A DNA stretch of 64,000 bases, from positions 558,001 through 622,000 of the forward strand of contig NZ_FXZC01000001.1 in assembly GCF_900169275.1 (NCBI RefSeq), read 5' to 3'. Positions within the stretch are counted from its first letter, which is position 1. Every line of letters starts with the position of its first letter. This DNA is from Brevibacterium casei CIP 102111. Its GTDB lineage: Bacteria; Actinomycetota; Actinomycetes; Actinomycetales; Brevibacteriaceae. This document shows positions 1-64,000 of the stretch, in pieces. A model generated the notes under the pieces. The model was given only the letters and a program-made list of their open reading frames with translations. It was not told where the DNA came from and did no database searches. The position numbers and the translations under genes are program-made.

Positions 1-2
1 AG

Positions 3-62
3 CTCGGCGTCGATTCGCGAGCGCGGGCGATCCGGGTCGCGGAGGACCTCGGTCTCGTGTGA
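3..62 (+). CDS. C-terminal end of a probable LuxR-type HTH regulator (partial)
   Basis: Only the last 19 codons lie in the window, ending LGVDSRARAIRVAEDLGLV and a TGA stop at 60-62. This tail resembles the recognition helix and C-terminus of LuxR/MalT-type DNA-binding domains, which commonly end in an LGV-SR-A--A-ELGL pattern. The rest of the gene lies upstream of the window, so domain content cannot be checked. A minus-strand reading across the same bases is open as well but looks less protein-like. Confidence 0.4.
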   Translation, partial: LGVDSRARAIRVAEDLGLV

Positions 63-186
63 CGCAGTCCGTGGGGGCAGGTTGCTCGGGCGTTCGGCCC
101 GTGGCGGCATCCCGGCCGAAGCTGCGCCCGCAGGTGGCACGCACCTCGTCCCAACTACGGTCTGTCATGCCGCCGCGCCCCATGGC

Positions 187-822
187 CTACATCCCGAGCC
201 CGTAGTGCTCGGCGAAGGGATCCCAGTCCGGATCGCTGTGGACCTCGAGTTCGACGGTGCGGGCAGCAGTGGTCGCCGCCTCCTCACCGACCAGGCGGGC
301 GATGAGCGCGGCAGTCATGTCCATGCCCGCCGCCACGCCCGACGACGTCCACCGGTCCCGGTCCTCGACCCAGCGGGCGTGCGGCACCCATTCGACGTCC
401 GTCCCCTGCGCCGATGCCCAAGCGAAGGCCCGCTTGTTCGACGTCGCCCGGTACCCCTCGAGCAGCCCGGCCGCTGCGAGCACCGCCGAACCGGTGCACA
501 CCGAGGTGACAACGGGGGCCCGCGACGCCCACGCGGCGATGAGGTCGAGGAAGTCGTGGTCGTCGACGAGTTCTCGCGTTCCGCCTCCGCCGGGCACGAG
601 AACGATGTCGGGAACCGACCCCGATGCCAGGGAGTCGGACAGGGAGTCGGTGGCGACCACCTCGGCGCCCTGACTGCTCCGGACCGGTCCCGGGCTCGCC
701 GCGAGGTAGGTGATGGCGAAGCCGTCGGGGACGACGCTGAGCAGTTCGACGGGACCGAAGACGTCGAGGAGTTCGAAGCCCTCGAAGAGGACGATGCCCA
801 CGGTGCGCGGTGACGGACTCAT
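187..822 (-). CDS. DJ-1/PfpI family protein (isonitrile hydratase-like)
   Basis: This is a 211-residue single-domain cytosolic protein of the DJ-1/PfpI (ThiJ) superfamily. It opens with VGIVLFEGFELLDVFGP, the usual first strand and helix of the family. It has the glycine turn VPGGGGT near residue 77 and the nucleophile elbow SVCTGS, with Cys109 as the likely active cysteine. These features match the isonitrile hydratase (InhA)-like branch, but members differ widely in substrate, so only the fold and the reactive cysteine are secure. It stands alone between a LuxR-like gene end and the SRPBCC gene. Confidence 0.8.
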   Translation of the reverse strand: MSPSPRTVGIVLFEGFELLDVFGPVELLSVVPDGFAITYLAASPGPVRSSQGAEVVATDSLSDSLASGSVPDIVLVPGGGGTRELVDDHDFLDLIAAWASRAPVVTSVCTGSAVLAAAGLLEGYRATSNKRAFAWASAQGTDVEWVPHARWVEDRDRWTSSGVAAGMDMTAALIARLVGEEAATTAARTVELEVHSDPDWDPFAEHYGLGM

Positions 823-910
823 GGGCTCATCGTAGAGCCCGGTGGTGACACGAGATCGTCAACGTCGCGTGCCCTGGCCCGCAGGATCCGCCGACGAATG
901 CCCTCGTCGC

Positions 911-1507
911 TCAGCGACCCGTGCGGTCGAGGAGCCGATCGAAGGTCTCGCACAGCGGCCAGAACTGCTCCCACGGCAGCGGCGTGCCCGCCAGCGACGC
1001 TTCGAAGAAGCTCAGGTGGGTGAGCCAGCCCGTCGCGTAGGAGTCGATGAGGTCGCCGAGGCCCAGGTGACGCAGAGTGAGCACGCTCGGGGCCTTTTCG
1101 TCGCCGCCGTCGGCTGACCGCCCGGAGGTGGACGTGCCGTCGGCTGACGTTCCGGAGGCGGACGTGCCGTCGGCCGACGGGCCCTCCCCACCGAGATCCC
1201 CACCGAGATCGCCGGCGGTGACCGCGACGGCGATTCGACTCGTCGGCTCGTCCGGGAACGACCACGTCAGCTCTGCGGAGTGGCCGTCGATCGCGAGGAC
1301 CTCCGACCGGCACAGGTAGCTGTCGGCATGGTCGACGATGATCTCACCGCCGAGGCGGCTGTCGAAGGTCAGCGGTCGCCCGAGCCACTCGCTGAGAGCG
1401 TCGACGTCCTGCAGATGCGCCCACACAGCGTCGGCGCCGGCCGGCAGTCGCCAGCCGATCGTGAGGCAGTCGGCCGAGCGGTCGGGGTCGATCTGGATCA
1501 CGGGCAT
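911..1507 (-). CDS. SRPBCC (START/Bet v1-like, AHSA1-type) domain protein with a repetitive insertion
   Basis: This 198-residue protein has an AHSA1-like layout. An N-terminal strand is followed by ADAVWAHLQDVDALSEWLG, a mid-section in which LTWSFPDEPTSRIAV forms the beta sheet, and a C-terminal helix GWLTHLSFFEASLAG. The fold binds small hydrophobic ligands; no substrate can be inferred. Residues of about 99-135 form a Gly/Ser/Thr/Asp-rich insertion with repeated SADGT/SASGT units, encoded by a short repeat at about 1105-1200. This probably makes a flexible loop. The ATG has a GGAGT ribosome site 8 bases upstream. Confidence 0.75.
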   Translation of the reverse strand: MPVIQIDPDRSADCLTIGWRLPAGADAVWAHLQDVDALSEWLGRPLTFDSRLGGEIIVDHADSYLCRSEVLAIDGHSAELTWSFPDEPTSRIAVAVTAGDLGGDLGGEGPSADGTSASGTSADGTSTSGRSADGGDEKAPSVLTLRHLGLGDLIDSYATGWLTHLSFFEASLAGTPLPWEQFWPLCETFDRLLDRTGR

Positions 1508-1691
1508 CGTGTGTCACTCCTCGCATCGGGTGGAGGGGTCCCCGTGCCACGGGACCCTGTGCCCACGAGACTAGCCGACCTTCCGGGGCGGCCGGCAGAG
1601 CCTGACGGGGTGGACGGCGACCCGATCACATTCGCGTCACCGTTCCGCGGCGAACGGTCCGCAGCCCGATCCGGCTTGTACCCTGAGCGCT

Positions 1692-2903
1692 ATGGACACC
1701 GCAGAAGAGTTCGCACCGCTGGTCCTCATGGTCGCCGTCGTCTGCGTCTCGCCGCTGCTGGCCAGGCTCACCCGCGGATGGGTGCCCGACACGGTGTGGC
1801 TCCTCCTCGGCGGTCTCCTCATCGGTCCCTCCGTGCTCGGACTCGCCCACCCGTCAGAGAGCCTCGGCCTCCTCTCAGAGATCGGACTCGGCCTCCTCTT
1901 CCTCCTCGCGGGCTTCGAGATCGACCCGCAGGCGATGAAGTCGCGGCAGGGCAGGCTCTCGTGGCTGGTCTGGGCTGTGAGCTTCGCCCTCGCCGTCGGC
2001 TTCTCCGCACTCTTCGCCGGTGATCTCGGATTCTTCGGCTGGGCGGCCATCGGCCTGGCCCTCACCTCGACTGCCCTGGGCACGCTCCTGCCGATCCTCA
2101 CCAGCGCAGGGGTCCTGCGCACCCCCGTGGGAGCGGGCACGATGGTCCACGGCGCCGTCGGCGAGCTCGGCCCCGTGCTCGCCATGGCCCTCCTCCTCTC
2201 GGGACGCAGCTTCTCCCTCAGCGCCCTCATCCTCGTCGCCTTCGTCGTCATCATGGCTCTCACCGTCGTCATCCCCCTCCACCTCGGCAGCCGCATCCCC
2301 TCCCTGCATCGGGCGATGATCGACGGCGCCAGCGGCACCTCCCAACTCGTGCTGCGCACGATCATGCTCGTCCTCATCGCCCTGATGTTCCTCTCCGCCC
2401 TCCTCGACCTCGACGTCGTCCTCGGTGCGTTCATGGCCGGCATGCTCGTCAAGCGGATCGCCCCCGCCGAGGCGGTCGAACGTCTCGAGGTCGGCCTCCA
2501 GACCCTGGGGTTCTCCTTCTTCATCCCCGTCTTCTTCGTCTTCTCGGGGATGGGCATCGCCCTGGCCGCCGTCGCCGAACAGCCCCTCACCCTCCTCTGG
2601 TTCTTCACAGCGATCCTGCTGCTCAGAGGTCTGCCGCTCATGCTCGGCGAGCGCTTCCTCCGCATCACCCCCGGCGTCAGCGGCCTCCGAGAGCAGGCGC
2701 AGGTGGGCCTCTACGGGGCCACGGGACTGCCGATCATCGTCGCCGTGACCTCCCTGGCTGAGAGCTCCGGTCTGCTGACCGCCGACATCGGGTCCCTCCT
2801 CGTCCTCGCCGGCGCGTGCACCGTCCTCGTCTTCCCGGCTCTCGCCGCGGTCCTCCGGTCCACCAGGGCGCCGTCGGAGACGAGCCTCGACGAGACGCGG
2901 TGA
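1692..2903 (+). CDS. Cation:proton antiporter, CPA2 (KefB/NhaP-like) membrane domain
   Basis: This is a 403-residue polytopic membrane protein, strongly hydrophobic from residue 8 to about 390, with roughly 12 membrane segments. Family signs are the early GLLIGPSVLG segment, LGLLFLLAGFEID (a CPA2 hallmark after the first helices), the break-like LALTSTALGTLLPIL, and GAFMAGMLVKR. It lacks the C-terminal TrkA-N/RCK domain of full KefB proteins and ends in a short polar tail. It probably exchanges K+ or Na+ for H+ in the cytoplasmic membrane. A TACCCT element sits 8 bases before the ATG and no ribosome site is seen, so a leaderless transcript is possible. Confidence 0.85.
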   Translation: MDTAEEFAPLVLMVAVVCVSPLLARLTRGWVPDTVWLLLGGLLIGPSVLGLAHPSESLGLLSEIGLGLLFLLAGFEIDPQAMKSRQGRLSWLVWAVSFALAVGFSALFAGDLGFFGWAAIGLALTSTALGTLLPILTSAGVLRTPVGAGTMVHGAVGELGPVLAMALLLSGRSFSLSALILVAFVVIMALTVVIPLHLGSRIPSLHRAMIDGASGTSQLVLRTIMLVLIALMFLSALLDLDVVLGAFMAGMLVKRIAPAEAVERLEVGLQTLGFSFFIPVFFVFSGMGIALAAVAEQPLTLLWFFTAILLLRGLPLMLGERFLRITPGVSGLREQAQVGLYGATGLPIIVAVTSLAESSGLLTADIGSLLVLAGACTVLVFPALAAVLRSTRAPSETSLDETR

Positions 2904-3153
2904 ACGGGGAGACACGGGTGAGGGCGCGTGAGCGCTGCGGCGAACCGTCCGCGACGCGGGTCTGAACTTCTCGTGTCGGATAGTTGTAAGTTAAATAACT
3001 GATAGGTAACTGTCGCGCGCGTCCTTCCTGGTGACAGCGTTCCGTCTCAGTCGGTGAGGCCGTGGGATTCACGATCTGAGGCTCCGGAGGCTGTTGCCGT
3101 CCATGTCCGGGAGGTAGGCTCGGCGGTGCATGAGACCACAGACGGAGGCAGAG
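2904..3153. promoter_or_regulatory. AT-rich promoter region with inverted repeats ahead of the serine hydrolase gene
   Basis: This 250-base gap holds the only AT-rich patch in the area, at about 2979-3012. It includes the inverted repeat AGTTAAATAACT at 2989-3000 (arms AGTTA/TAACT), followed by a second TAACT at about 3007-3011. The patch could be a promoter with an operator for a dimeric regulator such as a TetR or MarR protein. Which regulator binds is unknown. Confidence 0.35.
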
Positions 3154-4965
3154 ATGGCGGATATGAAGAAGGTGCTCCACAGCCTGACTCATAACCCCGC
3201 CACCCGACGCATCGGGGCGCTGTCGGGCAACACCAAGGGCATCGACGGCGACGAGAAGTCCGATGCCGAGCGCACGCAGGCCACCGACTCCTCGGCGGGC
3301 GAAGGCACGGACCGCGGAGGCAGCGGCGATCGCGGCGAGCAGGGCTCGGACGGCCCGGACCGTTCGCACGGTACGGACCGCCTCGGCGAGGATCCCACCG
3401 GCGATGACGCGGCCGGTTCCGGTTCCGGTGCGGCGGGACCCGGCGGACCCGGGAAGCGGCCGCTGCCCCACGTCGGCGAACTCACCTCGGCGAGCGAAGA
3501 GGCGATCGTCGACCCGTCCGAGGCGATCCTCGAGAGCATCGACCTCGACTCCTGGAAGTGGCCGGAGTACTTCGCCTTCGCGCTCACCCGGATGGAGGAG
3601 ATCTTCCCCAGCGCCGGAATCCCACGCGGCATCGGCTCCGTGTGCGAGTACATCTCGCAGGACAACGACTTCCGGTCGCTGACGATCGATGCGAAGAAGT
3701 GGACCGCGGCAGACGACGAAGGCTGGACGACCGTCGGCGACGTCCTCGCCAACACCTTCACCGACGCCTGGCTCGTCACCCGCGGCGGGGTCGCGATCGC
3801 CGAGGAGTACGCGTGGCCGATGAAGCCGGCCCGCCGCCACATGCTCTTCTCCGTGAGCAAGTCCATCGTCTCGATCGTCGTCGGCGCGCTCGCCGATGCG
3901 GGACTGCTCCGCGTCGACGACCTCGTCACCACCCACGTTCCCGCGCTCGGCAAGAGCGGCTATGCCGGGGCCACGATCCGCGACCTCCTCGATATGCGCT
4001 CGGGCGTGAAGTTCTCCGAGGAGTACCTCGAGGACGGCTCGGAGATCCGCAGGCTCTTCGAAGCCGTCGACTTCGCACCCCGGACGCCCACCTCGGCGCA
4101 CGGGATCAAGGACTTCCTCACCGGGCTGACGAGCGAACGCGACCACGGGTCCTCCTTCGTCTACCGCAGCTGTGAGACCGACGTGCTCGCCTGGGTGTGC
4201 GAGAACGTCGTCGGACGCCCGTTCGCTGTCGTCGCCAGCGAATTCGTGTGGTCGCGCATCGGTGCCGCCCACGCGGCGCAGGTCTGTCAGGACCGATGGG
4301 GCGGCTCGATCGCCGACGGCGCCATCAGCACAACCCTGCGCGACCTCGGTCGCTTCGGCGAGATGATCGCCCGCGGCGGGGTCAACGCCGACGGCACCCG
4401 CGTCGTCTCCGAGGCCTGGGTCGACGACATCTTCGCAGGCGGTCCTGACTCGGCGCAGGTCTTCGCCGAATCCGCCTCCGGCCAGTCGTATCCCGGCGGG
4501 ATGTACCGGAGCCAGTTCTGGGTGCCCTCGGCCAGTCGGGACGTCGTCATCGGCATCGGCATCCACGGGCAGATGCTCTACGTCGACCGTGCCACGCAGA
4601 CCGTGGGCGTCAAGCTCTCCTCCGATCCGGAACCCGTGTCCCTGGCCGCCCAGCACGGCACCCTGGCGATGTTCGAAGCCATCACCGAGGCTGTCCCCGC
4701 CGAGGTGGTCCCCCCGACCCCATCGGCGCTGCCCGAGAAGGCGGTGACCCCCGGGCCGCTCACCGGTGCCGCCGAGGCGCGGACCGTGGCGGCCGGTGTT
4801 CCCGGCATCGCCGGGGCTGCGGCGACCCCTCCGGCAGGGGCCGGGTCGGGAGCCGCCGCACCCGTCGGACTCCACGCCGGGACCGTAGGCAGCGGTCTCG
4901 TCGCAGGCGGGGGAATCGGCGTGGCAACCCTGCCGGGAATCGTCCCCGGCAGCTACGCGTACTGA
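3154..4965 (+). CDS. Serine hydrolase of the beta-lactamase / 6-aminohexanoate-dimer hydrolase (NylB-like) family
   Basis: The start at ATG 3154 is preferred over an in-frame ATG at 3130 because GGAGG lies just ahead of it, giving 603 residues. Residues 1 to about 100 are charged and low in complexity. The catalytic domain (about 105-505) has FSVSKS, with Ser233 and Lys236 forming the S-x-x-K pair. It also has an FVYRSCETDVLAW segment that resembles the NylB/EstB tyrosine motif, where the chain is recruited into a hydrolase of amides or esters. The last 90 residues are Ala/Gly/Pro-rich. No signal peptide is seen, so it is probably cytosolic. Substrate unknown. Confidence 0.75.
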   Translation: MADMKKVLHSLTHNPATRRIGALSGNTKGIDGDEKSDAERTQATDSSAGEGTDRGGSGDRGEQGSDGPDRSHGTDRLGEDPTGDDAAGSGSGAAGPGGPGKRPLPHVGELTSASEEAIVDPSEAILESIDLDSWKWPEYFAFALTRMEEIFPSAGIPRGIGSVCEYISQDNDFRSLTIDAKKWTAADDEGWTTVGDVLANTFTDAWLVTRGGVAIAEEYAWPMKPARRHMLFSVSKSIVSIVVGALADAGLLRVDDLVTTHVPALGKSGYAGATIRDLLDMRSGVKFSEEYLEDGSEIRRLFEAVDFAPRTPTSAHGIKDFLTGLTSERDHGSSFVYRSCETDVLAWVCENVVGRPFAVVASEFVWSRIGAAHAAQVCQDRWGGSIADGAISTTLRDLGRFGEMIARGGVNADGTRVVSEAWVDDIFAGGPDSAQVFAESASGQSYPGGMYRSQFWVPSASRDVVIGIGIHGQMLYVDRATQTVGVKLSSDPEPVSLAAQHGTLAMFEAITEAVPAEVVPPTPSALPEKAVTPGPLTGAAEARTVAAGVPGIAGAAATPPAGAGSGAAAPVGLHAGTVGSGLVAGGGIGVATLPGIVPGSYAY

Positions 4966-5135
4966 CTGCGCGCACGGGCGAAGGCGACCGCGGCCGAACG
5001 CACGGCGACGACGGAGACCGAGTTCGCCCCGGCGCGAGCCGTGGCCCCCAGCCCGACCCCCGCCGGGGTTCCCGGTCCGACGCCTGCCGGGGTTACGCCG
5101 ACAGGCCCAGGTGAGTGCCTAGACTGGAGGGCACG

Positions 5136-6164
5136 ATGACTGCCGACGCACTGCTGCCCTCAGCACGGCGCACCCCGCGCCCGAAACCTCACCGCATGGC
5201 CGTGCTCGCGCTCGCGGGGGTCTCGGCGATCGACCTCGGCGTCCCGGTGCAGGTCTTCGGCGCCGAGTCGAACAGCGTCGGCCAGGTGCCCGGGACGGCG
5301 ACGACCGCCGGTGGCTGGCCCTACTCGGTGACCGTGTGCGGGGTCGAACCCGGAACGGTCACCGGAGCCGACGGACTCTCCTTCGCCGTCGACCACGGGC
5401 TCGAGGCGCTCGCCGAGGCCGACACGATTCTCATCCCCGGGGCCTCCTCGGCGGTCGCAGGGGAGGCCCCGGCCGCTGTCATCGGCGGACTCCTCACCGC
5501 CTTCGAGCGGGGCGCGCGGATCGCAGCATTGTCGACGGGCACCTTCGTCCTTGCGCGCACGGGTCTCCTCGACGGCCGTCGGGCGACGACCCACTGGTCG
5601 ACGGCGCAGGCGCTCGCCCGCCGCTATCCGACGATCGACGTCGACGAGAACGTCCTCTTCATCGACGAAGGTCAGCTGCTCACCTCGGCGGGGGCCGCCT
5701 CGGCGATCGACCTCTGTCTCCATCTCATCCGGCGCGACCACGGCGTGGGCCTGTCCAACCAGGTCGCCCGCCGCCTCGTCGCCGCCGCCTATCGGAGTGC
5801 CGGGCAGGCACAGTATGTGCCCCGCAGCGTTCCCGAGCCCCTCGGCGACGTCTTCGCCGACACCCGGCAGTGGGCGCTGCAGCACATCGGGGAGGAGCTC
5901 ACCCTCGGCCAGCTCGCCGCGAACGCCGGAGTCTCGGTGCGCACATTCTCCCGGCGCTTCGTCGAGGACACCGGGTACACCCCGATGCAGTGGGTGCTCC
6001 GCGCCCGCGTCGACCTCGCCCGGGAGCTGCTGGAGAACACCGACCTGGGGATCGAGCAGATCGCCGACCAGGTGGGGCTCGGCACCGGGGCGAACCTGCG
6101 GATGCACTTCCAGCGCATCCTCTCAATCTCCCCGAACGAGTACCGGCACACGTTCTCGGGCTGA
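5136..6164 (+). CDS. GlxA-type transcriptional regulator (DJ-1/PfpI domain plus AraC helix-turn-helix)
   Basis: The ATG at 5136 with GGAGG 5 bases upstream is favoured over a GTG at 5115, giving 342 residues. Residues of about 15-190 are a DJ-1/PfpI-like domain. Its usual nucleophile elbow is occupied by ALSTGTFVLA, without a cysteine, as in regulators where the domain senses rather than catalyses. Residues of about 235-340 are a double AraC helix-turn-helix, with GEELTLGQLAANAGVSVRTF as the first and LGIEQIADQVGLG as the second. It faces gap, but no functional link is evident. Regulated genes are unknown. Confidence 0.88.
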   Translation: MTADALLPSARRTPRPKPHRMAVLALAGVSAIDLGVPVQVFGAESNSVGQVPGTATTAGGWPYSVTVCGVEPGTVTGADGLSFAVDHGLEALAEADTILIPGASSAVAGEAPAAVIGGLLTAFERGARIAALSTGTFVLARTGLLDGRRATTHWSTAQALARRYPTIDVDENVLFIDEGQLLTSAGAASAIDLCLHLIRRDHGVGLSNQVARRLVAAAYRSAGQAQYVPRSVPEPLGDVFADTRQWALQHIGEELTLGQLAANAGVSVRTFSRRFVEDTGYTPMQWVLRARVDLARELLENTDLGIEQIADQVGLGTGANLRMHFQRILSISPNEYRHTFSG

Positions 6165-6329
6165 GACACAGCTTCTCCTGGTGAGAGCAGGTGTGGCCGG
6201 AAACTTTCGCTTTGTGGCAATAAGACTGGCGAGAACCTTTCGCAGGTTGTCGTGCTGGCCACTGTTGTCGGGTCGTCGCGCTGGGGATCATGGTGATGTA
6301 CCGGTTATCAGACCTCCCAAGGAGAGACA

Positions 6330-7325
6330 TTGACCCGCATCGCCATCAACGGATTCGGTCGCATCGGTCGCGCCACCCTGCGCGCGCTCAGCGAGCGCAA
6401 CAGCGAGATCGACGTCGTCGCGATCAACGACCTCGGTGACGTCGAGGAGCTCGCTCGTCTCCTCAAGTTCGACACCACCCTCGGACGCTTCCCCGGAACC
6501 GTCGAGGCCACCGGCGACAGCATCGTCGTCAACGGCCACTCGATCCGCGTCTTCGCCGAGAAGGACCCGGCCCAGCTGCCGTGGGGCGACCTCGACATCG
6601 ACGTCGTCCTCGAGTCCACCGGCCGCTTCACCAAGGCGGACAAGGCCCGCGCACACATCGACGCCGGAGCGAAGAAGGTCCTCGTCAGCGCCCCCTCGAA
6701 GGGTGCGGACGTCACCCTGGCCTACGGTGTCAACACCGATGCCTACACCCCCGAGGCGACGATCATCTCCAATGCCTCGTGCACGACGAACGCGCTCGCC
6801 CCGCTCGCGAAGGTCCTCGACGACCTCGCCGGAATCGAGCACGGCTTCATGACCACCGTCCACGCCTACACCGGCGACCAGAACCTCCAGGACGGCCCGC
6901 ACAAGGATCCGCGTCGGGCGCGCGCCGCGGCGGCGAACATCATCCCGACCTCGACCGGCGCGGCGAAGGCCATCGGACTCGTGCTTCCGGGCCTCGACGG
7001 CAAGCTCAGCGGCGACGCGATGCGCGTGCCGGTTCCGGTCGGCTCGATCGTCGAGCTCAACACGACGGTCTCCCGCGACGTCACCCGCGACGAGGTGCTC
7101 GCCGCCTACCGCGAGGCCGCCGACGGACCGCTCAACGGCATCCTCGACTACGAGGAGGAGCCCGTGGTCTCCTCCGACATCGTCGGGCAGCCCGCGTCGT
7201 CGATCTTCGACGCCGAACTCACCCGCGTCGACGGCCGCAACGTCAAGGTCGTCGCCTGGTACGACAACGAGTGGGGCTTCTCCAACCGCGTCGTCGACAA
7301 CCTCGAACTCATCGGCCGCAGCTGA
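6330..7325 (+). CDS. gap: Glyceraldehyde-3-phosphate dehydrogenase, type I
   Basis: This glycolytic enzyme oxidises glyceraldehyde 3-phosphate with NAD+ and phosphate to 1,3-bisphosphoglycerate. At 331 residues it has the normal family length. The N-terminal Rossmann motif INGFGRIGR is intact. The catalytic Cys151 sits in SNASCTTN, with His178 in TTVHAYTGDQ and the C-terminal VVAWYDNEWGFSNR signature. The start is TTG, supported by AAGGAGAG 5-12 bases upstream and by the exact N-terminus of the family. The gene is monocistronic and is followed by a tandem repeat and two strong hairpins rather than by pgk, so it is unlinked from pgk and tpi here. Confidence 0.97.
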   Translation: MTRIAINGFGRIGRATLRALSERNSEIDVVAINDLGDVEELARLLKFDTTLGRFPGTVEATGDSIVVNGHSIRVFAEKDPAQLPWGDLDIDVVLESTGRFTKADKARAHIDAGAKKVLVSAPSKGADVTLAYGVNTDAYTPEATIISNASCTTNALAPLAKVLDDLAGIEHGFMTTVHAYTGDQNLQDGPHKDPRRARAAAANIIPTSTGAAKAIGLVLPGLDGKLSGDAMRVPVPVGSIVELNTTVSRDVTRDEVLAAYREAADGPLNGILDYEEEPVVSSDIVGQPASSIFDAELTRVDGRNVKVVAWYDNEWGFSNRVVDNLELIGRS

Positions 7326-7330
7326 GGCCG

Positions 7331-7369
7331 GCGGCTGAGTTCAGCGGCTGAGCTCAGCCTCTGAGTTCA
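7331..7369. repeat. Three tandem 13-nt repeats just after gap
   Basis: Units GCGGCTGAGTTCA (7331-7343), GCGGCTGAGCTCA (7344-7356) and GCCTCTGAGTTCA (7357-7369) start 5 bases after the gap stop codon. The central part contains the perfect 12-base palindrome GCTGAGCTCAGC. They lie between the stop and the terminator hairpins. Function is unknown; they may have arisen by slippage. Confidence 0.8.
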
Positions 7370-7389
7370 GCGGCGCCTGAGCTCGAATC

Positions 7390-7432
7390 GCACTGCGGGG
7401 CGTCCCTCATCGAGAGGGGCGCCCCGCAGTGC
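7390..7432 (+). terminator. Terminator-like hairpin after gap
   Basis: The arms GCACTGCGGGGCG (7390-7402) and CGCCCCGCAGTGC (7420-7432) are a perfect 13-bp inverted repeat. The 17-base loop contains a further CCCTC/GAGGG stem. There is no T-run, which is common in high-GC actinobacteria. It can serve gap from the plus strand. Confidence 0.8.
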
Positions 7433-7442
7433 ATTCACCGGT

Positions 7443-7484
7443 CGCAGGCGGCGTGTTCGGGGTGTGCCGAACACGCCGCCTGCG
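7443..7484 (-). terminator. Second perfect hairpin, downstream of the minus-strand small regulator
   Basis: The arms CGCAGGCGGCGTGTTCGG (7443-7460) and CCGAACACGCCGCCTGCG (7467-7484) are an 18-bp perfect inverted repeat with a 6-base loop. It lies 5 bases beyond the stop of the minus-strand gene at 7490 and just after the gap hairpin. Each convergent gene therefore has its own structure, and both are symmetrical enough to work in either direction. Confidence 0.8.
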
Positions 7485-7489
7485 TGGAA

Positions 7490-7807
7490 TCAGACGTCGT
7501 CGGCGCCGGTCGTCCCGCCTTCGTTCTCCCAGCGCTCGACGGCGCGGACCTTGAGCCGATTGAATCGCAGGCGCACGCCGTATCCGCCGTCATCGCCGTC
7601 GGGGATGAAGTGGGCGCCGTAGTGCTCGAGAGCGTGGACGAGTCGACGCTCCTGTTCCGAGGTGAGGTCGTCGCGGCACTTCTCGTAGTCCTTGAGGTCG
7701 GCCTTGTCGATCTCCGCCTGCGCGGCGACATCGGCCGCCGAGACCTGGCAGAGGATCCGTGCCGCGCGGGCCAGGGGCCCGTCGATGATCATCGCTTCGC
7801 TGTTCAT
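7490..7807 (-). CDS. Small helix-turn-helix-like (XRE-type) protein
   Basis: This 105-residue protein has an N-terminal half of helices, ARAARILCQVSAADVAAQAE, followed by IDKADLKDYEKCRDDLTSEQ. This reads like a divergent Cro/C1-type helix-turn-helix in which the usual glycine turn is not clear. The C-terminal half (HYGAHFIPDGDDGGYGVRLR) looks like a beta hairpin and resembles the tail of small actinobacterial XRE-like proteins that follow the pattern LE--G--FI---G-GYGVRL. A role as a small DNA-binding regulator is an inference from fold. It is transcribed alone, convergent with gap. Confidence 0.6.
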   Translation of the reverse strand: MNSEAMIIDGPLARAARILCQVSAADVAAQAEIDKADLKDYEKCRDDLTSEQERRLVHALEHYGAHFIPDGDDGGYGVRLRFNRLKVRAVERWENEGGTTGADDV

Positions 7808-8028
7808 GGCTCAACACTGCCAGACCGATGTTGCACGTGCCAAGACGCGCTGTCAGTTCCCTCTCGGCGACGATTGCGGAACGCCATCGGCGTTTTTCGC
7901 CGATCGCCGTTCGAATCCACTCCGATCATCTCGTGTCAGTGCCGAGGATTACGCTCGTCGTCACCCTCCCGGCCACCAGGCCGGGGAACCCGCATCGCGA
8001 AGGCGATGCACGACGAAAGGTCAGACCG

Positions 8029-8883
8029 ATGGAGATCACGACCGACGGAGTCGACCGGCTGGTGCGCCGCTGCCGAGCCCTCGTCGCGGACGAGGAGCGC
8101 CCGCACCCGATCAGCCACCCCGAGAGTCTCGCGCTGTGCATCATCGATGCGATCTACGCGACCGGCTCCCACCCCACAGCCGTCGCCAATGTCCTCGACC
8201 GATACGTGTCGAGGCACGGGTACCGGGACGGGGCGAAAGCGCTGCGGTATTCGATCGCGGCCGCCGGAGGCGCGAAGACGTGGGCGGAGACCGTCGCCTG
8301 CAACCGCAAACCCGCCAACACCCATCCCGGCGCCCCACTCAAGGCCGAGGTCGTCGACCGGGCGACCCGGCTCATGGCCGATCTCGACATCGACACCGTG
8401 CCCGATCTGCTCTCGGCGATCGGGCCCGACGTCCGCGAGAACCCGGTCGCCGAGGGATGGACGGCGCTGCCGAGTCAGCACTCGGCGGTGACCTACTTCC
8501 ACCTCCTCTCCCTCGCCGGCTCCGATCATTTCGAGCCCGATCGGGTCGTCCTCCGGTATCTCGGTGAGACCGTCCGCGCCGGCGCCGACGGTGCCGATGG
8601 GTCGCGCACGGTGGAAGCCGTTGCCGACGCCGAGGTGGTGGCCGAGCCGATCGGTGACCATGGCGGCGGCGAGGCTGGAGGTGAGAGGGAGGGCAGAGGC
8701 GACACGGAGACGCTGACCCCGGACGTCGCCCGGGGCCTCATCGACATGGCGGCACCCGTCCTCCGCCTCGATGCCGCGGATCTCGCCAGGCTCGTCTGGC
8801 AGGCCGCCCATCGCAGGATCATGCCGGGCGGGATCGGCCGTCAGGACGACGAGGAGCCGGTGCTCAGCGCACGAGCCGGCTGA
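8029..8883 (+). CDS. Conserved hypothetical actinobacterial protein
   Basis: The start at ATG 8029 (AAAGG upstream) gives 284 residues. I do not recognise the family. The N-terminal 180 residues are helical, with conserved-looking stretches CIIDAIYATGSHPTAVANVL and AETVACNRKPANTHPGAPLKA. These recall uncharacterised actinobacterial proteins with a helical, possibly HhH-like fold, but no catalytic motif is visible. Residues of about 185-235 are an acidic and glycine-rich linker. The end, AADLARLVWQAAHR, is again helical. There is no signal peptide or membrane segment. It is convergent with the VTT gene and separated from it by only 12 bases. Confidence 0.6.
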   Translation: MEITTDGVDRLVRRCRALVADEERPHPISHPESLALCIIDAIYATGSHPTAVANVLDRYVSRHGYRDGAKALRYSIAAAGGAKTWAETVACNRKPANTHPGAPLKAEVVDRATRLMADLDIDTVPDLLSAIGPDVRENPVAEGWTALPSQHSAVTYFHLLSLAGSDHFEPDRVVLRYLGETVRAGADGADGSRTVEAVADAEVVAEPIGDHGGGEAGGEREGRGDTETLTPDVARGLIDMAAPVLRLDAADLARLVWQAAHRRIMPGGIGRQDDEEPVLSARAG

Positions 8884-8895
8884 TGGCCGCCGCTG

Positions 8896-9669
8896 CTACC
8901 CCTGGGCCTTCGCCTTGCGGTTCTCCTTGACGAAGGCGTAGACGAAGATGCCGATGATGAAGGCGAAGGTGATCCACAGGGCGTATTTGTCGATGACTGC
9001 AAGGACGTCGACGGCCGCTTGGCCGAGCTGATAGCCGAGCATCGTCCAGATGAGCGTGAAGATGAGGCTGCCGATGAAGTCGGCGATGAGGAAGGTGCGC
9101 AGGCGCATGCCCGTCCACCCGGCGACGATGAAGACGAGCGTCTGCGGGATTCCGGGGCAGCGGGCGATGACGGTCATGAGGAAGAGCGCCCAGCTGGGAA
9201 TGCCCTTGAGCCGCTCGATGCGTTTGAGCTGCCGTTCGTCCTGGGCGAAGAGCCGGAGCACACCGTCGGCCCAGCGCCGACCGGCGAGCCAGAACGCCCA
9301 GTCGAGTTTGACCATGCCGACGAAGCCGGCGACGATGACGAGCCACAGTGGGATCTCCCCGACCCGGGCGTAGGCGCCGGCGGCGACGATGGCGGTCTTC
9401 GCCCCGTTGATGAATTCCTGGAGCACCGGGGCGTTGACGAGCATCCACGGGCGCAGCGGCAGAAGCGCGAGGTAGATGATCGGGACGCCGATGATGACGA
9501 AGAGGAGCAGCTTGTCGAGCGGTGCCGCCTTCCCCTGCCAGGGTTTGAGCGCCGCCCAGGGGTTCTCCTTCGCTGCCGCGGCGGTCGACTCGCCGTTCGC
9601 GGCGGGGGCATCGTCGTCGGGGAGGGAGTCGTCGCGGCGGTCGTGTTCGTCGTCGGGGCGGCGTTCCAC
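8896..9669 (-). CDS. VTT/DedA-family (SNARE-associated) membrane protein
   Basis: This 257-residue integral membrane protein has a charged cytoplasmic N-terminus (1-50, Asp/Arg/Ala-rich) followed by about five membrane segments. VIIGVPIIYLALLPLRPWML, VAGFVGMVKLDWAFWLAGRR, the proline-containing ARCPGIPQTLVFIVAGWTGM and the last two helices fit the VTT domain. The G-x-x-x-D-x-x-x-Y/W-LG pattern after the re-entrant loop appears as GMVKLDWAFWLAGR. DedA proteins are proposed to move lipids or lipid carriers across the cytoplasmic membrane; the substrate here is unknown. It is transcribed divergently from the acidic-tail protein at 9802. Confidence 0.75.
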   Translation of the reverse strand: MERRPDDEHDRRDDSLPDDDAPAANGESTAAAAKENPWAALKPWQGKAAPLDKLLLFVIIGVPIIYLALLPLRPWMLVNAPVLQEFINGAKTAIVAAGAYARVGEIPLWLVIVAGFVGMVKLDWAFWLAGRRWADGVLRLFAQDERQLKRIERLKGIPSWALFLMTVIARCPGIPQTLVFIVAGWTGMRLRTFLIADFIGSLIFTLIWTMLGYQLGQAAVDVLAVIDKYALWITFAFIIGIFVYAFVKENRKAKAQG

Positions 9670-9801
9670 GCTGATGGGATCTCCTGCGGCTGCGTCGGCG
9701 GTGGGCGTTCACAGTATCGCATGCCTGCGTGGACGCCGCTTAAGAAGACTCTCATCGCCGATCGCTCGACATCGACCGCGGCCTTGGGCAGGGTGGAAGG
9801 T

Positions 9802-10239
9802 GTGGGACGACAGTCGAAAGTGATCAGCGCGGTGGTGACCGGGCTGGTCGTCATTCTCGCGGTGCTGGCCTTCGTCCTCGTCCGCGGAACGTCCCACCCC
9901 GAACGCCCGGACCTCAGCCCGGTCAAGGTCACCCCCACTGCCACGGTCACGGACGGAACCGGCGATCCGAACGGAACGGGGTCCGCGCAGGGTTCCGGCG
10001 CCCCCGACGGCAGCGCTGGTGATTCCAGCGGTTCTCGGGACGGGGGGCAGACACCTGACGGCAGCGGATCGGGGGGTGACGCCTCGGCGAAGGGACGGGG
10101 CGAACTCCAGCACTCCTACGAACCGGCACCGAACCCGCCCCGGGAGGTGCCCTCCGACGGCGACGATGACGACGACGGCGCCGGCGACGACGGCGACGAT
10201 GATGACGACGATGACGGCGGTGACGATGACGACGACTGA
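9802..10239 (+). CDS. Single-pass membrane protein with an acidic Asp-rich tail
   Basis: The GTG at 9802 is preceded by GGGTGGAAG. An upstream in-frame ATG at 9721 has no ribosome site, so the start is uncertain. The product is about 145 residues. A short basic head (GRQSKV) is followed by one hydrophobic segment, ISAVVTGLVVILAVLAFVLV, then a Ser/Gly/Thr/Asp-rich extracytoplasmic region and a C-terminal run of about 35 residues that is almost all Asp and Gly. The tail could bind divalent cations. Its last 14 bases overlap the sensor kinase gene, so the two are co-translated, and it may be an accessory to that sensor. No family recognised. Confidence 0.6.
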   Translation: MGRQSKVISAVVTGLVVILAVLAFVLVRGTSHPERPDLSPVKVTPTATVTDGTGDPNGTGSAQGSGAPDGSAGDSSGSRDGGQTPDGSGSGGDASAKGRGELQHSYEPAPNPPREVPSDGDDDDDGAGDDGDDDDDDDGGDDDDD

Positions 10240-11722
10240 TCGTCGCATCCGGCTCACCGTCGAGAACCGTCTGACAATCGCGGTCACCCTCCTCTCCGTG
10301 CTCGCTCTGACGATCGTCGGCCTCGTCCTCTACTCGGTGGAGTCGAACAACGTCTCCAACCGCCTGTCCGCGTCGATGTCACAGGAGATCGCCGAGATGC
10401 GCGCCTTCGCGCAGACCGGCGTCGACCCGGAGACCGGCCAGCCCTTCACCTCGGTCGACCAGATGCTCGGGCAGTTCCTCGCCCAGAACCAGCCTGACGC
10501 CCACGAAGCGCTCTTCGCGTTCCTCAGCGACGGGCGCGTCCTCTACCAGGGAGAACCGAACACCCTCATCCGCGGCTCGCGCTCGCTCGAAGACGCCGTC
10601 GAAGCCGAATCCGACCAGGGAGGTGAGTTCTCGCTGCGGATCGACGGCAACGAGTACATCGGCTACGTGCTTCCCGTCTCCGCCATCACCTCGGCGCCTG
10701 GAGACGCCACCTCAGCGTCGCCGACCCCGCTGGAGCAGCAGGCGGACCGAGGCAGTGACCAAGGCGGGGAGGCGGGAGAGGAGGACGCGCGCGGTGCCTT
10801 CGTCGTCGTCACCAACGCATCGGACAGCCGGGCCGACCTCACCCAGGTCATGCAGCTCTACGTCGTCGTCGCCCTGCTCGCGACCCTCATCATCTCCGGT
10901 ATCTCCTCCGTGCTCGCCCGTCGTCTGCTCTCCCCGGTCACCGAACTGCGACAGACCGCCCAGTCGATCTCCGCCGGTGATCTCAGCAGCCGGATCGAGA
11001 CCCGCGGCAGCGACGACATCGCCGAACTCGGCCGCACCTTCAACGCGATGCTCGACCGACTCGAATCCTCGTTCGCGACGCAGCGGCAGTTCCTCGACGA
11101 CGTCGGCCATGAGCTGCGCACGCCGCTGACCATCCTCAGCGGCCACCTCGAGACGATGAACGCCGCCGACATCGACGACGTCGACGAGACCCGAGCGCTC
11201 CTCCTCGACGAGACAGACCGGATGACCCGCCTCGTCGAAGAGCTCCTCGTCCTCGCCCGCTCCCGTCGCCCCGACTTCGTGTGCCCCGGCAGCGTCGACA
11301 TCCCGGCCCTGCTCCACCATGTCCTCGCGAAGGCGACGGGGCTGGCGTCGCGGGACTGGCAGGTCGACGTCCCCGAGTCGTTCGTCCTCCGTGCCGACCG
11401 CCAACGCCTCACCCAGGCGCTGCTCCAGCTCGCCGCGAACGCCGTCAACCACACCGAGGAGGGCGGGACGATCACCTTCGGTGCCACCGAGGACGCGACC
11501 CACGTCCACCTGTGGGTGCGCGACGACGGCCCAGGAGTCCCGCCGGAGATCGCGACCGACATCTTCGACCGCTTCACCCGCGGATCCACCGAGGGCAGCG
11601 GCTTCGGACTCGGACTCTCGATCGTCGGTGCCATCGCCGAAGCCCACGGCGGCACCATCGTCCTCGACCCGACCGAGGTCGGCGCCCAGTTCCGCATGAT
11701 CCTGCCGAAAGGACACCAGTGA
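10226..11722 (+). CDS. Two-component sensor histidine kinase
   Basis: This is a 498-residue membrane-bound kinase. A first membrane segment (about 16-38, LTIAVTLLSVLALTIVGLVL) and a second (about 210-232, VVVALLATLIISGISSVLA) flank an extracytoplasmic sensor of about 170 residues. HAMP follows at about 233-285, then HisKA with GHELRTPLTIL (phospho-acceptor His295). The ATPase domain has the N box QLAANAVNHT, G1 DDGPGVP and G2 GSGFGLGLS. It autophosphorylates and passes phosphate to the regulator that overlaps its stop by 4 bases (GTGA). The start is ATG 10226, inside the end of the acidic-tail gene. The signal is unknown; the neighbouring Asp-rich protein suggests a metal or envelope cue, as an inference. 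Confidence 0.93.
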   Translation: MTTTDRRIRLTVENRLTIAVTLLSVLALTIVGLVLYSVESNNVSNRLSASMSQEIAEMRAFAQTGVDPETGQPFTSVDQMLGQFLAQNQPDAHEALFAFLSDGRVLYQGEPNTLIRGSRSLEDAVEAESDQGGEFSLRIDGNEYIGYVLPVSAITSAPGDATSASPTPLEQQADRGSDQGGEAGEEDARGAFVVVTNASDSRADLTQVMQLYVVVALLATLIISGISSVLARRLLSPVTELRQTAQSISAGDLSSRIETRGSDDIAELGRTFNAMLDRLESSFATQRQFLDDVGHELRTPLTILSGHLETMNAADIDDVDETRALLLDETDRMTRLVEELLVLARSRRPDFVCPGSVDIPALLHHVLAKATGLASRDWQVDVPESFVLRADRQRLTQALLQLAANAVNHTEEGGTITFGATEDATHVHLWVRDDGPGVPPEIATDIFDRFTRGSTEGSGFGLGLSIVGAIAEAHGGTIVLDPTEVGAQFRMILPKGHQ

Positions 11723-12378
11723 AGAGCATTCTCGTAGTCGAGGACGAGGACCGGATCTCGTCCTTCATCGCCAAGGGCCTCGGGGCCGCCGGGTTCACCA
11801 CGGAGATCGCCGCTGACGGCATCACCGGCCGCGATCTCGCGATCACCGGTGACTTCGACCTCCTCGTCCTCGACATCGGCCTGCCCGGCCTCGACGGCTT
11901 CAGCGTCCTCGAACAGCTGCGCGAACAGCGGCCCTCCCTGCCGGTGCTCGTCCTCACCGCTCGCGACAATGCCGAGGACACGATCTACGCCCTCGAGTCC
12001 GGCGCCGTGGACTACATGATCAAGCCCTTCCGCTTCGGTGAGCTGCTCGCGCGGATCCGGCTGCGGCTCAAGGAGACCGTCCAGGAGTCTCCGACGACGG
12101 AGCTGACCCGCGGCGACGTGCGCATCGACCTGCTCGGACGTCAGGTCTGGGTCAATGAGCGCATCGTCGACCTCTCGGCGCGCGAGCTCTCCCTCGCCGA
12201 GATCCTGCTCAAGAACCGCGGCAGTGTGCTCTCCCGCGAACAGCTGCTCTCCCATGTCTGGGGTTTCGACTTCGACCCCGGATCCAACGTCGTCGACGTC
12301 TATGTCGGCTACCTCCGCCGCAAACTCGGCAGCGACTTCGTCACGACCGTCCGCGGATTCGGCTACCGCGTCGACTGA
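11719..12378 (+). CDS. OmpR/PhoB-family response regulator
   Basis: This 219-residue protein has a receiver domain at 1-115 (acidic pocket VVEDED, phospho-acceptor Asp52 in LVLDIGLPGLDG, Thr in LVLTARD, Lys in DYMIKPF). A winged-helix DNA-binding domain at about 125-219 ends in TTVRGFGYRVD. It starts with GTG inside the stop of the kinase gene (GTGA overlap), with AAAGGA upstream. The next genes downstream are the glycosyltransferase/ABC operon. The gap between holds three direct repeats at an 11-base period, the spacing at which OmpR-type dimers bind, so control of that operon is likely. Confidence 0.95.
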   Translation: MKSILVVEDEDRISSFIAKGLGAAGFTTEIAADGITGRDLAITGDFDLLVLDIGLPGLDGFSVLEQLREQRPSLPVLVLTARDNAEDTIYALESGAVDYMIKPFRFGELLARIRLRLKETVQESPTTELTRGDVRIDLLGRQVWVNERIVDLSARELSLAEILLKNRGSVLSREQLLSHVWGFDFDPGSNVVDVYVGYLRRKLGSDFVTTVRGFGYRVD

Positions 12379-12494
12379 GCACGACCTGGCGCGCCGACTG
12401 TGCGGGCCCCGACAGCCGACCGCCCGCCGCCGACGGCAACCCGCGCGCAGCCGGGGTCGAACACGAACAAGCGATCCTGTCGGGTCGGGCGCAC

Positions 12495-12510
12495 ATGAGA
12501 GTTCTCTCAT
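12495..12510. promoter_or_regulatory. 16-bp palindrome ahead of the glycosyltransferase operon
   Basis: ATGAGAG (12495-12501), TT, CTCTCAT (12504-12510) is a perfect inverted repeat about 45 bases before the first glycosyltransferase start. It overlaps the first of the three direct repeats, so it may belong to the same regulator site. Confidence 0.45.
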
Positions 12511-12538
12511 CCCCGTCTTACCTGGGGCTTAATCTTCG
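12506..12538 (+). promoter_or_regulatory. Three direct repeats with an 11-base period (probable OmpR-type operator)
   Basis: The elements CTCAT, CTTAC and CTTAA begin at 12506, 12517 and 12528, exactly 11 bases apart. Sites for OmpR/PhoB-type winged-helix regulators are typically direct repeats at 10-11 bases. The adjacent response regulator gene ends at 12378 and the operon starts at 12556, so this is a natural target. The assignment is an inference. Confidence 0.5.
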
Positions 12539-12555
12539 CGGCCAAGCTGAGTGGT

Positions 12556-13791
12556 ATGACAGAGAATCTGAGTATCGCGCTCTTCTCCCACGACTCCCTG
12601 GGGCTGGGCCACATCCGCCGCAACCGGGCGCTCGCCTTCGCTCTCGCCGCGCAGCTGCCTGAACTCACCGGTCGACCGGTGAGCGGCCTCCTCATCGCCG
12701 GCAGCCCCGAAGCCGCCCGCTTCGACCTGCCGACCGGATGGGATTGGATGATCCTGCCGGGAGTCACCCCCGCGAACGGCGGATATGCTCCCCGCGCGCT
12801 CGCCTCGACGATGGAGGGACTGCGCAGCCTGCGATCCGCAGCGATCACCGCCGTCCTCGACCAGCAGCAGCCCGACCTCTTCATCGTCGACCGGCATCCC
12901 TTCGGCATCGACGGCGAACTCGCCGAGGCGCTCGACCGCTGCCGCGTCCACGGGACCCGCACGGTCCTCGGGCTCCGGGAGGTCCTCGACGACCCGTCGG
13001 TCATCGCCGGCGAGTGGGACCGTGTGGGCGGCCCCGACGCCGTGGCCCGAGCGTTCGACGAGGTGTGGGTCTACGGCGATCCCGAGGTCTACGACCCCCG
13101 CGCCACCGGCGAAGTGCCGGCCGAACTGGCCCGCCTCACCCGGATGACCGGATATCTCTCGCTGGCCCGCCGCGAACCCTCGACGCCCGTCCCCGCGGCC
13201 GATCCCGCACTCACGGATGCCGCACCCTTCGTTCTCACCTGCCTCGGCGGGGGCTCCGACGGTGCCGCCCTCGCCGAGCGTGCGATCCTCGCCGCCCCAC
13301 CCGCAGGCCACCGCCACCTCGTCGTCGTCGGCCCGCAGATGGCGACCGCCGAGGTCGACCGCCTCACCGCCCTCGCCCCCGCCGGCACCTCCGTGGTCCG
13401 GCACAGCCCGGACATGCCCGGCCTCATCGCCCGCGCCGAGGCTCTGGTGTGCATGGGCGGATACAACACGATGGCCGAGGTCATGGCGACCCGGACCCCT
13501 GTCCTCGTTATCCCCCGCGTCGGCCACCGCCAGGAGCAGCCGCGGCGCGCCGCAGCCCTGACCGCCGCCGGTGCCCTTGACTCCGCACCCCTGACCGAGG
13601 CGACCCCGGAGTTCCTCCGCGACTGGTTCGGCTCCCACGCTGGGTCCGAGGTCTCCCGCGATCACATCGACCGCGACGGCCTGCGCCGGGTCCCTGTCCT
13701 CGCCGCCGAGCTCCTCTCGGCCGCAGGCACCCTCCCGTTCGCTCCCGCCCACCCGACCACCCTCACCGAGGAGGCCCGCTGTGCCGTCTGA
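12556..13791 (+). CDS. MurG-like glycosyltransferase (COG4671-type), first gene of a glycan/export operon
   Basis: This 411-residue cytosolic GT-B enzyme begins with the motif FSHDSLGLGHIRRN (residues 9-22), a donor/acceptor loop reminiscent of MurG and of predicted glycosyltransferases of the COG4671 type. The second Rossmann half contains VLTCLGGGSDGA and the nucleotide-sugar signature CMGGYNTMAEVMATRTPVL, typical of GT28-like C-terminal domains. It therefore likely transfers a sugar from a UDP- or similar donor to a lipid or glycan acceptor. Its 3' end overlaps the next gene by 11 bases, which makes the five genes a coupled operon. Donor and acceptor are unknown. Confidence 0.8.
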   Translation: MTENLSIALFSHDSLGLGHIRRNRALAFALAAQLPELTGRPVSGLLIAGSPEAARFDLPTGWDWMILPGVTPANGGYAPRALASTMEGLRSLRSAAITAVLDQQQPDLFIVDRHPFGIDGELAEALDRCRVHGTRTVLGLREVLDDPSVIAGEWDRVGGPDAVARAFDEVWVYGDPEVYDPRATGEVPAELARLTRMTGYLSLARREPSTPVPAADPALTDAAPFVLTCLGGGSDGAALAERAILAAPPAGHRHLVVVGPQMATAEVDRLTALAPAGTSVVRHSPDMPGLIARAEALVCMGGYNTMAEVMATRTPVLVIPRVGHRQEQPRRAAALTAAGALDSAPLTEATPEFLRDWFGSHAGSEVSRDHIDRDGLRRVPVLAAELLSAAGTLPFAPAHPTTLTEEARCAV

Positions 13792-15070
13792 GATCGTCCC
13801 CAGCCAGGTCCCGCCTCGGCGGGCCTATGTCCTCAAGATGTATCCCCGGTTCTCCGAGACCTTCATCGTCTCCGAGATCCTCGCCCGCGAGGCGGCGGGG
13901 GAGGACATCGTCATCTTCTCCCTGCGCCCGTGCACCGACGCTCGGTTCCACCCGGAGCTCGCCCGGGTCCAGGCCCCGGTCATCCACGTCCCCCGCCCCT
14001 CGAGCGCCCACGGATTCTGGCAGCTGTGGCAGGAGGCGACAGCGGACCCTGTGCTCGCTGACGGGACGGCCGAGAACCTCGGCGACCTCGTCGGACTCGA
14101 CCACGACGACGCCGCGCAGTCGCTGGCCGTCGCCCGGCTCGCCCGCGAGCACGGTGTCACCCACCTCCACGCGCACTTCGCGTCGGTGGCGACGACCGTG
14201 GCCCGCGCCGCATCCCTGCTCACGGGGATCCCGTACTCGTTCACCACGCACGCGAAGGACATCTTCCACGACAGCGTCGTCACCGCCGACCTCGCCCGGA
14301 AGACCGCCGACGCCGACCACGTCGTCGCGATCAGCGACTTCAACCGGGACTATCTGCGCCGGCGCCTCGGACCGGTCCTCGCCGAGCGGATCCACGTCGT
14401 GCGCAACGGACTCGAACTCGACCGCTTCCCCTACCGACCGGGCCGCCCCGCAGGCTGGGTCGCGCGACTGCTCGCCGTCGGCCGCCTCGTCGAGAAGAAG
14501 GGCTTCACCCACCTCCTCCCCGCCCTCGCACTCCTCCTGGAGTCCGGGCGGGACGTTCGACTCGACCTCGTCGGCACCGGCCCGCTCGAGGCGGAGCTGC
14601 ACGAGCAGATCACCGAGCTCGGCCTCGCCGACACCGTGACGATGCACGGGGCACTGACCCAGCGGGAGGTCACAGCGATGATCGATGACCACACCGCCCT
14701 CGTCGCGCCGTTCGTCCCCGGCTCCGACGGCAACGTCGACGGTCTGCCCACCGTCCTCCTCGAGGGCATGGCCGCGGGCATCCCCTGCGTGGCCGGCAGC
14801 GTCACCGCCGTGCCCGAGATCGTCATCGACGGGCGGACCGGCTGGCTCGTCGACGGCACCGACCCGAATGCCATCGCCTCCGCCGTCGCCGAGGTGATCG
14901 ACCTGACCGCCCATGATCCGCAGACCCTGCGCCGGATCACCGATGCCGCGCGCGACCGCGTCGCCGACCTTCACGACTCCCGGAGGCAGGCCCGGGCGCT
15001 CGCGGATCTCATCGACCGGCCCGCTGACGATGTCGACCAGCCGGTCGAGGAACTCGAGGTCGCCTCATGA
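13781..15070 (+). CDS. GT4-family glycosyltransferase A
   Basis: This 429-residue GT-B protein has an N-terminal acceptor domain with YVLKMYPRFSETFIVSEI and HLHAHFASVATTVARAAS. The C-terminal donor domain has LLAVGRLVEKKGFTHLLPAL and the EX7E region VDGLPTVLLEGMAAGIPCVA (Glu at both ends), followed by DGRTGWLVDGTD. These are standard GT4 (RfaB/PelF-like) features for retaining transferases. It starts with GTG 13781 inside the previous gene (GAGGAG just upstream) and its stop overlaps the next start by 4 bases (ATGA). It probably extends the same glycan as its neighbours. Confidence 0.88.
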   Translation: MPSEIVPSQVPPRRAYVLKMYPRFSETFIVSEILAREAAGEDIVIFSLRPCTDARFHPELARVQAPVIHVPRPSSAHGFWQLWQEATADPVLADGTAENLGDLVGLDHDDAAQSLAVARLAREHGVTHLHAHFASVATTVARAASLLTGIPYSFTTHAKDIFHDSVVTADLARKTADADHVVAISDFNRDYLRRRLGPVLAERIHVVRNGLELDRFPYRPGRPAGWVARLLAVGRLVEKKGFTHLLPALALLLESGRDVRLDLVGTGPLEAELHEQITELGLADTVTMHGALTQREVTAMIDDHTALVAPFVPGSDGNVDGLPTVLLEGMAAGIPCVAGSVTAVPEIVIDGRTGWLVDGTDPNAIASAVAEVIDLTAHDPQTLRRITDAARDRVADLHDSRRQARALADLIDRPADDVDQPVEELEVAS

Positions 15071-16221
15071 GAATCGCCTACGTCCTCCTCGACCCCGGCA
15101 TCGGGATCTTCGGCACCAAGGGTGCCAGCGTCCACGCCCAAGAGGTCATCCGCAGCTTCCGCGCGCTCGGCCACGAGGTCACCGTGTTCTGCACCCGCAC
15201 CGATGACGCCGTGCCCGCCGACCTCGCCGACCTCGACGTCGTCCGCCTCGAGCTGCCCGCAGGGCTCGAGCGCGGCAGCCGGGAGATCGCGCTCCTGCGG
15301 GTCTCCGACCTCCTCGCCGACCTCGTGGCCGGCGAGCACGCAGGCATCGACGTCGTCTACGAGCGGTACTCCCTCTTCTCGACGGCCGGAGCGAGGATCA
15401 GCGAGCGCCTCGGCGTGCCGCTGCTCCTCGAAGTCAACGCCCCGCTCATCGACGAGCAGCGCACGCACCGCGGACTCGTCCACGACGATCATGCCGTCAG
15501 GGCCACGGCCGTGAGCTTCGGGCAGGCGGCACGGCTCGTGTGCGTGAGCGAGGCCGTCGCCGAGTGGGTCCACCGCGACTACCCGGGGCTCGACGATGTC
15601 GCCGTCGTACCCAACGGCGTCAACACCGACCGCATCGTCCCCGGCACGCGCGGCCCAGGCGACCAGGCACCCGATGCTCCTGTGCACATCGGCTTCGTCG
15701 GCACCCTCAAACCGTGGCACGGCACCGACCGGCTGCTGCGTGCGGCCGCCGGACTGCGCGGGGCCTTCCACCTCGACATCGTCGGCGACGGTCCCGAAGC
15801 CGAGGCGCTGGTCCGCCTCGCCGACGACCTCGACCTGGGGGAGCGGGTGACCTTCCACGGGGCCGTCGCCCCCGCCGACGTCCCCGCCCACCTGCGCGGA
15901 TTCGACATCGCATCCGCCCCCTACCCGGGCGGGCCGAACTACTTCTCCCCGCTCAAGGTCTATGAGTACATGGCCGCGGGCCTGCCCACCGTCGCCTCGG
16001 CGGTCGGGGCCCTGCCCGACCTCATCACCGGCACCGGGACCGGGCTCCTCGTCCCACCCGACGACCTCGCCGCCCTCACCGAGGCGCTCCAATCGCTCAT
16101 CGACGACCCCGCCCTGCGCACCCGCATGGGTGAGGCCGCCCGCGCCGGGGCGCTGGCCCGGCACTCGTGGACGAGCCGGTGCCGCGACATCCTCGACCCC
16201 GTCCTCCTGGAGACAGCATGA
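15067..16221 (+). CDS. GT4-family glycosyltransferase B
   Basis: This 384-residue GT-B enzyme differs from the preceding gene but is of the same clan. It has the N-terminal GIFGTKGASVHAQEVIRSF acceptor loop, DVVYERYSLFSTAG, and a C-terminal domain with IGFVGTLKPWHGTDRLLRA. The EX7E-like donor site reads FSPLKVYEYMAAGLPTVAS. It lacks a membrane segment. The start (ATG 15067) and the stop of the previous gene share ATGA, and its own stop shares ATGA with the ABC transporter. Three different transferases in one coupled operon imply a short oligosaccharide of at least three additions or alternative acceptors. Confidence 0.88.
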   Translation: MRIAYVLLDPGIGIFGTKGASVHAQEVIRSFRALGHEVTVFCTRTDDAVPADLADLDVVRLELPAGLERGSREIALLRVSDLLADLVAGEHAGIDVVYERYSLFSTAGARISERLGVPLLLEVNAPLIDEQRTHRGLVHDDHAVRATAVSFGQAARLVCVSEAVAEWVHRDYPGLDDVAVVPNGVNTDRIVPGTRGPGDQAPDAPVHIGFVGTLKPWHGTDRLLRAAAGLRGAFHLDIVGDGPEAEALVRLADDLDLGERVTFHGAVAPADVPAHLRGFDIASAPYPGGPNYFSPLKVYEYMAAGLPTVASAVGALPDLITGTGTGLLVPPDDLAALTEALQSLIDDPALRTRMGEAARAGALARHSWTSRCRDILDPVLLETA

Positions 16222-18140
16222 CGACGAGCCCGACCCGCCCCGCCCCGAGCGCCCTGCGACGGACGCTGCGGATCATCACCCCGCACCTCGGGCGCCACAC
16301 GTGGCTGATCATCGCCGGCCTCCTCGCCCTGCTCGCCGACGTCGTCTTCCGCATCCTCGAACCGTGGCCGATCAAGATCGCCGTCGACGCCGTCACCGCG
16401 GCCCTCGGGGCGAACATCGACGCGAGCTTCGACCTCGGGACGGGGGTCGCGACGACGCTCGCAGCCGCGGCGATCGGCCTCGCCGTCATCGTCGCCGGAC
16501 GGGCAGTGACCAACTACGCCTCGACGATCTGCTTCGCCCTCGTCGGCGCGCGGGTCGCCACCCAGCTGCGCACCCGGGTCTTCGACCACATCCAAGCGCT
16601 GTCGCTGAAGTACCATTCGCGCGCCTCGATCGGCGACACCTCGCAGCGGCTCGTCGGTGACATCGGCCGCCTCCAGGAGGTCGCCGTCACCGCGGGACTG
16701 CCGCTGCTCGGCAACATCATCACGCTCGCCGTGCTCCTCGTCGTCATGGTCGTCCTCGACCCCGTGCTCAGCGCGATCGTCCTCGCCACCGCCGTCGTCT
16801 ACGGTGTGCTCTCCCGGGTCTCGACCCCGAAGATCACGACCGCCTCCCGCTCGACCCGCAAGGGGGAGGGCCGCCTCGTCGGGTCCGCCGCCGAGGCGCT
16901 CGGGGCGATCCGCGTCGTCCAGGCCTACGGACTCGAACGCACCGTCGCCGCCGACTTCGCCGACGGCAACGAACGGGCCCTGCGGGCCGGGGTGCGTGCC
17001 CGCCGCCTCGCCGCCGGCCTCGAACGCTCGACCGATGTCCTCGTCGGCATCTCCCAGGCCCTCGTCCTCGCCTTCGGCAGCTACCAGGTGCTCCGCGGGG
17101 CGATGACCCCCGGCGACCTCGTCCTCTTCCTCCTCTACCTCAAGATCGCGATGAAGCCGCTGCGGGACATGGCGAAGTACACCGGACGCATCGCCCGCGC
17201 CACCGCGTCGGGGGAGCGGATCGCCGACCTCCTCGATGAGCCGATCGAGATCGCCGACCGTCCCGGGGCGGTGGCGATGGGACCGGTGCGCGGCGACGTC
17301 GTCTTCGACGGCATCCGCTCCCGCGACGGGCACGGCCGACCGCTCTTCGACGGTCTCGACCTCCTCATCCCAGCGGGTCAGAGGATCGGGATCCTCGGTG
17401 CCTCGGGGGCAGGCAAATCGACCCTGACGAGCTACCTGCTCCGCCTCGCCCAACCCGAGGAGGGACGCATCTACCTCGACGGCTACGACACCGGCAACGT
17501 CACCCGCGCCTCCCTGCGCGGCAGCGTCTCCGTCCTCCTCCAGGAGTCCGTCCTCTTCGCCGCGACCGTGCGGGAGAACATCCGGTACGGCCGCCTCGAC
17601 GCCACCGACGCCGAGGTGGAGGCCGCCGCCCGCGCCGCCCGTGCCGACGAGTTCATCCGTGCCCTTCCCGAGGGCTACGACACCGTGCTCGGCAACCGCG
17701 GGGATACGCTCTCCGGCGGGCAGAGGCAGCGTCTGGCGATCGCCAGGGCCCTCGTCCGCTCCGCCCCGGTCGTCGTCTTCGACGAGGCGAGCACCGGGCT
17801 CGACCCGCGCACCCGAGCGCAGGTCACCGAGTCCCTGTGGGCGCTCACCGAAGGCCGCACCGGGATCGTCATCACCCACGACGTCGCCATGGTCAGAGGC
17901 CTTGACCGGGTCGTGTGGCTCGAGGACGGGCGAATCGTCGAAGACGGCTCTCCCCAGGATCTCGCAGCCGACCCGACGAGCCGCGTCGCCCAGTGGATGC
18001 GCGATCAGGCCGAGGATACCGAGAGCGGCGGGGTCTCGCAGGAGCCCGTCGCTGAGGCGGCCCCCGTCGACGCGGCTGCCGACGGCGCGGCTGCAGACGG
18101 CGCGTCCCGCACCGCCGTGGGAATGGGAGCCGCCCGATGA
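16218..18140 (+). CDS. ABC exporter, fused membrane and ATPase domains
   Basis: This 640-residue half-transporter has an ABC type I exporter fold. Six membrane helices lie within about residues 20-330, including the FRILEPWPIKIAVDAVTAAL intracellular-loop region. The ATPase domain has Walker A GASGAGKST (about 394-402), Q-loop VLLQESVLFAATVRENI, signature LSGGQRQR (about 498) and Walker B VVVFDEAS, with the H-loop ITHDVAMV. It would act as a homodimer in the cytoplasmic membrane, probably flipping or exporting the product of the neighbouring glycosyltransferases. The C-terminal 40 residues are Ala/Asp-rich. It overlaps both neighbours by ATGA. Confidence 0.92.
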   Translation: MTTSPTRPAPSALRRTLRIITPHLGRHTWLIIAGLLALLADVVFRILEPWPIKIAVDAVTAALGANIDASFDLGTGVATTLAAAAIGLAVIVAGRAVTNYASTICFALVGARVATQLRTRVFDHIQALSLKYHSRASIGDTSQRLVGDIGRLQEVAVTAGLPLLGNIITLAVLLVVMVVLDPVLSAIVLATAVVYGVLSRVSTPKITTASRSTRKGEGRLVGSAAEALGAIRVVQAYGLERTVAADFADGNERALRAGVRARRLAAGLERSTDVLVGISQALVLAFGSYQVLRGAMTPGDLVLFLLYLKIAMKPLRDMAKYTGRIARATASGERIADLLDEPIEIADRPGAVAMGPVRGDVVFDGIRSRDGHGRPLFDGLDLLIPAGQRIGILGASGAGKSTLTSYLLRLAQPEEGRIYLDGYDTGNVTRASLRGSVSVLLQESVLFAATVRENIRYGRLDATDAEVEAAARAARADEFIRALPEGYDTVLGNRGDTLSGGQRQRLAIARALVRSAPVVVFDEASTGLDPRTRAQVTESLWALTEGRTGIVITHDVAMVRGLDRVVWLEDGRIVEDGSPQDLAADPTSRVAQWMRDQAEDTESGGVSQEPVAEAAPVDAAADGAAADGASRTAVGMGAAR

Positions 18141-20665
18141 CGGCAGTCGAGTCGACCGTGACCATTGCGACAGCTCCGACGGCGAACGGTTCTGCCGCCG
18201 GAACGACCCCCGACTTCGGCGTGCCCTTCCTCGCGGACCTCCGATCGCCCGACGTCCTGAGCGCGCACCTCGGCTTCCCCGTCGAACCCGTGCGGATCCG
18301 GATCAAACCCGGCCGCAGCGCGATCGTCGCCTGGCGGCGGCCCGGGGTCGACCACCTCGGAGGGTGGGGGTGGACCGCGGTGATGACCGATCCCGACAAA
18401 CTCGCCAACCTCCGTCGGCGTGCGGCGCGGGTGGGGGAGACCGTGCTCGACCACGCGGTGAGCGACACCGGGTTCGTCCTGCTCAGCGGGGGAGTGCGCG
18501 CCGATCCGAAGCTCGCCCGGCCCCTCGTCGAGGCTGCGACGACCCTCGACCTCGACGCGTGCACCGTCGTCGGCTGCAACCCCGGCCGCCGGGTGCTGCT
18601 GCGCGCTCCCGGCCGCGGTGCCGAGTTCGTTCGGATCGGCACCGGTTCCCTCTCTGCCATGGTCGCCGCATCCGAGCAGTGGCTGAGATGGGGCCTGCCG
18701 ACCCTTCCCGTCCACCGCCTCGGCGAGCAGGAGAGCGCCGTGCGCACGCCCTGGTGGGGCACCGGGGACCTCAACGGGAATCCGGATCCCACCCTCGCCG
18801 AGGCGGTCGGAGAGTCGATCGCCCGCCTCCATGCGCACGGTGCCGGGGAGGTAACCCATGCCGAGATCGGTGCCGAGGCGCTCGCGATGCTCGCCGACGC
18901 CGAGCGCGCATTGTCGCGTCTCCTCGGCGAGGACGGACGAGTCGCCGAGCTCACGCGTCGGATCGGCGAGCGGCTCGAGTCCGCGGGAGGACTCCGCGAC
19001 AATCAGGCGATCCACGGCGATCTCAGCCCTGACCAGGTGCTCGTCGGCGACGGCGACCCGCGGATCATCGATCTCGACCGGGCCGGGGTCGGACCGACCG
19101 GTATGGACCTCGGCCGGTGGACCGCCGCGTGCCGGCTCCGCGAGGACGGACACGGCCCGGGCCTCGAAGCGGGCTTCCTCCGCGGGTACGACCGCGCGGG
19201 CGGCTTCACAGTGCGCGCCGATTCGGTCGGGGTCGCGGGTCCGACCGCTGCCGGGGCACTCGAGGCATGGACGGCCTGGGCACTGCTCGTCACCGCGATC
19301 GAACCGTGGCGATCGTGCCGCGCCGACTGGCGGGAGCACACCGACCGGCACCTCGTGCTCGCAGAGAAGGCACTCGATTCGGGAGCCGATCGCGGCAGTC
19401 ACCGGTCCACTTTCGCTGACGCTGACGCCGAGGCCGACGGTGCCGCCGACGCCGGCACCGACTCCGGCACCAGCGCGGGCACCGACGCCGACGATGCCGC
19501 CGACGCCGACTCCGGCACTAGCGCGGGCACCGACGCCGACTCCAGCTCCGATACCAGCTCTGGCACTGGCGCGGGCGGTCAGATCCCGTCGACAGTGCGC
19601 ATCGACGGTGCAGAGGCACGGGTGCGGCGGGCGTGGCCGGCGAAGAAGGGGCGGATCGCCTTCGAGGCGAACGCTCACGGTGAGCTGCGCGCGGGATACC
19701 TCGATGGGGTCTCACCCCCAGGGGTGCACCAGGTGACCATGCTCCCTGCAGGGCACGATCCGGAGCTTCCGGGACTCGCACGTCTCCTCCGTGAAGGGGC
19801 GGCCCGGCTCGTCTCGCATCGGCCCGGCCGCCGCGCCGTCGTCGCTCTCGCCGACGGCACCTTCGCCAAGTGCGTGCGCGAGGGCAGAGCTGCGGCCATC
19901 CTCGCCGGTCAGGACCGCGCAGCTGCCTTCGCCGCAGGGTTCACCCTCCCCACGGTCCTCGACTCCGACGACTCGACCGTGCGCCTGTCCCGAGTGCCGG
20001 GGGTCGACCTCCATGATCCCGCCGGGCTCGGGGAGGACTGGGCGCGCGCCTGGACGGCCTGCCTCGACGCGTGGGTTCGGGCCGGCAGTGCGCCCGACGA
20101 CGGCTCCTTCGCCCCGGATGCTCCGGAGCACACCGCGGCGGACGAAGCCCGCGTGCTCGAGGACTGGCGCGACCGGGCCGACGACCACCTCGGCGCGCTC
20201 ACGGCCGGACTCGATCCGCTCCTCGCCGCGGTCACCGGCGAGCTGCGCGCGAACGCCGGGACCGTTTCCTCCTCAGCGGGTGACCACGTCTCCTCCGTTT
20301 CCGACGCTCGCGGGCCCGGGACCTGGGGTCCCCTCCACCGCGACCTCCACGACAAGCAGCTGATGTGGGACGCCGAGGCGGGGCCGGGACTGCTCGACGT
20401 CGACACGGCGTGCGCGGGGGAGCGGGAACTCGACCTCGGCAATCTCCGCGCGCACGCCCGCTGGCGGCGCGAGCAGGGGATCTGGACTCAGCACCAGACC
20501 GACGTCGTGCTCACGGCGATCGCGGACGCCGCCTCGGCGAGCGGTTGCGACCTGGCACGGGTGCGGCTCTATGAACGGTCAGCGCTGCTCCGACTCGTCT
20601 GCGTCTACGCGTTCCGACCGCAGTGGTCGGGCCGGACGGGAGCGCTCCTCGACGCGGCGGACTGA
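18137..20665 (+). CDS. Large kinase-like protein with two APH (aminoglycoside phosphotransferase-fold) domains
   Basis: This 842-residue protein carries two copies of the APH/choline-kinase active-site motif. The first is IHGDLSPDQVL (His293, Asp295) with IIDLDRAGVGPTGMDLG. The second is LHRDLHDKQL (His734, Asp736) with LLDVDTACAGERELDLG. Each half also has a hydrophobic N-lobe sheet, including KPGRSAIVAWRRPG in the first and KKGRIAFEANAHG in the second. The halves are joined by a low-complexity Asp/Ala/Gly/Thr linker (about 428-477) encoded by a DNA repeat. Members of this fold phosphorylate sugars, amino sugars or choline-like groups. As the last gene of the coupled operon it probably phosphorylates the glycan or a precursor. 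An 842-residue double form is unusual. Confidence 0.8.
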   Translation: MTAVESTVTIATAPTANGSAAGTTPDFGVPFLADLRSPDVLSAHLGFPVEPVRIRIKPGRSAIVAWRRPGVDHLGGWGWTAVMTDPDKLANLRRRAARVGETVLDHAVSDTGFVLLSGGVRADPKLARPLVEAATTLDLDACTVVGCNPGRRVLLRAPGRGAEFVRIGTGSLSAMVAASEQWLRWGLPTLPVHRLGEQESAVRTPWWGTGDLNGNPDPTLAEAVGESIARLHAHGAGEVTHAEIGAEALAMLADAERALSRLLGEDGRVAELTRRIGERLESAGGLRDNQAIHGDLSPDQVLVGDGDPRIIDLDRAGVGPTGMDLGRWTAACRLREDGHGPGLEAGFLRGYDRAGGFTVRADSVGVAGPTAAGALEAWTAWALLVTAIEPWRSCRADWREHTDRHLVLAEKALDSGADRGSHRSTFADADAEADGAADAGTDSGTSAGTDADDAADADSGTSAGTDADSSSDTSSGTGAGGQIPSTVRIDGAEARVRRAWPAKKGRIAFEANAHGELRAGYLDGVSPPGVHQVTMLPAGHDPELPGLARLLREGAARLVSHRPGRRAVVALADGTFAKCVREGRAAAILAGQDRAAAFAAGFTLPTVLDSDDSTVRLSRVPGVDLHDPAGLGEDWARAWTACLDAWVRAGSAPDDGSFAPDAPEHTAADEARVLEDWRDRADDHLGALTAGLDPLLAAVTGELRANAGTVSSSAGDHVSSVSDARGPGTWGPLHRDLHDKQLMWDAEAGPGLLDVDTACAGERELDLGNLRAHARWRREQGIWTQHQTDVVLTAIADAASASGCDLARVRLYERSALLRLVCVYAFRPQWSGRTGALLDAAD
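19420..19575. repeat. In-frame tandem repeat encoding the linker of the double kinase
   Basis: Two diverged copies of a unit of about 50-60 bases share ACTCCGGCAC and the AGCGCGGGCACCGACGCCGA core. They sit in the middle of the 18137-20665 gene and encode DSGTSAGTDAD-type repeats. The region is the most repetitive coding stretch in the window and probably varies in length between strains. Confidence 0.75.
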
Positions 20666-20686
20666 TCGGGCGGGGACGGGCCTGGC

Positions 20687-21727
20687 TCAGCTCTGCGTGC
20701 TCCGACGGGCGTCTCCCCAGATGTCGACACCCGAATCGACGGCGAAGTCGTCGATCGCGGAGAGCTCGCCGTCGGTGAACGGCGCAGAGTTGAGGGCGGC
20801 GACGTTGTTCTCGAGCTGGTCGACGCGGCTCGCGCCGATGACGAGCGAGGAGACCCTGGGATCGCGCAGCGCCCAGGCGAGCGCCATCTGGGCGAGCGAC
20901 TGACCGCGGGCGGCGGCGATCTCACCGAGTCCGCGGATCCGGGCGAGGTTGTCCTCGGAGAGGAACCCGTCCTTGAACGACGGAGTGTCCTTGCCGGCCC
21001 GTGAGTCCTCGGGCACTCCGCCGAGGTATCTGTCGGTGAGCAGGCCCTGGGCGAGGGGAGAGAACGCGATGACGCCGAGCCCGTGCTCGGTGGTGGTGTC
21101 GAGGAGACCGTCGTCCTCGATCCAGCGGTTGAGCATCGAGTACGAGGGCTGGTGGATGAGCAGCGGGGTGCCGAGGTCGTCGGCGATCTGGGCGGCGCGG
21201 GCGGTGTCGGCCGCCGAATACGAGGAGATGCCGGCGTAGAGGGCGCGGCCCGAGCGCACGGCCGTGTCGAGGGCCCCGATGGTCTCCTCGAGCGGAGTCG
21301 AGGCGTCCGGGCGGTGGGAGTAGAAGATGTCGACGTAGTCGAGGCCGAGGCGAGCGAGCGACGCGTCGAGGCTCGAGAGCAGGTACTTCCGGCTGCCGCC
21401 GGGTCCGCCGTAGGGGCCGGGGTGCATGGCCCAGCCGGCCTTCGTCGAGATGATGAGCTCATCGCGGTAGGGGCCGAGGTCCTCGCGCAGCTGCCGGCCG
21501 AAGTTGATCTCGGCCGATCCGGCAGGCGGGCCGTAGTTGTTCGCGAGGTCGAAGTGGGTGATGCCGAGGTCGAAGGCGCGGCGGACCAAGTCGCGCTGGG
21601 TCTGGAAGGCGACATCGTCGCCGAAGTTGTGCCACATGCCCAGCGACAGTGCCGGCAGGACGAGACCGGATCGGCCCACCCTGCGGTAGGTCATCGAGTC
21701 GTAGCGGTTCTCGGCAGCGGCGTACAC
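20687..21727 (-). CDS. Aldo/keto reductase of the L-glyceraldehyde-3-phosphate reductase (YghZ/Gpr) type
   Basis: This 346-residue TIM-barrel NADPH-dependent oxidoreductase carries the family N-terminus MTYRRVGRSGLVLPALSLG, closely followed by MWHNFGD, a mark of the YghZ/Gpr subfamily. Catalytic Tyr lies in FDLANNYGPPAGSAE, Lys in ISTKAGWAM and His in IFYSHRPD. YghZ reduces L-glyceraldehyde 3-phosphate and other toxic aldehydes, and proteins of this type also serve as the beta-subunit-like AKR6 group. It is transcribed opposite to the glycan operon and its stop lies 21 bases from the stop of the double kinase. Confidence 0.88.
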   Translation of the reverse strand: MYAAAENRYDSMTYRRVGRSGLVLPALSLGMWHNFGDDVAFQTQRDLVRRAFDLGITHFDLANNYGPPAGSAEINFGRQLREDLGPYRDELIISTKAGWAMHPGPYGGPGGSRKYLLSSLDASLARLGLDYVDIFYSHRPDASTPLEETIGALDTAVRSGRALYAGISSYSAADTARAAQIADDLGTPLLIHQPSYSMLNRWIEDDGLLDTTTEHGLGVIAFSPLAQGLLTDRYLGGVPEDSRAGKDTPSFKDGFLSEDNLARIRGLGEIAAARGQSLAQMALAWALRDPRVSSLVIGASRVDQLENNVAALNSAPFTDGELSAIDDFAVDSGVDIWGDARRSTQS

Positions 21728-21772
21728 GGAGTCTCCCCTCAGCAGGCGAACGGTGGCTTCGTTCAGCTTAGG

Positions 21773-22090
21773 TCACTGCGGCTGATCAGCCGTGATGCCT
21801 GCCTCCGCGGCGAAGTTGCTGATCCGTGCGGCGAGCTTGAGGTCGCGGTCGGTCACGGCACCGGTGTCGTGGCTCGTCAGGGTGATCTCGACGCTCGGGT
21901 AGGTGAGCGTGATGTCCGGATGGTGGTTGGCCGCCTCGGCGGCGGCACCGACCCGGTTGACGAACTCGAGTCCGGTGGCGAAGTCTCCGGTGGCGTAGGT
22001 GGCGACGATGGACTCGTCGGCGCCGTGCCAGTCGCTCAGCCCCGCGGCCTCGAGGGCGTCGGTGAGTGTCTGTCCCGTGTATTCAGTCAT
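21773..22090 (-). CDS. 4a-hydroxytetrahydrobiopterin dehydratase family (PCD/DCoH)
   Basis: This 105-residue protein has the full PCD motif: EAANHHPDITLTYPSVEITL followed by a His and then D in TDRD. The two adjacent histidines and downstream His and Asp are the catalytic residues of pterin-4a-carbinolamine dehydratase, which recycles the cofactor of aromatic amino acid hydroxylases. No hydroxylase gene is present in the window. In bacteria lacking one, PCD-like proteins may work in molybdopterin or folate metabolism instead. It lies 45 bases from the aldo/keto reductase start on the same strand. Confidence 0.85.
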   Translation of the reverse strand: MTEYTGQTLTDALEAAGLSDWHGADESIVATYATGDFATGLEFVNRVGAAAEAANHHPDITLTYPSVEITLTSHDTGAVTDRDLKLAARISNFAAEAGITADQPQ

Positions 22091-22152
22091 GTCACCATGC
22101 TAGGAACTGGCGTCTCCCACGGGAACCCCTCGCGACGAATGCGTGCGCTCAG

Positions 22153-22269
22153 CCGCGCGGTTCGCATCCGCATCCCGGCCATCCGCGCGGTTGCGATCCA
22201 TATGCTGCGGATCGATCCATGCCATGCGGATCGGAACCGAGCGGTTGCCGACCCGGTCGCAACCCCGCC
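22153..22269. repeat. 117-bp direct repeat, copy 1
   Basis: Copy 1 aligns without gaps to 23055-23171 at an offset of 902 bases, with about 11 mismatches by eye (about 91% identity). It contains two sub-repeats CCGCGCGGTT at 22153 and 22183, the palindrome GGATCGATCC and a GGTTGC...GCAACC stem near its end. It ends one base before the stop codon of the CGNR-type gene. No coding role is apparent. Confidence 0.85.
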
Positions 22270-22270
22270 C

Positions 22271-22816
22271 TCAGTCTGACGGGCGGGCGTTCCTCTCGCG
22301 GTGGCGGCGCACGGCATCGCGATTGGCGCACCGGACCGAGCAGTACCGTTGACGGCCGCCGCGCGTGACGTCGACGACGACGTTCGCACACGGGTCGCCC
22401 GGAGACAGCCCCGCCGCACACCTGCCGAGACGGTGCATGCCGCGCGTCGTGAGGTGGAGGGCGGTGCCGACGCAGATGACGGCCCGCAGCACGTGGGCCA
22501 GCGACTGATCGGCATCACGGTAGTGCAGGTGCCAGCCCTCGTCGTCATGGTCGACGAGCCGCGGGAATGCCGCCGCGCTCGCCATGATCGCGTTGAGCAG
22601 CTCTGCGCGGGCTTCCGGGCTCTCGGCATCGACGACGCTCAGCCATTCGTCGATGACGGCGCGAGTGTCGCCGAGGTCGGTCGGTGTCGGCGTGAATCCC
22701 ATCGTCATCCCGAATTCCCGAGTCCGTGCTTCGATTCCGTCGCGGTCGCCTGGCCAGTCGTTGGCCAGCGAGGCTGCGAGGAGAACGGCGTACTCACCGT
22801 AAGGGTTGAGTTGCAT
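22271..22816 (-). CDS. CGNR-type zinc-finger (ABATE-domain) protein
   Basis: The start is the ATG at 22816 (MQLNPYGEYAVLLAASLAN), giving 181 residues. A longer reading to 22870 begins with an unrelated-looking segment. Residues 1 to about 130 are the helical ABATE stress-response-like domain, with ANDWPG, RAVIDEW and LHYRDADQSLAHVLRAVI. The C-terminal zinc finger has RCAAGLSPGDPCANVVVD and RYCSVRCANRDAVRRHRERN. The usual CGNR tetrapeptide reads CANR here, while the four cysteines are kept. These are thought to be transcription regulators. It is divergent from a 70-residue zinc-ribbon protein. Confidence 0.85.
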   Translation of the reverse strand: MQLNPYGEYAVLLAASLANDWPGDRDGIEARTREFGMTMGFTPTPTDLGDTRAVIDEWLSVVDAESPEARAELLNAIMASAAAFPRLVDHDDEGWHLHYRDADQSLAHVLRAVICVGTALHLTTRGMHRLGRCAAGLSPGDPCANVVVDVTRGGRQRYCSVRCANRDAVRRHRERNARPSD

Positions 22817-22841
22817 AGGACCATTACACCAGGCTGGAGTC

Positions 22842-23054
22842 ATGGACGCCAGGACAGAGCAGACGACCACACGGAACCCGTCCCCGAACGGAGACGCCGA
22901 CGCTTGCGAACACGGCTGGCTGACGGAGTCATGCCATCGGGTCTCGACGGGGACGGTCGCCTACGTCCGGTGTGCACGCTGCGGTCGCCGGCGGGTCGAC
23001 CACCTCGGCGAGGATGCCCGCGTCCCGACCGCCCTCTCGCGCTCGGTCGGGTGA
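22842..23054 (+). CDS. Small zinc-ribbon-like protein
   Basis: This 70-residue protein starts at ATG 22842, with GGAG in GGCTGGAGTC upstream. A first Cys/His cluster in CEHGWLTESCHR is followed by YVRCARCGRRRVDHLGE. This gives a C-x-H...C-H...C-x-x-C pattern that looks like a zinc-binding ribbon shared by small actinobacterial proteins. No enzyme function is implied. It is divergent from the CGNR gene (25-base gap), so the two could share a promoter region. Its stop is followed immediately by repeat copy 2. Confidence 0.65.
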   Translation: MDARTEQTTTRNPSPNGDADACEHGWLTESCHRVSTGTVAYVRCARCGRRRVDHLGEDARVPTALSRSVG

Positions 23055-23171
23055 CCGCGCGGGTCGCATCCGCATGTCGGCCATCCGCGCGGTTGCGATC
23101 CACACGCTGCGGATCGATCCATGCCCTGCGGATCGAAGCCGAGCGGTTGCCGACCCGACCGCAACCCCACC
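23055..23171. repeat. 117-bp direct repeat, copy 2
   Basis: This copy begins on the base after the stop codon of the zinc-ribbon gene and ends 11 bases ahead of the inverted repeat at 23182. It matches copy 1 at about 106 of 117 positions, in the same orientation. It forms most of the upstream region of the GntR-type regulator. Confidence 0.85.
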
Positions 23172-23181
23172 TGCAAGAATT

Positions 23182-23194
23182 AGACCAGTGGTCT
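23182..23194. promoter_or_regulatory. Inverted repeat, probable operator of the GntR/HutC regulator
   Basis: AGACCA (23182-23187), G, TGGTCT (23189-23194) is a perfect 6-bp inverted repeat 34 bases before the regulator start. The half-sites equal those of the NagR/DasR site (TGGTCT and AGACCA) but in the reverse order. It is likely the autoregulatory site of the MurNAc operon. Confidence 0.55.
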
Positions 23195-23228
23195 TGAAAT
23201 CGGATGTGAGCTGTGCCTCAATGGGGAG

Positions 23229-24038
23229 GTGACGAAATTCCATTCGATCCGCGACCAGCTCCTCGATCGCCTCGAGGGCATGGCCGCCGGGGAGCAGTTC
23301 CCGCCGGAGCGCCAGCTCGCCGAGCAGCTCGGGATCTCCCGGATGACTCTGCGCCGCGCGATCGACGAACTCGTCGCCCAGGGCGTCGTGCGCCGGCGCC
23401 ACGGCGCGGGGGTCTTCGCCCTCGGCCCGAAGTTCGACCAGCCGCTGGCCGCGAGCTCGTTCACCGAGGACATGCTCGCCCGCGGACTCGCTCCCGGCTC
23501 GCACGTCCTCGGCTTCGACCGCGGCCCGGCCGGGGCGCACATCGCCCGGAAGCTCCACCTCGGCGAGGACGACGAGGTCGTGACGATCCTCCGCCTCCGC
23601 CTCGCCGACGCGGAGCCGATCGCCCTCGAGGAGCTCCACATCCCCGCCGCCCGCGTCCCCGGCCTCACCGCCGATGACCTCGAGGACAGCTCGTTCTACG
23701 AGCTGCTGGGCACCCGCTTCGGCATCGAGCTCGCCCACAGCGTGCAGACGATCGAACCGACCCTCCTCGACGCCGACGAGTCCGCCCACCTCGCGGCTCC
23801 ACCGCAGGCTCCGGCGCTCCTCTTCGAGCGGATCTCGCGCAGCGCCGACGACGTTCCTTTCGAGTTCGTCCGCTCGGTCTACCGCGGTGACCGCTACAAG
23901 GTCCGCACCGAGCTCACCGTCCCCGTCCGACCGGCCAGCCCCGAAGGTCGCCCCGCAGCCCGCCCCGCAACGCCCGCCGAGGCCCGCGCCGCAGCCCGCC
24001 CCGCAACCCCCACCCCTGCAAGCGGTGACCGGGCATGA
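23229..24038 (+). CDS. GntR-family (HutC/NagR-type) regulator of the MurNAc salvage operon
   Basis: This 269-residue regulator has an N-terminal winged helix at about 1-70, with FPPERQLAEQLGISRMTLRR and a QGVVRRRHGAGVFAL wing. The UTRA ligand domain at about 85-230 includes DEVVTILRLRLADAEPIALEE and ALLFERISR, followed by VYRGDRYKVRTEL. UTRA domains of the NagR/DasR branch bind amino-sugar phosphates; here MurNAc 6-phosphate or GlcNAc 6-phosphate is likely. The C-terminal 40 residues are Pro/Ala-rich and repetitive. The GTG start has GGGGAG immediately upstream, so the ribosome-site spacing is tight. It overlaps anmK by ATGA. Confidence 0.88.
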   Translation: MTKFHSIRDQLLDRLEGMAAGEQFPPERQLAEQLGISRMTLRRAIDELVAQGVVRRRHGAGVFALGPKFDQPLAASSFTEDMLARGLAPGSHVLGFDRGPAGAHIARKLHLGEDDEVVTILRLRLADAEPIALEELHIPAARVPGLTADDLEDSSFYELLGTRFGIELAHSVQTIEPTLLDADESAHLAAPPQAPALLFERISRSADDVPFEFVRSVYRGDRYKVRTELTVPVRPASPEGRPAARPATPAEARAAARPATPTPASGDRA

Positions 24039-25255
24039 TCATCGCCGGGCTGATGACGGGAACCTCGGCCGACGCCCTCGACGTCGCCCTCGCCGAGTTC
24101 GTCCACGACCCGTCCGCGGACGAGCTCGGGGTACGCCTCCTCGCCGGCGAGGAGATGCCCTTCGACCCTGCCCTGCGCACCGACATCCTCCGCCTCCTCG
24201 AACCCGTCGAGCTGCCGCTCTCCCTCGTCAGCGACGTCGACGGTCGCCTCGGCCGCTTCAGCGCCGAGGCGCTCGCCCAGGTGTGCGCGAACGTCGGGGC
24301 CGTCCCCGACCTCGTCGTCTCCCACGGCCAGACCGTGCGCCACGACATCGCCGAGGCCCGCGTGACCTCGACTCTCCAACTCGGCCAGCCCGCGTGGATC
24401 GCCGAGACCCTGGGCGTCCCCGTCCTCTCCGACGTCCGCTCCCGCGACATCGCCGCCGGCGGGCAGGGAGCCCCGCTCGTCGGGATCCTCGACGCCATGC
24501 TGCTCACCGAGGCGGAAACTCCGACCGCGCTGCTCAACCTCGGCGGGATCGCCAACGTCACCGTCATCGCCCCGGACCAAGACCCGTTCGCCTTCGACAC
24601 GGGTCCCGCGAACGCCTTCATCGACGTCCTCGCCCGCCGGATCACCGACGGTGCGCAGTCCTGCGACGTCGACGGGGAGCTCGCCGCCCGCGGAAGGGTC
24701 GACGCGGCACTGCTGAGCGACCTCCTCGGCGAACCCTATTACCGGCTGCCCGCCCCGAAGTCGACGGGCAAGGAGCACTTCCATGCCGCTTACCTCGACC
24801 GATACCTCGTCGACCATCCTCGGCTGAGCGAAGTCGACGCGATCGCCACGGTCACCGCGCTCACCGCCCGCACCATCGCCGAGGCGGTCCGTCCCCACGG
24901 CGTCACCGCGGTCATCGCCTCCGGGGGTGGGACCCGGAACCCGACGCTCATGCGTGCCCTGCGCGCCGAGCTCGGAGAGACGGTCACCCTCGAGACGACG
25001 GACGCGGCCCTCGGCCTGCCCGAGGGGTCGAAGGAGGCCGTGCTCATGGCGCTCATCGGCTGGCTGAGCTGGCACGGCCTGCCCTCGACCGAGCCGAGCC
25101 TCACGGGCGCCGCCCGCCCGACCATCGCCGGACGGCTGAGCCCGGGGTGGAGGCCCCTGCGGCTGCCCGCGCCCCTGGAGCGCCGGCCCCGCCGGCTGCG
25201 AATCCTCGGCGGGCCGCCGCACGACCCGCCCTCGCCCGACGCGAACCCCACCTGA
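24035..25255 (+). CDS. anmK: Anhydro-N-acetylmuramic acid kinase
   Basis: This 406-residue sugar kinase phosphorylates and hydrolyses 1,6-anhydro-MurNAc to MurNAc 6-phosphate, the entry step of cell-wall sugar salvage. Family marks are the N-terminal GLMTGTSADALDVALAEF, VVSHGQTVRH, LQLGQPAWIAE, ALLNLGGIANVT, FDTGPANAFIDVL and IASGGGTRNPTLM. The C-terminal 50 residues beyond the usual end are Arg/Pro-rich. It is translationally coupled to the regulator gene upstream and followed after 43 bases by the symporter. It normally acts with MurQ, present here. Confidence 0.95.
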   Translation: MIIAGLMTGTSADALDVALAEFVHDPSADELGVRLLAGEEMPFDPALRTDILRLLEPVELPLSLVSDVDGRLGRFSAEALAQVCANVGAVPDLVVSHGQTVRHDIAEARVTSTLQLGQPAWIAETLGVPVLSDVRSRDIAAGGQGAPLVGILDAMLLTEAETPTALLNLGGIANVTVIAPDQDPFAFDTGPANAFIDVLARRITDGAQSCDVDGELAARGRVDAALLSDLLGEPYYRLPAPKSTGKEHFHAAYLDRYLVDHPRLSEVDAIATVTALTARTIAEAVRPHGVTAVIASGGGTRNPTLMRALRAELGETVTLETTDAALGLPEGSKEAVLMALIGWLSWHGLPSTEPSLTGAARPTIAGRLSPGWRPLRLPAPLERRPRRLRILGGPPHDPPSPDANPT

Positions 25256-25298
25256 GCCGACCCCCACCGACGCGAATCCCACCGAAGGAGCACCGACC

Positions 25299-26804
25299 AT
25301 GCAGATCATCGACCTCCTGGTGATCGTCGCCTACCTCGTCGCCACCGCCTGGCTCGGCCTCAAGCTGAGCGGGAAGCAGAGCGGACTGAGGGACTACTTC
25401 CTCGGCGGACGGGATCTGCCCTGGTGGGCGGTGTGCCTCTCCGTCGTCGCGACCGAGACGAGCGCACTCACCGTCATCGGCATCCCCGTGATGAGCTACC
25501 TCGGCGACATCTCCTACCTTCAGCTCGCGCTCGGCTACATCGTCGGGCGCATCATCGTCGCCTTCCTCATGCTTCCCCGCTACTACGACGGCGAGATGAT
25601 CACCGCCTATGCCTACCTCGGCAAACGCTTCGGCCAGTCGACGCAGACCACGGCGGGCATCACGTTCCTCTTCACCCGCCTGCTCGCCGACGGCATCCGC
25701 GTCCTCGCCGCAGCGATCCCGCTCAAGGTCATCCTCGACGGCCTCGGCGTCCACACGTCCTACTTCGTCATCATCGTCGTCCTCGCGCTCGTGACGATCG
25801 TCTACACGTTCATCGGCGGGATCAAGGCCGTCGTCTGGGTCGACGTCGCCCAGATGGTCCTCTACGTCCTCGGCGGTGTCCTCGCGATCGTCGTCATCAC
25901 CGCGAGCGTCGGCGGAGGATGGCTCGCCGAGGCGGCCGCCGCCGGAAAGCTGCAGATGTTCGTCTTCGAGGGCAACCCGATCAACGCGGCCGGATCGTTC
26001 ATCCCCTCGTTCGTCGGCGGCGCCGTGTTCGCGATGGCCTCCCACGGTTCCGACCAGATCATCGTCCAGCGGCTCCTGTCGTGCCGGACGAAGGCCGACG
26101 CGCAGAAGGCGCTCATCGTCTCCGGCTTCGTCGTCTTCGTCCAGTTCGCGATCTTCCTCGCCGTCGGACTCGCCCTGTGGGCCTACTACGACCAGGCCCT
26201 GCCCGCCGACCTCGGGCTCACCCGCGACGACGAGATCTTCCCCCTCTTCATCATCGAGGGCCTGCCGCCGGGGATCTCCGGCCTGCTGCTCGCCGGCATC
26301 CTCGCCGCCGCGATGTCGACCCTGTCGTCCTCGCTCTCGGCCCTGTCGTCCTCGACCGTCACCGACGTCTGGGCCCGGTTCAGGCGGACCCCGCTCACCG
26401 ACGCAGAGGGCCTCAGGGTCGGTCGCTGGGCGACGATCGCATGGGGGATCGCGTTCATCCTCCCGGCCACGGTCTTCGAATCCGACTCCGGCAACATCGT
26501 CATCCTCGCCCTCGGCATCGCCGGCATCACCTACGGCGGCCTCCTCGGCGCGTTCGTCTTCGGAATGGTCAACAAGCGCGCGACCGCCGTCGATGCGAAC
26601 ATCGCCTTCGTCCTCGCCATCGCCGTCAACGCGTACTTCTTCATCATGGAGAAGTACGTCACCGGTGAGGTCTGGGTGGCCTGGCAGTGGTACCCGCTCC
26701 TCGGCGTCATCGTCATGGTCGTCGTCGGCGGGCTGCTCTCCCTGCGCCACCCGTCCGTCCCTGCCCGCACCCCCGCCGAGGTGGAAGGAAGCCTCCGTCC
26801 ATGA
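25299..26804 (+). CDS. Sodium:solute symporter (SSS family), candidate MurNAc/anhydro-MurNAc importer
   Basis: This 501-residue protein has about 13 membrane segments. SSS family hallmarks are the GLRDYFLGGRDLPWWAVCLS motif near residue 32, VVATETSALTVIGIP, FIGGIKAVVWVDVAQM in the middle, and LAGILAAAMSTLSSSLSALS. The Na2-site serines lie in the last. Coupling is by overlap with murQ (ATGA) and by position between anmK and murQ. The specificity is inferred only from context. MurNAc uptake is more often by the PTS protein MurP or by ABC systems, so an SSS carrier would be an unusual solution. Confidence 0.88.
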   Translation: MQIIDLLVIVAYLVATAWLGLKLSGKQSGLRDYFLGGRDLPWWAVCLSVVATETSALTVIGIPVMSYLGDISYLQLALGYIVGRIIVAFLMLPRYYDGEMITAYAYLGKRFGQSTQTTAGITFLFTRLLADGIRVLAAAIPLKVILDGLGVHTSYFVIIVVLALVTIVYTFIGGIKAVVWVDVAQMVLYVLGGVLAIVVITASVGGGWLAEAAAAGKLQMFVFEGNPINAAGSFIPSFVGGAVFAMASHGSDQIIVQRLLSCRTKADAQKALIVSGFVVFVQFAIFLAVGLALWAYYDQALPADLGLTRDDEIFPLFIIEGLPPGISGLLLAGILAAAMSTLSSSLSALSSSTVTDVWARFRRTPLTDAEGLRVGRWATIAWGIAFILPATVFESDSGNIVILALGIAGITYGGLLGAFVFGMVNKRATAVDANIAFVLAIAVNAYFFIMEKYVTGEVWVAWQWYPLLGVIVMVVVGGLLSLRHPSVPARTPAEVEGSLRP

Positions 26805-27820
26805 CCGATCAGTCCCAGCCCGCACCGTCAGCCGACGCCCGGCCGCGGCTGTCCCCGACAGAACAGCGCAACCCCCGCAGTGCGGGCCTCGACGACCTCG
26901 ATGCCCTCGGCGTCCTCCGCCTCCTCAACACCGAGGACCAGGTCGTCATCGACGCCGTCGCAGCCGCCCTGCCGCAGCTCGCGGCCCTTGTCGACACCGC
27001 CGCCGAGCGGATGCGCGCGGGTGGGACCGTCCACTACTTCGGGGCGGGGACCTCGGGTCGGCTCGGGGTGCTCGACGCGAGCGAGCTCATGCCGACGTTC
27101 AACCTCGAACCCGGCCGCGTCGTCGGACACATCGCCGGAGGAGAGCCCGCCCTCGTCAACGCCGTCGAGAACGCCGAGGACTCACTGCCCGACGGACGCA
27201 CCGCGGGTGCCGCGCTGGGGGAGCGGGACGTCGCGATCGGCATCGCTGCGAGCGGGTCGACTCCCTATGTCCGCGGCGCCCTCGAGGCCGCCCGGGCGAA
27301 CGGCGCGCACACCGTGCTCATCTCGAACAACCCGCACGCCCCTGTCGCCGAGGCGGCCGCCGCCCACATCGTCCTCGACACCGGCCCCGAGGTCGTCACC
27401 GGGTCGACCCGGCTCAAGGCCGGCACCGCGCAGAAGCTCGCTCTCAACGGCTTCTCCACCGCCCTCATGGTCGCCCTCGGCCGCACGTGGGAGAACCTCA
27501 TGGTCTCCGTCGTCGCGACGAACGCGAAGCTGCGCGACCGCACCGTGCGCATCCTCACCGACGCCGCCGACCTCGACGAGGCAGCGGCCCGCGACCTCCT
27601 CGCCCGATGCGGCGATGACCTCAAGACGGCGTTGGTCGTCTCCTTCGCCGAGGTGACTCCCGCCGTGGCCGCCGAGCTGCTGGGCACCCAGGACGGTTCG
27701 GTGCGGGCGGCGATCGCCGCGGCCGGCCCGACCGGCGGATCGGCTCCGCCCGGCGGCCCGAGTCAGACCGGCGGTTCGGCCCCGACCGCCGACGGCCCCG
27801 CGGCCGGAGGCAGCGACTGA
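26801..27820 (+). CDS. murQ: N-acetylmuramic acid 6-phosphate etherase
   Basis: This 339-residue SIS-domain lyase cleaves the D-lactyl ether of MurNAc 6-phosphate to give GlcNAc 6-phosphate. Key motifs are TEQRNPRS near the N-terminus, VHYFGAGTSGRLGVLDASE (about 77-95, with the catalytic Glu at its end), IGIAASGSTPYV and VVTGSTRLKAGTAQKLALN. The last 40 residues are a Gly/Pro/Ala-rich tail absent from most MurQ proteins. It overlaps the upstream symporter by ATGA, and its stop shares one base with the next start (TGATG). Confidence 0.97.
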   Translation: MTDQSQPAPSADARPRLSPTEQRNPRSAGLDDLDALGVLRLLNTEDQVVIDAVAAALPQLAALVDTAAERMRAGGTVHYFGAGTSGRLGVLDASELMPTFNLEPGRVVGHIAGGEPALVNAVENAEDSLPDGRTAGAALGERDVAIGIAASGSTPYVRGALEAARANGAHTVLISNNPHAPVAEAAAAHIVLDTGPEVVTGSTRLKAGTAQKLALNGFSTALMVALGRTWENLMVSVVATNAKLRDRTVRILTDAADLDEAAARDLLARCGDDLKTALVVSFAEVTPAVAAELLGTQDGSVRAAIAAAGPTGGSAPPGGPSQTGGSAPTADGPAAGGSD

Positions 27821-28896
27821 TGCGCGACTGTCAGGCCGCCGAACTCGTCCTCGGCATCGACGTCGGCGGCACCGGCTCCCGCGTCGCGCTGGCCGCGGCC
27901 GCAGACCGGGACGCGGACCCCGCCGCATCCCCGGAGAGCGCCGACGATCCGGCGGCGCACCCGGCGGACGCGGACACGACACGCTCCGACCGCCTCGGCG
28001 AACACACTGTCCTGGGCACCCTCACCGGGCCCCGCGTCGAGATCGGACCCGAGGGCAGCAGCGCTCCCGTCGTCATCCGTCGCCTCGTCGCGGCGGCGCG
28101 GCAGGCGTGGCCGGAGCAGTTCCCACGCGTCGTCGGCATCGGGATCGGGGCGACCGGGATCGCCTCCCTCACCGATGATCCCGCGGTGCTCGCGCAGGTC
28201 ATCGCCGCCGAAGCGGACGCCCCGACCGCGGTGACGATCGATGCCGTCACCGCCCACCTCGGCGCGCTGCGGGGACAGGGCGGGGCGATCGCGGTGCTCG
28301 GTACGGGCGCGATCGCCATCGCCCACCCCGGCGCCGACGACCACGGCGTGCTCACTGCCCAGTGGTCGCGGGTCGACGGCTGGGGGCACCTCTTCGGCGA
28401 CCGCGGGGGCGGGGCGTGGCTGGGACGGCTCGCCCTCGAGGCGGCTCTGCGTGCCCACGACAAGGTCGATGTCCGCGGGGCCGCCCTGCTCGCGGCGGCC
28501 ACCGGGCGGTTCGGGCAGCCGAGCTCGTGGCCGGCGACGTTCTACACGCGCAGCGACCGGGCGGGACTGCTCGCCGAGTTCGCCGCCGACGTCGCGACGT
28601 TGGCCCGCCTCGACGATCCCGTCGCGGTCGATCTCCTCGCCGAGGCGGGACGCGAGGCCGCCCGCAGCGCCGTCGCCGCGGCGACCGCCGCCGGGGCGCA
28701 GCGGGTCGCGGTGACCGGTGGGCTCACCCAGGCGGGGGAGGCGCTGCTCGAGGCCTTCCGCGCCGAAGCGCAGCGTCGGTGCCCGGACGCCGCCGTCGTC
28801 GAAGCGGCGGGCAGTCCCCTCGACGGTGCGCTCGTCCTCGCCGACCATGTCGCCGCCGGCCGGGTGCGAGCCCAGGCCGAAGTGCTCTGGGTGTGA
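27820..28896 (+). CDS. BadF/BadG-type ATPase, probable N-acetylglucosamine kinase
   Basis: This 358-residue ASKHA-fold kinase has phosphate-1 loop GIDVGGTGSRVAL, phosphate-2 VLGTGAIAIAHPG, the GWGHLFGDRGGGAWLGR signature of NAGK-like kinases, and the adenosine motif VTGGLT. Residues 35-65 are a Pro/Asp-rich insert. NAGK-type enzymes phosphorylate GlcNAc. In a MurNAc operon it could regenerate GlcNAc 6-phosphate from free GlcNAc or phosphorylate MurNAc. The final gene of the operon; no nagA/nagB are here, so later steps must be elsewhere. Confidence 0.85.
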   Translation: MRDCQAAELVLGIDVGGTGSRVALAAAADRDADPAASPESADDPAAHPADADTTRSDRLGEHTVLGTLTGPRVEIGPEGSSAPVVIRRLVAAARQAWPEQFPRVVGIGIGATGIASLTDDPAVLAQVIAAEADAPTAVTIDAVTAHLGALRGQGGAIAVLGTGAIAIAHPGADDHGVLTAQWSRVDGWGHLFGDRGGGAWLGRLALEAALRAHDKVDVRGAALLAAATGRFGQPSSWPATFYTRSDRAGLLAEFAADVATLARLDDPVAVDLLAEAGREAARSAVAAATAAGAQRVAVTGGLTQAGEALLEAFRAEAQRRCPDAAVVEAAGSPLDGALVLADHVAAGRVRAQAEVLWV

Positions 28897-29038
28897 GGAC
28901 CCCCGAGGTGGTTCCGGAACCGGCGGGGAGGAGCCGAGGTCGCATGCCCTGACAACCGGGCTTGCCGTCTCCAAGTGTTCACCTGGCCTGCACCTGCGGA
29001 TCAACCCCAGGTCAGAATCCCCCCGCAGGATCAACACT

Positions 29039-30796
29039 GTGAGAATCAGTGGTGAACCGACCTCCGGGATCGACCGCCTCATGCGCGGCACCGATCTCCC
29101 CGTCAGGCCCAGTCTTCCCTCCGCTCTCGTCCGGACCCCTCGGACCCGGACCTCCGCCTCGGCGGACATCGAACTGCCGACCGGTGAGCGCACCCGGGCG
29201 TACCGCTTCTTCGAGGCGCTGCCGGCGCTCATCAGCTATACGGCGATCGCACTCGTCTTCGTCCTCCCGTTCCTCGACGCGATGCTCGGCGCGGTCTACG
29301 TCCTCACCATCGTCGGCCTCACCTTCGTCCGGGCGATGCGCGGGGCCGTCGACGTCGCCCGCGGGTTCGCCCGCTACCGGCGGGCCGCCCGCGTCGATTG
29401 GAGGGCCCGGCTCGTCGACCTCGAGCGGGCGATGGATGGGCGTGCGCCGCTCCCGGTCCCACTCGGCGGGTTCCGCGCCGCCGACCACCTCGCCGAGGTC
29501 GCTCGGGTGCGTGCGGATCCCGCCTCGGTGATGCGCCCCTCCACGCTCATCCATGCCGTCGTCGTGGCCGCCTACAACGAACCCTTCGAGGTCATCGCGG
29601 GAACGATCCGGGCGCTTCTGCACACCTCGACCTCGCCAGGACAGATCGTCGTCTTCTTCGCCTACGAGGAGCGCGGGGGCCCGGCGATGGCGGAGACCGC
29701 CCGCCGCCTCGCCGCGGTCTACGGTGACCGGTTCCGGGCGTTCGAACTCGTCCCCCATCCCGCGGGCGTCCCCGGTGAGATCGCCGGCAAGGGCGCGAAC
29801 ATCACGCACGCGGGGCGGGCGCTCGCCGCCTGGGTGCGGGAGGAGGCCATCGACCCGGAGCGGGTCATCGTCACCACCCTCGACTGCGACAACATCCCGC
29901 ACGAGTCGTACTTCGACTGCGTCGCCTACGAGTATGCGATCGCGCCGGACCGGGCCAGGGTCTCGTTCCAGCCGATCAGCCTCTACATCACGAACATCTG
30001 GGATGCGCCCGCGCCGTCGCGGGTGGTCGCGAGCGCGAACTGCTTCTGGAACCTCACGACGACGGTGCGGCTCTTCGCGCTGCGCAACTTCGCTTCGCAC
30101 TCCCAGCCGCTGCCGGCGCTCATCAACATGGGGTTCTGGTCGACGCGGACGATCGTCGAGGACGGCCACCAGTACTGGCGCAGCTGGTTCCACTTCGACG
30201 GCGACTATCGGGTCGTGCCCGTCCACGTCCCGATCTACCAGGACGCCGTGCTCGCCGGCAGCTTCGCGCAGACGATGGTCGCGCAGTTCAAGCAGCTCAG
30301 CCGCTGGTCGTACGGCGCGAGCGACGTCCCCTACGTCGGCGTCCGGGTGTTCGCCGGGGATGCCAGATCCCCGTTCTGGCCGGGATTCCTCCGCTTCCTC
30401 TCCCTGCTCGAAGGCCACGTCAGCCTCGCGACGATCTCGGTGATCATCGCCGTCGGAGGGTGGATCCCCTTCGTCGTCGCCACGCAGACCGGTCAGGCGA
30501 CCGAGTTCATCGAGCGGATGCCGATGACCGTCGGTCTCGTCCAACAGCTGGGAATGATCGGGCTCATCGTCTCCGTCGTCGTCTTCCGTGCCCTGCTGCC
30601 CCCGCGCCCGGTCCACGTGCCGCCGCTGCGGAGCGTGACGATGTGGCTGCAGTGGCTGCTCTACCCGCTCACCTTGCTCGTCTTCAACTCCGGCACCGCG
30701 CTCTATTCGCAGTGGTGCCTGCTCACCGGCCGGTACCGGGAGCGCTTCGACGTCACCGAGAAGGTCTCCGGAGCGGAGCTGCGCCGGACCGCGTAG
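29039..30796 (+). CDS. GT2-family membrane glycosyltransferase (processive type)
   Basis: GTG 29039 is chosen because AGGA lies 8 bases upstream; ATG 29081 is an alternative. The product has 585 residues. A pair of membrane helices lies at about 65-105, the cytosolic GT-A domain at about 170-430, and further helices at about 460-560. The A domain has VVVAAYNE, the metal-binding TTLDCDN and the Q-x-x-R-W acceptor motif in QLSRWSYG, as in cellulose- or hyaluronan-synthase-like processive enzymes. The polymer or lipid product is unknown. It stands alone, opposite no partner, between the MurNAc operon and a PspC gene. Confidence 0.85.
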   Translation: MRISGEPTSGIDRLMRGTDLPVRPSLPSALVRTPRTRTSASADIELPTGERTRAYRFFEALPALISYTAIALVFVLPFLDAMLGAVYVLTIVGLTFVRAMRGAVDVARGFARYRRAARVDWRARLVDLERAMDGRAPLPVPLGGFRAADHLAEVARVRADPASVMRPSTLIHAVVVAAYNEPFEVIAGTIRALLHTSTSPGQIVVFFAYEERGGPAMAETARRLAAVYGDRFRAFELVPHPAGVPGEIAGKGANITHAGRALAAWVREEAIDPERVIVTTLDCDNIPHESYFDCVAYEYAIAPDRARVSFQPISLYITNIWDAPAPSRVVASANCFWNLTTTVRLFALRNFASHSQPLPALINMGFWSTRTIVEDGHQYWRSWFHFDGDYRVVPVHVPIYQDAVLAGSFAQTMVAQFKQLSRWSYGASDVPYVGVRVFAGDARSPFWPGFLRFLSLLEGHVSLATISVIIAVGGWIPFVVATQTGQATEFIERMPMTVGLVQQLGMIGLIVSVVVFRALLPPRPVHVPPLRSVTMWLQWLLYPLTLLVFNSGTALYSQWCLLTGRYRERFDVTEKVSGAELRRTA

Positions 30797-30812
30797 TCCG
30801 GGTGCCGGGGAT

Positions 30813-30830
30813 CCCCCGCCGAGGCGGGGG
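30813..30830 (+). terminator. Short GC-rich hairpin after the GT2 gene
   Basis: CCCCCGCC (30813-30820) and GGCGGGGG (30823-30830) form a perfect 8-bp inverted repeat around GA, 16 bases past the GT2 stop codon. It lacks a T-run, like the other hairpins here. The central octamer CGCCGAGG is one that recurs all over the window. Confidence 0.5.
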
Positions 30831-30836
30831 CCGGGT

Positions 30837-30892
30837 CCCGATGCCGATATCCCGAAGCCGGCATCCCGATGCCGACATCCCGGTGCCGGCCC
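30837..30892. repeat. Four tandem 14-nt repeats
   Basis: Units CCCGATGCCGATAT (30837), CCCGAAGCCGGCAT (30851), CCCGATGCCGACAT (30865) and CCCGGTGCCGGCCC (30879) form an exact 14-base period between the GT2 and PspC genes. It is not coding as far as can be seen. Confidence 0.8.
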
Positions 30893-30995
30893 CCGCCGTC
30901 ACGCTCCCGGTGCTTCGCAGATTATGGGTTTCCTCAGTCGAGTCTCAGGTCTTCACCCCTGTGGGGCGGCGTGAGCGCGGCGTAGTGTCGAAGAC

Positions 30996-31250
30996 ATGAA
31001 CGCGATATTCGACTCCATCCGCAAGATCGGCTTCCGCCGCGGACCCGACCGGATCGTCGGCGGCATCGCCGGGGGACTGGCGAAGGTCACGGGGCTCAAC
31101 GTCTGGCTCGTGAGGATCCTCGTCCTCCTCTCCTTCCTCCTTCCCGTCGTCGGACTCGGCGCCTACGCCGTCGTCTGGGCGATCACCCCATGGCAGGACG
31201 GGAGCATCCCGCTCCAACGTGCCCTCGGCGGCGGCCGCCTCGAACGGTAG
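30996..31250 (+). CDS. PspC-domain membrane protein
   Basis: This 84-residue protein is a single PspC domain. FRRGPDRIVGGIAGGLAKVTGLNVWLVR is the conserved amphipathic start, shown here as the repeated glycine pattern GGIAGGLA, followed by one membrane segment LVLLSFLLPVVGLGAYAVVW. PspC proteins take part in envelope stress sensing and act with toxin-like or anti-sigma partners in various bacteria. No PspA is adjacent. A TATGGGT-like element lies at about 30923, but no clear ribosome site is seen near the ATG. Confidence 0.88.
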   Translation: MNAIFDSIRKIGFRRGPDRIVGGIAGGLAKVTGLNVWLVRILVLLSFLLPVVGLGAYAVVWAITPWQDGSIPLQRALGGGRLER

Positions 31251-31312
31251 GCACCTGCCCCTGACGACCCCACAACTCGCGTGACCGCGACCGGCAGTTC
31301 CGGTCATGCGAC

Positions 31313-31354
31313 GAGGCTCCGCGCTCCCTTGTCAGGGAGGGAACGCGGGGCCTC
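31313..31354 (+). terminator. Imperfect hairpin after the PspC gene
   Basis: GAGGC, CCGCG and CTCCCT in the left arm pair with AGGGAG, CGCGG and GCCTC in the right arm around a TGTC loop. Small bulges interrupt the stem. It lies 63 bases after the pspC stop and ahead of the fructose operon. Confidence 0.55.
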
Positions 31355-31416
31355 CTGACGTCCGCGCCCGAGCGGCGCACTTCGTCGGCATTGCCCCTGC
31401 TCAGCACATCTGCGTG

Positions 31417-31468
31417 ACACATTCCCAAAAACAGATGTTGGTTTTGCTGTGTTTATGCCCGAATGTGT
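31417..31468. promoter_or_regulatory. Promoter and probable FruR operator of the fructose operon
   Basis: ACACATTC (31417-31424) and GAATGTGT (31461-31468) are perfect mirror arms 36 bases apart. Between them CAAAAACA and TTGGTTTTG form a second, imperfect inverted repeat, which is typical of DeoR-type operators. A GATTAT -10-like element at 31471-31476 lies 6 bases ahead of the GTG start, so the transcript may be leaderless. Confidence 0.5.
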
Positions 31469-31482
31469 GAGATTATGAATCC

Positions 31483-32244
31483 GTGTACGCCGCCGAACGC
31501 CAACAGACCATCCTCGCCGCCGCCCGGTCGGCCGGCCGAGTCGAGGTCACCGCCCTCGCTGATCAGCTCAATGTGACAGCCGAGACGATCCGGCGGGACC
31601 TCACGGTTCTCGAGCGGCGCGGACTGCTCAAGCGCATGCACGGGGGAGCGATCCCGGCCGAGGCCCTCTCTCTCGAACCGGCGCTCGAGGAGCGCATCGG
31701 CCACCGCGCCGCGGAGAAGCGGCGCCTCGCACTGCGCGCCCTCGAGGAGATCCCCGACGGCGGCAGCGTCCTCCTCGACGCGGGCACGAGCACTCTTGCG
31801 ATCGCCCAGGCCCTTCCCGACGAACTGGCCCTCACCGTCGTCGCCAACAGCCCGATGATCTGCGCGGCCCTCGCGGCGAAACCGGGCATCACACTCCTCC
31901 AGCTCGGCGGTCGGGTGCGCGAGCTCACCGGCGCCGCAGTCGGACGGTGGACCACCGAGGCGCTGTCCGAGCTCACCATCGATGTCGGGTTCATCGGCAC
32001 CAACGGGTTCGACGTCGACCGCGGTCTCACCACGCCTGACGAGTCCGAGGCCGCAACGAAGCGGGCCATGGTCGACGCATGCCGTTCGTCGATCCTCGTC
32101 GCGGACTCGAGCAAAGCCGCGCAGGTCCACCTCCATCGCTTCGCAGGCATCGACGCAGTCGACCTCATCATCACGGACACCGACCTCGGCGACCAGAGTG
32201 CTGAAGAGCTGCGCGCCGCGGGACCGGAGGTCGTGACCGTATGA
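31483..32244 (+). CDS. fruR: DeoR-family regulator of the fructose operon
   Basis: This 253-residue repressor has an N-terminal helix-turn-helix (residues 5-55: RQQTILAAARSAGRVEV, ALADQLNVTAETIRRDL, RMHGGAIP). A DeoR C-terminal sensor domain follows with SVLLDAGTSTLAIAQAL, TVVANSPMI, LGGRVRELTGAAVG and VGFIGTNGFD. In actinobacteria such regulators sense fructose 1-phosphate or 1,6-bisphosphate and repress fruK-fruA. The GTG start at 31483 has no clear ribosome site. Its stop overlaps the fruK ATG (ATGA), so regulator and enzyme are co-translated. Confidence 0.92.
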   Translation: MYAAERQQTILAAARSAGRVEVTALADQLNVTAETIRRDLTVLERRGLLKRMHGGAIPAEALSLEPALEERIGHRAAEKRRLALRALEEIPDGGSVLLDAGTSTLAIAQALPDELALTVVANSPMICAALAAKPGITLLQLGGRVRELTGAAVGRWTTEALSELTIDVGFIGTNGFDVDRGLTTPDESEAATKRAMVDACRSSILVADSSKAAQVHLHRFAGIDAVDLIITDTDLGDQSAEELRAAGPEVVTV

Positions 32245-33188
32245 TCGTCACCCTCACGCCGAACCCCAGTGTCGACCGTGCCGTCACCGTCGACGCGCTG
32301 CGCCGCGGCCATGTCCTGCGGGCGCGCGCCTCTCGTGTCGACCCGGGCGGCAAAGGCGTCAACGTCGGTCGGGCGCTGTCCGCGATGGGTGCTGACCCTC
32401 TCGTCATCGTGCCCTCGGGCGGTCCCGAAGGCGCACTGTTCGAGACGCTGCTCGCCGAGGACGGCACCCCCACGAGGGTCGTCCCCATCGCTGAGAGCAT
32501 GCGGATGAACATCAGCGTCCTCGAACCCGGCGGGACGACGACGAAGCTCAACGAAGCCGGCCCCGCACTCACCGCCGCCGACGTCGACAGTCTGCTCGAG
32601 ACGACACTCGAGCACGCCGCTCCCGGTGTCTGGATCGCCGGCTGCGGCAGCCTCCCGCCCGGAGCACCCGCCGACCTCTACGCCTCACTCGTGCGTGAGG
32701 CCCAGGCCCGCGGCGCCAGGGTGGCCGTCGACACCTCCGGGGCGCCCTTCGCGGCCGCCGTCGCTGCCGCACCGACGCTCATCAAACCCAACCGCATCGA
32801 GCTCGCCGAACTCTGCGGCCGCAGTCTCGACACCCTCGGATCCGTCATCGACACAGCACGGGAGCTCGTGGCAGCGGGCGTCGAGAACGTCGCCGTCAGC
32901 CTCGGCCGCGACGGTGCGGTCCTCGTCACCGCCGAGGAGGCCCTCCACGCGACAGCGGTCATCACCGACCCTGTCTCCACCGTCGGAGCCGGTGACTGTA
33001 TGCTCGCCGGCCTGCTGCTCGGACTCGACCAGGGTGCCGGTGCCGCGAGCGCTCTCAGCCAGGGAGTGGTGTGGGGTGCGGCCGCCGTGCGGCTCGAAGG
33101 CACCGCCGTGCCCACCCCTGCCCACCTCGTCGACATCCCGCTGTCGATCACCCGCGAGCCCGAGCTCGCCCTGCCACTGGACGACTGA
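32241..33188 (+). CDS. fruK: 1-Phosphofructokinase
   Basis: This 315-residue PfkB/ribokinase-fold enzyme phosphorylates fructose 1-phosphate, the product of the fructose PTS, to fructose 1,6-bisphosphate. It opens with ITLTPNPSVDRAV (VTLTPNPSVD), has the substrate-site DPGGKGVNVGRAL, the KPNRIELAEL segment and the ATP/catalytic-base motif TVGAGDCMLAGLL. Length and start fit the family. It is coupled to fruR by ATGA and followed after 30 bases by fruA, whose ribosome site AAAGGA is clear. Confidence 0.95.
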   Translation: MIVTLTPNPSVDRAVTVDALRRGHVLRARASRVDPGGKGVNVGRALSAMGADPLVIVPSGGPEGALFETLLAEDGTPTRVVPIAESMRMNISVLEPGGTTTKLNEAGPALTAADVDSLLETTLEHAAPGVWIAGCGSLPPGAPADLYASLVREAQARGARVAVDTSGAPFAAAVAAAPTLIKPNRIELAELCGRSLDTLGSVIDTARELVAAGVENVAVSLGRDGAVLVTAEEALHATAVITDPVSTVGAGDCMLAGLLLGLDQGAGAASALSQGVVWGAAAVRLEGTAVPTPAHLVDIPLSITREPELALPLDD

Positions 33189-33218
33189 CTCGCGCACCGG
33201 GTCACGAAAGGAACCGCC

Positions 33219-35426
33219 ATGCCACTGATCAATGACGAACAGGTGCTGCTCGACCTCGGCGACGCCGACCGGCCCGCGGCGACGCGGAGGCTCGCCGAAT
33301 GCCTCGTGGCCACCGGCCGCTGCACCGACCTCGATCTCTTCGTCGCCGACGTCGAGGAGCGCGAGGCGAAGACCGCGACCGGCCTGCCCGGAGGCATCGC
33401 GATCCCGCACGCCCGCAGCGCCGCGATCACCGAGCCCTCGCTCGTCTTCGGTCGGACCACCGACGGCATCCCGTGGGGTGCCAAGGACGGTCCCGCCCGC
33501 CTCGTCTTCCTCATCGCGGCCCCCGCCGACGGCGGGGACGCCCACATGAAGGTCCTCCCGCAGCTCGCCCGCGCTCTGATGAAGGAGGACTTCCGACAGG
33601 CGCTGCTCAACGCCGCGACCCCGGCGGAGGTCGTCGCCATCGTCGAGGAGCAGGTCCACCTCGACGATGACGCGTCCGCGACGGCTGCCACGTCGCCGAC
33701 AGCCCCGGCGTCGGCCGCACCCACGACGGCTGCCGGACCTGCGACGGCTGCCGGACCTCCGACGACGGACGGTGCCGACACCCCCGCCGAGGCGACCGCC
33801 CCGGTTCCCACCTCATCGCCGTCCACGGAGCCGTCGCCCACGGATCCGCCGTCCGCGGAAGCGAGGTCCGCCGAGTCGGCCGACCGCGCCTTCCGGTTCG
33901 TCGGTGTGACCTCGTGCCCGACCGGCATCGCCCACACGTACATGGCCGCCGAATCCCTCGAGAACGCCGCCCGCGCCGCCGGTCACGAGATCATCGTCGA
34001 GACGCAGGGCTCAGCCGGATCGACCCCGCTCACCGCGGCGCAGATCGCCGCGGCGGACGCCGTCATCTTCGCCCACGACGTCGAGGTGAAGGAACGGGCC
34101 CGGTTCGCCGGGAAGCCGACCGTCGACGTCGGCGTGAAGAAGGCGATCTCGGAGGCACCCCAGCTCATCGAACGGGCGAGAGAACTCGCCGTGGCCGGAC
34201 CGCAGGAATCCGACCGTACCGCCGCGGCGGCCGCGGAGACTCACGCCGAGGACGAATCTGCCCAGAACCTCGGCTTCGGCACCCGGCTGCGCCAGTGGCT
34301 GATGACCGGTGTGTCCTACATGATCCCGTTCGTCGCCGCCGGCGGCATCCTCATCGCCGTGTCCTTCATGCTCGCGCAGATCGCCCTCGGTGAGAGCGGA
34401 GCGATCGAGATCGTCAAGTACGGCCTCGTCGGCGACGACCAGTACAACATCGCCCAGAACTTCGACCTCACCAGCCTCACCTCATGGGCGGCGCTCGCCT
34501 ACGTCATCGGTGCTGCGTCCTTCGGGTTCCTCGTGCCGATCCTCTCCGGATACATCGCCTTCGCGATCGCCGACCGGCCGGGCCTCGTCCCGGGCATCGT
34601 CGCCGGCTCCGTCGCCGTGACGATGAATGCCGGGTTCCTCGGCGGCATCGTCACCGGTCTGCTCGCCGGGTTCGTCGCCAAATGGATCTCGAGCTGGAAG
34701 GTTCACAAGGGGGTCCGCGGCGTCATGCCGGTCGTCGTCATCCCGCTCCTCTCGACGCTCGTCACCGCGGGCCTCTTCATCACCGTGCTCGGTCGCCCGA
34801 TCGTCGCGCTCATGGACAGCCTCAACGCGGGACTCGGCAGCCTCACCGGCGGCGGTGTGCTCATCCTCGGGCTCATCCTCGGCGCCATGATGGGCTTCGA
34901 CCTCGGCGGTCCCGTCAACAAGGTCGCCTACGGCTTCGCCACCGCCGGGCTCTCGGCGGCGGGCACCGCCATGGATGCCCCGCAGCTGAAGATCATGGCC
35001 GCGGTCATGGCGGCCGGCATGGTCGCACCGCTCGCGCTCGCCCTGGCGACGACGGTCGCTCCGAAGCTCTTCTCGGTGCCGGAGAGGGAGAACGGCAAAG
35101 CGGCCTGGCTGCTCGGAGCCTCGTTCATCTCCGAAGGCGCCATTCCGTTCGCCGCCGCCGACCCGATCCGGATCATCATCGCCTCGACCATCGGGTCGTC
35201 GGTGACCGGCGGACTCGTCATGCTCTTCGGCTCGACGCTGCTCGCCCCGCACGGCGGCATCTGGGTGCTTCCGCTCATCGGCCAGCCGCTGCTCTTCGTC
35301 CTCGCGCTCGCCGTCGGCGTCGCCATCACGGCCGCACTCGTCGTCCTCCTCAAAGGCCTGGCAGTGCGCAGGCGGACGGCGAAGACCGAGGACACCACCC
35401 CGGCACCGGCCCCGGTCGCCGCATAA
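33219..35426 (+). CDS. fruA: Fructose-specific PTS enzyme IIABC
   Basis: This 735-residue fused permease has an EIIA domain (1-150) with the phospho-His64 in GIAIPHARS. A linker of about 70 residues that is rich in Ala/Pro/Thr follows. The EIIB domain (about 225-330) has the phospho-Cys233 in VTSCPTGIAHTYMAAE. The EIIC domain (from about 350) has roughly 9-10 membrane helices, with YMIPFVAAGGILIA and GFDLGGPVNKVAYGF. It imports and phosphorylates fructose at C1 using phosphate from HPr, encoded 68 bases downstream. All active residues are intact. Confidence 0.96.
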   Translation: MPLINDEQVLLDLGDADRPAATRRLAECLVATGRCTDLDLFVADVEEREAKTATGLPGGIAIPHARSAAITEPSLVFGRTTDGIPWGAKDGPARLVFLIAAPADGGDAHMKVLPQLARALMKEDFRQALLNAATPAEVVAIVEEQVHLDDDASATAATSPTAPASAAPTTAAGPATAAGPPTTDGADTPAEATAPVPTSSPSTEPSPTDPPSAEARSAESADRAFRFVGVTSCPTGIAHTYMAAESLENAARAAGHEIIVETQGSAGSTPLTAAQIAAADAVIFAHDVEVKERARFAGKPTVDVGVKKAISEAPQLIERARELAVAGPQESDRTAAAAAETHAEDESAQNLGFGTRLRQWLMTGVSYMIPFVAAGGILIAVSFMLAQIALGESGAIEIVKYGLVGDDQYNIAQNFDLTSLTSWAALAYVIGAASFGFLVPILSGYIAFAIADRPGLVPGIVAGSVAVTMNAGFLGGIVTGLLAGFVAKWISSWKVHKGVRGVMPVVVIPLLSTLVTAGLFITVLGRPIVALMDSLNAGLGSLTGGGVLILGLILGAMMGFDLGGPVNKVAYGFATAGLSAAGTAMDAPQLKIMAAVMAAGMVAPLALALATTVAPKLFSVPERENGKAAWLLGASFISEGAIPFAAADPIRIIIASTIGSSVTGGLVMLFGSTLLAPHGGIWVLPLIGQPLLFVLALAVGVAITAALVVLLKGLAVRRRTAKTEDTTPAPAPVAA

Positions 35427-35494
35427 CAGGACATCGCATCACCCATCCACCGGTCCGCTGCGAAGCGCGCCGACCCCATCCACAAGGAGAGATC

Positions 35495-35764
35495 ATGGCA
35501 ACCCGTTCCGTCACCATCGCCTCAACAGTCGGCCTCCACGCCCGTCCGGCCTCGCTCTTCGTCGAAGCCGTCTCCGAATCCGGAGTCGACGTCGAGATCA
35601 GCCGTCCGGGCGACGAGCCCGTCGACGCCGGGAGCATCCTCGGTGTCATGGCGCTCGGTGCCAAGCACGGCGAAGAGGTCGTCCTCACCGCCGAGGGCGC
35701 CGACGCCGAGGTCGTGCTCGACCGTCTCGTCGAACTCCTGTCCACGGACATGGACGCGCAATGA
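35495..35764 (+). CDS. ptsH: Phosphocarrier protein HPr
   Basis: This 89-residue protein carries the phospho-acceptor His15 in TVGLHARPA and the conserved serine in DAGSILGVMALGAKHGEEV, equal to the regulatory Ser46 region. It takes phosphate from enzyme I and passes it to EIIA. The ATG follows AAGGAG at a good distance. Its stop overlaps the ptsI start (ATGA). Its presence inside the fructose operon fits actinobacteria in which general and fructose-specific PTS genes are linked. Confidence 0.96.
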   Translation: MATRSVTIASTVGLHARPASLFVEAVSESGVDVEISRPGDEPVDAGSILGVMALGAKHGEEVVLTAEGADAEVVLDRLVELLSTDMDAQ

Positions 35765-37482
35765 GCTCCGGCAGCCACCTCGGCGAGGCTCGTGCCGAAC
35801 ATCCGGATGCTGTGGTCCTCCACGGGCTCGGGGTGAGTCCCGGGTCGGCGTACGGGCCGATCGTCCAGGCGGCCGCTCCCGTCGAACCGCCCGCCGACGA
35901 ACCGGCGGCGGAGGATCCCGCGGCCGCCTCGGAGACGGCGATCGCGAGCTTCATGCACGTCGCCGACACGCTCGATGCGAAGGCGCTGAGCGCGGAGACC
36001 ACGGCCCGCGACATCCTCAAGGCGACGGCGATGATCGCCCGGGATCGGTCGCTCCACCGTGAGGTGACGAAGCGCCTCAACGCGGGAAGCGGGCCGACCC
36101 GGGCCATCGCCGAGGCGATCGAGGAGTTCGCCGCCCGGTTCGAGGCTCTCGGCGGGTACTTCGCCGAACGCGTCACCGATCTGCGCGACGTCGGTGCTCG
36201 GGCCATCGCCGAGGTGCTCGGTGAGCCGGCACCCGGACTGCCCACCCTCATCGAACCGAGCATCGTCGCCGCCGACGACCTCGCACCGGCCGAGACGGCG
36301 ACGCTCGATCGCTCGCTCGTGCTCGGGATCGTCACCCGGCACGGTGGGCTGACCAGTCACACCGCGATCCTTGCGGCGCAGATGGGCATCCCTGCCGTCG
36401 TGCAGGTCCATGATGCGACGACGATCCCCGCGGGCACCCCGGTCTCGATCGACGGTGGCAGCGGGGAGGTCGTCGTCCGACCGGACCCGGCGGCCGTCGA
36501 GGCTGCGCGGGAGCGTCGGGAACGACTCGCGGCAGCCCTCGCCGAGGTGACCGGACCGGGGGAGACCGCCGACGGTCACCGTGTCGCCCTGCTCGCCAAC
36601 ATCGGGGGTGTCGAGGACGCAGAGTTGGCCGGTGCCGAGGACGTTGAGGGCGTCGGTCTCTTCCGCACCGAGTTCGTCTTCCTCTCCGCCGTCGCGGCCC
36701 CGACGGTGGAGGAGCAGACGGAGATCTACCGGAAGGTCTTCGCTCCGTTCTCCGGTCGCCGCGTCGTCGTGCGCACTCTCGACGCGGGGGCGGACAAGCC
36801 GCTCGCCTTCGCGGATCTCGGGCCCGAGGAGAATCCGGCGCTCGGTCGCCGCGGGCTGCGGCTCTCGCAGGCCAGGCCGGATGTGCTCGATGCGCAGCTG
36901 CAGGCACTCGGCGCGGCTTCGGCGGAGACGGGAGCCGATGTGCGGGTGATGGCGCCGATGGTGTCCACGGCTGCCGAGGCGCGCTGGTTCGCCGAGCAGG
37001 TCCGAGCCGCGGGGCTCGCGACGGCCGGCGTGATGATCGAGGTCCCCGCCGCAGCGCTGCGGGCACGTCAGGTGCTTGAGGCCGTCGACTTCGGCAGCCT
37101 CGGCACCAACGACCTTGCCCAGTACACGATGGCGGCGGACCGGATGGAGGGTGAGCTCTCCGAGCTGCTCGACCCATGGCAGCCGGCGGTCCTCGACGTG
37201 ATCGCAGCGGCGGCTGCCGGTGCCAGCCAGGCCGGCCGGCCGCTGGGCGTCTGCGGCGAATCGGCCGGTGACCCGCTGCTCGCGCTCGTCCTCGTCGGGC
37301 TCGGGGTCACGAGCCTCTCGATGGCGCCGAGCAAGGTCGGTGCGGTGCGACTGGCTCTGCGCACCCATTCTCAGGCTGATTGCCGTGCTCTTGCCGACGC
37401 AGCTCTTGAGGCCGAGTCGCCCGAGGCCGCCCGCGAGGCTGTGCGAGCAGCGGTCGCGCCCGCGCTCGCCGATCTCCTCTGA
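35761..37482 (+). CDS. ptsI: Phosphoenolpyruvate-protein phosphotransferase (PTS enzyme I)
   Basis: This 573-residue enzyme takes phosphate from PEP to His200 in the swivelling domain motif GGLTSHTAI, and hands it to HPr. It has an HPr-binding helical domain within 1-150 and a C-terminal PEP-binding barrel with GVGLFRTEF, VVRTLDAGADKPL, MAPMVSTAAEARWF and FGSLGTNDLAQYTMAADR, with the active Cys in LGVCGESAGDPL. An Ala/Glu-rich stretch lies at about 38-60. It overlaps ptsH. It is the last gene of the operon; the next gene is convergent. Confidence 0.95.
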   Translation: MSSGSHLGEARAEHPDAVVLHGLGVSPGSAYGPIVQAAAPVEPPADEPAAEDPAAASETAIASFMHVADTLDAKALSAETTARDILKATAMIARDRSLHREVTKRLNAGSGPTRAIAEAIEEFAARFEALGGYFAERVTDLRDVGARAIAEVLGEPAPGLPTLIEPSIVAADDLAPAETATLDRSLVLGIVTRHGGLTSHTAILAAQMGIPAVVQVHDATTIPAGTPVSIDGGSGEVVVRPDPAAVEAARERRERLAAALAEVTGPGETADGHRVALLANIGGVEDAELAGAEDVEGVGLFRTEFVFLSAVAAPTVEEQTEIYRKVFAPFSGRRVVVRTLDAGADKPLAFADLGPEENPALGRRGLRLSQARPDVLDAQLQALGAASAETGADVRVMAPMVSTAAEARWFAEQVRAAGLATAGVMIEVPAAALRARQVLEAVDFGSLGTNDLAQYTMAADRMEGELSELLDPWQPAVLDVIAAAAAGASQAGRPLGVCGESAGDPLLALVLVGLGVTSLSMAPSKVGAVRLALRTHSQADCRALADAALEAESPEAAREAVRAAVAPALADLL

Positions 37483-37516
37483 CCGTCGGGGGCGATGGTC
37501 GACCAGGCGTCGCCCC

Positions 37517-38851
37517 CTACACGCCGACTCCGGCGCGCACCGGTCGGCGGTTCGCCTCGACATCGACCCCGCGCATGCCGAGGAGCACGACGGCGGCGAG
37601 GAGGATGATCGCCCCGACGAGGACGTAGATCGCCTGCGGACTCCACCCATTGTCGAGGAGCGCACCGGTCGCCGTGGGCGCGATGATTGCCCCGAACCGC
37701 CCGATGCCGATGCCCCAGCCCGATCCGGTCGAGCGCAGCGTCGAGGAGTACGACTGCGGAGTGAGCACATAGAGGCCCGCGATGCAGCCGTTGATGAACA
37801 TGCCGACGAGCACACCGACGACGAGCACGAGCGCGATCCACTGAGCGGTGAAGATGAAGATCGCCATGAGGATCGCGGCGACCACGGAGAACGCGGTGAG
37901 CACTTCCCGAGTCGACCAGCGGCCGGTGAAGAGCCCGAAGGTCACCGACCCGATCGCCCCACCGAGCGTGAGCGCGACGGTGACGATGAGCGACATCGTG
38001 TCGTCGAGGCCGGTTTCGTTCATCAGCCTCGGCGTCCACGAGTTCACGAAGTAGAAGCCGAACATGATGATGAAGAATGTCGCCCACACGACGACCGTCA
38101 CCCGTCGGTTGCGCCTGCTGAACAGCGCGGGGATCCCGGTGTCGGCCTTCGCGGACGCGGGCACCGGCGCAATGACGACTGGCCCCGGGTGGCCGAGACG
38201 CCGGGCGATGGCGTCGAGGCGACGCTGCGCATTCGCCGGCTGTCGATTGTAGAGATACGACGCCGATTCGGGGACGAGCGCGAGGACGAGGATGATGGCG
38301 ACGATCGTCAGCGCACCGCCGAAGACGAAGACCGAGCGCCAGCCGAAGCTGCTGATGAGCGAGACCATGATCATTCCGCCGAAGGCCGCACCCACCCCGT
38401 AGCCTGCGGTATAGATGCTGATGACGAGGCCACGCCGCTTGAGCGAGGCGTATTCGGCGCAGATGACGTTCGTCCCCACGAGGATCCCGCCGATGCCGAG
38501 CCCCGTGACGACTCTCCAGATGCCGAGCTCCGTCGCCGAGTTGGCAGTGGCTGAGAGGAAGAGCCCTGCGCAGTTGACGACGAGGGCGATGAGCGTCATG
38601 TTCCGTCGCCCGATGCGGTCGGCCACCGGACCGAGAATGAGCGCGCCGATGGCCATACCGAGCAGAGCCGCACTCATGACCAGCCCCAGCGCCGTGCCGG
38701 AGAGCCCGAATTCCTCACTCACCTGGTTCGAGGAGAAGGCGATCGCGAGGACGTCATAGCCGTCGAGGGCGTTGAGGAACGTGCAGATGGCGACGATCAG
38801 CCACTGGTAGGGCGACATGCGGGACGTGTCGATGCGTTCACGTAGATCCAC
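37517..38851 (-). CDS. MFS transporter, aromatic acid:H+ symporter (AAHS)-like
   Basis: GTG 38851, with GGAG 7 bases upstream, gives 444 residues. A longer reading to 38917 adds a segment with no membrane or coding character. It has 12 membrane segments in two halves. The DGYD motif (FLNALDGYDVLAIAF) in the first segment and GPVADRIGRRNM after the second are marks of AAHS proteins such as PcaK, VanK and BenK, which import aromatic acids. It is divergent from the metF-purU-ligM operon across a region with two inverted repeats, so it probably feeds that pathway. Substrate, perhaps vanillate or a related acid, is an inference. Confidence 0.85.
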   Translation of the reverse strand: MDLRERIDTSRMSPYQWLIVAICTFLNALDGYDVLAIAFSSNQVSEEFGLSGTALGLVMSAALLGMAIGALILGPVADRIGRRNMTLIALVVNCAGLFLSATANSATELGIWRVVTGLGIGGILVGTNVICAEYASLKRRGLVISIYTAGYGVGAAFGGMIMVSLISSFGWRSVFVFGGALTIVAIILVLALVPESASYLYNRQPANAQRRLDAIARRLGHPGPVVIAPVPASAKADTGIPALFSRRNRRVTVVVWATFFIIMFGFYFVNSWTPRLMNETGLDDTMSLIVTVALTLGGAIGSVTFGLFTGRWSTREVLTAFSVVAAILMAIFIFTAQWIALVLVVGVLVGMFINGCIAGLYVLTPQSYSSTLRSTGSGWGIGIGRFGAIIAPTATGALLDNGWSPQAIYVLVGAIILLAAVVLLGMRGVDVEANRRPVRAGVGV

Positions 38852-38901
38852 GGTGGTCTCCGAATTCTGCGAGCAAGTGCTCTCGCGTCGTTGCGAAATA
38901 G

Positions 38902-38913
38902 CTATACAGATAG
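38902..38913. promoter_or_regulatory. Inverted repeat 1 in the MFS/metF intergenic region
   Basis: CTATACAGATAG (arms CTAT/ATAG) is followed by GCAAA. It lies about 50 bases upstream of the MFS start codon, in the promoter of that gene. Confidence 0.5.
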
Positions 38914-38992
38914 GCAAATTGCAGTGGGGTGAACATTACCAAGCGCGTCATTCTTGGGCAATAGATCTGCAAAGATCGCACATTCTCAAATA

Positions 38993-39006
38993 CCTATGGA
39001 CATAGG
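38993..39006. promoter_or_regulatory. Inverted repeat 2 in the MFS/metF intergenic region
   Basis: CCTATGGACATAGG (arms CCTATG/CATAGG) is followed by CAAAA. It shares CTAT-N4-ATAGGCAAA with repeat 1, 91 bases away. A dimeric regulator of this divergent region is likely; the PadR gene at the end of the operon is the nearest candidate. Confidence 0.55.
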
Positions 39007-39066
39007 CAAAAATCTCTGCTTTCGTTGGAGGTGAGCCCACAGCAGTGTTCATGGAAGGAACCGCAG

Positions 39067-39918
39067 ATGGTCGAGTCAACGGCAGTCCGCCTCCTCGAGG
39101 ACTTCTCTCTCGAGATGACGGGCAAGGACGTCGGGAATCTTCAGGAGGCAGCCTCGGCGATCGCTCCGGGCACGCGGATCAACGTCACCTACCTCGGCAA
39201 CGAGGACCTGCCGATGCGGGTGGCCGCGGCGAAGGCCGTCGGCGAGCTCGGCTTCACCCCGGTTCCCCACATCTCCGCCCGCCGCGTCACCTCGGAACAG
39301 GCGCTGCGCGACTTCCTCGCCGCCCTCGCCGAGGTGAATGCCACCGAACGCGTCTTCGTCGTCGGCGGCGATCCCGCGACACCCGAAGGGCCCTACCCGG
39401 ACTCGCTCTCGATCATCCGCACCGGCATCCTCCAGGAGTACGGGGTCCGCGAGGTCAGCGTCGCCGGCTACCCCGAAGGCCACCCCGACATCGACACCGC
39501 GACCCTGTGGGAGCATCTGCGAGCGAAGACCGCCTCGCTGGCCGAGCAGGGCCTCAGCCAGGTCGTCATCAGCCAGTTCGCCTTCGATGCCGAACGCGTC
39601 AGCGAATGGGTCGCCGAGGTCCGCGATGCCGGTGTCACCGGCGACATCCGTGTGGGCACCCCGGGACCGGCCGGCGTCAAACGGCTCATCGGCTACGCGA
39701 AGCGCTTCGGCGTCGGCACGAGCGCCGGCATCATCAAGAAGTACGGCTTCTCCTTGGCCAACCTCGTCGGCACCGCCGGACCCGACCGCTTCATCACCGA
39801 ACTCGCCGCGGACACGCAGGTCGCAGGAGACGGAAGGGGCGTGAAGACCCACTTCTACACCTTCGGCGGGCTGAGCGCGACCGCCGAGTGGATCCGCGAC
39901 TTCTCCCGGGGAGCGTGA
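39067..39918 (+). CDS. Methylenetetrahydrofolate reductase-like protein (MetF family)
   Basis: This 283-residue TIM-barrel flavoprotein-like enzyme starts at ATG 39067, with GGAAGGAAC before it. Segments typical of MetF include INVTYLGNEDLPMRVAAAKA, PHISARRVTSEQALRDFL, ERVFVVGGDPATPEGPY and ISQFAFDAERVSEWV. Bacterial MetF enzymes usually have the substrate sequence PHL-C/S--R; here it is PHISARRV. In this operon it probably oxidises 5-methyl-THF from the demethylase to 5,10-methylene-THF, rather than making methyl groups for methionine. It precedes purU by 2 bases. Confidence 0.82.
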   Translation: MVESTAVRLLEDFSLEMTGKDVGNLQEAASAIAPGTRINVTYLGNEDLPMRVAAAKAVGELGFTPVPHISARRVTSEQALRDFLAALAEVNATERVFVVGGDPATPEGPYPDSLSIIRTGILQEYGVREVSVAGYPEGHPDIDTATLWEHLRAKTASLAEQGLSQVVISQFAFDAERVSEWVAEVRDAGVTGDIRVGTPGPAGVKRLIGYAKRFGVGTSAGIIKKYGFSLANLVGTAGPDRFITELAADTQVAGDGRGVKTHFYTFGGLSATAEWIRDFSRGA

Positions 39919-39920
39919 GG

Positions 39921-40796
39921 ATGAACGCTCTGGCCGAGAGCCGCCGCGACTTCGCGACGCTCATCGTCACCTGCCCCGATCAGCCGGGACTCGTCTCGCT
40001 CATCACCGCGCTCATCGCCCGCAACGGCGGCAACATCGTCTCCCTCGATCAGTACACGACCGACCCTGAGGGCGGCGACTTCTTCCAGCGCGTCGTCTTC
40101 CACCGGGAGGGACTCTCCGCCGCTCGCCCGGCGATCGAGGAGGACCTCGCTGCAACCCTCGGCCCGCACGGTATCAGCTGGCGCCTCGTCGAGGGCTCCG
40201 AGCTCAAACGCATGGCGATCCTCGCCTCGAAGTCCGACCACTGCCTTCTCGACCTCCTGTGGCGGCACCAGCGCGGGGAGCTGCCGGTGACGATCCCACT
40301 CGTCATCTCCAACCACACCGACCTCGCCGAGGATGTCCGCCGGTTCGGGATCCCCTACTTCCACGTTCCCTCACAGGGACCGGACAAGTCCGCCGCCGAG
40401 GCGCGGATCCGCGAGCTCCTCGACGGCAACGTCGACCTCGTCGTCCTCGCCCGGTACATGCAGATTCTCTCCGAGGACTTCATCGAGGACGTCGGGGTGC
40501 CGATCATCAACATCCACCATTCGTTCCTGCCGGCGTTCATCGGCGCCGGTCCCTACCGCAAGGCCAAGGAGAGGGGAGTCAAACTCATCGGCGCGACCGC
40601 TCACTACGTGACGAAGGACCTCGACGAAGGACCGATCATCGAACAGGACGTCACCCGCGTCACCCACACGATGACCGCCGCCGACATGCAGGCCAAAGGC
40701 GCCTACGTCGAACGCGAGGTCCTCTCCCGGGCCGTGCGCCTCCACACCGAGGACCGCGTCATCCGCCACGGCAATCAGACGATCGTCTTCACCTGA
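39921..40796 (+). CDS. purU: Formyltetrahydrofolate deformylase
   Basis: This 291-residue protein has an N-terminal ACT-like domain (LIVTCPDQPGLVSLITALIA) and a formyltransferase-type catalytic domain. The catalytic Asn and His lie in VISNHTD and INIHHSFLPAFIGAGPY, and the Asp in KDLDEGPIIEQD, all intact. It hydrolyses 10-formyl-THF to THF and formate. In this setting it would free THF for the demethylase by letting one-carbon units leave as formate. The ATG follows GTGAGG. No folD or fhs is in the window. Confidence 0.93.
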   Translation: MNALAESRRDFATLIVTCPDQPGLVSLITALIARNGGNIVSLDQYTTDPEGGDFFQRVVFHREGLSAARPAIEEDLAATLGPHGISWRLVEGSELKRMAILASKSDHCLLDLLWRHQRGELPVTIPLVISNHTDLAEDVRRFGIPYFHVPSQGPDKSAAEARIRELLDGNVDLVVLARYMQILSEDFIEDVGVPIINIHHSFLPAFIGAGPYRKAKERGVKLIGATAHYVTKDLDEGPIIEQDVTRVTHTMTAADMQAKGAYVEREVLSRAVRLHTEDRVIRHGNQTIVFT

Positions 40797-40831
40797 TCAT
40801 CCCTCGCAGAACCCGACCATCCCCAGTCTGA

Positions 40832-42304
<1,473 letters not shown>

Positions 42305-42350
42305 GACCCCGGCGCACCGGCACCGTCGTAGCCGGTCGCAGCTATAGTCT

Positions 42351-42383
42351 GGAAGGGCTCGGGCACACCGCCCGGGCCCTTCC
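42351..42383 (+). terminator. Terminator-like hairpin between the demethylase and PadR genes
   Basis: GGAAGGGCTCGGGC and GCCCGGGCCCTTCC form a stem with one mismatch (14 bases per arm) around ACACC. It begins 47 bases after the demethylase stop. It may attenuate transcription into the PadR gene or end the operon. Confidence 0.65.
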
Positions 42384-42443
42384 GTCATGCTCGCCCGGTC
42401 ATCGGCAGTCAGCGGAAGCCGAACCACAGAACAGGAACCACCC

Positions 42444-43061
42444 ATGAGCCTGCGAAGCGCGATCCTCGCCGTGCTGCGCATCGGTCCGACCTCGGGCTAC
42501 GAACTGCAGAAGCTCTTCTCCCAGTCCGTCGGCTACGTCTGGCACGCCCCCGACTCCCAGATCTACCCTGAGCTGCGGAAGATGGCCGACCGGGGGCTCA
42601 TCGTCGCCGAGGAGCAGACCCGCGGGACTGCGGGCACCCGCAAGGTCTACCACGTCACCGACTCCGGTGATGAGGAATTCGTCGACTGGATGAACAGCCC
42701 GCTGAAGTACCAGCGGATCCGGGATGCGGCCCACCTGCGGGCCGCATACCTGGAGTCCGCCGACGCCGAGGCGGTCGAGGAGTTCCTCACCAGCCACATC
42801 GAGCACTGGCAGAAGGAGCTCGACACCTGGGAGGGCGAGATCGCGAAGATCGACTCCCTCACCTCCCCGATGCTCAACCGTCGTCTCGAGGTCACGGCCG
42901 ACGAGAAGCGGGAGGCGACGATCGCCTTCAAACGCTACTCGTACGAGGGGCTCGCCGCGCGCGCCCGCGGGGAGATCCGCTGGGCCAGGGAAGGCCTCGC
43001 TCTGGCCAAACGGCTGGGAATCACCGACACCGACGACGAGGCGCAGACCCCGATTACCTGA
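42444..43061 (+). CDS. PadR-family transcriptional regulator
   Basis: ATG 42444 follows CAGGAACC and gives 205 residues. The winged helix at 1-80 (LRSAILAVLRIGPTSGYELQ, VWHAPDSQIYPELRKMADRG, KVYHVTDSG) is a classic PadR fold, and the C-terminal helices at 90-205 form the dimer region. PadR itself controls phenolic-acid decarboxylase and is released by hydroxycinnamates, so control of the aromatic region is plausible. A longer reading from 42387 is not supported. It is the last plus-strand gene before a convergent amidohydrolase gene, overlapping it by 8 bases. Confidence 0.9.
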   Translation: MSLRSAILAVLRIGPTSGYELQKLFSQSVGYVWHAPDSQIYPELRKMADRGLIVAEEQTRGTAGTRKVYHVTDSGDEEFVDWMNSPLKYQRIRDAAHLRAAYLESADAEAVEEFLTSHIEHWQKELDTWEGEIAKIDSLTSPMLNRRLEVTADEKREATIAFKRYSYEGLAARARGEIRWAREGLALAKRLGITDTDDEAQTPIT

Positions 43062-43941
43062 GGCCGAGCACCCTGATCGCGTTGTCCTTGAGGATGAGCG
43101 GAACGGCGTCGGGCTTGACGTCGAGGGCGGCGAAGTCGCTCATCCACCGCTCGGGGGTGATGAGCGGGAAGTCGGAGCCGAAGAGGGTCTTGTCCTTGAG
43201 GATCGACCCGATCGCGCGGACCAGCTGCGGCGGGAAGTACTTCGGCGACCACCCGGAGAGGTCGATGAAGACGTTCGCCTTGTGCGTGGCGATCGAGATC
43301 GACGCGTCGACCCACGGCACCGAGGGGTGGGCGAGGATCATCGTCAGCTCGGGGAAGTCGGCGGCGACGTCGTCGAGGAGCATCGGGTCCGAGTACCGCA
43401 GCCTGATGCCCCGCCCCCCGGGCAGGCCCGCTCCGATCCCGGTCTGTCCGGTGTGGAAGAGCGTGACGAGTCCGTGTTCGGCGCAGGCCTCCCACAGCGG
43501 ATAGTGCTCCCGAGCGCTGGGATTGAAGCCCTGCAGGCTCGGGTGGAACTTCATCCCACGCACCCCGTAGTCGACGGCGAGCTCGCGGATGCGGGCGAGC
43601 GCCTCGGCGGGGCGGAGGGGATCGACCGATCCGAAGGGGATGAGGACATCGTTGTTCCTGGCAGCCTCCTCGGCGATCATCTGACTCGAGACCGGGGGAT
43701 GCCCGCCGAGCGCCGTCGTCGCGTCGACGGTGAAGACCACCGCTGCCATGTTGTGCTCCCGGTAGTAGGCGGCGAGATCGGCGACGGTGGGGGTGCGGGG
43801 GACCGGGGCCCGGAAGTACTCCGCCGAGGCGTCGAGGAGTTCGGCGTCGAGCGTCGTGTGCTCGTGGTCGTCAGCTTCGACGTGGGTGTGCACGTCGAGC
43901 GCGGTGATCGCGGCCGTGTCGATCGCGGGTTCGTATCTCAT
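43054..43941 (-). CDS. TIM-barrel amidohydrolase (amidohydrolase-2), possible 3-oxoacyl-CoA ketohydrolase
   Basis: This 295-residue metal-dependent hydrolase has the metal site DVHTHVEA at the N-terminus, MKFHPSLQG, LFHTGQTG, LAHPSVPW and the final GSDFPLI. It belongs to the ACMSD/gamma-resorcylate decarboxylase family. Relatives also include the C. glutamicum phenylpropanoid-operon hydrolase, proposed to release acetyl-CoA from a 3-oxoacyl-CoA. It is the last gene of an operon with an acyl-CoA synthetase, hydratase and dehydrogenase, so a ketohydrolase role is attractive; a decarboxylase is the alternative. 85 bases separate it from the dehydrogenase gene. Confidence 0.78.
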   Translation of the reverse strand: MRYEPAIDTAAITALDVHTHVEADDHEHTTLDAELLDASAEYFRAPVPRTPTVADLAAYYREHNMAAVVFTVDATTALGGHPPVSSQMIAEEAARNNDVLIPFGSVDPLRPAEALARIRELAVDYGVRGMKFHPSLQGFNPSAREHYPLWEACAEHGLVTLFHTGQTGIGAGLPGGRGIRLRYSDPMLLDDVAADFPELTMILAHPSVPWVDASISIATHKANVFIDLSGWSPKYFPPQLVRAIGSILKDKTLFGSDFPLITPERWMSDFAALDVKPDAVPLILKDNAIRVLGLR

Positions 43942-44026
43942 CGCTGTCCTCGTCTCTCAGCTGTCGTATGGGGTCTCTCGGGAGATGTGGGGGCTGCTGT
44001 CGTCATGGCTGCCGGGGCGGGGGCGG

Positions 44027-45013
44027 TCACGGCAGCGATTCGTAGCGCTGGCGGAGAGCAAGGATCTCCCCGATCATCGCATCGCGGTCTCGGGCCATCG
44101 CCTCGGTGTCGCGCCCGGCCAGTTCCTCATCGACTCCGGCGATGAGCTTGTCCTTGAGCTCCTCGCCGAGGTGGACCTGCCGCAGATCGTGCATCCACAC
44201 CTCCTGCGGCGGCCCGAGATGGTCGAGCAGGTGGCGCATCCCGCCGGGCCCGCCCGAGAGGTGCTGGATCGCAAGCGGGCCGAGGATCGCCCAGCGCAGT
44301 CCGGGGCCGTACGAGATCGCCGTGTCGATGTCGGACACGGACACGACGCCGCGTTCGACGAGCGAGTACGCCTCCTGCCACAGGGCTGCCTGGAGGCGGT
44401 TGACGACGTGACCGGGCAGTTCGGCGCGCACGAGGATCGGCTTCTTCCCGATCGACCGGTAGACCTCGAGTGCTCGCTGCCCTATCTCTGCAGGGGCTTC
44501 CGGGTGTGCGACGACCTCGACCAAGGGGATGAGGTGGGCCGGGTTGAACGGGTGACCGACGACGATCCGCTCGGGTGCGGTCGTCGCCTGTGCTGCGATC
44601 TCCGTGGGGGCGAACCCGGAGGTCGAGGAGGCGATGAGCGCCGAGGCGGGAGTCGCAGCATCGATCTGGGCGAGCAGGTCCCGTTTGATCTCGAGGCGCT
44701 CGGGCCCGTTCTCCTGGACGAAGTCGGCTTCGGCCACCGCCTCGGCGAGCGAGGAGGCGAATCGGAGCCGCTCGAGTGCCTCAGCGAGAGTGTCTCCGTC
44801 CGGTGGGGCTGCGGTGTCGTCGGGGACTGAGCCGTCGGCAGGCGGCCCACCGGCGGTCGCCGCCCCAGCGGACCGGGCCGCTGTCACCCGGTCCCGCAGC
44901 CGCGCCTCGGCGTCGGGCGCCGGATCGAACGCGGTGACTTCGTGTCCGGCGGTGAGGAACCCTGCCGCCCAGGCCGCCCCGATGACTCCGGTGCCGATGA
45001 TCGCGACTCTCAT
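44027..45013 (-). CDS. 3-Hydroxyacyl-CoA dehydrogenase-family NAD+ oxidoreductase (L-carnitine/L-gulonate DH-like)
   Basis: ATG 45013 overlaps the upstream stop (ATGA) and gives 328 residues. The Rossmann domain opens with VAIIGTGVIGAAWAAGF and has VVGHPFNPAHLIPLVEVV. The C-terminal domain contains ELPGHVVNRLQAALWQEA and SYGPGLRWAILGP, the layout of the carnitine-dehydrogenase and L-gulonate-3-dehydrogenase branch rather than short-chain FadB. A Pro/Asp-rich insert of about 30 residues occurs at about 42-70. It would oxidise a 3-hydroxyacyl-CoA or carnitine-like 3-hydroxy acid to the 3-oxo form. Confidence 0.82.
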   Translation of the reverse strand: MRVAIIGTGVIGAAWAAGFLTAGHEVTAFDPAPDAEARLRDRVTAARSAGAATAGGPPADGSVPDDTAAPPDGDTLAEALERLRFASSLAEAVAEADFVQENGPERLEIKRDLLAQIDAATPASALIASSTSGFAPTEIAAQATTAPERIVVGHPFNPAHLIPLVEVVAHPEAPAEIGQRALEVYRSIGKKPILVRAELPGHVVNRLQAALWQEAYSLVERGVVSVSDIDTAISYGPGLRWAILGPLAIQHLSGGPGGMRHLLDHLGPPQEVWMHDLRQVHLGEELKDKLIAGVDEELAGRDTEAMARDRDAMIGEILALRQRYESLP

Positions 45014-47034
45014 GCCGAGACTCCTTCCGTGCGGCGGCGGGCGTACTCGACGTACTCCTCGAGGGAGCGCGGGTCCTGGAGGGAGCCTGCGCTCGCCACG
45101 GACTCCGCTGCCGCGCCCTGGACGATGCGCTTGACCGGGACCTCGAGCTTCTTGCCCGTCCTGCCCAACGGGATGCGGCTGACCGCGACGATCTCGTCGG
45201 GGATGTGCCGCGGAGAGAGCCGGGACTTCAGCTCCGTGCGGATCCGGGCGGCCGCCTCGGCGGTGAGGTCGACACCGTCCTCCGTCTGGACGAAGAGGAC
45301 GAGTTCGCCCATTCCGCCGTCGGGGTCCTCGAGGTGGATGACGAGTGAGTCGCGGACGCCGGGGGTGGTGTCGAGGACGGAGTAGAAGTCCGCGGTGCCC
45401 AACCGCACCCCGCCGCGGTTGAGGGTGGCGTCGGAACGGCCTGTGACGACGACGCCGCCCCCGCTCGAGAACAGCACCCAGTCGCCGTGTCGCCACACCC
45501 CGGGGTACGTGTCGAAGTACGCCTGACGGCAGCGTTCGTCGCCGTCCTCTCCCCAGAAGGTCACGGGCATCGACGGGACCGGCTGCGTGATGACGAGTTC
45601 GCCGAGCTCATCGCGGACCTCGTTGCCGTCGGCGTCGAAGGCGGTGGCGGCGAAGCCGAGCGAGGTGTCCGACATCTGCCCGGAGTAGACGGGGGTGAGC
45701 GGGGACGCCTGGAGGATGCCCGTGCACACATCGGTGCCCCCGGACCCGACGTTGAGGAGGACATCCGGCCCGAACAGCTCCTGGATCCACTCGTAGCCTT
45801 CGGCCGGCAGCGGGGCACCGGCGGCCCCGAACTGTTCGACGGCGGAGAGGTCGAACTCCTCGGTCGGGGTGAAGCCCTCCCTCCGGGCGGCCATGATCGC
45901 TCCGGGTGCCATCCCCATGAGTGTGGCCTTCGTCCGTGCCGCGATCCGCCACAGCTCCTTCGAATCCGGGTAGTTCGGGTTGCCGTCGATCATGACGATC
46001 GCGGACCCGACGACGAGCCCGCCCACGAGCGCATTCCACATCATCCACGCCGTCGTCGAGAACCAGCTGAACGTGCTGCCGGGGCCGAGGTCGAAGTGAA
46101 GACCGTGGTTCTTCAGGGTTTCGAGAAGGATCCCGCCGTGGGAGTGGACGATCGCCTTCGGCTTGCCCGTCGTGCCCGAGGAGAAGAGGATGACGAGCGG
46201 GTGGTCGAAGGGAACCGGGCCGAACTCGAGCTCCGCCGCGGCGGAACCGAGCCCGCGGTAGTCGACGGCCTCGACCGGCCGGTCGGGGGCCGCGGCTGCA
46301 CGGTCGGCGGCGATGAGCTCGCGGGCCGCATCGTCGACGGCGAAGTCGCCGTAGTCGACGGTGACGACGTGAGTGAGGGTGGGCAGTGCCGCGACGATCT
46401 CGGCCACCTCGGCTCTCCGGTCGATCGGCTTCGCCCCGAATCGATACCCGGGGACCGCGAAGAGCACGGTGGGTTCGATCTGGGCGAAGCGGTCGATGAC
46501 GGACTGGGTGCCGAACTCCGGGGCGCAGCTCGCCCAGATCGCCCCGATGCTCGCGGTCGCGAGGAAGGCGACGAGGGCTTCGGGCTGGTTCGGCAGGTAC
46601 CCGACGACCCGGTCGCCGGGACCCACACCCATCTCAAGGAGGCCGGAGCGGACTCGGGCCACTTCGGCGCGCAGCTGTGCGAAGGTGAGCGTGACCTCCT
46701 CCCGGGTCTGGGACACCGCGGTCACGGCGATGTCGTCTGCCTGCTCAGGGGTGCCGAGGGAGTGCTCGGCATAGTTGAGGGCGGCGCCGGGGAACCACTG
46801 CGCGTGCGGCATGATCCGCTCGCGAAGCACCGTGTCGTACGGGCTGTGGGAGATCACCCCGAAGTAGTCCCAGACGGTCTCCCAGAAGTCCTCGATGTCG
46901 GTGGTCGACCATGCGTGGAGATCGTCCCATCCGGTGAACGCGGTGCCGCGCCGCTGCCCGGCGAAGCGGAGGAAATCGCCGATCCGGCTGGTCTCGGTCG
47001 CGTCGGCGGGGACCTCGCGGATGATTCGCGTCAT
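45010..47034 (-). CDS. Acetoacetyl-CoA synthetase-like ligase
   Basis: ATG 47034 with GAGAGGG 6 bases upstream gives 674 residues; a GTG at 47049 would overlap the preceding gene. AMP-forming ligase motifs are present: ILFSSGTTGKPKAIVHSHGG, WMMWNALVGGLVVGSAIV, LNVGSGGTDVCTGI and GRSDATLNRGGVRLGTADFY. Acetoacetyl-CoA synthetases share this extended form and the N-terminal IRE-PADATETSRIGDFL stretch. It may activate a 3-oxo acid released by the pathway. Neighbours overlap at both ends. Confidence 0.88.
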   Translation of the reverse strand: MTRIIREVPADATETSRIGDFLRFAGQRRGTAFTGWDDLHAWSTTDIEDFWETVWDYFGVISHSPYDTVLRERIMPHAQWFPGAALNYAEHSLGTPEQADDIAVTAVSQTREEVTLTFAQLRAEVARVRSGLLEMGVGPGDRVVGYLPNQPEALVAFLATASIGAIWASCAPEFGTQSVIDRFAQIEPTVLFAVPGYRFGAKPIDRRAEVAEIVAALPTLTHVVTVDYGDFAVDDAARELIAADRAAAAPDRPVEAVDYRGLGSAAAELEFGPVPFDHPLVILFSSGTTGKPKAIVHSHGGILLETLKNHGLHFDLGPGSTFSWFSTTAWMMWNALVGGLVVGSAIVMIDGNPNYPDSKELWRIAARTKATLMGMAPGAIMAARREGFTPTEEFDLSAVEQFGAAGAPLPAEGYEWIQELFGPDVLLNVGSGGTDVCTGILQASPLTPVYSGQMSDTSLGFAATAFDADGNEVRDELGELVITQPVPSMPVTFWGEDGDERCRQAYFDTYPGVWRHGDWVLFSSGGGVVVTGRSDATLNRGGVRLGTADFYSVLDTTPGVRDSLVIHLEDPDGGMGELVLFVQTEDGVDLTAEAAARIRTELKSRLSPRHIPDEIVAVSRIPLGRTGKKLEVPVKRIVQGAAAESVASAGSLQDPRSLEEYVEYARRRTEGVSA

Positions 47035-47045
47035 CGTCTGCCCTC

Positions 47046-47858
47046 TCACTTTCTCACTTTGGGGCCGGTGCCATCGAGGAAGTCGCGCATGAGGGCCTTC
47101 GCCTCGGTGCTCGACTGGGCGACGGCGGCCATGAGCGACTCCATCATGTAGCCCTCGTCGCGGCCGGATTCGACGATGCGCGGCAGGGCCTGGGTGATCG
47201 CGTAGTTCGTCACCTCGGAGTTCGAGGCGATCGCGGCGGCGAGCTCACGGGCCTTCGCCGTTCCGGCGCCTGCGGGAACCCGGTAGTTGACGAGGCCGAT
47301 CGTCTCGGCGTCGACGGCGTCGAAGGACCGGCCGGTGAGCATCATGTCCTGGACCCGGGTGAGCCCGATGAGGCGGGGGACCCGCACCGAGGCGCCGCCG
47401 CCGACGAAGAGTCCCCGTTTGCCCTCGGGCAGGGCGAAGTACGCGGAGTCCTCGGCGACCCGCAGGTGCGCGGCGCTGGCGAGTTCGAGGCCGCCGCCGA
47501 TGACAGCGCCCTGGAGGACGGCGATGACGGGGATCGCGGATTCGGCGATCGCGTTCATCGTCGCATGCCAGCGGCGGGAGTGGTGGAGGCCGGAGACCGC
47601 GTCGCGGTCGGTCATCTCAGACAGGTCGAGTCCCGCGCAGAAGTGCTCGCCGGCGGTGGTGAGGACGACCGCACGGATGCCCTCGGGGACAGCGGCGAAG
47701 AACTCGCCGAGGCGGGTGATCGTCGCATCGTCGAGGGCGTTGCGCTTCGCTGCGCGGTCGAGGGTGAGGATGCCGATCGCACCGTCGCGTTCGAAGGTCA
47801 GTGTCTCGCCGAGGTCGAGGGGCGAGGCGGGGGTGGGAAGGGCGGTCTCAGAGGTCAT
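47046..47858 (-). CDS. Enoyl-CoA hydratase/isomerase family protein
   Basis: ATG 47858 (AAGGA upstream) gives 270 residues. Crotonase-fold marks are IGILTLDRAAKRNALDDATI, oxyanion hole AGEHFCAGLDLSEM and AVLQGAVIGGGLELASAAHL, and the second site ALPEGKRGLFVGGGASVRVP. The family contains feruloyl-CoA hydratase-lyase as well as simple hydratases; the residues do not decide between them. It overlaps the acyl-CoA synthetase stop (ATGA) and the next gene by a short overlap, so all five genes from 49423 down to 44027 are translationally linked. Confidence 0.88.
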   Translation of the reverse strand: MTSETALPTPASPLDLGETLTFERDGAIGILTLDRAAKRNALDDATITRLGEFFAAVPEGIRAVVLTTAGEHFCAGLDLSEMTDRDAVSGLHHSRRWHATMNAIAESAIPVIAVLQGAVIGGGLELASAAHLRVAEDSAYFALPEGKRGLFVGGGASVRVPRLIGLTRVQDMMLTGRSFDAVDAETIGLVNYRVPAGAGTAKARELAAAIASNSEVTNYAITQALPRIVESGRDEGYMMESLMAAVAQSSTEAKALMRDFLDGTGPKVRK

Positions 47859-49423
47859 GGTGCGTCCTTGGTCGGTGCAGGGGCGGTTCGGCATGTGGTG
47901 GTTTCGGCGGTGGCGCTCGAGTGGGCGCCGAGCGGCCCGGTGCGGCGCAGGGTCCCCTTGTGAACCTTGCCCGAACCGGTGCGCGGGAGGGAGTCGACGA
48001 TGTCGAAGTATTTCGGGACCTTGTACTTCGCGAGGCGGGCGAGCAGGAATTCGCGCAGCTCCTCCGGATCCGGGGTCTGCGCCTCGGCAGCGACGACGAA
48101 GGCGTGCCCGACTTCGCCCCAGCGGTCGTCGTCGGCGGCGACGATCGCCGTCTCGGCGACGGCGGGGTGTTCGAAGAGGACGGACTCCACCTCGGCGGGA
48201 TAGACGTTCTCACCTCCGGAGATGAACATGTCCTTGAGCCGGTCGACGATGAAGAGGAACCCATCCGTATCGAGGTAGCCGATGTCGCCGGTGTGGAACC
48301 AGCCGCCGGGGGAGAACGCGGCCTCGGTGGCGGCGGGGTTGTCCCAGTAGCCGGTCATGACGTTGGGGCCTCGGACGACGATCTCCCCGGTCTGCCCGGC
48401 CTCGCAAGGATTGCCCGACAGGTCGCGGATGGCCACCTCGGTGAAGGGGACCGCACGCCCGGCCGACCCGGGTTTGGCCAGGGCGAAGGCTCCCGGGAGA
48501 AACGTCGCCCCCGGTGAGGTCTCGGTGAGTCCGTAGCCCTGGCAGAAGAGGATGTCCCTGTCCTGGAAGGCGTGGATGAGGGCGACGGGGATGGGGGCGC
48601 CGCCGGAGTTGACGAACCGCAGCGATGTCAGGTCGGTTGTCTCCCACCTCGGCGAGTGGAGCAGGTCGGCGAACATCGTCGTCACGCCTGCCATCCACGT
48701 CAGGCCCTCATCGTCGATCGCGTCGAAGGCCCGGTCAGGATCCCACTTCGCCTCGAGGAGGATCCGAGCCCCGCGCAGGTAGCTTGTGAGCACCTGCTGG
48801 TTGAGGCCGATGACGTGGAAGAGCGGTGCGGCGACGAGTGTGGCGTCTGAGGCGGTGAGGTCGGTGTTGAGGAGGAGGTTGAAGGAGTTCCACAGCAGAT
48901 TCGCATGCGTGAGCACCGCGCCCTTCGGCCGCCCGGTCGTCCCGGAGGTGAAGAGGAGGAGGGCGGGGTCGCTGCCGTCGACCTCGGCGGCGGGGATGAT
49001 CGGTCCCTTCGCCGAGGCGGGGGCCGGGTCCCAGCGCACCGCCTCGGTGGGGACGTCGACCGTGAGCGCTGCCGCGGTGTCGGTGAGTTCGGGGGCGACG
49101 AGGAGGAGGGAGACATCGGCGTTGGCGAGCTGAAAGTCGAGTTCGGCCGGGGCCAGACGCCAGTTGAGGGGGATGAAGATCGCGCCGAGGCGGAAGCACG
49201 CGAGCAGGGTGACGACCGCGGCGGGGTGGTTGGGTCCGAGGTAGGCGACCCGGTCGCCTCGGCGGATGCCCGCCGCGTGGAGGTCGGTGGCGGCAATGAG
49301 CGCGCGCTCATGCATGTCCGCGTAGGAGTGGTCGATGCCGGCGAAGCGAATCGCGGTCGCCTCGCCGTAGTCGGTGGCCTGGCGTTCGGAGAGTTTCGCG
49401 AGGCTGGGGTGGACGACGGTCAC
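47855..49423 (-). CDS. Acyl-CoA synthetase (AMP-forming), candidate hydroxycinnamate-CoA ligase
   Basis: This 522-residue ANL ligase has A3 motif LLLFTSGTTGRPKGAVLTH, A5 FCQGYGLTETSPGATF, A7 GWFHTGDIGYLDTDGFLFIVDR and A8/A10 with the catalytic Lys in RTGSGKVHKGTLR. It makes an acyl-CoA from a carboxylate. Feruloyl-CoA synthetases have this form, but the substrate cannot be read from the sequence alone. GTG start; GGAAGGACAG lies upstream, and the start overlaps the transporter stop (GTGA). C-terminal 40 residues are Thr/Ala-rich. Confidence 0.88.
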   Translation of the reverse strand: MTVVHPSLAKLSERQATDYGEATAIRFAGIDHSYADMHERALIAATDLHAAGIRRGDRVAYLGPNHPAAVVTLLACFRLGAIFIPLNWRLAPAELDFQLANADVSLLLVAPELTDTAAALTVDVPTEAVRWDPAPASAKGPIIPAAEVDGSDPALLLFTSGTTGRPKGAVLTHANLLWNSFNLLLNTDLTASDATLVAAPLFHVIGLNQQVLTSYLRGARILLEAKWDPDRAFDAIDDEGLTWMAGVTTMFADLLHSPRWETTDLTSLRFVNSGGAPIPVALIHAFQDRDILFCQGYGLTETSPGATFLPGAFALAKPGSAGRAVPFTEVAIRDLSGNPCEAGQTGEIVVRGPNVMTGYWDNPAATEAAFSPGGWFHTGDIGYLDTDGFLFIVDRLKDMFISGGENVYPAEVESVLFEHPAVAETAIVAADDDRWGEVGHAFVVAAEAQTPDPEELREFLLARLAKYKVPKYFDIVDSLPRTGSGKVHKGTLRRTGPLGAHSSATAETTTCRTAPAPTKDAP

Positions 49424-50871
49424 GGCTTCTGTCCTTCCGGGGTGCGCGCGGACGGGTCGGCGGGCGTCGACTGAGGTGGGACTGTCGGTGCGGCGGACGC
49501 GGTCGGTGCAGACGGCGCGGTGGACACCGTCGGATCAGCGGGATTCGCCGGGGCGGTGTCTGCGACGACGGCGTCGGCGGCGACCTGCTCGGAGAGGACC
49601 CGGGACTTCGTCTCGCCGAGGCGGAGGATACAGAGGATGCTGACGACGGCCACGGCGGCGATGACGAAGGAGAGCGGCAGGGTCGTCGATCCGCCGTTGG
49701 CGTTCATGATCGCCGCGAAGAGGACGGGGGAGATGCCTGCGCCGAGGCCGGCGAACTGGTAGCCGAGCGAGGCACCGGTGTAGCGGTGCTCGGTGTCGAA
49801 GAGCTCGGTGTAGAAGCCGGCGAGCGGGCCGTAGATCATCGGGTGGATGACGCCTTGGCCGATGATCATGCCGATGGTGATGAGGACGCCGTTCTTCGTG
49901 TCGATGAGCGGGAAGAGCGCGAAGCTCCACGCTGCGATGAGGATGGCGCCGGAGATGACGAGCGGGCGGCGGCCTACGGCGTCGGAGAGCCTCGACCAGA
50001 GGATGATGCCGAAGATGGCGAAGAAGGAGGAGAAGGTGAGGGCGTTGAGGATGGTCTGCTGGTCGACGCCGATCTGGACGCCGTAAGCCACGGAGTACGT
50101 GGTGAGCAGACCCTGGAACATGAACGCGGAGAGGCCGACGCCGATCGAGAGGAGGAGGGTGACCGGCTGCTTGCGCAGGGTGGCGAGGATCGGGATCGAT
50201 GTGGGGCGTGTGCGTTCCTTGGCGCGGAGGAATTCAGGGGATTCGTCGACGGCGGCGCGGACGACGACGCCGACGACGAGAAGGATGATCGAGGCGAGGA
50301 ACGGCAGGCGCCAGCCCCAGGCGACGAACTGCTCGACGCCCATGACCGAGAGGGTGCCGGCGACGACGGCGGCGGAGACGAGTTGTCCGCTGGGGGCACC
50401 GGCGCTGGTGAAGCTGGCCCAGAAGCCGCGGTTGGTCGTCGAGTGCTCGGCGGACATGAGGGTCGCCCCGCCCCACTCGCCGCCGATGGCGATGCCCTGG
50501 ACGACGCGGATGAGGATGAGCAGGAGCGGGGCGACGATGCCGGCCTGGTCGTAGGTGGGCAGGACGCCGATCAGGGTCGAGGCGATGCCGATGGTGAACA
50601 TGCTGATGACGAGCATGCGTTTGCGGCCGAGCTTGTCGCCGAAGTGGCCGAAGACGATGCCGCCGAGCGGGCGCGCCAGGTAGCCGGTGGCGAACGTCGC
50701 GAGGCTCGCGAGCGTGCCGACGAGCGGCGGGAGGTTGGAGAAGAAGACGTCTTTGAAGACGAGGGCGGCGCAGACGGAGTAGAGGAAGAAGTCGTAGTAC
50801 TCGATGACGCTGCCGAGGTACGCGGACGCTGCGGCCCTCTTGAGCATGGTGGGCGATTTTCTTGAAGCCAT
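49420..50871 (-). CDS. MFS transporter, metabolite:H+ symporter (MHS)-like
   Basis: This 483-residue, 12-segment protein carries marks of the MHS family (shikimate, alpha-ketoglutarate and proline/betaine carriers): GSVIEYYDFFLYS in the first segment, GHFGDKLGRKRMLV, and VVQGIAIGGEWGGATLMSAEH. The C-terminal 55 residues are a Pro/Ala/Thr-rich tail. It is the first gene of the acyl-CoA operon and is divergent from the PaaX-type regulator. The likely role is uptake of the organic acid that the following ligase activates. Confidence 0.88.
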   Translation of the reverse strand: MASRKSPTMLKRAAASAYLGSVIEYYDFFLYSVCAALVFKDVFFSNLPPLVGTLASLATFATGYLARPLGGIVFGHFGDKLGRKRMLVISMFTIGIASTLIGVLPTYDQAGIVAPLLLILIRVVQGIAIGGEWGGATLMSAEHSTTNRGFWASFTSAGAPSGQLVSAAVVAGTLSVMGVEQFVAWGWRLPFLASIILLVVGVVVRAAVDESPEFLRAKERTRPTSIPILATLRKQPVTLLLSIGVGLSAFMFQGLLTTYSVAYGVQIGVDQQTILNALTFSSFFAIFGIILWSRLSDAVGRRPLVISGAILIAAWSFALFPLIDTKNGVLITIGMIIGQGVIHPMIYGPLAGFYTELFDTEHRYTGASLGYQFAGLGAGISPVLFAAIMNANGGSTTLPLSFVIAAVAVVSILCILRLGETKSRVLSEQVAADAVVADTAPANPADPTVSTAPSAPTASAAPTVPPQSTPADPSARTPEGQKP

Positions 50872-50959
50872 GGGATCCTCGCTGATTCTGTGGCTGAAAA
50901 GGCGGCAATCCTATGACGTCGCCGGCCTCTTGTGAATACTATGCATCTGGCTGGCGACA

Positions 50960-50975
50960 CTGCAACAGTTTGCAG
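50960..50975. promoter_or_regulatory. Inverted repeat between the MHS and PaaX genes
   Basis: CTGCAA (50960-50965), CAGT, TTGCAG (50970-50975) is a perfect 6-bp inverted repeat. For the minus-strand MHS gene it overlaps a TTGCAG element lying 18 bases from TAGTAT, a plausible -35/-10 pair. A plus-strand TATAGT (50979-50984) lies just beyond it. It is a good candidate for the PaaX-type regulator's site. Confidence 0.55.
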
Positions 50976-51030
50976 AATATAGTTTCGTGCCAAGGGAGGA
51001 AGGGGTCCGCCGAGGCGATAGTGTGGCGGC

Positions 51031-51828
51031 ATGTCCGTTCATCCGCAGTCGCTCTTCCTCGCGCTCGCCGGTCTGCACATGACCGATGATCCAACGCCCC
51101 TGAGCGGGACGTCGATCGTCTTCGTCATGGGGGAGCTGGGCGTCGGCGAAGCGGCCGCACGGTCGGTGCTCCAGCGCAATGCGGCGAAGGGATTCATCGT
51201 TCGGCGCAAGGACGGGCGGAAGACGTTCTACACCGTGAGTGAGCAGGCTCGGGAGATCCTCCTCGGCGGAGGGCGGAAGATGTTCGTCGGTGAGCGGCCG
51301 CGGGACTGGGACGGGCGGTGGACGCTCGTGCGCATTCAGGTGCCTGAGTCGAAGCGGGCCCTGCGGCACAGGCTCTCCTCCCGGCTGTCGTGGGCGGGGT
51401 TCGGTCGCATCGACGGCGGCACCTGGGTGGCTCCGGCCAAGGTCGATGTCGAGGACATCCTCGGCGAGGAGGCGTGTGAGGTCGCGCCGGTCGTCGTCTA
51501 TGGGGAGCTGCAGCCGCCGACGACAGATGCGATGCTCGTCGACGCGTTCGACCTCGACGAGGTGGCGACCCAGTATGAGGTGTTCGGGAAGAAGTGGCGG
51601 GCGTGCACGGTCTCAGGGCTGTCACCGACTGAGGCGCTCGTGCGCAGGGTGGAGCTCCACTTCGACTGGCTGACGCTCACCCGCACTGATCCGCAGCTGC
51701 CCCCGGATCTCTTGCCCGACGATTGGCCGGGTTTCGCCCAGTGGCAGCTCTTCCGAGAGCTCAACGAGCGTCTGGGCGAGATCGAGGAGCCGGCCTTGGA
51801 CCAGTTCTTCGCCGGCGGGCTGGGGTAG
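51031..51828 (+). CDS. PaaX-family transcriptional regulator
   Basis: This 265-residue protein has an N-terminal winged helix (about 1-90: LSGTSIVFVMGELGVGEAAA, SVLQRNAAKGFIVRRKDGRK). A PaaX central domain follows with DWDGRWTLVRIQVPESKRALR, RHRLSSRLSWAGFGRIDGGTW and VAPVVVYGEL, then a C-terminal helical domain. PaaX represses phenylacetate genes and is relieved by phenylacetyl-CoA. In this place a CoA-thioester of the operon's substrate could be the inducer. There is no ribosome site; a GATAGT element 8 bases before the ATG suggests a leaderless transcript. Confidence 0.88.
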   Translation: MSVHPQSLFLALAGLHMTDDPTPLSGTSIVFVMGELGVGEAAARSVLQRNAAKGFIVRRKDGRKTFYTVSEQAREILLGGGRKMFVGERPRDWDGRWTLVRIQVPESKRALRHRLSSRLSWAGFGRIDGGTWVAPAKVDVEDILGEEACEVAPVVVYGELQPPTTDAMLVDAFDLDEVATQYEVFGKKWRACTVSGLSPTEALVRRVELHFDWLTLTRTDPQLPPDLLPDDWPGFAQWQLFRELNERLGEIEEPALDQFFAGGLG

Positions 51829-51906
51829 CGGCCCGGACCCGGGCGACGTAGCGGTGGTGACGATCAGATACCATTCCTGAGGCCCCTCTCTCGAACGGAA
51901 ATCTGC

Positions 51907-52959
51907 ATGCCCGAAAAGCGCTCCACCGGCGCGAAGGTCGGTCTCGGCTGCGGCGGAGGCGGCTGCCTCACGATCGCCGTCATCATCATCGCCGCGTTCA
52001 TCTCAGTCGTCGTCGGCGGCACTCCGGAGGAGACTGCAGCAGAGACCGTCTCTGGAGGGCAGGCGACGACGGCACCTGCAAGCCCGGAGTCAACGCCGAC
52101 GACCGCGGTGCCGGCGCCGACGACGGCGGCGGATCCAGGGACTGCGCTGGCGATGCTGGCCGACCTTGAGACGAAAGGCCGGGCACCGAAGACCGGGTAC
52201 GACGCGGATCTGTTCCGGTGGAGAGCGGATGTCGACCACAACGGGTGCGACACGAGGAATGATGTGCTCAGGCGCGACCTCACGGACATCACACTCAAGC
52301 AGGGGTCGAACGGGTGCGCAGTGATCGCGGGGCGGCTCGACGACCCGTATCTCGGTGAGACCTATGCCTTCGATCGGGACCCGAACAACATCGACATCGA
52401 TCATGTCGTCGCTCGGTCGAATGCGTGGCAGACGGGAGCGCAGGGGTTCGATGAGACTGAGCTTGAGGAGTTCGGCAACGATCCGCTCAATCTCCTTGCG
52501 GTGAGCTCGACGCTCAATCGTCAGAAGGGGGACGGAGATGCGGCGACGTGGCTGCCTCCGCAGAAGAGCTTTCGCTGTGAGTACGTCTCACGACAGATTG
52601 CAGTCAAGCACAAGTACGGTCTGTGGGTGGTCAGGGCTGAACGGGACGCGATGACGAGGGTGCTCGAGTCATGCGAGGACGAGCCGGCGTTCACCGAGGA
52701 CGTGTCGTGGCCGGCGGCAGGCGACGGTGACAACGTCAAGGTCGAATCGACCCCGACGAAGAAGCCTGTCGAGAAGCCGGCACCCGCTCCGGAGAAGCCA
52801 GCAGACGAACCGGAACCGAAGCGCGAATCGTCCGGTGGATCGGTGTATTACAAGAACTGCACGGCGGCGCGAGCTGCCGGCGCTGCGCCGGTCCGAGTCG
52901 GGGATCCCGGCTATGGTCGCCACCTCGACCGTGACGGCGATGGCGTCGGGTGTGAATAA
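51907..52959 (+). CDS. Secreted/membrane-anchored HNH nuclease with excalibur domain
   Basis: This 350-residue protein has an N-terminal membrane segment at 22-38 (LTIAVIIIAAFISVVV). A Thr/Ala/Pro linker leads to an HNH endonuclease domain like DUF1524/GmrSD C-terminus (about 100-250), with DIDHVVARSNAWQTGAQGF and DPLNLLAVSSTLNRQKGDG. A Lys/Pro/Glu linker is followed by a C-terminal excalibur calcium-binding domain (about 315-350, KNCTAARAAG, GRHLDRDGDGVGCE). It is likely an extracellular DNA nuclease for nutrition or competition. The ribosome site is weak (GGAAAT). Confidence 0.88.
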   Translation: MPEKRSTGAKVGLGCGGGGCLTIAVIIIAAFISVVVGGTPEETAAETVSGGQATTAPASPESTPTTAVPAPTTAADPGTALAMLADLETKGRAPKTGYDADLFRWRADVDHNGCDTRNDVLRRDLTDITLKQGSNGCAVIAGRLDDPYLGETYAFDRDPNNIDIDHVVARSNAWQTGAQGFDETELEEFGNDPLNLLAVSSTLNRQKGDGDAATWLPPQKSFRCEYVSRQIAVKHKYGLWVVRAERDAMTRVLESCEDEPAFTEDVSWPAAGDGDNVKVESTPTKKPVEKPAPAPEKPADEPEPKRESSGGSVYYKNCTAARAAGAAPVRVGDPGYGRHLDRDGDGVGCE

Positions 52960-52973
52960 GGCGCTTGCTTCAA

Positions 52974-53049
52974 TGGTGGGCCCCGTGGGGATCGAACCCA
53001 CGACCCGCGGATTAAAAGTCCGCTGCTCTACCAACTGAGCTAGAGGCCC
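52974..53049 (-). tRNA. tRNA-Lys (anticodon UUU)
   Basis: On the minus strand the gene begins GGGCCTC and ends GGGGCCC with discriminator A and an encoded CCA. Acceptor (7 bp), D (GCTC-GAGC), anticodon (GCGGA...TCCGC around CTTTTAA) and T stems (GTGGG-CCCAC around TTCGATC) all pair. The anticodon is TTT. It lies 15 bases after the nuclease stop on the opposite strand. Confidence 0.97.
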
Positions 53050-53163
53050 GGTCTCGACAGATCGGCATGGGCAAGCGCCCAGAAGAGGCTGTCGGAGACT
53101 CCCCAATACTAGGGCCAGAACGGGCCTTCACTCAAACCCGAGGGGGTGCCCTGCGACCAAATC

Positions 53164-53202
53164 CGAGAGGGCGCCCCGCGACATCCGCGGGGCGCCCTCT
53201 CG
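53164..53202 (-). terminator. Strong hairpin after the EcsC-like gene
   Basis: CGAGAGGGCGCCCCGCG (53164-53180) and CGCGGGGCGCCCTCTCG (53186-53202) form a perfect 17-bp inverted repeat around ACATC. It begins 36 bases past the stop of the minus-strand EcsC-like gene. A partial copy of the left arm (CGAGGGGGTGCCCTGCGAC) occurs just before at about 53140. Confidence 0.8.
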
Positions 53203-53238
53203 ACGCGTCATCGGCGACGATGTGTCGCCGTCGTCATC

Positions 53239-54174
53239 TCAGCGGCCGATCTCCCGCGACCGCTTCGACGAGTCCGTCACGGCCGAGTCCGCGTCGTACT
53301 TCGTGGCGTCCTTCTCGACTCCCCCGTCGACGACTTCGCTGTCGACGGAGTCCTTGCCCTTGTTGCCCAGCCCGGTGAGGCTCTTGAGCGTTCCGAGCAG
53401 CTTGTTGTCGCTCTTCTCAGCGACGAACTGAGGATCGGTCTCGAGTGGGAACACCGTCGGCGCGGCGCCGAACGCGGTCTTCGACTCGTCGGCGACCTTC
53501 TTCGCCATCTTCGCGTTGACGACACCGCCGATGACCGCGCCGATGCCGAACGGCAGCAGACGACCGAAGAGGGAACCGCCGGCCCGCGCGGCGAACTTGC
53601 GGATGAAGGTCTTCCGCAGCTTCCGCAGAAGCATGTCGACGACCGGTGCCGGCAGCTGCTTTGTCAGCGTCGCACCCCAATCGCCGAGGAGGGCGTCTGC
53701 TCCCACCTGCTGCTTGCCGAAGCGCTGGACGAGGTTCTTCCCGTCCTTGCCGAGCATGAGCCCGAGGACCAGCGCATTCGCGCGAGCCGGATCGTTGACC
53801 GGCAGACCGTGGATCTCCGAGATCGACTGGGCGAAGAGCGCCGTCACCTCGAGGAATCCCGCGGTCTCCGCCGTTGCGAAGCCGAGCGCTGCCATGGTGC
53901 CGAGCCCGGGCACTGCCGCGGTCGCACCGACCGCCGCGCCGCCGGTCGTGGTGAGGGCACGGTAGTGCTTGCGGATGATTTCCACGAGCTCCTCGGGCGT
54001 CGCATCCGGATTCCGCCTGCGCAGCGAGCGCACGTACGCGAGAGCCACTGGCCGCTGCACCGACAGCAGCTTTGAGAGCACGGACTCGGTACGCGGATTG
54101 AGGGTTCCGTCCTCATTGACGGCGAGCTTCGCCGCTCTGTCGAGACCCTTCTGCACCATGGTTTGCTTCGCCAC
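53239..54174 (-). CDS. EcsC-like protein
   Basis: This 311-residue protein resembles the EcsC family: an N-terminal helical region, a glycine-rich amphipathic segment TGGAAVGATAAVPGLGTMAAL and FATAETAGFLEVTALFAQSI, and a second pair of hydrophobic stretches, PFGIGAVIGGVVNAKMAKKV. EcsC proteins accompany EcsAB ABC transporters in Bacillus, but no ecsAB is here and the function is unknown. The C-terminal 50 residues are charged and disordered. It stands alone, followed by a strong hairpin. Confidence 0.75.
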   Translation of the reverse strand: MAKQTMVQKGLDRAAKLAVNEDGTLNPRTESVLSKLLSVQRPVALAYVRSLRRRNPDATPEELVEIIRKHYRALTTTGGAAVGATAAVPGLGTMAALGFATAETAGFLEVTALFAQSISEIHGLPVNDPARANALVLGLMLGKDGKNLVQRFGKQQVGADALLGDWGATLTKQLPAPVVDMLLRKLRKTFIRKFAARAGGSLFGRLLPFGIGAVIGGVVNAKMAKKVADESKTAFGAAPTVFPLETDPQFVAEKSDNKLLGTLKSLTGLGNKGKDSVDSEVVDGGVEKDATKYDADSAVTDSSKRSREIGR

Positions 54175-54437
54175 GGGAATTCCTCCTCGTTCACTGTCTT
54201 CACAGGGCCGATCGTCGGCCCAGATCCGGGTTCATTTTAGTAGGGCACGCTGTGATTTTCGTAGGAGCAGCCGAGCATTCGCTGACCGATTCTCGAGACC
54301 TGCGAGTTGTGCAGGTCACATTCAACCTATACGATTTCTCCAAAAGCTATACATTCATGCACCTGGGTGCTCCACCCATCAGCTTGTCACACCGTCGTGA
54401 CGTCCCACACCGAGGTGGGACGGCTTGAGGAGAATCC
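54175..54437. promoter_or_regulatory. Promoter region of the TRAP/sugar-acid operon
   Basis: This 263-base gap contains CTATAC twice (about 54328 and 54350), which could be -10-like or regulator half-sites. A perfect inverted repeat GTCCCAC (54402-54408)/GTGGGAC (54415-54421) lies just before the GAGGAG ribosome site. The latter could be a leader hairpin or an operator for the operon's FCD-type regulator. No small gene was found. Confidence 0.4.
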
Positions 54438-55487
54438 ATGAAGAAGCGCTTGATCACGATGATCACCGCCGGGGCTTCCGCGCTCGTGCTCACCGGCTGC
54501 GCGATGTTCCAGCCCGTCGACGTCAATCGTGCCGCCGTCGAGGAGGTCGATCCCGACGCGACGACGATCCGGATCGGCAACGTCTACGAAGCCAGCCACC
54601 CCGTCAACTCGTGCGGCCTCGAACCGATGAAGGAGGAGCTCGCCGGCAAGGGCTTCAACGTCCTCGTCTACCCGGCAGCGCAGATCGGCAGCGAAGCCGA
54701 GATGGTCGAACAGGTCGCCACCGGCGCCCTCGACTTCGTCAACAGCGGCCCGTCCTTCCTCGGGGCCTGGCATCCCGAGGCCGCCGTCCTCGACGGAGCC
54801 TACCTCGCCGAGGACGCCGCCGAACTCCAAGGCGCGACGACCGGCGAGATCATGTCCGGAGTCTTCGACGACATGGCCGCCGAGACCGACCTCCGGGTCG
54901 TGAGCAACTTCTACTACGGTGCCCGCCAGGTCACCGCGAACAAGCCGGTCCGCACCCCGGATGACCTCCGGGGCCTGAAGATCCGCACCCCCGACGCGCC
55001 CCTCTACCTCACGACGCTTTCCATCATGGGGGCCACGGCCACCCCGATGGCTCTGAGCGAGGTCTACTTAGGCCTCCAGCAGAACACGATCGACGCCCAG
55101 GAGAACCCCATCCCGACGATCGCCTCGGCGAAGTTCTACGAGGTCCAGGACTACATCAGCATCACCGAGCACATCGTCCAGGGCGTCTACCTCGTCGGCA
55201 ACGAACGCCTCCTCGAATCGATGGACCCGAGCAAGCGCGACACCCTCCTCGCCGCGATCGACGACGCCCGCGTTCGCGTCGAGGAGTGCACCCTCAAGCA
55301 GGAGAAGGAGATTCTCGCCGACTGGAAGGAGACCGAGGAGATCAACGTCGTCGAGGACGTCGACATCCAGGCCTTCCGCGACCTCGTCGCCGAGGAGCTG
55401 CCCAAGCGCGTCACCTGGGGTGACACGTACCTGGCGGTGAAGAAGTCCCTCGAAGACGCTCGCTCTGACGCGGGGGAGGAGAACTGA
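54438..55487 (+). CDS. TRAP transporter substrate-binding lipoprotein (DctP)
   Basis: This 349-residue secreted lipoprotein has a signal peptide ending in lipobox LVLTGC, with Cys21 as the lipidation site. The DctP domain follows, with IRIGNVYEASHPVNSCGLE, VLVYPAAQIGSEAEMVEQVA, the carboxylate-binding Arg in GLKIRTPDAPLYL and TLSIMGATATPMALSEVYLG, and WDAQENPI-like VDAQENPIP. It traps an organic or sugar acid outside the cell for DctQM. The ribosome site is GAGGAG. Its stop overlaps the DctQ start. Neighbouring enzymes point to a sugar acid such as L-fuconate or a pentonate. Confidence 0.93.
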   Translation: MKKRLITMITAGASALVLTGCAMFQPVDVNRAAVEEVDPDATTIRIGNVYEASHPVNSCGLEPMKEELAGKGFNVLVYPAAQIGSEAEMVEQVATGALDFVNSGPSFLGAWHPEAAVLDGAYLAEDAAELQGATTGEIMSGVFDDMAAETDLRVVSNFYYGARQVTANKPVRTPDDLRGLKIRTPDAPLYLTTLSIMGATATPMALSEVYLGLQQNTIDAQENPIPTIASAKFYEVQDYISITEHIVQGVYLVGNERLLESMDPSKRDTLLAAIDDARVRVEECTLKQEKEILADWKETEEINVVEDVDIQAFRDLVAEELPKRVTWGDTYLAVKKSLEDARSDAGEEN

Positions 55488-56080
55488 TGAACCCCGACAC
55501 TCCCGGCAGCGACACCATCGCCGACGCCGAGGCGATGCTCGCCTTCGACAAGGACTCCTTCGAACGGCGAAGCGCCCTCTATCGTTGGGCGATCAGCCTC
55601 GAGCGCGCGATCGGCATCCTCCTCATGGTCGGCGTCTTCGCCCTCGTCCTCCTCCAAGTCATCACCCGCTACGTCTTCGACAGCCCCCTGTCGTGGACCG
55701 AGGAGGTCGCCCGCCTCACCCTCGTGTGGCTGACGTTCCTCGCCGCCGCCTACGTCACCTCTCGGCGCTCCCACATCACCGTCGACCTCATCGCCACGGT
55801 CGTCCCCCGGAGAGTCGCCCGGGCCATCGGCACCTTCGCCCGCCTCGTCGTCCTCGCGGTCTCGGCGTTCATGGCCGTCGCCGGGATCATGATGGTCGAC
55901 ATCGTCGCAGCGATCGCCATGCCCGCCTCCGGACTGCCGACCGCCCTGCTCTACCTCGCCGCGACGATCGGCTTCATCCTCATCTTCATCCACACGATCA
56001 TCGAATTCGTCATGGTCGCCAAGCACCCGGACGAGAACCCCGACACCGTTGACACCGCAGCCCACATGGAAGGCCTCTGA
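55487..56080 (+). CDS. TRAP transporter small membrane subunit (DctQ)
   Basis: This 197-residue protein has four membrane segments, with the conserved FVFDSPLSWTEEVARLTLVW block (here RYVFDSPLSWTEEVAR) that follows the second one. A first helix IGILLMVGVFALVLLQVITR and later VARAIGTFARLVVLAVSA match DctQ. It couples the binding protein to DctM. The start shares a base with the dctP stop (TGATG). A hydrophilic N-terminus of about 40 residues is longer than average. Confidence 0.93.
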   Translation: MNPDTPGSDTIADAEAMLAFDKDSFERRSALYRWAISLERAIGILLMVGVFALVLLQVITRYVFDSPLSWTEEVARLTLVWLTFLAAAYVTSRRSHITVDLIATVVPRRVARAIGTFARLVVLAVSAFMAVAGIMMVDIVAAIAMPASGLPTALLYLAATIGFILIFIHTIIEFVMVAKHPDENPDTVDTAAHMEGL

Positions 56081-56081
56081 C

Positions 56082-57365
56082 ATGACCCTCATCCTCATGC
56101 TGGCCGCCCTCCTCGTCCTCCTCGCCCTGCGCGTGCCCGTCGGCATCGCCCTCCTCGTCCCCTCGATCATCTACATCGCCATCGACCCGTCCTCAAGTCC
56201 CGCGCTCGCCGTCCAGCAGGCGACCTCCGGCGTCTTCGACTTCGCGATCCTCGCCGTGCCGATGTTCATCCTGCTCGGCAACCTCGCGAACATCTCCGGC
56301 GCCACCGACCGCCTCTACGACGCCGCCGTCGCAGCGATCGGCCACGTCCGCGGTTCGCTCGGCTACGTCAACATCCTCACGAGCTTCGGCTTCTCCTGGG
56401 TCTCCGGCGCCGCGATCTCCGATGCCGCGGCGATGGGCCGCATCCAGGTGCCCGCGATGATCCGCCGCGGCTACCCCGTCGGCTTCTCCCTCGGCGTCAC
56501 CGGCGCCTCCTCCCTCATCGCGCCGATGATGCCGCCCTCGATTCCCGCGATCATCTACGCCGTGACCGCGGGGGTCTCCGTCGGCGCGCTCTTCGTCGCC
56601 GGCATCGTCCCCGCAGTCCTCCTCGTCGTCCTCCTCAGCATCATGTGCTGGTTCCTCACCCGCGGCCGCGAGGACCTCCGCCTGCCCAAGGCCTCCCGCG
56701 CCACCCGCCTCAAGTCCGGTCTGCGCGCCCTGCCCCCGGTCGGGGCCGCCGTGGTCATCCTCGGCGGCATCCTCTCCGGCATCTTCACCCCCACCGAGGC
56801 GAGCGCCGTGGGCGTGGCCTACATCGGCATCCTCGCGATCGTCTACGGCAACTTCACGTGGCCGAAGGTCAAACACGCCCTCGTCACCGCCGTCGAGACG
56901 ACCGGCGGGATCCTCATCATCGTCGCCGGCGCCGCCCTCTTCGGCTGGGTCCTCGCCCGCGAACAGGCACCCCAGCTCGCCGCCGAGGTGCTCCTGTCCA
57001 TCACCGACCGCCCCATCGTCTTCCTCATCCTCGTCAACCTCCTCCTGCTCATCATCGGATGCGTCCTCGAGCCCACCTCGGCGATCCTCATCCTCGTCCC
57101 CGTCCTCCTCCCCGTCGCCGAGGTGTTCGGACTCAGCCCCGTCCACTTCGGCATCATGATCATCTTCAACCTCCTCATCGGCCTGCTCACCCCACCCGTG
57201 GGCCTCGTCCTCTTCGTCCTCTCCTCGGTGACGAAGTATCCGGTGACGACGGTGATCAAGGGAACCCTGCCGTTCTTCGTCCCGATGCTCGCCACCCTCC
57301 TCCTCATCTCCGTCGTCCCCTTCCTCAGCCTGTGGCTGCCCTCCCTCCTCGGCTACGCGGTCTGA
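56082..57365 (+). CDS. TRAP transporter large permease subunit (DctM)
   Basis: ATG 56082 is chosen (2 bases past the DctQ stop, GGAAGG upstream), giving 427 residues with about 12 membrane segments. DctM marks include the N-terminal [60 protein letters not shown] and [17 protein letters not shown]. It is the sodium-driven channel of the TRAP system. It is followed after 34 bases by the dehydratase. Confidence 0.95.
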
Positions 57366-57399
57366 GTCCCCGATCCACCCACCGGAAAGGCAGAAGCTC

Positions 57400-58770
57400 G
57401 TGCCCCTCATCACCGACATCACCGTCACCGACGTCCGCTTCCCCACCTCCCTCGAACTCGACGGCTCCGACGCCGTCAACGTCGACCCCGACTACTCGGC
57501 CGCGTACGTGGCCATCCATGCCGGGGACGGTGATGCCGCCGAGGTGGGGCATGGTCTCGTCTTCACCGCCGGACGCGGCAATGAACTCATCGTCGCCGCG
57601 ATGGAGTCGTACGCTCCTCTGCTCATCGGCCGAGAGCTCGACGATCTCCTCGCCGACCTCGGCGCCGCCTCGGCGCTGCTCGTCCACGACTCCCAGCTGC
57701 GCTGGCTCGGCCCCGAGAAGGGGGTGACGCAGATGGCCGCGGGCGGCCTCCTCGGCGCCCTGTGGGATCTCGCCGCCCGGCGCGCGGGCAAGCCGCTGTG
57801 GAGGCACCTCGCGGAACTGCCCGCCGAGGATCTCGTCTCCGCCATCGACTTCACCCACCTGCGCAACGCCCTCACCGAGGAGGAAGCACTCGAGATGCTC
57901 CGCGCGGGAGAGGACGGCCTCGCCGAGCGCATCGCCGAGATCGAGGCGAGCGGCGTCCCCGCGTACACGACCTCACCGGGGTGGCTCGGCTACAGCGACG
58001 AGAAGCTCGTGCGCCTGGCGAAGGAAGCCGTCGCCGAAGGGTTCACGCAGATCAAGCTCAAGGTCGGCGGCAGCCTCGAGGACGACCGGCGGCGCCTCGC
58101 GCTCGCCCGCGAGGCCGTGGGCCCCGACATCCGCATCGCCATCGACGCCAACCAGAAGTGGGAGACCGGCGAGGCCATCGACTGGGTCAACGCACTCGCC
58201 GAATTCGACCCGTACTGGATCGAGGAGCCGACGAGCACCGACGAGATCCTCGGCCACGCGGAGATCCGCCGCGGCGTCGCCCCGATCAAGGTCGCCACCG
58301 GCGAGGCCGTGCACAACCGGATCATGGTCAAACAGCTCCTCCAGGCCGAGGCCATCGACATCCTCCAACTCGATTCGACCCGCGTGGCCGGGGTCAACGA
58401 GAACCTCGCGATCCTCCTGCTCGCGAAGAAGTTCGGCATCCCCGTCTGCCCGCACGCCGGCGGAGTCGGACTGTGCGAACTCGTCCAGCACCTCGCGCTC
58501 TTCGACGCCGCCCGCGTCGCCGGGCAGCCGGACGACCGCGTCGTCGAATACGTCGACCACCTCCACGAGCACTTCGTCGACCCTGCCGTCGTCGTCGACG
58601 GCCGCTACCGCGCGCCCACGGCACCCGGCACGAGCGCCCGCATGGTCGAGGGGTCCGTGACCGAATGGACCTATCCCGACGGACCCGGATGGCAGCGCGT
58701 CGGAGAGCGTGCCGCCGTCGGTGCAGAGGACCGACAGCCTGCCGGCTCGACGGAAGGAGCATCGGCATGA
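57400..58770 (+). CDS. L-fuconate dehydratase-type enolase-superfamily enzyme
   Basis: This 456-residue sugar-acid dehydratase opens [24 protein letters not shown] ([20 protein letters not shown]), the FucD signature. Catalytic Lys pair lies in QIKLKVGG, metal ligands in [19 protein letters not shown] and [11 protein letters not shown], and the base His in [10 protein letters not shown]. These fit L-fuconate dehydratase, which makes 2-keto-3-deoxy-L-fuconate. GTG start at 57400 with GGAAAGG upstream; it overlaps the next gene by ATGA. Related sugar acids cannot be excluded. Confidence 0.9.
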
Positions 58771-59921
58771 GCATCCGCGCAATCCTCCCCGCCGAGGCGA
58801 CCGGCACCTTCCTCGGTCGCCTCTCCGTCCCGGGCAGACCCGCCCCGATCCCCGTCCTCATCACTGGTGACGAGGTCCGCGACGTCTCCGCTGTCGACCC
58901 CACGATCTCAGGCATCCTCGAGACCCCGGACCTGCCTCGGCGGCTCGCCGAATCCGCCGCCCGTCCCGCCGAGTGGAGCGTCGAGGACATCCGCCTGCCC
59001 GAGGACGATGCGGGGGAGGACGCCCCGGTGCTGCTGGCCCCGATCGACCTCCAGGTCATCAAAGCGTGCGGGGTGACGTTCGCCGGCTCGATGGTCGAAC
59101 GCCTCATCGAGGAACGCTGCGACGGCGACCCGGGACGGGCCCAGGCCGTGCGCGACGAACTCGCCTCCGCCGTCACCGCCGATCTCGCCGCCATCGTCCC
59201 CGGTTCCGAGCAGGCAGCCCGGCTCAAGGAGGCGCTGCTGGCCAAGGGCTGGTGGTCGCAGTACCTCGAGGTCGGCATCGGCCCCGACCCCGAGGTCTTC
59301 ACGAAGGGACCCGTGCTCTCGGCCGTGGGCACCGGCGACGCCGTCGGGATCCCCGCGTTCTCCGCATGGAGCAACCCCGAACCCGAACTCGTCCTCGTCG
59401 TCGACTCCCACGGTGAGATCCGCGGGGTGACGATGGGCAACGACGTCAACCTCCGCGACGTCGAAGGCCGCAGCGCCCTGTTGCTCGGCATGGCCAAGGA
59501 CAACAACCGCTCGACGGCGATCGGCCCGCTCATCCGGCTCTTCGACGACACCTTCGACCTCGACGCCGCCCGGGAGCTCGACCTCGCGCTCACGGTCACG
59601 GGGGATTCGGGCTATGAGCTGCGCGGGGTCAACTCGGTGCGGGCGCTCAGCCGACCCTTCGAGGACCTCGTCGCCGCCGCCCACGGACGCCACCACCAGT
59701 ATCCGGACGGGTTCGTCCTCTTCACGGGCACCCTCTTCGCCCCGACCGAGGACCGGGGGACGGCCGGCCTCGGGTTCACCCACCACCTCGGCGACCGGGT
59801 GACGATCGCCAGCGACAGCCTCGGCGTGCTGGCGAACACGGTCGGACGGGCGGAGGACCTGCCCACCTGGGACTACGGCATCCGCGCGCTCTTCCGCGAC
59901 CTCGCGGCAGGACAGCGGTAG
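58767..59921 (+). CDS. FAH-fold 2-keto-3-deoxy-acid dehydratase/hydrolase
   Basis: This 384-residue fumarylacetoacetate-hydrolase-fold enzyme has metal ligands in VERLIEERC, the substrate loop [20 protein letters not shown], and [26 protein letters not shown]. The latter block recalls 2-keto-3-deoxy-pentonate dehydratases rather than fumarylacetoacetase. It likely acts on the product of the upstream dehydratase. Length is longer than plain FAH domains because of an N-terminal extension of about 90 residues. The start overlaps the dehydratase stop (ATGA). Confidence 0.85.
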
Positions 59922-59994
59922 TCTCGTGGGCACAGTGGAGAGCATCGACGGGGGCCGCACCCGTTCTGCGGCCGACCGGCGGAGAGGAGACGGA

Positions 59995-60765
59995 ATGCCC
60001 GGACGCGACACCGACGCGGACTCGAGCGTCTACGCGCGGATCAAGGCGATGATCCTCGACGGCACAGTGCCGCCGGGGGAGAGGATCACGATCGACCGGA
60101 TGGCCCGGGAGCTCGGGGTGTCCCAGACCCCGGTGCGGGAGGCGATGCAGCGTCTCGAGGGTGACAAGCTCGTCCGGACCAGGCAGCCGCGTGGCTATGC
60201 GACGACCCCGCTGCTCACCCGACGCGACCTCGAGATGATGATCGAGGTCCGCCTCCTCATCGAACCGTGGGCGGCGCGGATGGTCGCCGTCGACCGGGCG
60301 TCCAACCCGGGGCGGGAGCTGCTCACCGAAGTCGAGTCGTTCGCCGCCGACCCGGACGGGAGCGACTGGAAGCAGGAGCTGTTCCAGCACGACTCGCGCT
60401 TCCACCTCCGCATCCTCGAGGCGACCGGCAACACGTTCCTCCTCGACGCGTATCGGCAGATGCGACCGCACCTCCATCTCTTCCGCCTCTACCCCGGCGA
60501 TCCGCACGGCATCGACACCTCGCACGAGCACGGCGAGATCGCCCGCGCGATCGCGGAGTGCGATCCCGATGCCGCCGAGGCCGCGATGCGCGAGCACATC
60601 CTCCACGCACTCACCCGGTTCTCCGCGAGCACGGAGGGCGGTGCGGGGTCCGACGGGGAGGCGGGGTCCGACGGAGGGCCGAGCGACGCCGGCCGGGGTT
60701 TCACCGACGCCTTCGCATCGGTGCTCGGGCGCTCGCGGGGCACCGACTCCGAGGAGGCGAGCTGA
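59995..60765 (+). CDS. GntR-family regulator with FCD ligand domain
   Basis: ATG 59995, 7 bases after GGAGAGGAG, gives 256 residues; GTG 59926 is an in-frame but less supported option. The winged helix has YARIKAMILDGTVPPGERIT and ELGVSQTPVREAMQRLEGDK. The all-helical FCD domain has metal-site residues in LFQHDSRFHLRILEATGN and HEHGEIARAIAECD. FCD proteins bind small carboxylates or sugar acids. It sits inside the operon after the FAH gene, so it probably controls it. The C-terminal tail is Gly/Ser/Asp-rich. Confidence 0.9.
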   Translation: MPGRDTDADSSVYARIKAMILDGTVPPGERITIDRMARELGVSQTPVREAMQRLEGDKLVRTRQPRGYATTPLLTRRDLEMMIEVRLLIEPWAARMVAVDRASNPGRELLTEVESFAADPDGSDWKQELFQHDSRFHLRILEATGNTFLLDAYRQMRPHLHLFRLYPGDPHGIDTSHEHGEIARAIAECDPDAAEAAMREHILHALTRFSASTEGGAGSDGEAGSDGGPSDAGRGFTDAFASVLGRSRGTDSEEAS

Positions 60766-60767
60766 TC

Positions 60768-61790
60768 ATGCGCCTCTCCGTCGACTCGCTCCGCACCTTC
60801 GCCGCAGACGCCCTGGCCTCGTGCGGTGTCCCGGACACCGATGCCTCGCTCACGGCCCGCTCCCTCGTCCAAGCCGACCAGCGCGGCATCGCCTCGCACG
60901 GCCTGCTGCGCCTGCCGCTCTACGTCCGTGCCCTCGAATCCGGCGGCATCGCCCCGAGACCGGAGCTCGCCTTCGTCCGGGACACCGGGGCGACCGCGGT
61001 GCTCGACGGCGGCAGCGGACTCGGGCAGGTCGTCATGCAGACCGCCGTCGACTGGTCACTCGACCGCACACGGATGCACGGCGTGAGTGCGATCGCGGTG
61101 GAGAACTCGAGTCATTACGGGGCGGGTGCGTTCTGGACCGATCAACTCGCAGCCGCCGGACTCTTCGCCGTCCTCACCTCGACGACGGGTCCGACCGTCG
61201 CCGTCCACGGCGGCAGCGCGAAGGTCATCGGCACGAACCCGCTGACGATGACCGCCCCGAGCGCCGGTGAGGACCCGATGACCCTCGATATGGCCACCTC
61301 GGCGGGGGCATTCGGCAAGGTCATCGCCGCCCGCAACGCCGGCAGGCCGATCCCTGCGGGCTGGGCCGTCGACGCCGAGGGCAGGGAGACGACCGACGCG
61401 GACGCCGCGGCCGCCGGGTCGCTGCTCGCCTTCGGCGGGCACAAGGGCTCCGGGCTCGCGGTCCTCCTCGAAGCCTTCGCCGGGGGCCTGAGCTCGGCGA
61501 CCTTCGCGTACGAGACCCAGGACATCTGGGACAACCCCGCCTCGGAGATGAACAACGGGCACCTGCTCATCGCCCTCGACTCCGCCGCCTTCAACGGCCG
61601 CACCACCGCCGAGGCGAAGGTGAGCGCCCTGGGAACCGCGATCGGTGCCTCCGGGGACGGGGTGCGGCTGCCCGGGGAGATCGAGTACGCGAACGAGGAG
61701 CGCAGCGCCGACGCGCTCGACCTCGAGGATTCGACCGCCGAGGCGCTGCTGAGGGTGGCCGACGACCTCGGGCTTCCTCGGCCGCAGTGA
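60768..61790 (+). CDS. Ldh_2 (malate/L-lactate dehydrogenase-like) oxidoreductase
   Basis: This 340-residue NAD(P)+-dependent dehydrogenase is of the YlbC/ComC/AllD family. Marks are ADQRGIASHGLLRLPLYVRA, AVENSSHYGAGAFWTDQLAA, GTNPLTMTAPS and LAFGGHKGSGLAVLLEAFAGGL. Such enzymes reduce or oxidise 2-oxo/2-hydroxy acids, fitting a late step of sugar-acid breakdown. ATG 60768 begins 3 bases after the regulator stop. Ends the operon; the next gene starts 80 bases later. Confidence 0.9.
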   Translation: MRLSVDSLRTFAADALASCGVPDTDASLTARSLVQADQRGIASHGLLRLPLYVRALESGGIAPRPELAFVRDTGATAVLDGGSGLGQVVMQTAVDWSLDRTRMHGVSAIAVENSSHYGAGAFWTDQLAAAGLFAVLTSTTGPTVAVHGGSAKVIGTNPLTMTAPSAGEDPMTLDMATSAGAFGKVIAARNAGRPIPAGWAVDAEGRETTDADAAAAGSLLAFGGHKGSGLAVLLEAFAGGLSSATFAYETQDIWDNPASEMNNGHLLIALDSAAFNGRTTAEAKVSALGTAIGASGDGVRLPGEIEYANEERSADALDLEDSTAEALLRVADDLGLPRPQ

Positions 61791-61870
61791 GCCTCCGGGC
61801 GTGAAACTCGGTGAGAGGAGTGCGCACCCCTTGACCGGCGTTCAGACACGAGGACTACACTGCACACACG

Positions 61871-62458
61871 ATGAATGAGCGCCCGTTCCACCGCCCCGTC
61901 CCGCTCGCCGACCTCGAATCGGTGAGCAGCCTGACCGACCCCGTCACCCGGTCGGAGACCTCGCACGCCACGGCGGCCCTCCTCCTCGGCGACGCCCGCG
62001 GCAACCGTGACGAAGCCGCGACCAGGCGCTTCGTCGAACTCGCCGACGACATCGGCCTCGAGGTCATCGCCGAGATGTGGTCGGCTGCCCCTGCCGTCTC
62101 CGCGCCCGGCGCGCTCTGGCGCCTCTACGCCCTGCGCGAGTGGATCGTCACCTCACCCCGTGAGGTCGCTGACCTCTTCGACCTCGGACGACGGCGCACG
62201 ACCGAGGGCATCGGCGTGACCGAGATCCTGGCCGGGGTCGAGAATCCGGTCGGACCCGACGAGGTGGCCCGTGCGATCGACGAGATCCTCGCCGGCGCCT
62301 TCCGCGGCGACGTCATCATCGCCCTGCTCCGGGCTGCCGCCTTCGTCGGCATCTGCGCTGCCGGGGCCGACAGCGAGGACACGCGCACCCGCCTGCAGCA
62401 GCTCTCGAAGGACCTCGGCGACGCCGCGATGGTCCACCGCAACGAAGGTCTGAGCTGA
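61871..62458 (+). CDS. Hypothetical protein (actinobacterial)
   Basis: This 195-residue, mostly helical protein has no membrane segment. Sections such as ALWRLYALREWIVTSPREVAD and GVENPVGPDEVARAIDEILAGAF look conserved in actinobacterial homologues I have seen without assigned function. A leaderless start is possible: TACACT lies 10 bases ahead of the ATG and no ribosome site is seen. I cannot name a family. It precedes the DUF47-pit pair by a 390-base gap, so it is probably independent. Confidence 0.6.
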   Translation: MNERPFHRPVPLADLESVSSLTDPVTRSETSHATAALLLGDARGNRDEAATRRFVELADDIGLEVIAEMWSAAPAVSAPGALWRLYALREWIVTSPREVADLFDLGRRRTTEGIGVTEILAGVENPVGPDEVARAIDEILAGAFRGDVIIALLRAAAFVGICAAGADSEDTRTRLQQLSKDLGDAAMVHRNEGLS

Positions 62459-62848
62459 CCCGCGCGACCGCTGCGGAACACGGGCACTGAACCCCGCCTC
62501 GGCGAGGGAGGACAAGGAACCGCACGCCCGCCTCGGCGAAGGCACCGGCCCCGATCCGGGTTGGGTGGACGCACGGGGCGGACGATCGTCGGCTGTGAGA
62601 TTTTTCAAGCCGGAGTTCGCCGTACCGGGGTAGACGCACAGTGTGGAAGCGGTATCGTGGAAGACGGCCCTCGTGGCCACCGGACGTTGGATCGCTGAAG
62701 CCCCGGGCTCCAACCTCAGCCGCTTCGAGCGGCCTATCGCCGAGAGGCGCTCTCGGTTCAGCGTCCGGTTCACACACTCGACAGAGGAATATCGGCGCGA
62801 ATTGCACATGCGTCCGGCGGTGTCCGGGCCCCGGGCAGGAGGAAACGC
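62459..62848. other. 390-base non-coding region before the phosphate transport genes
   Basis: No convincing gene is seen here. It contains two GCCTCGGCG stretches (62496 and 62530) and two GGTTCA elements (62755 and 62767, 12 bases apart). The elements recall the direct repeats of actinobacterial PhoP sites, whose usual period is 11. It probably holds the promoter of the DUF47-pit pair. A TTTTTCA run lies at about 62601. Confidence 0.4.
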
Positions 62849-63469
62849 ATGCGGCTCAGACGGGTACCGCAGGACACCGTGTTCTACGAGCGGATGTCCG
62901 ATCTCGTCGGACAGATGCGGCAGTGCAATCTCGTGCTCGCCGAACTCTCGGGCATCGAACTCACCGAACGCCGGCAGGTCGCCGACCGGCTGCGTGAGAT
63001 CGGCGACCACGCCGATGCGGACATGGGAGCCGTGCTGCGGGCCCTGCGGGAGAACTACATCACCCCCTTCGACCGCTACGACCTCTACCTCCTCTGCCAT
63101 CACATGCGCGACATCTGCCATCGCCTCCACGGCGTCGGCTACGTCCTCGCCTCCGAAGCCTTCGACCCCCTGCCCTCCGGCGTCCTCGAGACGCTCGCGG
63201 TCCTGTCCAACCAGACCGACCACACGGCGCGGATGGTCTCGAAGCTGCCGGGCAAGGTCGACCAGTGGGACTACGTCGACACGATCAACCGGCTCACCCA
63301 CCAGGTCGAGACCCTCCAGTGGCGGATGTCCGACGCGGTGCCCAACTCGAAGCGCGGACTGACGTACATGGCCGCGGTCTCCCAGCTCGGCCAGGCCTTC
63401 GTCCGTGCCGCCCACAGCTTCACCGAACTCGGCAAGGTCGTTGCCTCGATCGCGATCAAGGAATCCTGA
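62849..63469 (+). CDS. DUF47/PhoU-like protein, companion of the Pit transporter
   Basis: This 206-residue all-helical protein starts at ATG 62849 with AGGAGG-like CAGGAGGAAAC upstream. Helices such as VFYERMSDLVGQMRQCNLVL, REIGDHADADMGAVLRAL, TPFDRYDLYLLCHHMRDICH and LTHQVETLQWRMSDAV match the DUF47 (PitA-accessory/PhoU-like) pattern with acidic/His metal sites. Such proteins are found immediately upstream of pit genes and are thought to regulate the transporter. It is followed 3 bases later by the pit gene. Confidence 0.9.
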   Translation: MRLRRVPQDTVFYERMSDLVGQMRQCNLVLAELSGIELTERRQVADRLREIGDHADADMGAVLRALRENYITPFDRYDLYLLCHHMRDICHRLHGVGYVLASEAFDPLPSGVLETLAVLSNQTDHTARMVSKLPGKVDQWDYVDTINRLTHQVETLQWRMSDAVPNSKRGLTYMAAVSQLGQAFVRAAHSFTELGKVVASIAIKES

Positions 63470-63472
63470 TCC

Positions 63473-64000
63473 GTGGAGCTGCTCATGGCGGGAGTCATCG
63501 TCGCCGCGGTGCTCTTCGCCGGATCGAACGGGTTCCATGACGCGGCGCTGACCATCGGCAACGCCGTGGTCGGGCGCGCGCTCAGCCCGAAGTGGGCGCT
63601 CGGACTCGCCGTCGTCTTCAACTTCATCGGTGCCCTGCTCGGCGAGGGCATCGCGATCGTCGTGGCCAACCAGATCATCAGGTTCGCAGGCATGCCGACA
63701 GACGTCATCCTCACATGCATCATCATCGCCTTCGTCTCCGCGACGGCATGGAGCCTGTTCACGTACTGGCTCGCGCTGCCGGTGTCGTCGACGCACTGCC
63801 TCATCGGCGGCCTCCTCGGGGCGGGCCTCACCCTCGGGTTCACCCTCGACAGCGCCGAGTTCTTCGACTCCGTCATCCTGCCGCTGCTCATCTCGCCGGT
63901 GCTCGGATTCCTCCTGGCCTGGGGTCTGACGCTCCTCTTCTCGAAGCTCTTCGCCTCGACCCCGCCGAAGCCGCTCTTCCGCGGGGCGCGGATGGTCGAC
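63473..64000 (+). CDS. pit: Inorganic phosphate transporter, Pit family (3' end beyond the window)
   Basis: Only the first 176 codons are present. GTG 63473 (AAGGA 9 bases upstream) or ATG 63485 could start it. The Pit signature of helix 1 appears as GSNGFHDAALTIGNAVVGRALSP, a variant of the usual N-D-x-A-N-A block. A second signature LPVSSTHCLIGGLLGAGL follows at about residue 102. Membrane helices alternate regularly. It would import phosphate as a metal-phosphate complex with protons. It forms an operon with the DUF47 gene. Confidence 0.92.
   Translation, partial: MELLMAGVIVAAVLFAGSNGFHDAALTIGNAVVGRALSPKWALGLAVVFNFIGALLGEGIAIVVANQIIRFAGMPTDVILTCIIIAFVSATAWSLFTYWLALPVSSTHCLIGGLLGAGLTLGFTLDSAEFFDSVILPLLISPVLGFLLAWGLTLLFSKLFASTPPKPLFRGARMVD

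What the first reader, a model, noticed from the sequence alone, without database searches (positions are those of the whole stretch)
12556..20665. Coupled operon of three glycosyltransferases, one ABC exporter and a double-domain APH kinase
All five genes overlap: 11 bases at the first junction and ATGA at the other three. The order is a COG4671/MurG-like transferase, two unlike GT4 transferases, an ABC half-exporter and an 842-residue protein with two APH active sites. A two-component system precedes it. The set suggests one product that is glycosylated in steps, exported by a dedicated transporter, and involves a phosphorylation step. No wzx/wzy, teichoic or mycothiol genes are near, so it does not match a pathway I know. 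Functions are inferred from families and linkage.
Basis: partly seen in the sequence, partly recalled or inferred. Interest (0 to 1): 0.8.

Follow-up and report, generated by a model that had tools for sequence, protein, structure and literature searches.

The report
Glycan assembly and export operon
A five-gene operon in a Brevibacterium, found in the same order in distant bacteria and even on E. coli plasmids, looks like a self-contained machine that builds a sugar chain, phosphorylates something on the way and pumps the chain out of the cell; what it makes is unknown.

Summary
In detail: five coupled genes (11-base overlap, then ATGA three times) encode a GT28/MurG-like transferase, two GT4 transferases, an intact ABC half-exporter and a double APH kinase. 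The set is an evolutionary unit: GT28-GT4-GT4-ABC-kinase-kinase recurs in other Actinomycetota, two alphaproteobacterial plasmids, E. coli plasmids and a genome of a Desulfobacteraceae MAG's phylum. Relatives fuse neighbours in overlapping pairs: GT4-ABC (1 locus), ABC-kinase (2 loci, plus 29 database clusters) and kinase-kinase. Exporter, last transferase and kinases therefore probably form one complex. The E. coli cassette adds an AlgE-like outer-membrane channel and a UDP-sugar dehydrogenase. Best reading: a secreted, probably uronate-containing glycan, with phosphorylation coupling assembly to export, working like O9a WbdD but on a different exporter type. The product, the kinase substrate and any lipid carrier are not shown. 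The listings of ten paper searches showed nothing matching. The two-component system is conserved in three Brevibacterium, with a candidate binding site, but not generally.

The parts
10019..11722 (+). sensor histidine kinase (HAMP, HisKA, HATPase_c)
   Evidence: Pfam; 76% identical in L009 and L010
11719..12378 (+). OmpR-type response regulator
   Evidence: Response_reg + Trans_reg_C (scanned in the longer frame 11281-12375); 93% identical in L009 and L010
12505..12535 (+). candidate response-regulator site: TCTCATCC and TCTTACCT 11 bases apart, then CTTAATCT (possible -10, TAATCT)
   Evidence: 1 match of the two-repeat pattern in the window, none in 100 shuffles; composite pattern only in own locus L024 and Brevibacterium L009, L010 of 80 loci; pattern written after the alignment; function inferred
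12556..13791 (+). GT1: GT28/MurG-like glycosyltransferase (411 aa)
   Evidence: PF04101 27.3 bits; MurG 1f0k profile match E 3.4e-9; GGYNT..E and R.EQ motifs
13781..15070 (+). GT2: GT4 glycosyltransferase (429 aa, GTG start)
   Evidence: PF00534 104.5 bits
15067..16221 (+). GT3: GT4 glycosyltransferase (384 aa); its relative is fused to the ABC exporter in L071
   Evidence: PF13692 100.6 bits; fusion
16218..18140 (+). ABC half-exporter, TMD+NBD (640 aa); its relatives are fused to the first kinase in L053 and L054
   Evidence: motifs; fusions
18137..20665 (+). double APH-type kinase (842 aa)
18137..19399 (+). kinase domain a with an additional N-terminal beta-rich module before its N-lobe; HGDLSPDQ and IIDLD
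   Evidence: model pLDDT 89.9; H293, D295, D312, D314 in 52 of 52 aligned sequences
19379..19591 (+). low-complexity linker between the kinase domains
19577..20662 (+). kinase domain b; HRDLHDKQ and LLDVD
   Evidence: model pLDDT 82.0; K98, H254, D256, Q261, D274 in 56 of 56 aligned sequences

Best explanation
The operon is one member of a widespread, uncharacterised module that makes and exports a glycan. Model: (1) the GT28-like and two GT4 enzymes assemble a sugar chain in the cytoplasm from nucleotide sugars, probably including a UDP-uronate (inferred from families and from UDP-sugar dehydrogenase neighbours elsewhere); (2) the APH kinases, docked on the exporter, phosphorylate the chain or its acceptor, and this commits the chain to export or ends its growth (docking inferred from fusions; the reaction is inferred); (3) a homodimer of the ABC half-exporter moves it across the inner membrane (inferred from family); (4) in Brevibacterium it reaches the cell surface or medium directly, whereas in some diderms an AlgE-like barrel takes it through the outer membrane (inferred from neighbours); (5) in Brevibacterium the upstream two-component system switches the operon on through the repeats at 12505-12535 (inferred). 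Shown here: gene order, conservation, fusions, intact catalytic motifs. Not shown: any activity or the product.
For: Order conserved in Brevibacterium, Brachybacterium and Pseudarthrobacter, Paracoccus and Pseudorhodobacter plasmids, E. coli plasmids and genome G516 of the phylum of a Desulfobacteraceae MAG. Fusions: GT3-ABC in L071, ABC-kinase a in L053 and L054; 30 of 36 database clusters with ABC domains, one of them the query's own protein; kinase a-b in the window and others. AlgE-like protein directly downstream in E. coli (83.9 bits) and G516 (161.3 bits). UDP-sugar dehydrogenase beside the cluster in E. coli, L014 and L042. PF13469 sulfotransferases beside it in L048 and L051. GT1 and kinase b occur together: both in 35 of 57 genomes of the genus, neither in 20, one alone in 2; of the 35, 31 have both within about 8 kb and 4 on different contigs. 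Invariant kinase catalytic residues. Precedent: in E. coli O9a, WbdD phosphorylation of the chain end is needed for export and WbdD recruits the polymerase (PMC3482155, abstract and passages read).
Against: No substrate could be read from the kinase folds: nearest are methylthioribose kinase, LxmK, choline-kinase-like proteins, TvaE and antibiotic kinases. Kinase a lacks a fixed N-lobe lysine (R in 34, K in 18 of 52) and has H instead of Q in 16 of 52. AlgE is absent from the Paracoccus and Pseudorhodobacter plasmid records (their chromosomes were not searched) and from genome G413, so a linked outer-membrane channel is not the rule. The window's genome has two full UDP-sugar dehydrogenases but neither is near. 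The module is missing from 20 of 57 genomes of the genus. The correlated distances (r 0.66-0.95) have no control for shared species history. The 30 of 36 figure is biased by the search's length limits.
Confidence: 0.5

Rival explanations
1. The kinases act first: they make a sugar phosphate or phosphorylated primer (like N-acetylhexosamine 1-kinase, glucosamine kinase or maltokinase) on which the three transferases build; the exporter then ships the finished glycan.
For: Kinase b profile matches glucosamine kinase 6hwj (E 1.1e-4) and more weakly maltokinase (E 0.012); kinase a matches maltokinase 4u94 (E 3.7e-6). No priming phosphoglycosyltransferase is annotated in the compact E. coli cassette.
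Against: Kinase a is fused to the exporter, not to a transferase, in L053, L054 and the 30 ABC-bearing database clusters; matches to antibiotic and other small-molecule kinases are as strong or stronger, and peptide-modifying LxmK and TvaE are among the best folds.
Confidence: 0.25
2. The product is a glycolipid: the transferases glycosylate a membrane lipid and the MsbA-like exporter flips it.
For: The exporter's best NCBIfam models are MsbA-related (MsbA_rel 357 bits, MsbA_lipidA 332.6 bits); GT4 and GT28-type enzymes often act on lipids (family knowledge).
Against: Scores are far below the curated cut-offs (780.4 and 602); AlgE-like channels beside the cluster in two diderms point to a soluble chain; no lipid-modifying gene is in the set.
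Confidence: 0.15
3. A small glycosylated natural product with a self-protection kinase and an efflux pump.
For: APH kinases, ABC exporters and transferases occur together in antibiotic clusters (family knowledge); the closest solved relatives include antibiotic phosphotransferases.
Against: No scaffold-building gene in the set or annotated in the E. coli cassette; conservation across several phyla with AlgE and UDP-sugar dehydrogenase in some; exporter fused to GT3 or to the kinase.
Confidence: 0.06

Closest known systems
E. coli O9a O-antigen system (WbdA/B/C, WbdD kinase-methyltransferase, Wzm/Wzt); PMC3482155, abstract and passages read
   Same: Three transferases, an ABC exporter, and a kinase that couples polymerisation to export and recruits a transferase
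   Different: Here the exporter is a TMD-NBD half-transporter (PF00664 + PF00005), the kinases are APH-type and fused to the exporter or to each other, there is no methyltransferase, and no priming enzyme is in the set; whether the kinases act on the chain is not known
NdvA/ChvA cyclic glucan exporters (partner synthase recalled)
   Same: Half-transporter ABC exporter linked to glycan synthesis (PRK13657 308.8 bits, chvA 244.2 bits)
   Different: Scores far below cut-offs (733, 585.4); no cyclic glucan synthase in the set; kinases present
Alginate-type export (AlgE, PF13372)
   Same: AlgE-like barrel beside the cluster in E. coli plasmids and G516
   Different: No GT2 synthase in the set; inner-membrane step by an ABC exporter; the window's genome has no PF13372
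Related cluster in rhizobia, Azospirillum, Sulfitobacter and a Desulfobacteraceae MAG
   Same: Homologous GT1 and GT2 in the same order, ABC transporter nearby
   Different: Four of six examined loci have a histidine phosphatase, a second GT28 and a polysaccharide deacetylase instead of the kinases (L016, L019, L020, L022); the two rhizobial ones (L021, L081) have a third, GT28-like transferase and an ABC; Sulfitobacter's ABC carries a cNMP-binding domain
Actinoplanes missouriensis wps-1 (PMC13390465; outline, abstract and passages read)
   Same: Actinobacterial EPS cluster with a kinase-like protein and sulfotransferases
   Different: Assigned by its authors to the Wzx/Wzy pathway; its text holds no 'ABC transporter' or 'phosphotransferase'

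Membership tests
Wzx/Wzy-dependent pathway | flippase and polymerase encoded with the transferases | tested here: not met
   No such domain at E <= 0.001 in the five genes or in 14 ORFs around them, nor annotated in the E. coli cassette; the rest of the genome was not searched for them
ABC-dependent pathway of Wzm/Wzt or KpsM/T type | separate membrane and ATPase subunits | tested here: not met
   ABC_membrane and ABC_tran in one chain
ABC-dependent pathway of Wzm/Wzt or KpsM/T type | polyprenol- or lipid-linked export substrate | not testable with these tools
   needs chemistry
Synthase-dependent pathway | membrane-embedded GT2 synthase | tested here: not met
   Transferases are GT28 and GT4; crude hydropathy shows no run of membrane segments in them (one hydrophobic stretch in GT2)
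Synthase-dependent pathway | AlgE-like outer-membrane channel | tested here: inconclusive
   PF13372 in 3 of 13 genomes or records searched: G516, the E. coli plasmid and a Manganitrophus plasmid; not in the own genome
MsbA / NdvA / ChvA equivalogs | score above curated cut-off | tested here: not met
   332.6 vs 602, 308.8 vs 733, 244.2 vs 585.4 bits
MurG (TIGR01133) | score above curated cut-off | tested here: not met
   29.2 vs 250.25 bits
GT28 C-terminal domain superfamily | PF04101 above cut-off | tested here: met
   27.3 vs 22 bits
APH kinases (PF01636) | domain above cut-off and kinase fold | tested here: met
   46.9 vs 23.2 bits within the first half (hmmscan of the whole protein listed none); both halves match APH folds
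WbdD-type chain terminators | kinase phosphorylates the chain end and this is needed for export | not testable with these tools
   proposed by analogy only
WbdD-type chain terminators | methyltransferase domain joined to the kinase | tested here: not met
   no methyltransferase family in the protein; both halves model as kinases

The most novel reading that the evidence does not exclude
A distinct, mobile route of bacterial glycan secretion: cytoplasmic GT28/GT4 enzymes build a chain without a dedicated lipid primer, polymerase or flippase; APH kinases physically attached to a PF00664-type ABC half-exporter phosphorylate it to license export; some diderms add an AlgE-like pore. It spans monoderm and diderm phyla and moves on plasmids.
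Probability: 0.33. Interest if true: 0.82.

Novelty: new variant of a known kind. Interest (0 to 1): 0.63.

Why it matters
If right, it is an export route outside the usual three classes of bacterial polysaccharide secretion (Wzx/Wzy, Wzm/Wzt-type ABC, synthase; recalled), in which the exporter, the last transferase and kinases are one machine. Fusion proteins make the physical claim directly testable. The same set sits in Actinomycetota and on E. coli plasmids typed as conjugative, so its product may matter for surfaces, biofilms or phage and host contact in very different bacteria.

Tried and rejected
Two-component system as a fixed part of the module: rejected. HK within 5 kb in 9 of 21 loci and RR in 7 of 21, with several flanks shorter than 5 kb; the Paracoccus RR matches three other RRs of the window's genome slightly better (158.9, 151 and 146.1 against 144.2 bits). 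Kinase substrate from fold: tried with Foldseek and VIA-align, not resolved. The whole 842-aa kinase against plasmids gave nothing; the E. coli kinase b did find the Paracoccus and Pseudorhodobacter clusters. L052 was first taken for an ABC-kinase fusion; one search gave no hit in that frame, so it is not counted. In L054 the second kinase matches kinase a sequences slightly better than kinase b sequences (67.8 against 62.8 bits), so its label rests on position. L056 (G042) has a GT1 match but not the arrangement. L016, L019, L020, L021, L022 and L081 are a related but different cluster and are not counted as members. Paper searches for the cluster, COG4671, the E. coli cassette and Brevibacterium glycans listed nothing on point; the RM9088 paper (PMC10562709) has no 'alginate', 'polysaccharide' or 'glycosyl' in its main text (term search). 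S. meliloti tags smb20804/20805 were recalled, and nothing shows they are this locus.
Full report
What is there. The window lies in a Brevibacterium: Brevibacterium sp. W7.2 and XM4083 are the best named relatives, and genomes with the same match coordinates are listed as the same genus (G630, G638). The own genome is 3.84 Mb in 24 contigs.

A conserved unit. A pattern-based scan of named genomes with GT1, which reaches close relatives only, gave 9 loci. Six hold the full order: L009, L010 Brevibacterium; L012, L013, L015 Brachybacterium; L014 Pseudarthrobacter, with the two kinases as separate genes. Two are consistent up to the contig end (L011, L017), and L016 is a different, related cluster. 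In Actinomycetota, a GT1 profile (A2, which also held four rows of the related cluster) matched 18 of 396 genomes at E <= 1e-40, the own one included; only 4 candidates per genome were scored, so this is a lower bound. Of the 17 others, 9 have all six parts together (L042, L045, L047, L048, L050, L051, L053, L054, L057). In L048 and L051 kinase b lies between GT3 and the exporter; in L057 GT1 and in L054 GT2 match in two frames. Six are consistent until the contig ends (L036, L043, L044, L046, L049, L052). One lacks a detectable GT2 (L055) and one does not match the arrangement (L056).

Within the genus, GT1 (E <= 1e-60) is in 36 of 57 genomes and kinase b (E <= 1e-20, at most 34 candidates scored per genome) in 36 of the same 57. 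Both occur in 35 of those 57 minus one-sided cases as follows: G606 has only a partial GT1 and G650 only a partial kinase b; neither is found in 20. Of the 35, 31 have both within about 8 kb and 4 (G608, G629, G633, G647) have them on different contigs of fragmented assemblies (read). So the operon is an accessory trait kept or lost as a block.

Beyond Actinomycetota. Paracoccus aestuarii and Pseudorhodobacter turbinis plasmids carry the five-gene order with a fused double kinase and a divergent two-component system. E. coli plasmids carry GT28-GT4-GT4-ABC-APH-APH-AlgE-UDP-sugar dehydrogenase between IS3 and IS66 remnants. This cassette is in 18 of 5426 complete E. coli genomes, always on a plasmid and at least 99% identical, and in 10 PLSDB records, all typed conjugative. 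In 198 genomes of the phylum of a Desulfobacteraceae MAG, kinase b matched 4 at E <= 1e-20, two of them strongly. G516 has GT1-GT2-GT3-ABC-kinase a-kinase b-AlgE (L072), and G413 has the same without AlgE (L071).

Fusions. Single ORFs without internal stops join GT3 to the exporter (L071, 1022 aa: GT3 at 1-380, ABC at 423-995) and the exporter to kinase a (L054, 968 aa; L053, 973 aa). A protein search with the kinase part of the L054 fusion gave 36 clusters at E <= 1e-20; 30 also carry PF00664 and PF00005, one of them the query's own protein. The search only admits proteins of 0.55 to 1.75 times the query length, so stand-alone kinases are excluded and this is no frequency. Kinase a and b are fused in the window, L009, L010, L012, L013, L018 and L023. 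Neighbours in the operon are thus fused in overlapping pairs, which argues for one complex of GT3, exporter and kinases. Distances between loci correlate for all ten protein pairs (17 loci, 15 for kinase b; r 0.66 to 0.95; 0 of 2000 permutations reach the value), highest for GT3-ABC. The 17 were chosen by me; L010, L015, L054, L057 and L071 also have the four genes and were left out. There is no control for common descent of the hosts.

Clues to the product. A UDP-glucose/GDP-mannose dehydrogenase lies beside the cluster in E. coli, L014 and L042. The own genome has two full ones, neither near. An Alginate_exp protein (PF13372) lies next to the cluster in E. coli (83.9 bits) and G516 (161.3 bits). 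The Manganitrophus plasmids have a looser relative with alginate lyase, two APH genes, a radical SAM protein, a histidine phosphatase, transferases, an ABC exporter and AlgE. These neighbours point to a secreted glycan, probably with uronic acid. They are neighbours in other species, so this is inference for Brevibacterium.

Regulation. In the three Brevibacterium the two-component system is immediately upstream. The 12505-12535 stretch holds two 8-base repeats 11 bases apart, followed by CTTAATCT. The two-repeat pattern occurs once in the window against none in 100 shuffles, and the whole pattern only in L009, L010 and the own locus L024 among 80 loci. The pattern was written after seeing the alignment of these sequences, so the shuffle test is not independent; the conservation is what counts. 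Elsewhere the linkage is loose.

Mechanism. The closest mechanistic precedent I could read is E. coli O9a. There the WbdD kinase phosphorylates the chain end, stops growth, recruits the polymerase to the membrane, and is needed for export by the ABC transporter (PMC3482155, passages). A kinase fused to an exporter fits the same logic, but the exporter type, the kinase family and the lack of a methyltransferase differ, so this is 'works like', not 'is a'. The main rival is that the kinases prepare a sugar phosphate or primer. In the annotation, the E. coli cassette holds no primer enzyme, polymerase or flippase between its IS remnants. If it is complete, the transferases themselves must set the chain, or the product is a short oligosaccharide.

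Novelty. The listings of ten paper searches showed no description of this cluster; several searches had far more hits than were listed, and the library lacks most subscription papers, so this is no proof that none exists. I file it as a new variant of ABC-exporter-dependent glycan secretion.

Noticed in passing
window 23229-28896: GntR regulator, AnmK (anhydro-MurNAc kinase), sodium:solute symporter and a BadF-family gene: a probable cell-wall amino sugar recovery cluster.
   Followed up: partly
L058 1547-11737 and 18 E. coli genomes: The 8-gene glycan cassette on E. coli plasmids lies between IS3 and IS66 remnants; at least 99% identical in 18 of 5426 genomes, all on plasmids.
   Followed up: partly
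L048 926-3799, L051 1710-4596: Sulfotransferase-like genes (PF13469 in the three scanned) directly beside the cluster; hints at a sulfated glycan in Actinomycetota.
   Followed up: partly
L019, L020, L021, L022, L081, L016: A sister cluster with homologous GT1 and GT2, in four of six with a histidine phosphatase, second GT28 and polysaccharide deacetylase, plus an ABC protein, and in five of the six a peptide-type importer upstream; present on S. meliloti pSymB.
   Followed up: partly
L016 4052-8881: Two SpoIIE phosphatases with HAMP domains and small ORFs upstream of the sister cluster's transferases in a Desulfobacteraceae MAG, suggesting partner-switch control.
   Followed up: no
L012 4806-6551, L013 6361-9138, L045 1819-3753, L050 2208-4106: A second ABC half-exporter (about 36-38% identical to the window's) near the cluster in Brachybacterium and two unnamed Actinomycetota.
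   Followed up: no
window 20687-21727: Aldo/keto reductase gene convergent to the operon, 90% identical and in place in L009 and L010; marks the operon's 3' boundary.
   Followed up: partly
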